Positions 1 through 34,002 of a stretch of 34,002 nucleotides of DNA are shown piece after piece. Both the position numbers and the translations under genes were made by a program. The stretch is from an uncultured Marixanthomonas sp. (GTDB lineage: Bacteria; Bacteroidota; Bacteroidia; Flavobacteriales; Flavobacteriaceae), in NCBI GenBank assembly GCA_913057965.1, contig CAJXPE010000003.1:1-34002 (forward strand), in the 5' to 3' direction. Position 1 is the stretch's first letter, and each line of letters opens with the position of its first letter. The notes below the pieces were generated by a model, which was given only the letters and a program-made list of their open reading frames with translations, was not told the origin of the DNA and searched no databases.

Positions 1-46
1 AGATGTAGAGAGGTCTCGTGGGCTCGGAGATGTGTATAAGAGACAG
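1..46 (+). other. Nextera adapter at left contig end (artefact)
   Basis: Bases 13-46 are the 34-base Nextera transposase read-2 adapter, ending in the mosaic end TGTATAAGAGACAG. Bases 5-12 (GTAGAGAG) sit where the i7 index belongs and match the N707 index as I remember it (read as CTCTCTAC). Bases 1-4 (AGAT) are the end of the P7 oligonucleotide. This is library sequence left in the assembly, not genomic DNA, and should be trimmed. Confidence 0.98.
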
Positions 47-1089
47 CCTATAAAGACACCTGCAATAATAAATTGAACGACTATGAAAACTTTTCTCGGT
101 GCAGAAGGTTTTAATGGCACGGTAACAGGCTTTAAAACAGTAAACACCGGGGTATCTTTTTTAACCGTTAGCTTCGCACTTTCAAGTTCGCCAGCTAATT
201 GAGAATATATCTCTGAAGATAAACTATATTCAGTTTGTAACTGCTCTAATCTATTTTGAGCCACGTTGCTAATAACATTTATATTTCTATCTTTATATCG
301 TGCTAATGCTGCTCTTTTTTCAAAGTAATCCTTTTCAACCTCACCAAAACGTTTATTGATATATTTCAATTCCTGCTGGGATTTTTTGACATTATATTCT
401 ATGATGAATTTCTGGAGGAGCGCCTGAACATTATTGACTAATTTTGCAGAGGCCTTTGCTTCAGGTAAAGTTCCCTTTATCTCAATATAGCCGTCAGTAT
501 CGTTTATTTCTACTGAAAATTTTGAGTACAAATATTCCAACTGTTCCTCTTCGGTTTTATTTAAATAATAAAGTGATGAATCCCTTTGTTGTGTGACTTC
601 TTGAACTTCTGATGAAGAAAATGCCTTAATGATTTTGCCCGGTAGACCAATAGTATATCCTTTTACAGTACTAAGGAAGCTAGTTTTTTTAATGTTTTCA
701 AGATAATACGCTATCGAAACAAGACTGTCCTGTCCTTTAACTGGAATTTTCGAAGCCAACAATTCCTTTTTAAAGGGGGTACTCTCAATAATTAATGGAT
801 ATTGGGTTGGTAATACTACATTACCTCCAGATTCACCCCCAACATTAACACCAACCAAAGAAGCCAACCCACTTAATTTTTTACCCAAACCTTTGTCAGA
901 AGATATCTGAGGGATAAAAGAAGAAGATGAAGTATATTCCTTAGAAGATAATAAAGCAATTGCAATTCCTAAAACAAGGAAAACCAATGTAAATTTTACA
1001 ATCAATTTTCTAGACCGGTTTAAAATTTTTAAAATTTCAAAGGTATCCATTTCAAATACTGATTTTTCAGATTTTTTTTCGTTTTCCAT
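47..1089 (-). CDS. Wzz-like polysaccharide chain-length determinant, 3'-truncated by contig end
   Basis: About 347 codons are present from the ATG at 1089 before the adapter interrupts the frame. A cytoplasmic N-terminus leads into a first membrane helix (about residues 29-48). A long periplasmic part follows, with a coiled-coil-like charged stretch (about 225-305). A proline-rich motif (VLKPVTVPLKPSAPRK, about 318-333) then precedes the start of a second helix. This order is the signature of the Wzz / PCP family, which sets the length of exported polysaccharides in the inner membrane. The end of the second helix and any C-terminal extension, such as a tyrosine-kinase domain, lie beyond the contig. 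The start codon lies one base after the stop of the upstream SLBB export gene, so the two are almost certainly co-transcribed and translationally coupled. The family call is firm; the polymer made is unknown. Confidence 0.88.
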
Positions 1090-1090
1090 A

Positions 1091-3604
1091 TTACCGAACC
1101 AATCTATCTATTAAAAGCCCTAAAGTTGTAAGCCCTGTACTAATACCAACCACTTCTTGAGCGGATAACTTATTTCTGTTTTCTGGTTTAGCGGGTACTA
1201 ATATAACAGCTCCTGGCTCTAGTTTTGGAAAACTTCTAAAAAACAAAAAATGTTTTGTGGATGCAATATCCCCATTGGCATATACCACATAGGTTTTTCC
1301 TTTTTTGGCATCGGTTGCAAACCCACCAGATTTACTAATATAATCCTTTAAAGTCATGCCTTTCTCGAACCGAACCAATGAAGGCACTAATACTTCTCCT
1401 TCAACCTTTACGGTTTCTTTTGTTGATGGTATTAACAGTTTATCACCATCTTTTAAAACCAAGTTTTGTTTAGAGTCTTTATTCTCTATTATTTTCTGGA
1501 GATTAATACCAACCCTAAATTCTTTTCTATTTTTAAGTGTTTCCACTTCAATTTTAGTAGAATCTTCTCTTCCTGTCACTTCTTCTTTTTCTACTAAACC
1601 TTCAAAGATATCTTTTTGAGCTTCTTCTTTAAAAAACGGGTTTTTACGTACCAAAGTGGCTCCTTCAATAAATGCATATTGTGTTGGGCCTCCAGCCTGT
1701 TCCAAAAGATCTGATATTTTCTCATCCTTCCGTTCAATAGTATAGTTTCCAGGATAATTTGCCTCGCCAGCAACTGAAACCTTTATTTGCTCAGAAAAAC
1801 CTCTTAATGTACGAACTGAAACTCGATCATTAGGTTGTAAAATAAGAGAAGAGCCATCTTCTAAAGTTAATTTACCACTTGCTGAAACTTTAAAATTTTT
1901 ACTTAAGGTTTCATATGAATCATCATCTATCCGCCTATAAATATCTATTTTACTTGCGTTTGCACCGTCTGTAAATCCTCCTCCAATTAACACTAAATCC
2001 TCTACAGTCATATTCTGAACATAAGGAATCGTTATTGGGTTATTAACAGCACCATCAATAGATAAAGTATAGCTTTCTGTTAAATCATATTTATTAAAAA
2101 TTTTAACTCTATCATCCGGTTGCAGTTCCATGTTTGTTGCACCAGAAAGCACTTCTGAAACTGAAAAAGGGGTTACTGTTTCCGTTACTCCATCATTGGT
2201 ACTAAACAATAAACCTCTCTCTAAAAAAGCCGTATCGTTTATTCCTGCTGCTTTGTTTATTAAATCCTCAACTGTTAATCTTTCGGTAAACTCATAGTCT
2301 CCAGGTCTATAAACGGCACCTTCAATAGTAATCCTGTTTTCAAATTTATCTATTATTTCATTTACAGTAAGCACATCACCATCTTGTAAAGGGGTCTCTC
2401 CTTCTTTGCTAACTAAAATTTCTTTTACCACTTTACGATCCCCTTCAATTCGTTCTAAGACTACCCGTTCCTTGTATGCATTAGAGGTAAAACCACCTGT
2501 AAATTTTAAAAGATCATTTAAGGTTTCACCTGGTTTTAATTCGTAAAGCCCCGGGCGTTTCACATTTCCTTCGACAGTGACTCTAGACACGTACGGAGAT
2601 ACAATAATAACGTCTTGATCTTGTAACGTCTTATTACCAACTTGAGAGCCATTGATTAAATAGTCGTATATATCAAAATAAGTAACCTCATCGCCATTAC
2701 GGACTAACTTAATTTCCCTAAACGTACCTTCCTCTGTTGGTCCACCAGAAGCATATAAAGCATTTAACACCGTAGATAACGCACTTAAAGAATACGTACC
2801 TGGCACTTTTACTTCACCAATAATGTTAACCTGAACAGTTCTAACATTTATTAATGAGATATTTAAAAAAACTTTATAGGGGCTATTTTGAGAAGCATTA
2901 ATACCAGAATATATTCTTTTTAGTTTTCCTTTTATTTTACCAGTAGCGTCATCCATTGTAAGACCACTTACATAAACCGGGCCTATATTAGGAATTCTTA
3001 CAGCACCTTCCCTATTTACTTCTACACTATAATTATTTTCCGCAGCACCCCATAAGCTAATAGAAATTTCATCGCCAGGACCTAATTCATAATTAGCTGG
3101 GGTTGCCAAATTTAAATTAGGTGCAAAAGATATATTCTTATTGTTAAAAAAATCATACCCAAATATAGGGCTAGAAGTATCTTTAAGGTAATATGTATTA
3201 AAATCGTCTGTTACTATACTATCAGCAGGTTTCCTTCTCTCAAGCCCAAATGAGTCTGTGTTCTCATTGTCTATACCTAAAGGATTTTTATTTTGATCTT
3301 GTTTGTTGCCTGTTCCTTTAGAAGATCTAACCTCATTAAGCCTTTGTTCAAATTTAGCTATCTTAATAGAGGAAACCCCTTGCGCTTTCGCAATGGTTTT
3401 TAGTTGTTCAAGTGTATACCCCTTCGCTTTAGCTCGTTCCCAATAAGAAAGTATTTCCTCATCAGTAAGATCCTCTACTTCAGTAGATAACAATGATGCA
3501 GACGGAACGTCTTGTGCAATAGTACTCGTTGCTACACAAAACATTAGTAATATAAATAATAGGGATTGCTTAAAATTAAAATTCATTTTTTTGTTGAATT
3601 GCAT
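1091..3604 (-). CDS. SLBB-domain polysaccharide export protein (Wza-like)
   Basis: This 837-residue exported protein starts with a signal peptide (hydrophobic core about residues 13-29, likely cleavage after TSTIA-Q). A Poly_export domain follows (about 167-255, with YELGPGDEISISLWG). I count six SLBB-like repeats, each recognisable by a G-x-V-x-x-P-G-x-Y pattern near residues 263, 345, 433, 531, 616 and 741; the fourth and sixth are weaker. A hydrophobic segment near the C-terminus (about 812-834) may be the membrane-spanning part, as in Wza, whose helix barrel crosses the outer membrane. It is longer than Wza (about 380 residues) because of the extra SLBB repeats, which is common in Bacteroidota. 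It probably forms the export channel working with the Wzz-like protein encoded next. ATGs exist at 3604 and 3586; both keep the signal peptide, and I kept the longer. Confidence 0.92.
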   Translation of the reverse strand: MQFNKKMNFNFKQSLLFILLMFCVATSTIAQDVPSASLLSTEVEDLTDEEILSYWERAKAKGYTLEQLKTIAKAQGVSSIKIAKFEQRLNEVRSSKGTGNKQDQNKNPLGIDNENTDSFGLERRKPADSIVTDDFNTYYLKDTSSPIFGYDFFNNKNISFAPNLNLATPANYELGPGDEISISLWGAAENNYSVEVNREGAVRIPNIGPVYVSGLTMDDATGKIKGKLKRIYSGINASQNSPYKVFLNISLINVRTVQVNIIGEVKVPGTYSLSALSTVLNALYASGGPTEEGTFREIKLVRNGDEVTYFDIYDYLINGSQVGNKTLQDQDVIIVSPYVSRVTVEGNVKRPGLYELKPGETLNDLLKFTGGFTSNAYKERVVLERIEGDRKVVKEILVSKEGETPLQDGDVLTVNEIIDKFENRITIEGAVYRPGDYEFTERLTVEDLINKAAGINDTAFLERGLLFSTNDGVTETVTPFSVSEVLSGATNMELQPDDRVKIFNKYDLTESYTLSIDGAVNNPITIPYVQNMTVEDLVLIGGGFTDGANASKIDIYRRIDDDSYETLSKNFKVSASGKLTLEDGSSLILQPNDRVSVRTLRGFSEQIKVSVAGEANYPGNYTIERKDEKISDLLEQAGGPTQYAFIEGATLVRKNPFFKEEAQKDIFEGLVEKEEVTGREDSTKIEVETLKNRKEFRVGINLQKIIENKDSKQNLVLKDGDKLLIPSTKETVKVEGEVLVPSLVRFEKGMTLKDYISKSGGFATDAKKGKTYVVYANGDIASTKHFLFFRSFPKLEPGAVILVPAKPENRNKLSAQEVVGISTGLTTLGLLIDRLVR

Positions 3605-3642
3605 ATTATAACAGCCCTAAAAAACAGGCATTGTTTAACGCG

Positions 3643-3650
3643 CAAATATA
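3643..3650 (-). promoter_or_regulatory. Probable -7 promoter box of the polysaccharide export operon
   Basis: Read on the minus strand this is TATATTTG, an exact match to the Bacteroidota -7 consensus TAnnTTTG. It lies 38 bases before the ATG of the SLBB export gene. No TTG stands at the usual distance for a -33 element, so the call rests on the box and its position. Confidence 0.5.
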
Positions 3651-3760
3651 ACAAATCTTTGAAGAGATTATTATAATTCTTGCTATAAATAATATAGGTC
3701 ATTATGATGTATTAAAGCTTGGTTTTCAACGTTAAAAAAACTCTAAACCAACGATAATAA

Positions 3761-3791
3761 TTGGCTTATAGGCATTCATTGCTTAAATTTG
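3761..3791 (+). promoter_or_regulatory. Bacteroidota-type promoter of dps
   Basis: TTG at 3761-3763 and TAAATTTG at 3784-3791 match the -33 and -7 elements of Bacteroidota sigma-A promoters, with 20 bases between them, inside the usual range. The dps ATG follows 19 bases after the box. This is the best complete promoter in the window. Confidence 0.7.
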
Positions 3792-3810
3792 TTATAAACA
3801 AAATTAAACT

Positions 3811-4302
3811 ATGAGCTATTTAAACTTAGATAAAGAAAAAACAACTACAACTGCTAAAGAACTAAATGTCCTCTTAGCAGATTATCATCTCTATTATCAA
3901 AAACTTCGTAACTTCCATTGGAATATTGTAGGAAGAAACTTCTTCGATCTTCATGAAAAATTTGAAGAAATGTATGACGATGCTAAGCTAAAAGTAGATG
4001 AAATTGCTGAACGAATTTTAACCCTGCGTTTTCAACCAGTAAGCAATTATACCGATTACTTAAAAATGTCAAATTTAAAAGAATCTCCTTCTCGAACTGA
4101 AGATTCAAAAATGGTGAAAATTCTTTTAGATGACCACGGAAAAATTTTAAAGCAAATGCGTGCCGTAATTGAAAAAGCTGAAAAAGCTGGCGATGAAGGA
4201 ACTATCGATATGGTTGGTGCGTATATTGGTGATGTTGAGAAAATTAGCTGGATGCTAGATGCTTGGTCAATGAAATCTAGCGACAACCATCCTGAAGCAT
4301 AA
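3811..4302 (+). CDS. dps: Dps-family ferritin-like DNA protection protein
   Basis: This 163-residue protein is the usual Dps length. Dps forms a hollow dodecamer that oxidises ferrous iron with hydrogen peroxide and stores the product, protecting DNA during oxidative stress and starvation. The ferroxidase residues are all visible with correct spacing: H36 in NFHWN, H48, E52, D63 and E67 (compare H51, H63, D67, D78 and E82 of E. coli Dps). The DEIAERI helix motif is intact. A lysine-containing N-terminal tail could contact DNA, but this is inference. The gene stands alone between its own promoter and a strong terminator, so it is probably monocistronic. Control by an OxyR-type regulator is common for dps, but no operator is recognisable here. 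Confidence 0.95.
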   Translation: MSYLNLDKEKTTTTAKELNVLLADYHLYYQKLRNFHWNIVGRNFFDLHEKFEEMYDDAKLKVDEIAERILTLRFQPVSNYTDYLKMSNLKESPSRTEDSKMVKILLDDHGKILKQMRAVIEKAEKAGDEGTIDMVGAYIGDVEKISWMLDAWSMKSSDNHPEA

Positions 4303-4323
4303 ATTATAATGACAATTTTTATT

Positions 4324-4354
4324 AAGCCCGCTTATGCGGGTTTTTTGTTTTTTT
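4324..4354 (+). terminator. Rho-independent terminator of dps
   Basis: A CCCGC-TTAT-GCGGG hairpin (4327-4340), extended by AAG/TTT pairs, is followed by a thymine-rich tract to 4354. It ends dps. Read from the other side, it lies just after the stop of the leftward gene at 4358, but no good uridine tract follows in that direction. Confidence 0.85.
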
Positions 4355-4357
4355 AGC

Positions 4358-7300
4358 CTAATAGCTTATTTTAACTCCAAAAGATAAGCGAGTGTCTTCT
4401 TCTCCTTTAAACGCTGTAAAACTACCTACTATGGCATTCGTCCACAGAATATCTAACCCACCTCCGTAGGCATCGTACCATTTTTCTGAAGTATCTTTTT
4501 TCAACCAAACACGACCTATATTATATCCTCCTCGTATTCTTATCGTTAAAGGAAACAAAGCTGTTTTTATGGGCTGAAAAGTATATAACAAATCTCCTTT
4601 TCCTAAAAAGCTATTAAAACCTTTAAATCTACCTTCACGGTAGCCCCTCAATCCTGTTTGGGCACCTAAAGTAGCCGTTTGATAAAATTCAGGCCTATCT
4701 CCCACTTGCAAATGGGTAGAAGCTCCAGTTTCCAAAACAAGCCTGTTATTACTTAACAGTGAATTATAAAACAAAACGGAAGACTTTAAAAAGCCAGTAA
4801 TATTGTTGGATTTTAAATTATCAATACCTCCTACTGTGGTTGAAAAAAACATCCCCTTGGTAGGGAAATAATTTGCATCATAATTTTTATAGGTATAAGT
4901 GAGTTCTGGTATAGCAAAGTATGACCGTAAGGTATATTCTTCCGGTGTTTCGTCAAACAAAAAGTTACTTTCGTTTTCGATTAATTTTAATGTATTGACA
5001 TTCAGTTTTAATTGAAAAAAACTACCGTAATCTGTTTCTTTTTCAAGGGCTAATCCGCCGTGAATTCGTTCCATTTGAATGCGGTTGTAGCTTAATCCTA
5101 ACTCATCTTCAGAGTTGATCGTTTCATTTCCGAAGCCAAAAAAGTTTTCAGTATAATCTAACGATGTATACCTACCATCTACCACAAAATTAAAGTCATT
5201 AACTACTGCTGCAAATCCTTTTAAAAAATCGACATCAAAACCAGTGGTTTGAAAATTATAATCAAGCGAAATATTCGTTCTTTTACTGTACGGGTTTTTT
5301 ATAAAATTGAACGAATCACTGGTATAAGAAGCTTTTAAAGAAACTCCCGTATCATTATTATATAGTGTTTCTAGACTAACGGTACTGGCCGAAGACTTTT
5401 TCTTTTTATAATCATAGCTATTCGCTTCATAAATATTAGTGGTTTTAAACCTGGCTCCTCCTTTGTTTTTTATTGCTACTTTATCATCCTTATTATCATA
5501 CACTACAATTTTTTTTCCTTCGGAAATATTATAAACATCATCCTCTTGTCCTCCCACTAATCGTATTAAAATAGCATCATCTGCAGTTCCGTTCACTTCA
5601 AAAATATCGTCGTCATCTAATCCATATAACCAAACCTCTTCTGTTTCTTCTGAGTTAAAAACTCTATCAAATAATACATCGCCTTTTTCTCCATCTTTAA
5701 TTCTGTAGGCGGTTATTCGTGTTTTTCCATTGGGCTCACGATTTATAACAAAATGGTCGTCTTTATCGGTCCCTGTTAGCATTTGAAACTTTATAAACTC
5801 GTTGTAATAGCGTTCTACAATATTTACAAGGTTTTCTTTCCTTTTTAGAAATGATTTTTTTATTTCATTACTGGTAGTGTCTTGTACTTCGACTGGAAGA
5901 TCTTTAAAAGCTTTATTTAAGATTTCTTCGTCAATTGCTTGTTGCATTTTTTTTGCCTCTTCCACCCAAACAGATTTACCACTACGCTTTACAAGGGCAC
6001 GGTCTAACTTTGATCCTGCTGCATTAAACCAACTAACATCCTTTATATCTTCGTCATAAATACCAAACTGATTAACCGAACCAGATAATTTTCTAAGTAA
6101 GTTTAAAAAGCTACCGTCAAAATTGGCAAAAACTTGATCCCGATCCCGTGGAATAGGTATAAATTGCAGTTTACCATCCGTACCCTCAAACTCTGCCCAT
6201 CGCCATTGATCGCTATGTCTGTCCCAATCGCCTATCAACATATCAAAAATACGTGCTCGAATATAAGTTGCTTCGTCTAACGTATGGTCCTCGTCTTCCC
6301 TAAGTTTTTCCAATAAATCGTCTGTACTTTCCACATTATCGGGATACCCAAAACTCTTACGGTTTTCATATTCTTTTGCAGGGCGTTCTACGATCATATA
6401 TAGCTGATCACCATAGTCTTTATTATATTTTCCTAAACGCTGCTGTTTGGGCACATAATAGAGTTCCGGCGTGGTGTAATATACACCTGCCGCTTTGGCT
6501 AATTTCGGAATGGCAAAAGCGCCATATGGATGCGCCGCCGTATAAAAATCTAGGATTAAGTCTTCAGGTACGGTGTTGCTGAAGTATTTCTCAGCATCAA
6601 TTCCGTTAAAAGTTGTTGTTTCTAATAACTGAACGGCGCTCTTTTTAAGGGCACGCATATTATATTCTTTACCGTCTTTTGTCACTATCCGTAAGGAACG
6701 CGTTTGATGTCCGCCGCCCGGCCTCACAACTTCTAACCCTCCATACAAAGTATCCAATAAAGCAGTGGGCGCTGTAACTTTCGTTCCATATACATCACGA
6801 TAATGTTGCCCCCAAAAAGATTTGAAATAATCAGATTTTTCTACTTTTTCAATATCATAAACTGAAGCAGTGTAGCTTTGCGGATATTCTTTTGGAAACG
6901 GTTCGGTTTCTGGTTCTTCAACAGCTTGAAATATTTTTCTTCTGAACAATAAATTTGAAGAGTCTCTTTTTTCTTCTGAAGCATAAAAAGAAACCCAAAC
7001 ACTCCCCTTATCTGTTATTTCAATAGAAGCGAAGCCTTGCTTTCCGTATGAAAAAATACCATTATCACTTAATGAAACTGGTTTCGTTGACGATGCAGCA
7101 CCACTAACCAACTGTTTAAAGTTTCCTTGTTCAATATACTGAAGGTTTTCCTCGTGCCCTGAAACCATTAAAATGCGATGTTCAGGTTTATTCAGCAAGA
7201 TTTCAAGTTCGTTCATTAATTGTTTATACCGATAATTAAAACGATTTTGCTTTGATACGCCGCCTTGTGAACGAATTTCGGTAATGAGTGTTCCTACACC

Positions 7301-8032
7301 CGGTAATGGAATATTGCCCTGCAACGGAAAAATATGATCCCGAAATGAAAATCGTCCTCCCTGAAAACCATTCGTGAACATCGGGTGATGCATCGCAAAA
7401 ATGATTATTTTATTAGCGCTTTTCTTTATTTCGCCTGCAATTTCAAGAAGTAACTTTTCACGGGTTTTAATTTGGCATTTATCATTCATATCGGGATTCT
7501 TGTCCCAATCTTCAATATACCATTGACTATCTACAGCTATTAATTGAATATTTTCTGAAAGCTCGATACTTTCTAGAGGGCAGCCATTGTTTGGGGTTAA
7601 AATATCGCCATCTTCAAAATATTCTTTTAAATAATCTTCAATTGTTTCTAACCCTTTGGTTTTGTTAAATCCCCAATCGTAGTTTCCGGGTAAAAAATAA
7701 GGGATGGCGCCTGTAGTTTTAGCGACTTGAATTTGAGGGTCGAGCTGTTTTTTTAGCTTTTCTTCTTCGCCATCCTCTGCATCGATATTGTCTCCCATAA
7801 AAAGAATACTTTTTTCTTTGGAAGAACTATTCGTAATTATTTCAGTTAAAACGGATAAAGTTGTTTTACTTTTTTCAGCGGCATTTCCGGTTATATAGAT
7901 GGTGTTTACAACTTCTTCTTTATCAAAAGTATCGTCAATTGTTCTATCCAGTGTTGTCTGTAGTTCTGATGTAGCACAGGAAACTAGAAACAAAAAGAAT
8001 AGTAATAAAAAATAAAAATTTTTAATTTTCAT
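4358..8032 (-). CDS. Lipoprotein with degenerate phosphoesterase, kinase-like domain and Omp85-type barrel (paralogue 1)
   Basis: From the ATG at 8032 this gives 1,224 residues. A lipoprotein signal ends in LVSC (Cys19). The calcineurin-like phosphoesterase domain (about 44-340) has lost metal ligands: GDAG is GNAA (49-52), GNHE is GNYD (116-119) and GHEH is GHEE (292-295), while GDN and AMHHP remain. It is probably inactive as a phosphatase. The middle domain keeps kinase-like motifs: GGGHQT (439-444), MRALKKSA (459-466), GDWDRH (601-606) and PRDRD (628-632). Acidic RTX-like motifs lie at 754-761, 804-813 and 827-836. The C-terminus is a beta-barrel with the Omp85 loop motif GLRGYR (1127-1132) and a terminal aromatic residue (KISY). 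A longer start at 8062 would overlap the upstream gene and spoil the signal peptide, so I reject it. It is the last gene of a three-paralogue operon, 19 nt after paralogue 2. Domain calls for the ends are firm; the kinase-like call is inference. Confidence 0.85.
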   Translation of the reverse strand: MKIKNFYFLLLFFLFLVSCATSELQTTLDRTIDDTFDKEEVVNTIYITGNAAEKSKTTLSVLTEIITNSSSKEKSILFMGDNIDAEDGEEEKLKKQLDPQIQVAKTTGAIPYFLPGNYDWGFNKTKGLETIEDYLKEYFEDGDILTPNNGCPLESIELSENIQLIAVDSQWYIEDWDKNPDMNDKCQIKTREKLLLEIAGEIKKSANKIIIFAMHHPMFTNGFQGGRFSFRDHIFPLQGNIPLPGVGTLITEIRSQGGVSKQNRFNYRYKQLMNELEILLNKPEHRILMVSGHEENLQYIEQGNFKQLVSGAASSTKPVSLSDNGIFSYGKQGFASIEITDKGSVWVSFYASEEKRDSSNLLFRRKIFQAVEEPETEPFPKEYPQSYTASVYDIEKVEKSDYFKSFWGQHYRDVYGTKVTAPTALLDTLYGGLEVVRPGGGHQTRSLRIVTKDGKEYNMRALKKSAVQLLETTTFNGIDAEKYFSNTVPEDLILDFYTAAHPYGAFAIPKLAKAAGVYYTTPELYYVPKQQRLGKYNKDYGDQLYMIVERPAKEYENRKSFGYPDNVESTDDLLEKLREDEDHTLDEATYIRARIFDMLIGDWDRHSDQWRWAEFEGTDGKLQFIPIPRDRDQVFANFDGSFLNLLRKLSGSVNQFGIYDEDIKDVSWFNAAGSKLDRALVKRSGKSVWVEEAKKMQQAIDEEILNKAFKDLPVEVQDTTSNEIKKSFLKRKENLVNIVERYYNEFIKFQMLTGTDKDDHFVINREPNGKTRITAYRIKDGEKGDVLFDRVFNSEETEEVWLYGLDDDDIFEVNGTADDAILIRLVGGQEDDVYNISEGKKIVVYDNKDDKVAIKNKGGARFKTTNIYEANSYDYKKKKSSASTVSLETLYNNDTGVSLKASYTSDSFNFIKNPYSKRTNISLDYNFQTTGFDVDFLKGFAAVVNDFNFVVDGRYTSLDYTENFFGFGNETINSEDELGLSYNRIQMERIHGGLALEKETDYGSFFQLKLNVNTLKLIENESNFLFDETPEEYTLRSYFAIPELTYTYKNYDANYFPTKGMFFSTTVGGIDNLKSNNITGFLKSSVLFYNSLLSNNRLVLETGASTHLQVGDRPEFYQTATLGAQTGLRGYREGRFKGFNSFLGKGDLLYTFQPIKTALFPLTIRIRGGYNIGRVWLKKDTSEKWYDAYGGGLDILWTNAIVGSFTAFKGEEDTRLSFGVKISY

Positions 8033-8051
8033 GTAGATTTTCTGAGGGTTC

Positions 8052-11000
8052 TTAAAAGTCAAATCCTAAGCCGAAGACTATACGAGATCCTTCAACGGAA
8101 TGAAATAAACTAGCTGAACCGGTTAAACCACCACTACCATTTATCCATAAACCACCGCCATACGAGTTGTGCCATTTTTCTGAATCCAATTCAGGTGTCC
8201 ATACACGACCTAAATCAGCTCCTCCGTAAAGACCTATTTGTAGTGGGATTAGACCAACTTTGATTTCGTCAAAGCTATATCGAACATCGGCACTTCCTAC
8301 TAAAGAAGATTTTCCTGTAAAACGTTCTTCCCTAAATCCACGTAGACCACTATTTGCACCTAAATTAATACCTTGAAAAAATTCGAACTGACTTCCGAAG
8401 TTAAACTTTGCTCGTACATTGGTTTTTAATACCCACTTTTTATTGGTCGTTAAACTATTATAAAAGCCAAGGCGGGTTTTTAAATACCCAAATACCCTTT
8501 TAAAATTATCAAAATTACCTGTTACCCCAGTGTTTAAATCAAACATCATCCCAATAGTTGGATTTCTGGGGTTATCAAAACTTCGATAATTATAAATACC
8601 TTCTAGGGTACCATACGGATCGAAGTTTTCAGTTTTATCTATCCTACTAATATTTGTTAACCCAGGTATATCATTGTTTACGCGTATTGCTTCAAACCTA
8701 CCTTGGAGTTTAAAAAAGCTACCAAAGTTTGAATTACGAAGCAAACCTGCTTTTACCATAAGGGTTTGCACTTGTACTCTGTTGTTTTCAAAACCTAAAT
8801 CATCTTCTGGGTTAAAGGTTTCATTCCCATACCCAAAGTAGTTTACCACATAACTAGGACTTGTAAAACGTGCTCCAAAACTAAGGTTGAGATCATCTTG
8901 AATGTTCGCTATCTCCCCTTCATAATTTATGTCAAAACTTCCGCTATCAAAATAATAACCAATATTTAAACTGTGGCGGCGTGAAAAAGGGTTTTGCTGA
9001 AAGCTATTTACTTGGTAAACATACTGCAGTCCGGCTCTGTAACCGTCGTCAGGATTGTAACCAAATGCAGCGGCATACGCCTGGGTGTTTTGAATGTTTT
9101 TTCGGTAATCGTACGTATTTAAGGTATATACATCGGTAAATCGTAAGTTCCCACCGTTTTTAACCTCAACGGTATTTTCTTTACTTTCATGATCATATAC
9201 CTTCACTCTTTTCCCTTCAATTAACCGGTATACGTCATTTCCGTGACCTCCAATTAACCGAACAAAAATTGGGTTATTACCCGTTCCAGTAACTTCAAAA
9301 GTATCTTCTTCATCTAATCCATAAATCCAAATTTGATTGGTTTCTGAAGCTAAAAAAGTTCGATCGGCCACTAACATTCCCCTATCTTCTGAAGGGAAAT
9401 TATAGGTTCTTACATTTGTTTTTCCATCAGGCAACCTAGTAATCTGAAAGAAATCTCTTTTATTGGTCCCTTCAATGGTTTGTAGTTTTGCTAAATAGGA
9501 ATAATATCTATCCGCAATGTCTTCAAGGTTGTCTCTTCGGCCTTTTAAAACAGTTACTATATCTTGTAAAGACTGATTGTTTACACTTTCGGGAATAGTT
9601 GAAAAAGCTGCATCAATAATAGAGTCTGAAATCGATTCTTGTAAGTTTTTTGCTGCATTAAGCCAGTCTTCTCTTCCAGATTTTTTTAAAAGAGCACGAT
9701 CTAAAATAATTCCTTCTTTATTAAACCATCGTATGTCTCTCAGGTTTTCACTATAGACTTGTTTTTCATAGGTTCTACCAAATATGGACCTAGCAATATC
9801 CAGAACATTTCCTTCAAAACTAGAAAAAGCATCGTCCCTATTTCTCGGTATTGGGACAAATACATTTACACTATCTTGTCGCAAGTATTCTGCCCATCTC
9901 CAATGGCCTGGTTCTCTATCCCAATCTCCCACGAGCATATCAAATAGGCGGGAACGTATAAAATTTTCCTCGTCTATGGATACCTCACGGCCTCTTCGTA
10001 ATTTTATAAGGATATCATCTGCTGTTTCAATATCATCTGGATATGCAAAAAGCGGCTCTCCTTTTGCACTTTCAGCAGGTTCTATGGTAAGCAAATAAAG
10101 AGCGTCTCCAAACTTTTCATTATAAACCCCTAGTTGCTCTTGTTTGGGTATATAAAAAAGTTCTGTTTGGTTATGGAAAATCCTTGCTGCCTTTGCCAAT
10201 TTAGGTAACGCAAGCGGCGCATAGGGATGTGTTGCTGTATAGAAATCTACTCCAAATGTATTTTTGGGTGTAACTTTAGAGTCTTCTTTATCTATTTCTT
10301 GTGTTTCTGTATCTTCTTCAAAAACTATTTTTTGAGAAAATTCCAAAGCATTTTTTTTCATGGCACGCATGCGGTACCTATTTCCTTTTTTGTCTTCTAA
10401 AATTAAAGCATCATATTCTTCATTTCCAGTTTCGCGTATCACGTGCAACCCACCATATAGTGTATCTAATGAAGTTATTTTTGCATTCACTTTATTAGTA
10501 TAAGCTTCTTCGTATTTAGCGCCCCAAATAGTTTTAAAGAATAGTGCTTCACTAACGCTATCTTGCTCGTAAATAGCAACTTCTTTAGTAGGTGAGTAAT
10601 TATTTGGCAATACCGAAGCGGGATAGGTTTTATTAGAAGGAAACACTTCTTTCTGAAATAAGAGTTTTGGTTGATTGTCTTCCGTTCTACCATAATATTT
10701 TACAAAAGAAGAACCATCTTCAAAAACATCGAAAACAGCAAAACCTTGGCCACCATAACTAAAAACTCCATTCTGACCTAAAGCAGCGTATGATGATTTA
10801 CCGCCAGAACCTGAAAGTATTTGCACCAAGCCATCTTTTTCTACATATTGAAGTGTGTGTTCGTGACCAGATGTAAAAACCACCCTACCGTGTTCTTTAG
10901 CCAAAGAACCCAAACGTTTCATCAATTTGTTGTAAAGCTCGTTATATCTATCTTGAACCGAAACCCCACCTTGAGAACGTATTTGTACTACTAATGAAGA

Positions 11001-11768
11001 TAAAATTGGTAATGGTAGGTTTTTCTGTGTTGGGTATAAATGTTTCTTTAATGCAAAATAGCCTCCGTGAGTTCCATTAGTGAACATAGGATGGTGCATG
11101 GCAAAAACAATAGTCTTATTTTTATTTTTTTCTAGTTCATTCGCTATTTCAATAAAAAGTTTTTCTCGTGTTTTTATCTCACAGTTTTGATTGAAATTTG
11201 GGTCTGTATTCCAATCTTCAAGATACCATTGTGTATCAAGAATTAGTAACTCAACATCCTTTGAAACAGAATAATTTACTAAAGGACATCCGCCAGTTGG
11301 TTGAAAAGCGGAAGAATCTAAATGTTTTTGAACATACTCTTGTTCACGTTTAAGTCCCGTTAACCCACCTGAATAATACTCATGATTTCCCGGAATAATG
11401 TAGGTTTGCCCCTTAAAGTCTTCTAGTGCTTTAAATTGGGCGTCCATATAATATTCACTAATTTCTCTATTTGGATGGCCTTCGGCGGGCATTCCATTAT
11501 CGTAAATATTATCACCTAAAAAGATAGCGTGATCACTTGATTTAGTTTGATGCTTTTTTATATAATTATTAAAGATAGTAAGCCCTTTACTCATTCCATT
11601 AGGTGGAGAAATACCCGCATCACCCACTAAATAAAAAGTCCGTTCTATTTTTTTTTCTGAAGGAAATGAAGGCTTTTCTTTCGGATTTTTATACTGAGGT
11701 TCGTAAGTGGCACAGGCACTGACTATAGTGATTAATATTAAAAAAAGAAAATTCTTTTTGAAACGCAT
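8052..11768 (-). CDS. Lipoprotein with intact phosphoesterase, altered kinase-like domain and Omp85-type barrel (paralogue 2)
   Basis: This protein has 1,238 residues from the ATG at 11768; the frame also opens at a TTG two codons earlier. The lipobox is VSAC (Cys19). All phosphoesterase motifs are intact and of purple-acid-phosphatase type: GDAG (49-52), GDNIYDNG (85-92), GNHE (127-130), MHHP (224-227) and GHEH (301-304). A two-metal phosphoesterase in the periplasm or at the surface is therefore likely. The middle domain is altered where its sisters are conserved: the glycine-rich loop is replaced by ETGNEEYD (446-453), DRH by DRE (617-619) and PRDRD by PRNRD (641-645). GGHGNDVYRL (840-849) is a near-perfect RTX nonapeptide. 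The barrel carries GLRGFR (from 1141) and ends in FDF. No surface-export acidic signal follows the lipid cysteine. It sits 22 nt after paralogue 3. The substrate is unknown. Confidence 0.87.
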   Translation of the reverse strand: MRFKKNFLFLILITIVSACATYEPQYKNPKEKPSFPSEKKIERTFYLVGDAGISPPNGMSKGLTIFNNYIKKHQTKSSDHAIFLGDNIYDNGMPAEGHPNREISEYYMDAQFKALEDFKGQTYIIPGNHEYYSGGLTGLKREQEYVQKHLDSSAFQPTGGCPLVNYSVSKDVELLILDTQWYLEDWNTDPNFNQNCEIKTREKLFIEIANELEKNKNKTIVFAMHHPMFTNGTHGGYFALKKHLYPTQKNLPLPILSSLVVQIRSQGGVSVQDRYNELYNKLMKRLGSLAKEHGRVVFTSGHEHTLQYVEKDGLVQILSGSGGKSSYAALGQNGVFSYGGQGFAVFDVFEDGSSFVKYYGRTEDNQPKLLFQKEVFPSNKTYPASVLPNNYSPTKEVAIYEQDSVSEALFFKTIWGAKYEEAYTNKVNAKITSLDTLYGGLHVIRETGNEEYDALILEDKKGNRYRMRAMKKNALEFSQKIVFEEDTETQEIDKEDSKVTPKNTFGVDFYTATHPYAPLALPKLAKAARIFHNQTELFYIPKQEQLGVYNEKFGDALYLLTIEPAESAKGEPLFAYPDDIETADDILIKLRRGREVSIDEENFIRSRLFDMLVGDWDREPGHWRWAEYLRQDSVNVFVPIPRNRDDAFSSFEGNVLDIARSIFGRTYEKQVYSENLRDIRWFNKEGIILDRALLKKSGREDWLNAAKNLQESISDSIIDAAFSTIPESVNNQSLQDIVTVLKGRRDNLEDIADRYYSYLAKLQTIEGTNKRDFFQITRLPDGKTNVRTYNFPSEDRGMLVADRTFLASETNQIWIYGLDEEDTFEVTGTGNNPIFVRLIGGHGNDVYRLIEGKRVKVYDHESKENTVEVKNGGNLRFTDVYTLNTYDYRKNIQNTQAYAAAFGYNPDDGYRAGLQYVYQVNSFQQNPFSRRHSLNIGYYFDSGSFDINYEGEIANIQDDLNLSFGARFTSPSYVVNYFGYGNETFNPEDDLGFENNRVQVQTLMVKAGLLRNSNFGSFFKLQGRFEAIRVNNDIPGLTNISRIDKTENFDPYGTLEGIYNYRSFDNPRNPTIGMMFDLNTGVTGNFDNFKRVFGYLKTRLGFYNSLTTNKKWVLKTNVRAKFNFGSQFEFFQGINLGANSGLRGFREERFTGKSSLVGSADVRYSFDEIKVGLIPLQIGLYGGADLGRVWTPELDSEKWHNSYGGGLWINGSGGLTGSASLFHSVEGSRIVFGLGFDF

Positions 11769-11790
11769 ATGCAATATTAGGATTCTTATT

Positions 11791-14700
11791 TTACATTGAA
11801 AAAGCTACCTTGAAAGAAAACTGAACACCTTCATCTGAAGTAAAAACGTTTACAGTACCACTTAACAAGTCGGCAGCATTAATCCAGAAACCTCCACCGT
11901 AGCTATTATGCCAAACATCTGAAGTATCGTTAGGCACCCAAACTCTACCCACATCATACCCTCCAAATATTCCTATTTGTACAGGCGTTACGGCTGTTCT
12001 AAAACTATTAAAGCTATACCGTAAATCAGCTCCTCCAGCCAAAGCACTACGACCCGTAAAGCGATCTCTTCGGTATCCTCTAAGTCCATAATCTCTACCC
12101 AATTGAGCGCCTTGGTAAAACTCATAGTTGTTACCCACGTTAAAATGTCCAACCGCCTTGGTTTTTAAAACAACCTTTTTGTCTTTTGTCAATGCATTGT
12201 AGAAGGTCAACTCCGGAATTACATATCCAAACACACGATCACTATCATCAATGTTTTGAGTTCCTCCTGCGGTTAAACTTGCGTGCATTCCTCTACCTGG
12301 GTTTGCTTTGTTATCATAACTTTCATAGGTGTATGTTCCTTCTGCTGAAGCAAAATACTTTCTTTCTTCAGCATCTGGGTATCCAATATCTGAAATAAAT
12401 CTGCCATCGGTATCTTCTACTTCTATTCCTTCAAATTTTGCTTTAAACTCAAAAGTACTTCCGTAGCGACCGTCTTTTTTAACACCTAATGCACCGCCGT
12501 AACTTCCTATACGTACTCGATTGTAATCCTTACCAAGATCATCTTCATCGTCAAGGTTTACAGTTTCATTTCCGAAGCCAAAAAAGTTTTCAGAAAAATT
12601 AGGATTGCGGTAATGACCTTCTACTAAGAAGTTCCAATCTGAGAATATGTTTGCAAACTCACCGCTATAGTTAATATCGAAACTTTCGGTAGCAAAGTAA
12701 TATCCAGCTTTAATACTGTGTTTTTGTTTAAAAGGGTTTTCTTGAAAACCGTGAACAGTGAATGTATCAGACAGACCAATTAAAAATCCATCATCTGCGT
12801 TGTAACCAAAAGCCGGTAATAATAAGTTTATGGTTTTGTTCTCTTTTATGTAATCGTAGGTATTGAAATTGTAATTATTGGTAATTCTAAAAGCTGCACC
12901 ACCTTTATTTTTAATAGTGTTTTTCTTACTTTTTTGATCATAAACCTTTATTCTACTTCCGTTTTCAATATCGTAGGTGTCATTGTTTTGCCCACCAACA
13001 ATCCGAATAAAAATAGGACGGCTGCCTTTTCCTTTTACTTCAAAAACGTCATCGTCATCTAAGCCGTAAATCCAAAGTTCTTTTGTATCATCTTTGGTAA
13101 AGGTTCTATCAATAATAAGGTCACCTTTTTCACCGTCTTTAATTCTATACGCTTTAATGTTTGTTTTTCCTTCAGGAAGTCGAGTAATTTCAAAAATATC
13201 ATCTTTATCGGTTCCTGTTATAATTTGAAGATTTGAGAAATAATCGTAATATTCTGAAGCAATTCTTACAATATTATCACGCCTCCCTTTTAAGTTTTCT
13301 TTAATTTCTTCAGCAGTTTCATCTTGCACTTCTTCCGGTAGGTCATTAAAAGCATTTTCTATCACTTCATCTGTTACATTTTCATGTATGTATTTAGCTT
13401 GGGCCATCCACTCTTCTCTTCCGTAATTTTCGGCTAAGGCGCGATCTAATTTTATTCCGGCACTATTAAACCATTTTGTATGTTTTAACTCTGGACCATA
13501 CACTTGAAATTGACGAGCCGTACTAAATAAAGCACGTACCGCATCTAACAATCCGCCATCAAAGTTTGCAAAAACCTGATCTCTATCTCTTGGGATTGGT
13601 GTGTATATTTTATTACCATCTTCATCTTCTTGCAGGGCAAAACGCCATTGATCGTTATGGCGATCCCAGTCTCCTATTAGCATATCGAACACACGAGCTC
13701 GTATGTATGCTTTTTGGTTAATTTTATTTTCTTCGTCGTCTCGTATTTCTTCTAAAACATCGTCGGTACTAATAATATCTTCAGCATAATCAAAAATAGC
13801 TTCGTCGTATTCTTCATCAGGACGCTCAACAATCATATATAGTTCATCTCCATACGTTTCATTAAACTTACCAAGCGCCTTTTGTTTGGGTACATAAAAT
13901 AACTTGGGGTTGGTGTGAAAAACTTTAGATGCATCGGCTAATTTTGGAATCGCAAACGCTCCGTAGGGATGCGCTGCCGTATAAAAATCAAGGATTAAAT
14001 CTTCGGGTAAAGTGTTTTTAAAGTCGCTCTCAATGACTTCATTTTTAAGTATTACAGTCTGTAAAAACTGAACAGCGCTCTTTTTTAACGCTCGCATATT
14101 ATAATCGTGTCCTTCTTTGTCCACTAAACGAAGTGAAACCGTTTGGTGACCTCCACCCGCTCGTTCAACGGTTAATCCACCATATAAGGTATCTAAATCC
14201 ACCGTGGGGGCCAACACTTCTTTTCCGTATGTTTTACGATAATGATCCCCCCAAACTGTTTTAAAGAAACTGCTTCGGTTTACCAAACTATCATTATACA
14301 CAGCTGATTTTACTGTTTTAGGAAATGTAGTAGGTAATTTTGAAGTATCATACTCCTTTTCTGGAGCAATTATTTCTTTTTCAAATAGCTTGGTTGAAGT
14401 TCCATCGTCTTCTGCTTTAAAAAATGCTACTGAAGTAGAACCATCTTTATAGATAGTTACTTTACTAAAACCTTGTCCGCCATACGAAAATTGTCCGTTT
14501 TCACCTAACGCAGCAGCTGTTGCTCCTCCTCCAGAACCTGAAATAACTTGTTTTGCATTGGCACCTTCGATATATTGTAACGATTGATCATGACCCGAAA
14601 CCAATACTAAGTTTTTATGGTCTTTTACCAACACTTCAACTCTTCCCATTAATTCATTGTAAGCCTCATTATATCTATCTTGTGATGAAATTGCTCCTTG

Positions 14701-15477
14701 ACTTCTTACTTGCGTGATCAATGACGCTACTCCCGGTATAGGTAATAAATGATTTATAGCAGGATATTTTCCACCATATTTACCATTGGTATACAATGGG
14801 TGGTGCATGGCCAAAATAATCGTTTTTTGCTTTGCTTTTTTAAGTTCTCCTTCTAGTTCAACTAAAAACTTCGCTCGGTTTTTAATCTGGCATTTATCAT
14901 TCATTTTTGGGTGTTTATTCCACCCTTCAATATACCATTGGGTATCAATCATTATTAAATGAACATTATCGCTTATTTCAACCTCTTCTATTGGGCATCC
15001 GTTATTTGGCTCTAATACAGAATCTGAATTTAACGCCTCTTTTAGCAAGTCTTCTTCCAACTCAAGTCCATCAACTCCAGATTTCCAGTCTAGGTTACCT
15101 GGTAATACGTTTACCGTTCCTTGAAAACCTTTAATTGCTGAAAGTTGTTTTTTAATAACTTCATTGGCTTTGGTTTTTGCTGGACCATCATCCTTAGGCA
15201 TTCCTTCTGGATAGAAGCTATTTCCAAGAAGTAATAAGTTTGCTTCTTCAGTATTTTCAGCCGCTATATATTTTTGAAAAGATTCTAATGCTAGATTTTT
15301 TTCAGTTTCACCTATAAAGCCCGCGTCTCCTAGTAAATAAAAGGTGCGTTCAATTTCTTTTCCATTCTCTGAAAAAGAAGAAGGTTGATATGTTGTTGAA
15401 TATTGAGGTTGGTAAGTAGCGCAAGAGATTAGCAGTAATCCCAGTGTAAAAGTTATAAAGATGTTAATTTTTTTCAT
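11791..15477 (-). CDS. Lipoprotein with degenerate phosphoesterase, kinase-like domain and Omp85-type barrel (paralogue 3)
   Basis: This is the first gene of the three-paralogue operon, with 1,228 residues from the ATG at 15477 (the frame opens at a TTG two codons earlier). The lipobox is LISC (Cys19), followed by ATYQPQY, close to ATYEPQY of paralogue 2. The phosphoesterase keeps GDAG (50-53) and MHHP (224-227) but has GNSFYPEG for GDNxYxxG (85-92), GNLD for GNHE (127-130) and GHDQ for GHEH (295-298), so two-metal catalysis is doubtful. The kinase-like motifs are intact: GGGHQT (441-446), MRALKKSA (461-468), GDWDRH (602-607) and PRDRD (629-633). RTX-like acidic motifs lie near 754-763 and 805-815. 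The barrel has GLRGYR (1131-1136) exactly 98 residues from the end, as in both sisters. A cysteine pair (161 and 196) is conserved in all three with identical spacing. No clear promoter was found in the 54-base gap to the divergent HD gene. Confidence 0.85.
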   Translation of the reverse strand: MKKINIFITFTLGLLLISCATYQPQYSTTYQPSSFSENGKEIERTFYLLGDAGFIGETEKNLALESFQKYIAAENTEEANLLLLGNSFYPEGMPKDDGPAKTKANEVIKKQLSAIKGFQGTVNVLPGNLDWKSGVDGLELEEDLLKEALNSDSVLEPNNGCPIEEVEISDNVHLIMIDTQWYIEGWNKHPKMNDKCQIKNRAKFLVELEGELKKAKQKTIILAMHHPLYTNGKYGGKYPAINHLLPIPGVASLITQVRSQGAISSQDRYNEAYNELMGRVEVLVKDHKNLVLVSGHDQSLQYIEGANAKQVISGSGGGATAAALGENGQFSYGGQGFSKVTIYKDGSTSVAFFKAEDDGTSTKLFEKEIIAPEKEYDTSKLPTTFPKTVKSAVYNDSLVNRSSFFKTVWGDHYRKTYGKEVLAPTVDLDTLYGGLTVERAGGGHQTVSLRLVDKEGHDYNMRALKKSAVQFLQTVILKNEVIESDFKNTLPEDLILDFYTAAHPYGAFAIPKLADASKVFHTNPKLFYVPKQKALGKFNETYGDELYMIVERPDEEYDEAIFDYAEDIISTDDVLEEIRDDEENKINQKAYIRARVFDMLIGDWDRHNDQWRFALQEDEDGNKIYTPIPRDRDQVFANFDGGLLDAVRALFSTARQFQVYGPELKHTKWFNSAGIKLDRALAENYGREEWMAQAKYIHENVTDEVIENAFNDLPEEVQDETAEEIKENLKGRRDNIVRIASEYYDYFSNLQIITGTDKDDIFEITRLPEGKTNIKAYRIKDGEKGDLIIDRTFTKDDTKELWIYGLDDDDVFEVKGKGSRPIFIRIVGGQNNDTYDIENGSRIKVYDQKSKKNTIKNKGGAAFRITNNYNFNTYDYIKENKTINLLLPAFGYNADDGFLIGLSDTFTVHGFQENPFKQKHSIKAGYYFATESFDINYSGEFANIFSDWNFLVEGHYRNPNFSENFFGFGNETVNLDDEDDLGKDYNRVRIGSYGGALGVKKDGRYGSTFEFKAKFEGIEVEDTDGRFISDIGYPDAEERKYFASAEGTYTYESYDNKANPGRGMHASLTAGGTQNIDDSDRVFGYVIPELTFYNALTKDKKVVLKTKAVGHFNVGNNYEFYQGAQLGRDYGLRGYRRDRFTGRSALAGGADLRYSFNSFRTAVTPVQIGIFGGYDVGRVWVPNDTSDVWHNSYGGGFWINAADLLSGTVNVFTSDEGVQFSFKVAFSM

Positions 15478-15531
15478 AAGCAAATTAAAGCGTAGTATTT
15501 TTAGTAATTTGGATGTTTAAAACAGAAATTT

Positions 15532-16734
15532 ATGAGCGATATCGTTGAGGCTGCAGATAATTTTGTACTGAATCTTTTTAAAGAAAAATTACCTAGCACG
15601 TTTGTTTATCACAATTATTCGCACACAAAACGTGTCTATAAAAGTATAAATGAAATTATTGAAGACTCCCAAATTTCTGTTAAAGATGCTACCGTCCTTA
15701 AATTAGCAGCTTTATTACACGATACTGGATACATTGTAAAGCGTGAAGGCCATGAAGAAGAAAGTGTGAAATTTGCCCGAGAGTTTCTAGAATCTAAAGA
15801 TGTTGAAAAGGATATTATTGATGGCGTTGAAAAATGCATCATGGCCACCAAGTTTAAAGACACAACCCCTAAAGATCACATGGAAGAAATCATGCGTGAT
15901 GCAGATTCTTCACATTTTGGAAAAGATTACTTTGAAGAGGCTAGTGAATATTTAAGGCAAGAATACATTGCACAAAACATTAGAAATTACACCCCCCAAG
16001 AGTGGCGAGATGAAAACATAGAGCTGCTTATTGATAAACATAAATTTTATACTCCTTACGCGTTAAAAAATTGGCAGCACACGAAACAAGAGAACCTTGC
16101 TGATTTGATTAACAAAAACAAAAAGATTAAGAAGAAGATTAAAAAAGAAGAGTTAAAAGCTCAACTTAAAGCAAAGTATAAGGATAAAAGTGTAGATCGT
16201 GGTATTCAAACCTTTTATAGAACGGCACTTAGAAACCACATTAAACTAAGTGATATTGCCGATACTAAAGCCAATATCCTGCTTTCAGTAAATGCAATTA
16301 TTATATCGTTAGTGCTTTCTAATTTACTTTCAAAGTTAGACAATCCATCTAACGATTATTTAATCATACCTACTGCAATCTTTGTTATTTTTAGTGCGAT
16401 TACCATGATTTTATCGGTAATAGCTACACGCCCTAACGTTACACGGGGTGAGTTTACAAAAGAAGACGTTGACAATAAAAGTGTAAACCTAGCCTTTTTC
16501 GGGAATTTCCACCGGATGGAACTGTCAGAATTTGAATGGGCAATGGATGAGTTATTAAAGGACCGGGATTACGTATATTCTTCTCTTACCAAAGATTTAT
16601 ACTTCTTAGGAAAAGTATTGGATAGAAAATACCGCATTTTACGATGGACTTATACCATATTTGTTACGGGTACGATTATATCAATATTAGCCTTTGCGCT
16701 TTCGTTCTATCTAGGTGGTTCGAGAATGTCTTAG
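15532..16734 (+). CDS. HD phosphohydrolase fused to PycTM (DUF5706) membrane domain
   Basis: This 400-residue two-part protein begins with an HD domain (about 20-180). Its metal-binding residues fit the family: H31, H63-D64 in LLHDTGY, H74 in EGHEE, and D123 in MRDADSSHFG. HD enzymes of this kind hydrolyse nucleotides or cyclic nucleotides. A very lysine-rich linker (about 195-219) leads to a C-terminal domain with the pattern DIADTKANILLSVNAII (241-257), two helices (about 247-266 and 277-297) and a third near the end (about 373-394). This matches the PycTM / DUF5706 domain, known as the membrane-disrupting effector of Pycsar cyclic-pyrimidine defence systems. No cyclase gene is nearby, so a defence role is not shown. 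The HD part may degrade a nucleotide signal sensed by the membrane domain, or the protein may have a housekeeping role. It overlaps the convergent GAF gene by four bases. Confidence 0.88.
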   Translation: MSDIVEAADNFVLNLFKEKLPSTFVYHNYSHTKRVYKSINEIIEDSQISVKDATVLKLAALLHDTGYIVKREGHEEESVKFAREFLESKDVEKDIIDGVEKCIMATKFKDTTPKDHMEEIMRDADSSHFGKDYFEEASEYLRQEYIAQNIRNYTPQEWRDENIELLIDKHKFYTPYALKNWQHTKQENLADLINKNKKIKKKIKKEELKAQLKAKYKDKSVDRGIQTFYRTALRNHIKLSDIADTKANILLSVNAIIISLVLSNLLSKLDNPSNDYLIIPTAIFVIFSAITMILSVIATRPNVTRGEFTKEDVDNKSVNLAFFGNFHRMELSEFEWAMDELLKDRDYVYSSLTKDLYFLGKVLDRKYRILRWTYTIFVTGTIISILAFALSFYLGGSRMS

Positions 16735-19103
16735 TTATTGATTTCAGTAATTAAATCGTCGTAAGTATAGTATTCCTTTTTGTTATCTTTTTGCTTAGAA
16801 TACAATACACTAACACGTATTGCTTTAAGACCTGTAACACCTTGCAGGTCTTCTAATTCAACAATTTCAACATCTTTATCTAATTGTTTTTTGTGCTGAA
16901 GGAAAGAAACATATTTTAAGTATTCTTTTTCATCTTCTTTTTGTGAATAGATAATCACTATTTTACCTTCTTGGGTAACCCGTTCTTCGGTGCCTTTAAT
17001 ATTGGCTTTGTCAACTCGTTTTTTTACTACTTCGTATCGCGCATTATAGGTTCCATCTACATCAAAACGCTTTTCATCCATTCTAAACCGAAGGGATAAC
17101 GAGCCGTTAAAAGCTAAAATCATGGAAGCGACATTTAATTGTACAGGTAACTGCTCTTTAAGCTTATAATAGCTATTCTCCATTTCGCACATTACTTGTA
17201 ATTGCCAAAGTCGTAAATTATATAAATACACTTTATTGAAGCTTTTATGCTTAGTAATGGCTTCGCCTATATATAAGTTATGCTCTACACCATCGGTTTT
17301 AAAACGTTCAAAATAATGCGGATACATTTGTTGCGCCTCAATTTGTTTTTTATCAATTACTGAAGCCATACGCTTATTGATAATCATAACAGCATCATCG
17401 TAATTTTTACGATATTTATAAATTAAGCCGCTATTTTTATCAACCTGTTCTTGATAGTCTTTTATTAAAACCTCTAAGTTTTCGTTTTTAGAGCTTAAAT
17501 GTTTAAAAAGTGGAATTATTTCAGTTCGTAGAAATTTCAGAACTTGACGCTCACTATCCACTTGTAAACCATCTTTAAGTTCCTTCAGGTAATTTGAAAT
17601 TCTAAATTCCAAATGTTCGTAAATGGGGAGAGGTTCTAATTTTTCTACTTTTTTTATAATCTGCCTAATTTCTTTAAGCTGAAGTATTAAGTCTTTTATG
17701 GTAGCATTATTTCTAGCTTCCGAAGAACCTTTAACGTCTATTTGTCCGTAAAGCGGGTGAACATCTTCAAAAACCACTTCTCTAAAGTAGGTTGGGTTGC
17801 CTTGTGTAATTGAATTTAAATATCGCTTAGCTTCTTTCCTGAATTTCCAATGAACACTTGGGTGCAATGAAGTACACTCTTCTTGAATAATCAATTCAAG
17901 TTTATTTTCAATTTGTTTTTTTCCACGAACAACCGAATCTACTAAAAACGGCATAACTGTATGAAGCTTGTTCGCATTTATAGAGTTAAGATGATTGATG
18001 TTTGGAGAAACCAACTCTAAAATACCCAATACCTTACCTTCATTGTTTACAATAGATGCCAGAATAGCACTATTAACACCTTGATTTAAAAGTTTTTTAT
18101 ATAAAATATTATCAGGATATAGTTTATGGTATTTGGGCACATTCGATATGCAATAAAACTCTTTTTGCTTAAAAAGCTTATAATACGATGCATCACAAAG
18201 TGCTGTTTGGCACTGCTCTTTGTCTTTTTCGTTTAAGATAAAGCTATCCACGTTTTTGAATATAAATCTTTCAAAAAGCTGGTCTTCTTCATTAAATTCA
18301 GAAAAACCTATTTTTAAGTCTTGTAATTGAAAAATAGACCTAAAAATACTCTCAAAACCATCAGAAGGACTTTCCTTTTCAGGATTGTTACGCAGTAGAT
18401 TAGATTTGAAATCTGAAATGGACGCGTCTAAAGTAACATCAAACATATTGGCTATTACAAAACCTTTGAAAATCCAACTTCCAGGAGGAAACTTTTCTTT
18501 CCAAAGTGTAATATTATCAAAACCGTCTAAAAGTTCTTGGACGTCTTCTTTTGTAATATCTACCGCTTTATCAGTTGGTATAAGATCAACAAAATCACCG
18601 TTATATAAAATACGGTAGGTATGGTTTACGCCATCGGCATCTGGTATTTTATAATGCAACGGACGTTTAAAGTCTACATTATATCCATAATGAACATTTA
18701 AAATAATACTACAACTCATGATGTAAGTGTAATCATCATCAAAATTAGTAAGCTGTGGTATGTACTCCTCTCCAGCGGCTGCAAGAATGTCTTTGTATCG
18801 TTTAGATGACTTAAAAACAAATTCCTGAAATGGAATGGTAGCGAGTTTTATTTCATTTTCCTGCAATAAAGAAGAAAACAACTCATCTAGCACACTATCA
18901 ATTTGTTCATCGTATTTTTCAAATTGGGCTTTGGTGGTCAATCCCTCTTCTAGAATAGGGTATTTTTCAGCAATTTCAAGTACGGCCTTTGCACGTTCCC
19001 TGATCATTTTTCGAGGGGAATCTAAATGAGCTCGGTATTTATTAAATAACTTACCGAAACTCACTTGTATTTTTAAAGGAAATTCGCTGCTTTGTGTTTT
19101 CAT
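16731..19103 (-). CDS. GAF-domain protein of unknown function
   Basis: The protein has 790 residues from the ATG at 19103; the TTG two codons earlier is less likely. There is no signal peptide or membrane segment, so it is probably cytoplasmic. A GAF-like fold is recognisable around residues 255-400, including NSAILASIVNNEGKVLGILEL and following helices. The part before it is helical, with no domain I can name. The part after it (about 400-790) contains long charged helices, some coiled-coil-like (about 470-570). A late region around 680-700 with SMILAFNGSLSLRFRM is also unassigned. GAF domains bind small ligands or cyclic nucleotides, but no output domain (kinase, cyclase, DNA-binding) is visible. 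Its stop codon shares bases with that of the convergent HD-PycTM gene. The GAF call is moderate; no function is claimed. Confidence 0.75.
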   Translation of the reverse strand: MKTQSSEFPLKIQVSFGKLFNKYRAHLDSPRKMIRERAKAVLEIAEKYPILEEGLTTKAQFEKYDEQIDSVLDELFSSLLQENEIKLATIPFQEFVFKSSKRYKDILAAAGEEYIPQLTNFDDDYTYIMSCSIILNVHYGYNVDFKRPLHYKIPDADGVNHTYRILYNGDFVDLIPTDKAVDITKEDVQELLDGFDNITLWKEKFPPGSWIFKGFVIANMFDVTLDASISDFKSNLLRNNPEKESPSDGFESIFRSIFQLQDLKIGFSEFNEEDQLFERFIFKNVDSFILNEKDKEQCQTALCDASYYKLFKQKEFYCISNVPKYHKLYPDNILYKKLLNQGVNSAILASIVNNEGKVLGILELVSPNINHLNSINANKLHTVMPFLVDSVVRGKKQIENKLELIIQEECTSLHPSVHWKFRKEAKRYLNSITQGNPTYFREVVFEDVHPLYGQIDVKGSSEARNNATIKDLILQLKEIRQIIKKVEKLEPLPIYEHLEFRISNYLKELKDGLQVDSERQVLKFLRTEIIPLFKHLSSKNENLEVLIKDYQEQVDKNSGLIYKYRKNYDDAVMIINKRMASVIDKKQIEAQQMYPHYFERFKTDGVEHNLYIGEAITKHKSFNKVYLYNLRLWQLQVMCEMENSYYKLKEQLPVQLNVASMILAFNGSLSLRFRMDEKRFDVDGTYNARYEVVKKRVDKANIKGTEERVTQEGKIVIIYSQKEDEKEYLKYVSFLQHKKQLDKDVEIVELEDLQGVTGLKAIRVSVLYSKQKDNKKEYYTYDDLITEINN

Positions 19104-19226
19104 TTTCAACTAATTGACCGCTTGTTGTTTTACTCTAAAGTATAATTTTATTTCTATAAATAATCACCGTTTTAACAAATTAACATTAATTTGAGAGTAG
19201 CATTTTTTTTCAGAAACAAATACTGT

Positions 19227-19234
19227 TATTTTTG
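19227..19234 (+). promoter_or_regulatory. Probable -7 promoter box of the TlpA-like gene
   Basis: TATTTTTG matches TAnnTTTG exactly and ends 20 bases before the ATG at 19255. No TTG lies at the normal -33 distance. An opposite-strand match at 19241-19248 overlaps the same start region. Confidence 0.45.
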
Positions 19235-19240
19235 CGCTTA

Positions 19241-19248
19241 CAAATATA
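19241..19248 (-). promoter_or_regulatory. Possible -7 promoter box facing the GAF gene
   Basis: On the minus strand this reads TATATTTG, an exact TAnnTTTG. It would give the GAF gene a leader of roughly 130 bases starting almost back to back with the TlpA-like transcript. No -33 element is seen, and such boxes arise by chance in AT-rich DNA. Confidence 0.25.
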
Positions 19249-19254
19249 CCTATT

Positions 19255-20376
19255 ATGAGACGATTATTATTTACATTACTTACAGCAATATTGCTAACAT
19301 CTTGTGCCGGCGACAGCGATACCTTTACCTTAAAAGGTACAGCAAATAACTTTGAAGATGGTACCGAAATATATGTGTATAGTGTTAAAGGCACCAACCA
19401 ACCTAAAGTAATTGATACAATTACTATTACAAAAGGTGCTTTTGAAGCAACGTATCCTAAAAGCGACACTCTTTCTGTTAATTATCTTACTGTAAAAAAC
19501 ATGCGGGCCAACATTGTCTATTTTCCAGAAAATGAAGATATGGAAGCTACATTGTATAAAGATAGCATAGGCTCCTCTTTTGTTAGCGGTGGAAAGCAAA
19601 ATGATTCATTTAGGACTTTTTCTAAAAAAATGCGTTCGATTAACGAGCAAAAACAAGCTGATATAAAAGAATTTAGAGAAGCGCAAGCAAGTGGCGATAC
19701 AGCTACGGTAAAAAAGATTCAAGAGGAAAACTTAGCATTGTCTGAACAAGAAACTGAGTATAAAAAAGAGTTTATCAATAATAACAAGAACTCTCTTTTT
19801 TCTGTAATGCTTCTTTCTGAAATGCTTACTCGTAAAGCAATGACAGCTGAAGAAGCTAACGATGTATTAGATAATCTTTCACCAAAAGTGGCTGCTTCTC
19901 CAATCGTTAAACAAATTGAAGCGATGATTGCCAATGCTAAAAAAGCTGATATTGGCTCTATGGCTCCTAACTTTAGTGCACCAACTCCAGAAGGAGAAAC
20001 ATTGGCGCTTAAAGATGCGATGGGAAAATATACTATTATTGATTTTTGGGCTTCTTGGTGTAAACCTTGTCGTCGTGAAAACCCCAACGTAGTAAAGGTA
20101 TACGAAAAATATCACGATAAAGGACTAAATATAATTAGTGTATCATTAGATCGTCAAAAGCAAAAAGATAAGTGGATTAAAGCCATCGCAGATGATAATA
20201 TGGATTGGTATCACGTATCTAACTTACAGTTTTGGCAAGATCCAATTGCAAGACAATATAATGTTAGAGCCATCCCAGCTACCTTTCTTTTAGATGAAAA
20301 CGGAAAAATTATCGATAAAGATCTTCGTGGACCAGCCTTAGGCGCTAAAATGGAATCATTATTAGGAAGTAAATAA
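19255..20376 (+). CDS. TlpA-like thioredoxin-fold lipoprotein with DUF4369-type N-terminus
   Basis: The 373 residues begin with a lipoprotein signal (LLTSC, Cys17), so the protein is anchored to a membrane facing the periplasm. The N-terminal region (about 22-115, starting DTFTLKGTANNF) resembles the DUF4369 domain that precedes thioredoxin folds in many Bacteroidota proteins. A helical, glutamate/lysine-rich stretch follows (about 118-230). The thioredoxin domain (about 234-373) has the redox motif WCKPC (C269, C272) and the cis-proline segment RAIPATFLL. TlpA/ResA-type proteins reduce disulfides in periplasmic proteins, for example during cytochrome c maturation. The substrate here is unknown. 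The gene has its own -7 box and ends at a terminator, so it is probably transcribed alone. Confidence 0.9.
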   Translation: MRRLLFTLLTAILLTSCAGDSDTFTLKGTANNFEDGTEIYVYSVKGTNQPKVIDTITITKGAFEATYPKSDTLSVNYLTVKNMRANIVYFPENEDMEATLYKDSIGSSFVSGGKQNDSFRTFSKKMRSINEQKQADIKEFREAQASGDTATVKKIQEENLALSEQETEYKKEFINNNKNSLFSVMLLSEMLTRKAMTAEEANDVLDNLSPKVAASPIVKQIEAMIANAKKADIGSMAPNFSAPTPEGETLALKDAMGKYTIIDFWASWCKPCRRENPNVVKVYEKYHDKGLNIISVSLDRQKQKDKWIKAIADDNMDWYHVSNLQFWQDPIARQYNVRAIPATFLLDENGKIIDKDLRGPALGAKMESLLGSK

Positions 20377-20400
20377 TAACTACAACTAATTTTTAAAACA

Positions 20401-20441
20401 AAAAAAGCCTTAAAACTGAAGTTTAGTTTCAAGGTTTTTTT
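20401..20441. terminator. Bidirectional terminator between TlpA-like and SIMPL genes
   Basis: A long imperfect hairpin pairs AAAAAAGCCTTAAAACT (20401-20417) with AGTTTCAAGGTTTTTTT (20425-20441) around a seven-base loop, with one bulge and one mismatch. It is flanked by A and T runs on its two sides, so it can end transcription from both of the convergent genes. Confidence 0.75.
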
Positions 20442-20460
20442 ATTTGAATCAATTAGCTTT

Positions 20461-21150
20461 TTAATTCAATAAAAAACTAACATTTACAGTTGCTTTTAAT
20501 TTAATTTCTCCAGGTGCTAAAGGCTGTTGTCCTCCAGAAGCATCGCTTTCCATCATTGCAGATTTGTACATAACGGGTTGTGGATAATCCGGTTGTTGAA
20601 ACTCACTAATCAGCACCGCTTTTCCAATGGATTGGTTCAGTACACTTGCATACTCTTCCGCTTTCATCTTAGCATTTTCAACTGCTTTTTTCCTAGCTTG
20701 AGCTTTTAATTCATCTTCATTAGAAGCAGAAAAACTAACACCATCTATACGGTTAATACCACTTTGCAATAAGCCATTCATTAAGTCTTCATACTTTGAA
20801 AGATCTTTCAGCTTAATTGAAATCGCTTGATTAGCACTATAATTATAGGTTTTACTGTTATAATCGTAGTTTTTATTCAACCGAATATATTGTGTTTTCA
20901 CATCTTTATCATCAATGCCCATTTTCTTTATAAATGATAGTACTTTTGAAACGGTACGGTCATTTTCTTGTTTAATTATGGTAGCATCTTTTCCCGTATT
21001 TTCTACACGAATATCTATGTTAGCTTCGTCTGGAACCGTGTTTACAATTCCTTCACCAGTTACCGATACGGTATGTTGTTGAGTATTTTGAGCGTGTGTC
21101 ATCATTGTTGTTGTTAAAATAATAACTAAAATTTGAACTGTTTTTTTCAT
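20461..21150 (-). CDS. SIMPL-domain (DUF541) exported protein
   Basis: From the ATG at 21150 the protein has 229 residues and a clean signal peptide (MKKTVQILVIILTTTMM then THA-Q). The frame stays open upstream to 21267, but that part overlaps the rhomboid gene in another frame and would bury the signal peptide, so it is rejected. The mature part opens with HTVSVTGEGIVNTVPDEANI, the typical start of the SIMPL / DUF541 family (compare BP26 of Brucella and YggE of E. coli). Members form oligomeric periplasmic or outer-membrane-associated rings; their role is poorly defined and linked to oxidative or envelope stress. It follows the rhomboid gene by 13 bases, so the two form an operon. Confidence 0.88.
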   Translation of the reverse strand: MKKTVQILVIILTTTMMTHAQNTQQHTVSVTGEGIVNTVPDEANIDIRVENTGKDATIIKQENDRTVSKVLSFIKKMGIDDKDVKTQYIRLNKNYDYNSKTYNYSANQAISIKLKDLSKYEDLMNGLLQSGINRIDGVSFSASNEDELKAQARKKAVENAKMKAEEYASVLNQSIGKAVLISEFQQPDYPQPVMYKSAMMESDASGGQQPLAPGEIKLKATVNVSFLLN

Positions 21151-21163
21151 ACGTTTTAATTTT

Positions 21164-21814
21164 TTAAAGTTTTCCGAGTTTGTGTAATACAAATAATAAA
21201 ATAATAGGAATGGCCAATACGGCAACAATCCACAATTGCGTTTGCAATAATATAGGCGCAAAAGCAATCGTTAATACATACCCTGCAATAGCCCCGCCAA
21301 AGTGTGCATCGTGACCAATATTTCCTAATCTTTTTTTCATTCCGTAAATGGAATACAGTAAATACAGGATACCAAAAATCCAAGCTGGGATCGCAATTGG
21401 AATGAAAAACAAGTATAATCCCATATCGGGGTAAAATAATATCGCCGAATAAAGAACCCCTGTAACAGCGCCACTAGCTCCTACTGCGCTGTAATGATAT
21501 TCGTCTTTATGAAAAAAGAACGACAGTAAATTACCTACAATTAAGCTTGCTAAATAAATCAATACAAATTTGATCACCCCAACAGAACTTATCACAACAT
21601 TGGCAAAAAAGAACAGGGTAAACATATTAAAAAACAAATGCGACCAGTCTGCATGTAAAAAGCCCGAACTTGCCATTCGTATTTGTTCTCCTCGGCGTAT
21701 TCCGGCAATATTGAATTTATACTTTTCAAAAAAAGAAAAATCATTAAAGCCTTTTATCGAGATAATTACATTGGCTGCAATGATTATAATAGTGGCAATG
21801 TGGAGTTCTGGCAT
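21164..21814 (-). CDS. Rhomboid-family intramembrane serine protease
   Basis: This 216-residue polytopic membrane protein carries the full rhomboid signature. The catalytic serine is S114 in GASGAVTG, and the catalytic histidine is H171 in AHFGGAIAG. The oxyanion pair H59 and N63 lies in HLFFNM, matching H150 and N154 of GlpG. About six membrane helices can be traced, with no large extra domain. Rhomboids cut membrane-spanning substrates within the bilayer; the substrate here cannot be predicted. It is the first gene of a pair with the SIMPL gene. Its start is 66 bases from the start of the divergent acyltransferase gene; no exact promoter box was found on its strand. Confidence 0.93.
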   Translation of the reverse strand: MPELHIATIIIIAANVIISIKGFNDFSFFEKYKFNIAGIRRGEQIRMASSGFLHADWSHLFFNMFTLFFFANVVISSVGVIKFVLIYLASLIVGNLLSFFFHKDEYHYSAVGASGAVTGVLYSAILFYPDMGLYLFFIPIAIPAWIFGILYLLYSIYGMKKRLGNIGHDAHFGGAIAGYVLTIAFAPILLQTQLWIVAVLAIPIILLFVLHKLGKL

Positions 21815-21858
21815 ATCTTTTCAATACTTTTATTCGGTTATTATGCAATAAAATTAGT

Positions 21859-21866
21859 TAGTTTTG
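21859..21866 (+). promoter_or_regulatory. Probable -7 promoter box of the acyltransferase gene
   Basis: TAGTTTTG is an exact TAnnTTTG, ending 14 bases before the ATG at 21881. That would leave a leader of only about ten bases. No -33 TTG is present at the normal spacing. Confidence 0.45.
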
Positions 21867-21880
21867 CAGTAAATTTATCT

Positions 21881-22753
21881 ATGCAACGGTTACTTTATTT
21901 TCTACTGTACCCAGTACTTTGGCTTACTTCCATACTGCCTATGTGGCTGTTGTATTTTAAATCCTCCTGCCTCTACATAATTACATATTATATTATTGGC
22001 TACCGAAAAAAAGTAGTTAAAAACAACTTAAATCTCGTTTTTCCTGACCGTTCTTCGGAAGAAATAAACCGCATTGCAAAAGGGTTTTACAAACATTTAT
22101 GCGATGTTATTTTTGAAACTATCAAAAGTCTTACCATTTCTGAAAAAGAAATTAGTAAACGTTTTCAGTTTGAAAATTTAGAACTTTTGGAAGAATTAAA
22201 AGGAAAAGGAAAAAGTACCTTGCTTATGAGCGGTCATTATGCCAATTGGGAATGGACCGGGATTTTAAACAAAAAAACAACCTATAAATGCTACGCCGTT
22301 TATAAAAAATTGGACAATCCTTACTTTGATTCACTAGTAAAACGAACCAGAGAACGCTTTGGTGCTAACATTATAAGTAACAAAAAAATTGTAACACACC
22401 TTTTTAGGGAAGCAAAACGAAATATTAAAACCGTCACGCTGATTTTATCTGATCAAACACCAAAACGAAACGCTTACAAGCATCACGATACCTTTATGGG
22501 CATTGATGTCCCTGTTTTTACTGGAACGGAAGAGTTGGCAAAAAAATTAGACTTTGCAGCAGTTTATCTTAAAGTTGAAAAAATAAAACGCGGCTATTAC
22601 AAAACCACTTTTGAACTACTCACCGAAAACCCAAAAGAACTTTCAGATTTTGAAATCACTCGCATGTTTTTAACAGAAATTGAAAAACAGATTAAAAAAC
22701 AACCAGAGTTTTACCTCTGGTCGCATAAACGTTGGAAGCACAGACTCCAATAA
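21881..22753 (+). CDS. LpxL/HtrB-like lipid A acyltransferase
   Basis: The 290 residues from the ATG at 21881 start with a membrane anchor (about 4-40). The frame is open back to 21683, but those 66 residues lie over the rhomboid gene on the other strand and lack family similarity, so the shorter form is chosen. The acyltransferase motif H-x4-E is present as HYANWE (H119, E124). Further family features include SDQTPKRN and FTGTEELAKKLDFAAVYL. The family moves a fatty acid from acyl-ACP to a lipid A precursor at the inner membrane. The length (about 290-310) and the C-terminal EFYLWSHKRWKHR are typical for Bacteroidota members. It converges on glmM with nine bases between stop codons. Confidence 0.9.
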   Translation: MQRLLYFLLYPVLWLTSILPMWLLYFKSSCLYIITYYIIGYRKKVVKNNLNLVFPDRSSEEINRIAKGFYKHLCDVIFETIKSLTISEKEISKRFQFENLELLEELKGKGKSTLLMSGHYANWEWTGILNKKTTYKCYAVYKKLDNPYFDSLVKRTRERFGANIISNKKIVTHLFREAKRNIKTVTLILSDQTPKRNAYKHHDTFMGIDVPVFTGTEELAKKLDFAAVYLKVEKIKRGYYKTTFELLTENPKELSDFEITRMFLTEIEKQIKKQPEFYLWSHKRWKHRLQ

Positions 22754-22762
22754 TTTAAGTCT

Positions 22763-24151
22763 TTAGCTATTTGCTATCGCTTTAATTTCTGTAATAAAAC
22801 GATCTGCCAAAGTATCTGCATCTTTTTGCGAAGGTCCTTCTGTGTAAATCCTAATAATAGGTTCGGTATTCGATTTTCGAAGGTGTACCCAGTTTTCAGC
22901 AAAGTCTATTTTAACCCCATCAAGCTTATTAATTTCTTCCGAAGCATATTTACTTTCAATCGATTTCAGAATCTTGTCTACATCTAATTGTGGCGTTAAT
23001 TCAATCTTTTTCTTGCTCATAAAATAACTTGGGTAGCGCTTCCGAAGTTCGCTAACCGCAATTTTTTCTTCTGCTAAGTGACTCAAGAATAAAGCGATTC
23101 CTACCAAACTGTCTCTACCATAATGTAATTCAGGATAAATGATACCGCCATTTCCTTCGCCACCAATAATAGCTTTGGTATCTTTCATTTTCTGCACCAC
23201 ATTTACTTCGCCAACGGCACTGGCGGTATAGGTTCCGTTGTGTTTTTCGGTAACGTCTCGCAACGCACGGGAAGACGACATATTACTTACGGTATTCCCC
23301 GGATTGTGCTGCAATACATAGTCAGCAACGGCAACCAACGTATATTCTTCGCCAAACATCTCGCCCTTTTCATCTACAAAAGCCAACCTATCTACATCGG
23401 GATCTACTACAATACCAAGATCGGCATGTTCGCTCACTACTTTATTCATTAAATCGGTTAAGTGCTCTTTTAAAGGCTCTGGATTATGTGGGAATTCGCC
23501 CGTAGGTTCACAGAATAACTCTACCGTTTGAACCCCCAGCGCTTTAAGAAGCAGCGGAACAGCAATCCCACCCGTTGAGTTTACACCATCTACAACCACT
23601 TTAAAATTTGCTTTTTTAATAGCTGATGTATTTACCAATGCCAACTCAAGAATTTCATCAATATGTAAATCTATATACGCATCGTTTTTACTAATCTTTC
23701 CTAAATTATCTACTTCAGAAAAAAGGATGCTTTCCTCTTCAGCGATATTAAGTATGTCTTGTCCTGCTTCAGCATTTAAAAATTCACCATCTTTATTTAG
23801 CAATTTAAGCGCATTCCATTGTTTAGGATTATGGCTGGCAGTCAAAATAATTCCTCCATCGGCATGTTCCATTATCACTGCCATTTCAACTGTTGGGGTT
23901 GTCGACAAGTCAAGATCAATTACGTGAATTCCCATTCCTACTAAGGTATTCATGACCAATTGTTGCACCATCTCTCCCGAAATACGAGCATCACGCCCCA
24001 CAACAACACGGTATTCATCTTTGTTGCGTTGTTTTTTCACCCAACTACCATAGGCTGCTGCGTATTTTACAGCGTCAATAGGGGTTAAATTTTCACCTTG
24101 TGAACCTCCAATGGTTCCACGTATTCCCGAAATGGATTTTATCAATGTCAT
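22763..24151 (-). CDS. glmM: Phosphoglucosamine mutase (GlmM-type phosphohexomutase)
   Basis: This 462-residue protein of the alpha-D-phosphohexomutase family has all four functional loops. The phosphoserine loop is TASHNP (S106), the metal loop DPDVDR (250-255), the sugar-binding loop GEGNGG, and the phosphate-binding segment RKSNTEPIIRIYTE near the C-terminus. GlmM converts glucosamine-6-phosphate to glucosamine-1-phosphate, the precursor of UDP-GlcNAc for peptidoglycan and lipopolysaccharide. The start SISGIRGTIGG fits the Bacteroidota version. A phosphomannomutase or phosphoglucomutase cannot be fully excluded from sequence alone, but the GEGNGG loop and overall pattern favour GlmM. A probable promoter box lies 16 bases before the start. 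Confidence 0.9.
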   Translation of the reverse strand: MTLIKSISGIRGTIGGSQGENLTPIDAVKYAAAYGSWVKKQRNKDEYRVVVGRDARISGEMVQQLVMNTLVGMGIHVIDLDLSTTPTVEMAVIMEHADGGIILTASHNPKQWNALKLLNKDGEFLNAEAGQDILNIAEEESILFSEVDNLGKISKNDAYIDLHIDEILELALVNTSAIKKANFKVVVDGVNSTGGIAVPLLLKALGVQTVELFCEPTGEFPHNPEPLKEHLTDLMNKVVSEHADLGIVVDPDVDRLAFVDEKGEMFGEEYTLVAVADYVLQHNPGNTVSNMSSSRALRDVTEKHNGTYTASAVGEVNVVQKMKDTKAIIGGEGNGGIIYPELHYGRDSLVGIALFLSHLAEEKIAVSELRKRYPSYFMSKKKIELTPQLDVDKILKSIESKYASEEINKLDGVKIDFAENWVHLRKSNTEPIIRIYTEGPSQKDADTLADRFITEIKAIANS

Positions 24152-24167
24152 GAATTCAAGTTTTAAG

Positions 24168-24175
24168 CAAATATA
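24168..24175 (-). promoter_or_regulatory. Probable -7 promoter box of glmM
   Basis: On the minus strand the sequence is TATATTTG, identical to the box before the polysaccharide export operon, 16 bases before the glmM ATG. No -33 TTG is visible at the usual distance. Confidence 0.45.
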
Positions 24176-24222
24176 CTTTTTTTAGGGTGCTTTACTACAT
24201 TATGATTTTGTAAATTGTAGCG

Positions 24223-24807
24223 ATGAATTTTTTAGCACATATCTACCTTTCCAGTGAAGATGAAGGTATAACTATTGGAAACTTTATAGCCGATGGCATT
24301 AAAGGTAAAAAGCATGAGAAATTTCCGCCAAAAATACAGAAAGGCATCCTATTACATCGCGAAATAGATACGTTTACTGATAGTCACCCCACGGTACGAC
24401 AAAGCACAGCAAGGCTTCACGAAAACTACAGCCATTACAGTGGAGTAATCGTAGATATCCTTTACGATCATTTTTTAGCTAAAAATTGGAGCCAATATCA
24501 CAAGCTTCCGTTAGATGTATATGTAGAGAATTTTTATGATTTGCTTCGGAATAACTTCGCGATACTCCCAACCCGAATACAACGTATGATGCCGTATATG
24601 ATTGCTGACAATTGGTTACTGAGTTATGCTACGGTTCGTGGCATCAGCACTATTTTAGACCAGATGAACGTCCGTACCAAAGGTAAATCGAAAATGAATT
24701 TTGCGGTTTTAGAACTCGAACAATATTATGATGAGTTTGAAGCAGAATTCACTTCCTTTTTTGATGAATTAATTATATTTTCAAACGAAAAATTAAAAGA
24801 GTTATGA
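24223..24807 (+). CDS. Acyl carrier protein phosphodiesterase (AcpH/DUF479 family)
   Basis: The 194 residues match the family's usual length (E. coli AcpH has 193). Hallmarks are the N-terminal MNFLAHIYLS, the GNFIADGIKG segment (about 19-28), HREIDTFTDSHP (about 46-57) and DILYDHFLAKNW (about 78-89). The enzyme removes the 4'-phosphopantetheine arm from acyl carrier protein in the cytoplasm and is distantly related to HD hydrolases. The histidines and aspartates of the metal site are present. Its stop overlaps the start of the gamma-glutamyltransferase gene (ATGA, 24804-24807), so the two are translationally coupled. No exact promoter box was found before it. Confidence 0.88.
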   Translation: MNFLAHIYLSSEDEGITIGNFIADGIKGKKHEKFPPKIQKGILLHREIDTFTDSHPTVRQSTARLHENYSHYSGVIVDILYDHFLAKNWSQYHKLPLDVYVENFYDLLRNNFAILPTRIQRMMPYMIADNWLLSYATVRGISTILDQMNVRTKGKSKMNFAVLELEQYYDEFEAEFTSFFDELIIFSNEKLKEL

Positions 24808-26534
24808 AAGCACTCCCCTACCTTTTTTTCTTTTTAGTAATTCTATCGTGTAAAGAAACACCTCAAACAAAAGAACTAGAAAAAGAAACCAAACAAGAAG
24901 TAACCAAAAAACCCGTAAAGAAAGCAGTCATTGCCGATAGTGCCATGGTTGTATCAGCACGAAAAGAAGCTTCAAAAATTGGAACTGAAATTTTAAAAAA
25001 AGGTGGAAACGCTTTTGATGCCATGATTGCTACTGAAATGGCGCTAGCAGTAACGTATCCTTACGCAGGAAACTTAGGAGGTGGCGGATTTATAGTTTAC
25101 AGAACCCAATATGGCGAATTAGGCAGTATTGATTACCGTGAAAAAGCTCCAAAATCAGCTAGCCGAGATATGTATTTGGATGAAAACGGAGTCTATAAGG
25201 CCGAAGAAAGCAAAACTGGAAGTTTAGCAGTAGGCGTACCAGGTACGATTGCTGGTATTTTTGCCGTTCACGAAAAACTGGGTTCATTACCTATAGAAGT
25301 CATTTTGCAACCGGTAATAGACCTTGCTACAAAAGGGTTTGCTTTAACCGAAAGTCAAGTTGAACGTTTTAATGAATACAATTCAATTTTTAAAGAAGTA
25401 AATGGTGAAGAATCAATCTACACTAAAGCATATAAAGCCGGAGACACGCTAAAAAATGAAGCGTTAGCAAACACCTTATCTCGAATTGTTAAAAAAGGAC
25501 GTGCTGGTTTTTATGAAGGGGAAACAGCAAAAATACTAGCTAACTTTATTCAAGAAAAAGGTGGAATTATCACACAAGAAGATTTAGAAAGCTATCAAGC
25601 AGAATGGCGTGAACCCGTTGTTTTTGAGTATAAAAATTTAAAAATAATATCCATGGGACCGCCATCGAGTGGTGGAATTGTATTAGGACAAATTTTAAAT
25701 ATGATCGAACCATATCCCATTGAAACGTATGGTCATAATTCGGCTAAATACATTCAATTGCTTACCGAAGCCGAACGAAGGGCATATGCAGACCGTAGTC
25801 ATTATTTAGGAGATCCAGATTTTGTAACCATCCCAACCGATTCATTATTATCAAAAAAATATGCCAAAAGAAGAATGAATACTTTTTCTTTTGAAACTGC
25901 AACTTCTTCAACCGAAATAAGCCCAGGTAGTGTACAAGGATACGAAAGCACCGAAACTACACATTATTCTATTATAGATCAATTGGGCAATGCGGTAGCT
26001 GTAACCACTACGCTAAATGCCGCTTTTGGTTCAAAATTATATGTAAAAGACTTAGGTTTTTTCTTAAATAACGAAATGGATGACTTTAGCGCCAAACCAG
26101 GCGAACCCAATATGTTTGGTTTAATTGGTGGAGAAGCAAACGCCATAGAACCTCAAAAACGGATGCTAAGCTCCATGACCCCCACAATTGTTGAGAAAAA
26201 TGATAGCCTTTGGATGAGTGTTGGTACACCAGGCGGTTCTACAATTATAACTTCCGTTCTACAAACTATTTTAAATGTCTCAGCGTTTAATATGAATATG
26301 CAAGAAGCTGTCGATGCTCCTCGTTTTCATCATCAATGGTTGCCAGATGAAATTACTTTTGAACCAGAAGGTTTTTCAGAAAAGCTATTGGACAGCCTTC
26401 AAAAAAGAGGCTATAACATCAATAGAAAAGAAGCGCCTGTAATAGGAAAAGTGGATGGCATCTTACTACTTCCGAATGGAAAATTGCAAGGTGGAGCCGA
26501 TAAAAGAGGGGATGATACTGCTGTGGGCTTCTAA
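24804..26534 (+). CDS. ggt: Gamma-glutamyltransferase lipoprotein
   Basis: This 576-residue protein has a lipoprotein signal ending in VILSC (Cys16), so it is membrane-anchored outside the cytoplasm rather than soluble as in E. coli. GGT enzymes cleave themselves before a threonine that becomes the nucleophile. Here that is T385 in STETTHYS, matching T391 in E. coli TTHYS. The substrate loops NNEMDDFS (422-429) and the oxyanion glycines G477-G478 in GTPGGSTI are intact. The YREKAP segment (111-116) and the N-terminal NAFDAMIATEMALAV pattern also fit. It hydrolyses glutathione and other gamma-glutamyl compounds, recovering cysteine and glutamate. It overlaps the upstream ACP phosphodiesterase gene by four bases. 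All active-site residues I can place are present. Confidence 0.94.
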   Translation: MKALPYLFFFLVILSCKETPQTKELEKETKQEVTKKPVKKAVIADSAMVVSARKEASKIGTEILKKGGNAFDAMIATEMALAVTYPYAGNLGGGGFIVYRTQYGELGSIDYREKAPKSASRDMYLDENGVYKAEESKTGSLAVGVPGTIAGIFAVHEKLGSLPIEVILQPVIDLATKGFALTESQVERFNEYNSIFKEVNGEESIYTKAYKAGDTLKNEALANTLSRIVKKGRAGFYEGETAKILANFIQEKGGIITQEDLESYQAEWREPVVFEYKNLKIISMGPPSSGGIVLGQILNMIEPYPIETYGHNSAKYIQLLTEAERRAYADRSHYLGDPDFVTIPTDSLLSKKYAKRRMNTFSFETATSSTEISPGSVQGYESTETTHYSIIDQLGNAVAVTTTLNAAFGSKLYVKDLGFFLNNEMDDFSAKPGEPNMFGLIGGEANAIEPQKRMLSSMTPTIVEKNDSLWMSVGTPGGSTIITSVLQTILNVSAFNMNMQEAVDAPRFHHQWLPDEITFEPEGFSEKLLDSLQKRGYNINRKEAPVIGKVDGILLLPNGKLQGGADKRGDDTAVGF

Positions 26535-26765
26535 AAAACGCACTTAATCGATACTTTTACACCATACATCTAATTGTAAGTATTTTACTACATTTTGTAG
26601 GAAAAATAGTTAATTTTGAAGGAGTTAAATAAGTATAAAAAAAGCTGGGGAGCCTAATTAAATCATACAAAAACATACTATCTAAATAACACAAACCTGA
26701 AATTTTATTTGGTTTGCTATACGTTTCCTGTGCTTTTGCATTAAAATTATTTTTGCCAAAAGCCT
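26535..26765. other. 231-base intergenic stretch
   Basis: No convincing gene or terminator hairpin is seen. It holds a TAATTTTG match at 26611-26618, well away from the next start, and a TATTTTTG at 26748-26755, next to the following gene. The rest is AT-rich with no repeat I can support. Confidence 0.5.
26748..26755 (+). promoter_or_regulatory. Probable -7 promoter box of the unassigned membrane protein gene
   Basis: TATTTTTG is an exact TAnnTTTG ending only ten bases before the ATG at 26766, giving a very short leader. No TTG at the proper -33 distance is found. Confidence 0.35.
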
Positions 26766-27776
26766 ATGAAAAAAAAATCTTTCTTTAAAGATTTACACAT
26801 CATCATTCCTTTAGTGTTTAGTGGTTTACTATGCATTGGGCTTATCTTCATTCTTTCGCAAAAAACAACCTTAGTTTTACAATTTGAACGAAAATTAAAC
26901 GAGCTTAGTGCTATATTTATTGGTATAAGTGGTTTTCTGGCTGTATTTATAATGTTGTATTTAATGATCATTGCAATTGGTTTAAAAAACAGTAGAAAGG
27001 AAGGCATTACTGGTTTAGAAAGAATAAATCAGAAAATGCACGATTTTAGGGAAATTATAGAAATCTTACTTCAATCTAAAATATGGTTACCAGGCCTGAA
27101 AGAATACATCGATGAAGAGTTTTCTGGACTTACCTTTTTTCAAGTAAAAGAGTTTTATAAAGGAAAATCTAAATTGGCAATCGAGTTTTTACAAGAAAAG
27201 AACAACTATGCTGATACCGAAAGTTTGTATTTAGAACTAAAATCATTGATGCAAACCGATGTTAAACAAAAACACATTCCTGATACCATTATTAAACCCG
27301 CATTTTATAAAAAAGAGCTCATTCAAAAGTGGTTAGAGCATAAAAGTGGCTCTGGATTATGGTATTACTTTGGTTATAAATTTGGCGCTTACAAAGATGC
27401 TCTAGATTTGGAGTCCATTTACGAAAGACATCAGGAAAAAATAATGACACTTGCCAATTCAATTGATAATAAAGCTTTTGAAGATTCATCATTCAACGAG
27501 GGGTTTTTATCAAAACTGGGAGAATATATTACCACTGAGGTGGTGCCTAAATTATACCAACTTCAAGAAAAATCTTCTGGAAAAATGCCCACCTTCTCTC
27601 GCTATTTATACTTTATATTTTTACTCTTGGTCTTTTTTGGCGTTCTGCTTCCTTTGGCATATTTACTTTTTAATCTTGCACCACTCTTTTTAATTATAAG
27701 CTATGCTTTTGTAATTAGTGTGGTTTTCTTTTTAAGTACTACCTTTTTTCGTTTTTTGAATAATTCAATTGACTAA
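26766..27776 (+). CDS. Unrecognised membrane protein with two N- and two C-terminal helices
   Basis: I do not recognise a family for this 336-residue protein. Two hydrophobic helices lie at the N-terminus (about 11-30 and 47-72) and two at the C-terminus (about 280-302 and 304-328). Between them is a soluble, mostly helical part of about 200 residues rich in lysine and glutamate, which by the positive-inside rule should face the cytoplasm. No catalytic motif or metal site stands out. It starts after a 231-base gap and is followed by uvrA 89 bases later on the same strand, but a promoter box just before uvrA suggests they can be transcribed separately. The reading frame is long, uninterrupted and has composition like its neighbours, so it is a real gene. 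Confidence 0.75.
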   Translation: MKKKSFFKDLHIIIPLVFSGLLCIGLIFILSQKTTLVLQFERKLNELSAIFIGISGFLAVFIMLYLMIIAIGLKNSRKEGITGLERINQKMHDFREIIEILLQSKIWLPGLKEYIDEEFSGLTFFQVKEFYKGKSKLAIEFLQEKNNYADTESLYLELKSLMQTDVKQKHIPDTIIKPAFYKKELIQKWLEHKSGSGLWYYFGYKFGAYKDALDLESIYERHQEKIMTLANSIDNKAFEDSSFNEGFLSKLGEYITTEVVPKLYQLQEKSSGKMPTFSRYLYFIFLLLVFFGVLLPLAYLLFNLAPLFLIISYAFVISVVFFLSTTFFRFLNNSID

Positions 27777-27851
27777 AAGTGTAATTTATTTTTCTTTAGA
27801 ATAACAATTATCTCACTCTAAACCAAGTTCTAAAATTTCACTTCAAATGAG

Positions 27852-27859
27852 TACCTTTG
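27852..27859 (+). promoter_or_regulatory. Probable -7 promoter box of uvrA
   Basis: TACCTTTG is an exact TAnnTTTG that ends six bases before the uvrA ATG. A TTC at 27828-27830 stands where a -33 TTG would be (21-base spacing). The geometry predicts a leader of only a few bases. No SOS-type operator is recognisable. Confidence 0.45.
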
Positions 27860-27865
27860 CAGACT

Positions 27866-30700
27866 ATGGCAAAAAATGAAAATTTTATTGAAGTTTTAGG
27901 CGCACGTGTTCATAATTTAAAGGACATAGATGTTAAAATCCCAAGAGATAAATTAGTTGTCATTACTGGTTTGTCCGGTAGCGGAAAATCCTCATTAGCC
28001 TTTGACACCATTTACGCAGAAGGACAGCGCCGATATATTGAAACATTTTCGGCTTATGCCCGGCAATTCTTAGGAAACTTAGAACGTCCAGATGTCGACA
28101 AAATCGATGGCCTCTCCCCTGTTATTGCCATTGAGCAGAAAACCACAAGTAAAAGTCCGCGATCTACCGTTGGTACTATTACTGAGATTTACGATTTTCT
28201 TCGTTTGTTATATGCACGTGCCAGTGATGCCTACAGTTACAATACGGGTGAAAAAATGGTTAGCTACAGCGATGAGCAGATTAAAAACCTAATTATTGAA
28301 GAGTTCGATGGTAAAAAAATCAGCGTTCTCGCGCCCGTTATCCGTTCTAGAAAAGGACATTACCGCGAACTTTTTGAGCAAATTGCCAAACAAGGCTTTG
28401 TAAAAGTTAGAGTTGACGGCGAAGTAAAAGATATTGTAAAGGGAATGCGAACGGATCGTTATAAAACTCACGATATCGAGATTGTTATTGACCGCTTAAA
28501 GGTTTCTACGGAAACAGAAAACAGCAAACGCCTTAGCGAAACCATCAATACTGCTATGTATCATGGTGATGATGTGTTGATGGTTTTGGATAATGAAACC
28601 AATAAAGCTCGATTTTTTAGTCGTTCATTAATGTGCCCAACCACTGGGATTTCCTACCCGAATCTGGAGCCGAATAATTTTTCGTTCAACTCGCCTAAAG
28701 GCATGTGCCCCAATTGTAAAGGATTAGGAACTCTATACGAGGTAAATCTTAATAAAATCGTTCCAGATGATAGTTTATCTATTAAAAAAGGAGCATTAGC
28801 ACCGCACGGACCACAAAAGAAAAACTGGGTTTTCAAGCAATTGGAACTTATAGCTCAAAAATTTGATTTTGAATTAAGCGATCCTTTCAGTAAAATTCCA
28901 GAAGAAGCAAAAAAAATGATTTTCCACGGCGGAAATTCAGCTTTTGAAGTCGATTCAAAAACCCTCGGTATTACCCGAAAATATAAAATCGATTTTGAGG
29001 GAGTTGCCGCCTTTTTACAAAACACCTTCGAAGCAAACGAATCCCGATCGCTACAGCGCTGGGCAAAAGAATATATGGACAAAGTAGTCTGCCCAGACTG
29101 CGAAGGAAGCCGCTTACGAAAAGAGTCTTTGTTTTTTAAGGTAAACGATAAAAACATAGCCGAACTCGCCCATATGGATATCATCGAGCTGGCAAATTGG
29201 TTTAAAAACATAGAAAAAGACTTAAGTGAAACACAGCTTAAAATTGGTTCGGAAATTATAAAAGAAGTTCGTACCCGTATTCAATTTTTGGTCGATGTTG
29301 GGTTAACGTATTTGGCTCTCGACCGAAGCTCCAAATCCCTTTCTGGTGGGGAAGCACAACGTATTAGACTGGCAACACAAATTGGTTCGCAATTAGTTGG
29401 TGTGCTTTATATTCTCGATGAGCCTAGTATTGGTTTACATCAACGAGACAATGAAAAACTGATTGAATCATTGGTTTCCCTTCGGGATATTGGCAACTCC
29501 GTTCTTGTGGTAGAACACGATAAAGAAATGATTGAAAGCGCCGATTATGTGATTGATATTGGTCCTGCAGCTGGAAAACACGGTGGGGAAATTGTTTCAG
29601 AAGGCACTCCTTCGGAGATCTTAAAACATAAAACCCTTACAGCAGAATACCTAAACGGAAGCAAAGAAATTGAAATCCCCAAGAAAAGACGGGAAGGCAA
29701 TGGAAAAACTCTAAAACTCTCGGGTGCTACCGGAAACAACTTAAAAAATGTAACCGTTTCCTTTCCATTGGGAACCATGATCGGTGTTACAGGCGTTTCA
29801 GGAAGTGGAAAATCTACATTAATAAATGAAACCCTCTACCCTATTTTAAACGCTGAGATTTATAACGGTGTTAAAAAACCGATGCCTTATAAAAAAATAG
29901 AAGGCTTAGAACATCTTGATAAAGTGATTGATATCAACCAGTCGCCTATTGGCCGTACGCCACGTTCCAATCCGGCCACTTATACGGGTGTTTTTTCAGA
30001 AGTACGAAGTTTATTCGCCAAAATACCCGAATCTATGATTCGAGGCTATAAACCGGGACGTTTCAGCTTTAATGTAAAAGGAGGACGTTGTGAAACTTGT
30101 AAAGGTGCGGGTGTAAAGGTTATAGAAATGAATTTTCTGCCCGATGTATATGTAGAGTGCGAAACCTGCCAAGGAAAGCGTTTTAACCGCGAAACATTGG
30201 AAATTCGATATAAAGGCAACTCAATTTACGACGTATTGAGTATGACGATTAATGAATCTTGCGAGTTTTTTGAACACATCCCCAAAATTTACAGAAAACT
30301 AAAAACCATACAAGATGTTGGTTTGGGTTACATTACATTGGGACAACAATCCACAACACTATCTGGTGGAGAAGCACAACGCGTAAAACTGGCTACTGAA
30401 CTTTCAAAACGAGGAACTGGAAATACATTTTATATTCTTGATGAACCTACAACAGGATTACACTTTGAAGATATTAGAGTATTGATGTTAGTATTAAACA
30501 AATTAGTAAAAAAGGGAAATACTGTGCTTATTATAGAGCACAATCTGGACGTTATAAAAACGGTGGATTATATAATAGACATTGGTCCAGAAGGTGGAAA
30601 AAAAGGAGGAAAAGTAATTGCTAAAGGTACCCCAGAAGAAATTATTAAAAACAAAAAAAGCCATACCGCCCGGTTTCTTAAAAAAGAATTACATTCGTGA
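27866..30700 (+). CDS. uvrA: Excinuclease ABC subunit UvrA
   Basis: The 944 residues from the ATG at 27866 (MAKNENFIEV) are full length for UvrA. A TTG three codons earlier lies inside the promoter box and is rejected. UvrA is the damage-sensing ATPase of nucleotide excision repair, acting with UvrB in the cytoplasm. Both ABC ATPase modules are complete: Walker A GLSGSGKSS (35-43) and GVSGSGKST, signature LSGGEAQR twice (first at 492-499), and Walker B segments followed by DEPSIGLH and DEPTTGLH. Zinc-binding cysteine pairs are visible: CPNC (281, 284) with CPDC (409, 412), and CETC with CETC in the second half. No truncation or odd residue was seen. Confidence 0.98.
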   Translation: MAKNENFIEVLGARVHNLKDIDVKIPRDKLVVITGLSGSGKSSLAFDTIYAEGQRRYIETFSAYARQFLGNLERPDVDKIDGLSPVIAIEQKTTSKSPRSTVGTITEIYDFLRLLYARASDAYSYNTGEKMVSYSDEQIKNLIIEEFDGKKISVLAPVIRSRKGHYRELFEQIAKQGFVKVRVDGEVKDIVKGMRTDRYKTHDIEIVIDRLKVSTETENSKRLSETINTAMYHGDDVLMVLDNETNKARFFSRSLMCPTTGISYPNLEPNNFSFNSPKGMCPNCKGLGTLYEVNLNKIVPDDSLSIKKGALAPHGPQKKNWVFKQLELIAQKFDFELSDPFSKIPEEAKKMIFHGGNSAFEVDSKTLGITRKYKIDFEGVAAFLQNTFEANESRSLQRWAKEYMDKVVCPDCEGSRLRKESLFFKVNDKNIAELAHMDIIELANWFKNIEKDLSETQLKIGSEIIKEVRTRIQFLVDVGLTYLALDRSSKSLSGGEAQRIRLATQIGSQLVGVLYILDEPSIGLHQRDNEKLIESLVSLRDIGNSVLVVEHDKEMIESADYVIDIGPAAGKHGGEIVSEGTPSEILKHKTLTAEYLNGSKEIEIPKKRREGNGKTLKLSGATGNNLKNVTVSFPLGTMIGVTGVSGSGKSTLINETLYPILNAEIYNGVKKPMPYKKIEGLEHLDKVIDINQSPIGRTPRSNPATYTGVFSEVRSLFAKIPESMIRGYKPGRFSFNVKGGRCETCKGAGVKVIEMNFLPDVYVECETCQGKRFNRETLEIRYKGNSIYDVLSMTINESCEFFEHIPKIYRKLKTIQDVGLGYITLGQQSTTLSGGEAQRVKLATELSKRGTGNTFYILDEPTTGLHFEDIRVLMLVLNKLVKKGNTVLIIEHNLDVIKTVDYIIDIGPEGGKKGGKVIAKGTPEEIIKNKKSHTARFLKKELHS

Positions 30701-30789
30701 GAGGAAAGAAGATGAATGAAAGATGTTGAAAATTAAAACATGAATGGTTTTTCTTATTTAAAGCCAAGTGAGAATGCAAATGATAACAC

Positions 30790-31479
30790 ATGAGAAACGA
30801 ACAGAAAAATAAAAATTGGAACTTAGTAAAAACAAATGATTCTTGGGCTATTTTCAAGATCATGGGCGAATTTGTAAGTGGTTACGAAAAATTGAGTAAA
30901 ATTGGTCCTTGCGTATCCGTTTTTGGTTCAGCCCGAACTAAGCCTGATCATGAATACTATAAATTAGCCGAACGAATTGCTGAAAAAATAACCAATAACG
31001 GTTATGGGGTAATAACTGGAGGTGGTCCCGGTATCATGGAAGCTGGTAATAAGGGAGCGCATTTGGCCGGTGGAACTTCGGTAGGACTGAACATTACACT
31101 ACCTTTTGAACAACACGATAATCCCTATATTGATGCTGACAAAAGCATTGATTTTGACTACTTTTTTGTACGCAAAGTAATGTTTGTTAAGTATTCGCAA
31201 GGTTTCGTAGTGATGCCCGGTGGTTTTGGAACACTTGACGAATTTTTTGAAGCTTTGACGCTTATACAAACACATAAAATAGATAAATTTCCCATCATTC
31301 TCGTAGGAACGAAATTCTGGGGTGGTTTATGGGACTGGGTTAAAGGAACCTTACTTGAAGCAAATAACAATGTGAGCGCAGAAGATTTAGAATTGGTACA
31401 TATTGTTGACAATGAGGATGAAGTCCTTGACATTTTGAATCAGTTTTATGGTGAATACAACCTTAGCCCTAATTTCTAA
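30790..31479 (+). CDS. LOG-family nucleotide 5'-monophosphate phosphoribohydrolase
   Basis: The 229-residue protein has the Rossmann-like fold of the LOG / TIGR00730 family. Family motifs are visible: SVFGSART (43-50), TGGGPGIMEAGNKGA (76-90) and PGGFGTLDE (143-151) with the catalytic R128-K129 region before it. LOG proteins release the base from nucleoside monophosphates, making active cytokinins in plants; related bacterial enzymes act in nucleotide salvage. The older annotation 'lysine decarboxylase' for this family is wrong. A 20-30 residue N-terminal extension precedes the core. It starts 89 bases after uvrA with no terminator between, so read-through from uvrA is possible. Confidence 0.92.
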   Translation: MRNEQKNKNWNLVKTNDSWAIFKIMGEFVSGYEKLSKIGPCVSVFGSARTKPDHEYYKLAERIAEKITNNGYGVITGGGPGIMEAGNKGAHLAGGTSVGLNITLPFEQHDNPYIDADKSIDFDYFFVRKVMFVKYSQGFVVMPGGFGTLDEFFEALTLIQTHKIDKFPIILVGTKFWGGLWDWVKGTLLEANNNVSAEDLELVHIVDNEDEVLDILNQFYGEYNLSPNF

Positions 31480-31602
31480 CATGTGCAATCCTCAATATGT
31501 GTAGAAACGCCTTAGTTTATAGCGATTTTTATTTTATATTTCCGCAGTTTCGCAACGTATTTCAGATTCTAAAAACAACCCATTATAATTCATAAAACCT
31601 TC

Positions 31603-33955
31603 TTGAACATAAAGAACTTCATAACTGTTATCAGTTGCTTATTTGTGGTTACCATGTCGGCTCAATACGATATTTCTATTGAAGCAGAATTAAACCCCGA
31701 TACAAAAAGTATACAAATAAACCAGCAAATTGAGTTTACAAACAACTCAAATATAGTTTGGCATGAGGTTTATCTAAATGACTGGGCTAATAGTTTTTCC
31801 AATAAAACCACCCCTTTAGCAAAGCGTTTTGCTGAAAACTACAATAGTTCCTTTCATTTTGAAAAAAAAGAGGATCGAGGGAAAACAAATGTCCACAGCA
31901 TTACAGACACAGCAAACACACCTCTAAATTGGGAACGTGGCGAAGCCGCCGATATTATCAAAATCACACCCCAAAGCCCAATAATGCCAGGGGAGAAATT
32001 TACTGTTAATTTAATGTATTCCGTAAAGTTGCCAAGCACCAAATTTACTCGCTTTGGAGTAACGGAAAACAACAATTATAAATTGAAGTATTGGTATATT
32101 TCCCCTGCGGTTTTTGATAAAGATTGGCAAGTGTACAGTAATAAAAACACAGACGATCTTTTTTTAACACCTTCTTCTTTTTCAATAGATTTTAAAATTC
32201 CTCAGGAATACACCCTTACATCAGACTTTAATGTAATTTCTGAAACAATTTCTGAAAGCCAAAAAAACATCTTATTACAAGGTAAGCAACGAAATCAAGC
32301 TACTATTTATCTTGAAAAGGAACCTACTTTTGAAACCATTGAAACAGATAAAATTACCATTGTAACCAATTTAAAAGATGAAAAACTTTCGCCGCAAATT
32401 AGTGCGTTGTCAGTAGATAGAATTTTACATTTTTTAGATAATCAACTGGGTGAATATCCGTTTGAAAAAATGGTTATTAGTGAAGCAGATTACCGAAACA
32501 GCCCGGTGTATGGGCTTAACCAACTTCCAGATTTTATAAGCCCCTTCCCTGCCGGTTTTGAGTACGATATGGAACAACTTAAATCCATAACAAGAAAATA
32601 CATAGCGTCTTCGCTTTCACTTAATCCACGAAAAGACAGTTGGTTAATTGGGGCTTTGCAGATTCATTTAATGATGGAGTACGTAGACACCTATTATCCA
32701 AAGATGAAGATTTTAGGTACTTTAAGTGATTTTTGGGTTATTCGATGGGCACACGCTGCAGATTTAGAATTTAACGACCAATACCCTTTATTATATCAAA
32801 ATGTAGCTCGCAATAACTTACAACAATCTTTAACTACCTCTCGAGATTCGCTGCTTAAGTTCAATAAAAATATAGCAAACGATTATTATGGTGGGGCTGG
32901 GGTAAAATACCTTTCTGATTATTTAGGAAAGGAAACCGTTTCAAAAAGCATTAAAGAGTTTTATACTGAAAACAAGCTTAAACCCATTAAACCAACAGCT
33001 TTTCAAGAAACACTTCAGAAAAACACAGATCTACCTATCAATTGGTTTTTTACTGATTATATAGACTCCCGTACTACGATTGACTTCAGAATAAAAAACG
33101 TAGAAAAACAAGAGGATTCGCTTAGAGTAACCGTTAAAAACACTCGTAAAAACAGCATGCCTGTTTCCCTCTACGGAATTAACAAAGACAGTGTTGTTTT
33201 CAAAAAATGGTTGTTACCTATTGATAGCACCGCAACAGTTACGGTACCAAAACAAGATGTTAGAAAGCTCGTTTTAAATTATGAAAAAACAATCCCAGAG
33301 TATAATCAACGTAATAACTACAAAGCGGTAAAAGGACTGTTTAACCGGCCCTTTCAGTTTAGGTTATTTCAAGATGTAGGCGACTCCCGTTACAATCAGG
33401 TGTTTTTTATGCCAGAGTTTCAATATAACTTGTACGATGGTTTTGTAGTTGGGCCTAAAGTGTATAATAAAACGGTATTGCCTAAAGGATTTCATTACAA
33501 GCTAACGCCTCAAATTGGACTTAAATCCAATACTATTATCGGAAGCGGATCGCTCGTGTATACTCAAAATTTTGATAAAAAATCATTATACTCCATGCGA
33601 TATGGTTTTTCAGGAAGCTACTTTTCGTATGATCAGGACTTATTTTACAGGCGTTACACGCCGTTTATGACCTTTGCGTTCCGAAATAGAGATTTACGCG
33701 ACAATGAAAAGCAATTTATTAATCTTAGGAGTGTAAATGTAATACGGGACGAAAATCCAAACGATCCAGATCAAGAACCAAATTACAGTGTTTTCAATCT
33801 TCAATACGTATACTCAAACCCTAATTTAATAAACTATTTTAAAGGGGTGGTTGATTATGAAATTTCAGCGAAGTTTAGTAAGATTTCTACCACATTTGAA
33901 TACCGAAAACTCTTTCTAAATAACCGCCAATTAAATGTACGTTTCTTCGCAGGGG
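31603..33955 (+). CDS. M1-aminopeptidase-like protein lacking the zinc site, with probable C-terminal barrel; 3'-truncated
   Basis: About 784 codons are present before the adapter. The first ATG (31653) would start at MSAQYD and lose an obvious signal peptide; a TTG at 31603 gives MNIKNFITVISCLFVVTMSAQ, so I choose it. An ATT at 31588 would add HKTFL and is also possible. The N-terminal beta-rich domain (about 22-215, starting YDISIEAELNPDTKSIQINQ) resembles that of M1 peptidases. Where the exopeptidase loop, HExxH and WLNEG motifs should be, the protein has YGLNQLPDF (303-311), ITRKY (329-333) and WLIGALQIH (347-355), so zinc catalysis is unlikely. From about 570 onward, alternating strands and sentences such as RYNQVFFMPEFQYNLYDG suggest an outer-membrane barrel. 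The frame after 33955 is adapter translation (SYTHLRAHET) and not part of the protein. Confidence 0.72.
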
Positions 33956-34002
33956 CTGTCTCTTATACACATCTCCGAGCCCACGAGACCTCTCTACATC
34001 TC
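33956..34002 (-). other. Nextera adapter at right contig end (artefact)
   Basis: Bases 33956-33989 are the reverse complement of the adapter at 13-46. CTCTCTAC (33990-33997) is in the i7 index position, and ATCTC is the end of P7. Same library index as the left end. Together the two ends look like a 46-base terminal inverted repeat, but they are artefacts. Confidence 0.98.

Follow-up and report, generated by a model that had tools for sequence, protein, structure and literature searches.

The gene at the end of a 34,002-nucleotide stretch of DNA from an uncultured Marixanthomonas sp. (Flavobacteriaceae), referred to here as the window and consisting of one entire contig, encodes a protein in which a domain with the fold of the M1 aminopeptidases, devoid of the catalytic motifs, is followed by a part modelled as a 16-strand Omp85-type barrel. 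Computed here were the M1 fold, the loss of the catalytic residues, the barrel fold, the selection acting on the protein and its kinship with M1-barrel proteins that are catalytic. The protein probably holds other proteins rather than cutting them.

The open reading frame starts with TTG at position 31603 of the forward strand and meets no stop before the contig end; genuine homology ends at about 33954, and the end that the preliminary description had given to the gene does fall at this adapter junction. The terminal 48–50 bases, presumably those of a Nextera adapter, recur at 39 other places of the assembly. Of these, 22 fall in the opening 53 bases of a contig, and the last bases of a contig hold at least two others (contigs C57 and C160). 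The same adapter is present at positions 1–48 and 33955–34002 of the window, so that open reading frames reaching either contig end have artificial termini. Relatives in the Flavobacteriaceae have open frames of 930–984 aa. Since 158 residues follow RFFAG, the last motif of the window protein, in three congeners, about 153 barrel residues are missing from the window, and the full-length protein, judged by these relatives, has about 940 residues, of which 784 are encoded here. A single barrel-profile match was found in the window's genome, covering profile positions 1–232 of 377. The features are collected in Table 1.

Table 1. Features of the M1-pseudopeptidase/barrel gene and its surroundings (window coordinates)
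Feature	Coordinates	Strand	Basis or remark
uvrA-like neighbour, syntenic	27857..30700	+	upstream in 76 of the best 80 named loci
LOG-type neighbour, syntenic	30790..31479	+	upstream, same strand, in 78 of the best 80 named loci
M1-pseudopeptidase/barrel gene	31603..33954	+	784 residues, 3′ end cut by contig end
Signal-peptide-like N-terminus, residues 1–21, ending SAQ	31603..31665	+	by sequence; comparable hydrophobic segment in relatives
M1 domain I-like region, residues 21–256	31663..32370	+	model and fold match; lowest domain identity in Flavobacteriaceae (0.36)
M1 catalytic-domain-like region, residues 257–491, catalytic motifs replaced	32371..33075	+	alignment, fold match, profile comparison
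Former GxMEN substrate loop, now YGLNQLP, residues 303–309	32509..32529	+	alignment
HExxH position, now KSITR, residues 327–331	32581..32595	+	alignment
WxDEG position (third zinc ligand), now WLIGA, residues 347–351	32641..32655	+	alignment
Catalytic Tyr position, now Asp427 (within one column)	32881..32883	+	alignment
M1 domain III-like beta sandwich, residues 492–561	33076..33285	+	model
N-terminal part of Omp85-type barrel, about 220 of about 375 residues	33298..33954	+	barrel profile, predicted models, fold matches
Sequencing adapter, non-genomic	33955..34002	.	repeats at 39 further places of the assembly

The Pfam profile of the M1 peptidases, PF01433, scores the window protein below its curated cut-off (15.1 vs. 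27.7 bits) and reaches E ≤ 0.01 in 13 of the 30 homologues scanned, with a best value of 3.2e-5. With hhalign, a profile of 78 named homologues (residues 20–562; the cut sequences L092 and L120 left out) reached 99.2% against soluble HExxH-bearing M1 proteins from the genus of the window and 100% against the catalytic M1-barrel proteins, compared with 0.1% for column-reversed controls. The full-length structural model is an AlphaFold2 prediction of the Aequorivita aquimaris homologue L057, which is 64–65% identical (pLDDT 77.9, pTM 0.66). Foldseek led from this model to the M1 aminopeptidases (E 2.0e-18), and VIA aligned 430 residues with tricorn factor F3 (3q7j; Z 22.3, rmsd 3.3) and gave Z of about 20–22 for IRAP, ERAP1/2 and LTA4H, the match spanning model residues 19 to about 564. 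The M1 aminopeptidase fold of residues 20–562 or so is thus firmly predicted, by profile–profile comparison as well as by the modelled structure, and the earlier view of an M1-like N-terminal half holds, the matches pointing to M1 and not to an unrelated fold. Direct searches returned little: phmmer with the window protein gave kinase matches only (E 0.38–0.48), NCBIfam offered no family for it, and neither the barrel profile nor the profile of full-length homologues matched a PDB sequence at E ≤ 1, so that relatives in the PDB are reachable by fold only. Two viral models matched at E ≤ 0.001, one being an M1-like Tupanvirus enzyme and the other a protein of Fadolivirus.

A set spacing between HExxH and a distal Glu belongs to the M1 zinc site. 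In an alignment to intact relatives, GGMEYP falls on YGLNQLP, HEVGH on KSITR and WMDEG on WLIGA; the window protein therefore carries KSITR and WLIGA where M1 enzymes have the HExxH and distal Glu of the zinc site, and YGLNQLP and an Asp at the columns of the GxMEN-type substrate motif and the catalytic Tyr. No HExxH occurs elsewhere in its chain. The preliminary description had correctly taken WLIGA to stand in place of the third-ligand motif WxDEG, and it was right that HExxH is replaced; however, it had placed the replacement at ITRKY, while the aligned residues are K327-S-I-T-R331, two residues earlier. Its core claim of a pseudopeptidase domain on a barrel survives, as neither an unrelated fold nor an intact zinc motif anywhere in the chain was found.

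Whether the loss is general, a question raised in the same description, was addressed with two sets of homologues. The first consists of named loci, the best 80 of 572 confirmed, which were fetched with two peptide patterns (the former substrate loop and the loop at the L6 position of the barrel) and whose titles almost all name Flavobacteriaceae or one of its genera, those of L080 and L081 naming only Flavobacteriales and that of L083 only Bacteroidetes. The second is a motif-independent set of 58 Flavobacteriaceae rows from whole-genome searches, 34 from genomes of the family and 24 from a barrel-profile search, the latter short of the first residues; L135, the same gene as L029, was omitted. 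HExxH is absent from all 58 of these rows (0/58) and from the former site in the best 80 named loci (0/80), with a single HERGH in L090 at residue 88, outside that site. All 58 rows read YGx[NS]xLP, 39 of them exactly YGLNQLP, and none of the 35 rows in the main pseudo group has lost the Trp of WxDEG. From these alignments, the loss of the catalytic site is general in the Flavobacteriaceae. The window's genome has four other M1 genes (PF01433), each with HExxH, and a second M1 match of about 620 aa occurs in most of the 37 Flavobacteriaceae genomes, its site having been checked in two.

The preliminary description had read the part after residue 570 as outer-membrane strands, in keeping with the 16 strands seen in both predicted models, that of full-length L057 and that of the barrel alone, which was built from 39 named homologues with moderate confidence (pLDDT 71.8, pTM 0.72). 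The C-terminal part is accordingly modelled as a 16-strand Omp85-type barrel. In a Foldseek search with the barrel, 47 of the first 50 rows are Omp85 proteins or complexes (TamA, BamA, Sam50, FhaC; best E 1.3e-5) and the remaining three are LptD entries (ranks 35, 49 and 50). VIA gave Z 17.4 for FhaC, 16.9 for Deinococcus BamA and 16.3 for F. johnsoniae BamA, with AlgE and porins only about 3 Z units lower (14.2–14.6). One long loop lies between strands 11 and 12 (residues 789–843 of L057), a position that we take to be that of L6 in Omp85 proteins; it reads DYLFDYNYYGRSE-like, with GRSE instead of VRGF/Y, and model confidence there is mostly below 50. PF01103 matched neither the window protein nor any of 18 barrels at E ≤ 1, and no POTRA domain is present, the N-terminal part having the M1 fold; some Omp85 subfamilies also have no POTRA. 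In hhalign, the barrel reached only 0.5–2.9% against Omp85 sets of the same genomes, labelled BamA-like and TamL-like by eye, with reversed controls at 0.2–0.6%, whereas the Omp85 sets among themselves gave 21, 76 and 100%.

Homologues along the whole length of the protein are present in 35 of the 37 Flavobacteriaceae genomes, the window's included, and absent from two (G022 and G029). Barrel-profile matches were obtained in 50 of 296 genomes of the phylum and in 153 of 296 genomes of the order. The regions fetched from other orders of the class had intact frames in 14 of 15 cases (the broken one was dropped), and all 14 carry HExxH, with WxDEG in 13 and YLDEG in one. Among 81 aligned M1-barrel rows, the catalytic site is intact in 30 (16 from the same order, 14 from other orders) and missing from 51 (22 from the Flavobacteriaceae, 29 from seven other families of the order). 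The intact rows are uniform, with HE[VIL]GHNW and the Tyr in 30/30, MEYP in 29, and WxDEG in 29 with YLDEG in one. By this comparison, other members of the class have this architecture in a catalytic version, which goes beyond what the earlier reading of the window alone had in view. A tree computed from the barrel, with the site excluded and without L177 (broken frame) and two soluble M1 proteins, has long branches, no bootstrap and an arbitrary root; on it the intact or dead label needs three changes, of which the starred branches force only one. One further family, f15, contributes both L194, which falls among the Flavobacteriaceae rows, and L195, which is intact. The direction of change is read as loss because the zinc site is general in M1 enzymes, and the sequences thus place the origin of the dead form inside a catalytic M1-barrel family.

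Two loops stand out by their conservation. In the 80-locus set, entropies were 0.67 for the substrate loop and 0.71 for the L6-position loop, values that are inflated because both loops served as fetch patterns. Recomputed on the 58 motif-independent rows they become 1.08 and 0.90, against reference entropies in the same rows of 1.66 for domain II and 1.77 for strands 599–790, and the conservation of both loops stands. In these rows, the most conserved 19-residue segments of the whole chain lie in the L6-position loop (mean entropy 0.51 at residue 800), in which 21 of 53 positions are conserved at 95% or more. Within the M1-like part, the former substrate loop ranks first (start 296, entropy 0.97); the fixed 19-residue stretch at 299 ranks 71st of 828 segments of the chain, many better ones lying in the L6 loop.

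Mean pairwise identities were compared between site and barrel; the row groups differ in depth, so that only ratios within a group are comparable. Intact rows have 0.80 in the site and 0.38 in the barrel when they come from the order, and 0.64 and 0.24–0.30 when they come from other orders. The pseudo groups overall have 0.49, 0.40 and 0.21 in the site and 0.43–0.59 in the barrel. In the Flavobacteriaceae pseudo rows, domains I–III are at 0.36, 0.44 and 0.40, the site at 0.49 and the two barrel parts at 0.44 and 0.59, and in pseudo group f7 the corresponding values are 0.19, 0.27 and 0.35, 0.21, and 0.45–0.50. By these identities, the peptidase is the better conserved half in intact members and the barrel in dead members, modestly so in the Flavobacteriaceae. 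As catalysis was lost, constraint thus moved towards the barrel, strongly in f7 but only modestly in the Flavobacteriaceae. However, the site segment of the Flavobacteriaceae (0.49) lies above the first barrel part (0.44), which argues against a strong shift there. At the f7 loci (L046, L050 and L182–L193), the dead domains I and II are at 19–27% mean identity, the site residues vary widely between genera, and the barrel is kept. For six congeners compared with the window, dN in the former site was 0.02–0.07 and dS above 1 or saturated, so that dN/dS ratios, some with infinite dS, are rough; dN among congeners is lowest in the former site and the barrel. As judged from these substitutions, the protein is kept by selection.

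What the protein does can be proposed tentatively, at a confidence somewhat below even: it would be a periplasmic pseudopeptidase that holds client chains beneath an Omp85-like barrel and has a role in placing the client. A domain IV is present in many M1 enzymes, and in BamA and TamA the barrel mouth is occupied by POTRA domains. In the window protein, an Omp85-type barrel would follow three M1 domains, in place of domain IV, and the putative signal peptide together with the barrel would put the M1-like part in the periplasm, at the barrel mouth. The former substrate groove, with its conserved YGxNxLP loop, may hold an extended chain or edge strand of the client and hand the client to the barrel; there, a lateral gate and the conserved loop at the L6 position could help to place or move it in the outer membrane. 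Catalytic relatives would, in addition, use this groove for trimming or degrading the client. The conservation of the former substrate loop seen in the alignments is in keeping with binding instead of cleavage.

By analogy, such a protein might work like BepA, a periplasmic M48 metallopeptidase acting on LptD at BAM, with the docking at an assembly machine retained and the proteolysis removed. In BepA, an edge strand next to the active site is described as serving both proteolysis and a chaperone-like activity on LptD (PMC8423444). The likeness, a peptidase fold that assists barrel assembly through an edge strand, is one of function only; unlike the window protein, BepA belongs to family M48, is a proteolytic zinc metallopeptidase and has no barrel. 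A study of BAM in F. johnsoniae names BamA, D, G, H, M and P, with no M1-fold subunit among those named (PMC12611786), and a stable BAM subunit is therefore not indicated. A wider proposal is possible, if rather doubtful: the architecture may represent an undescribed Bacteroidota assembly or translocation factor of Omp85 type in which an M1 domain replaces POTRA, and which in much of the Flavobacteriales has become a dedicated client-binding pseudopeptidase with constraint moved towards the barrel, so that one family would hold trimming and holding versions.

Other readings of the same data have to be weighed against client holding. It is unlikely, though well worth considering, that the barrel only anchors the protein or passes small solutes while the dead M1 domain acts as a receptor for a peptide, glycan or partner, with no assembly role. 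A conserved non-catalytic groove loop would suit any ligand, and the drift of M1 domains I and II in f7 (0.19, 0.27) beside a kept barrel (0.45–0.50) suggests that the two halves need not cooperate. However, among the fold matches of the barrel, insertases and translocases come ahead of porins, no stretch of the protein is better conserved than the L6-position loop, and a mere anchor does not explain why the barrel is the half retained in f7. Export of the M1 domain through the barrel to the cell surface, where it would bind peptides or foreign proteins, has been discussed for patatin-Omp85 proteins, whose layout of an N-terminal enzyme domain and an Omp85-like barrel is similar (PMC4104836), and catalytic relatives could in that case feed on surface peptides; a folded domain of some 540 residues would, however, need to cross the barrel, and no release site was seen, which makes this reading improbable.

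A regulator resembling a prozyme, which would bind and tune the catalytic M1 paralogues of the same cell, is rather improbable. The four HExxH-bearing M1 genes of the genome supply candidate partners, and regulation of active partners by pseudo-paralogues has precedents elsewhere (PMC5201418), but M1 enzymes are not known to require a partner of this kind, and the genes showed no linkage. Some pseudoenzymes rely on relocated residues (PMC10211241). Continued catalysis, through a site that has moved or is of another kind, would suit the finding that D414 is invariant and H383 almost invariant in a 30-row alignment of homologues selected by motif. A moved metal site in domain II was looked for in the 58-row and 35-row sets and not found: in the 58 motif-independent Flavobacteriaceae rows, none of the His, Asp, Glu or Cys residues of domain II reaches 90% conservation, and among the 35 rows that form the main pseudo group none reaches 85%, a level at which 15 other columns are kept, so that continued catalysis is very improbable. 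Decay into a functionless relic, which the lost catalytic residues and the very variable f7 sites might suggest, is disfavoured and barely credible given the open frames in 35 of 37 family genomes, the low dN between congeners, with its smallest values in the former site and in the barrel, and the conserved loops.

Several known systems resemble the window protein in part. With the M1 aminopeptidases it shares the fold over model residues 19–564, but it differs from them in having no GxMEN, HExxH, WxDEG glutamate or catalytic Tyr and in continuing into a membrane barrel after domain III. TAF2 and other M1 pseudopeptidases use a non-catalytic M1 fold as a scaffold; these are eukaryotic and nuclear and have no barrel. 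The catalytic M1-barrel proteins of the same class have the same architecture, a similar length and a homologous barrel, but keep the zinc site and the Tyr. The likeness to the Omp85/TpsB superfamily (BamA, TamA/TamL, Sam50, FhaC) consists of the 16-strand barrel, the fold match in the models and the long conserved loop between strands 11 and 12, whereas POTRA, a PF01103 match and VRGF/Y are absent and an M1-fold domain is present instead. Heinz and Lithgow (2014) described Omp85 subfamilies with patatin and 'Metallo' (PF00149) domains (PMC4104836), in which an enzyme domain likewise precedes an Omp85-type barrel; these domains are PF00149 or patatin, however, and PF00149 has no match in the window protein. 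That article calls PF00149 a metalloprotease domain, and Pfam calls it a calcineurin-like phosphoesterase; the word 'peptidase' is absent from its main text, and no M1 subfamily was seen there (PMC4104836). The elastase FP0506 was considered as a family member and rejected, being a 296-aa lipoprotein (PMC6414381).

Among the papers listed in searches of an open literature library, which lacks most subscription papers and preprints, no description of an M1-barrel protein was found, nor was a published name found for the catalytic ones. Outer-membrane assembly in the Bacteroidota has been shown only recently to use parts of its own (PMC12611786), and a widespread Flavobacteriaceae barrel with a dead peptidase at the POTRA position would add an unstudied candidate to it. 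Most sampled genomes of one large marine and soil bacterial family carry this dead peptidase on a barrel, and its role is now testable: with catalytic and dead members of one architecture, the family is a natural experiment on the change from membrane peptidase to binding protein, and the YGxNxLP and GRSE loops are clear sites to mutate.

Upstream of the gene lie a LOG-type gene, which we take to be TIGR00730-like, and a gene that by its sequence is presumably uvrA. Strict synteny (uvrA within 4 kb, LOG within 0–1.5 kb) was found in 70 of the best 80 named loci. Neither the 18 intact genes examined nor the pseudo genes of f2, f5, f7, f12 and f13 were found to have this pair beside them, so that the synteny points to no pathway, and 20 neighbour proteins scanned outside the Flavobacteriaceae had no common theme. 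At L057, a 414-aa open reading frame (8724–9968 of that locus), absent from the window, lies between the LOG and M1-barrel genes; by eye it is endonuclease/exonuclease/phosphatase-like with a sorting-tail-like end, and at other named loci the LOG and M1-barrel genes are separated by a gap of comparable length, about 1.15–1.28 kb. Directly upstream of intact M1-barrel genes, a PspC/toast-rack gene is present at two loci of the same order (L047, 1330–3075; L048, 1450–3078) and a second M1-domain open reading frame at L169 (806–2083).

Elsewhere in the window, three tandem proteins of 1230–1240 aa are encoded on the reverse strand at 4358–15483. The preliminary description had drawn a parallel with these as pseudophosphatase-barrel proteins, which holds only in part, probably for two of the three. 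The middle one (8052–11774) matches PF00149 over the cut-off and keeps GNHE and GHEH, and is by these motifs probably an active enzyme. For the other two, Pfam gave nothing at E ≤ 0.01, and neither GNH[DE] nor GHxH is present in residues 1–450, one of the two retaining GDN; one probably active and two probably inactive phosphatase-barrel paralogues may thus stand side by side. An hhalign comparison of their barrels with the M1-type barrel, an insensitive test, gave no link (1.9%). Adjoining these genes, a gene on the forward strand at 15532–16734 encodes an HD domain followed by a Pycsar-effector transmembrane domain (PF18967, E 2.7e-37), and its product may be an anti-phage or signalling effector.
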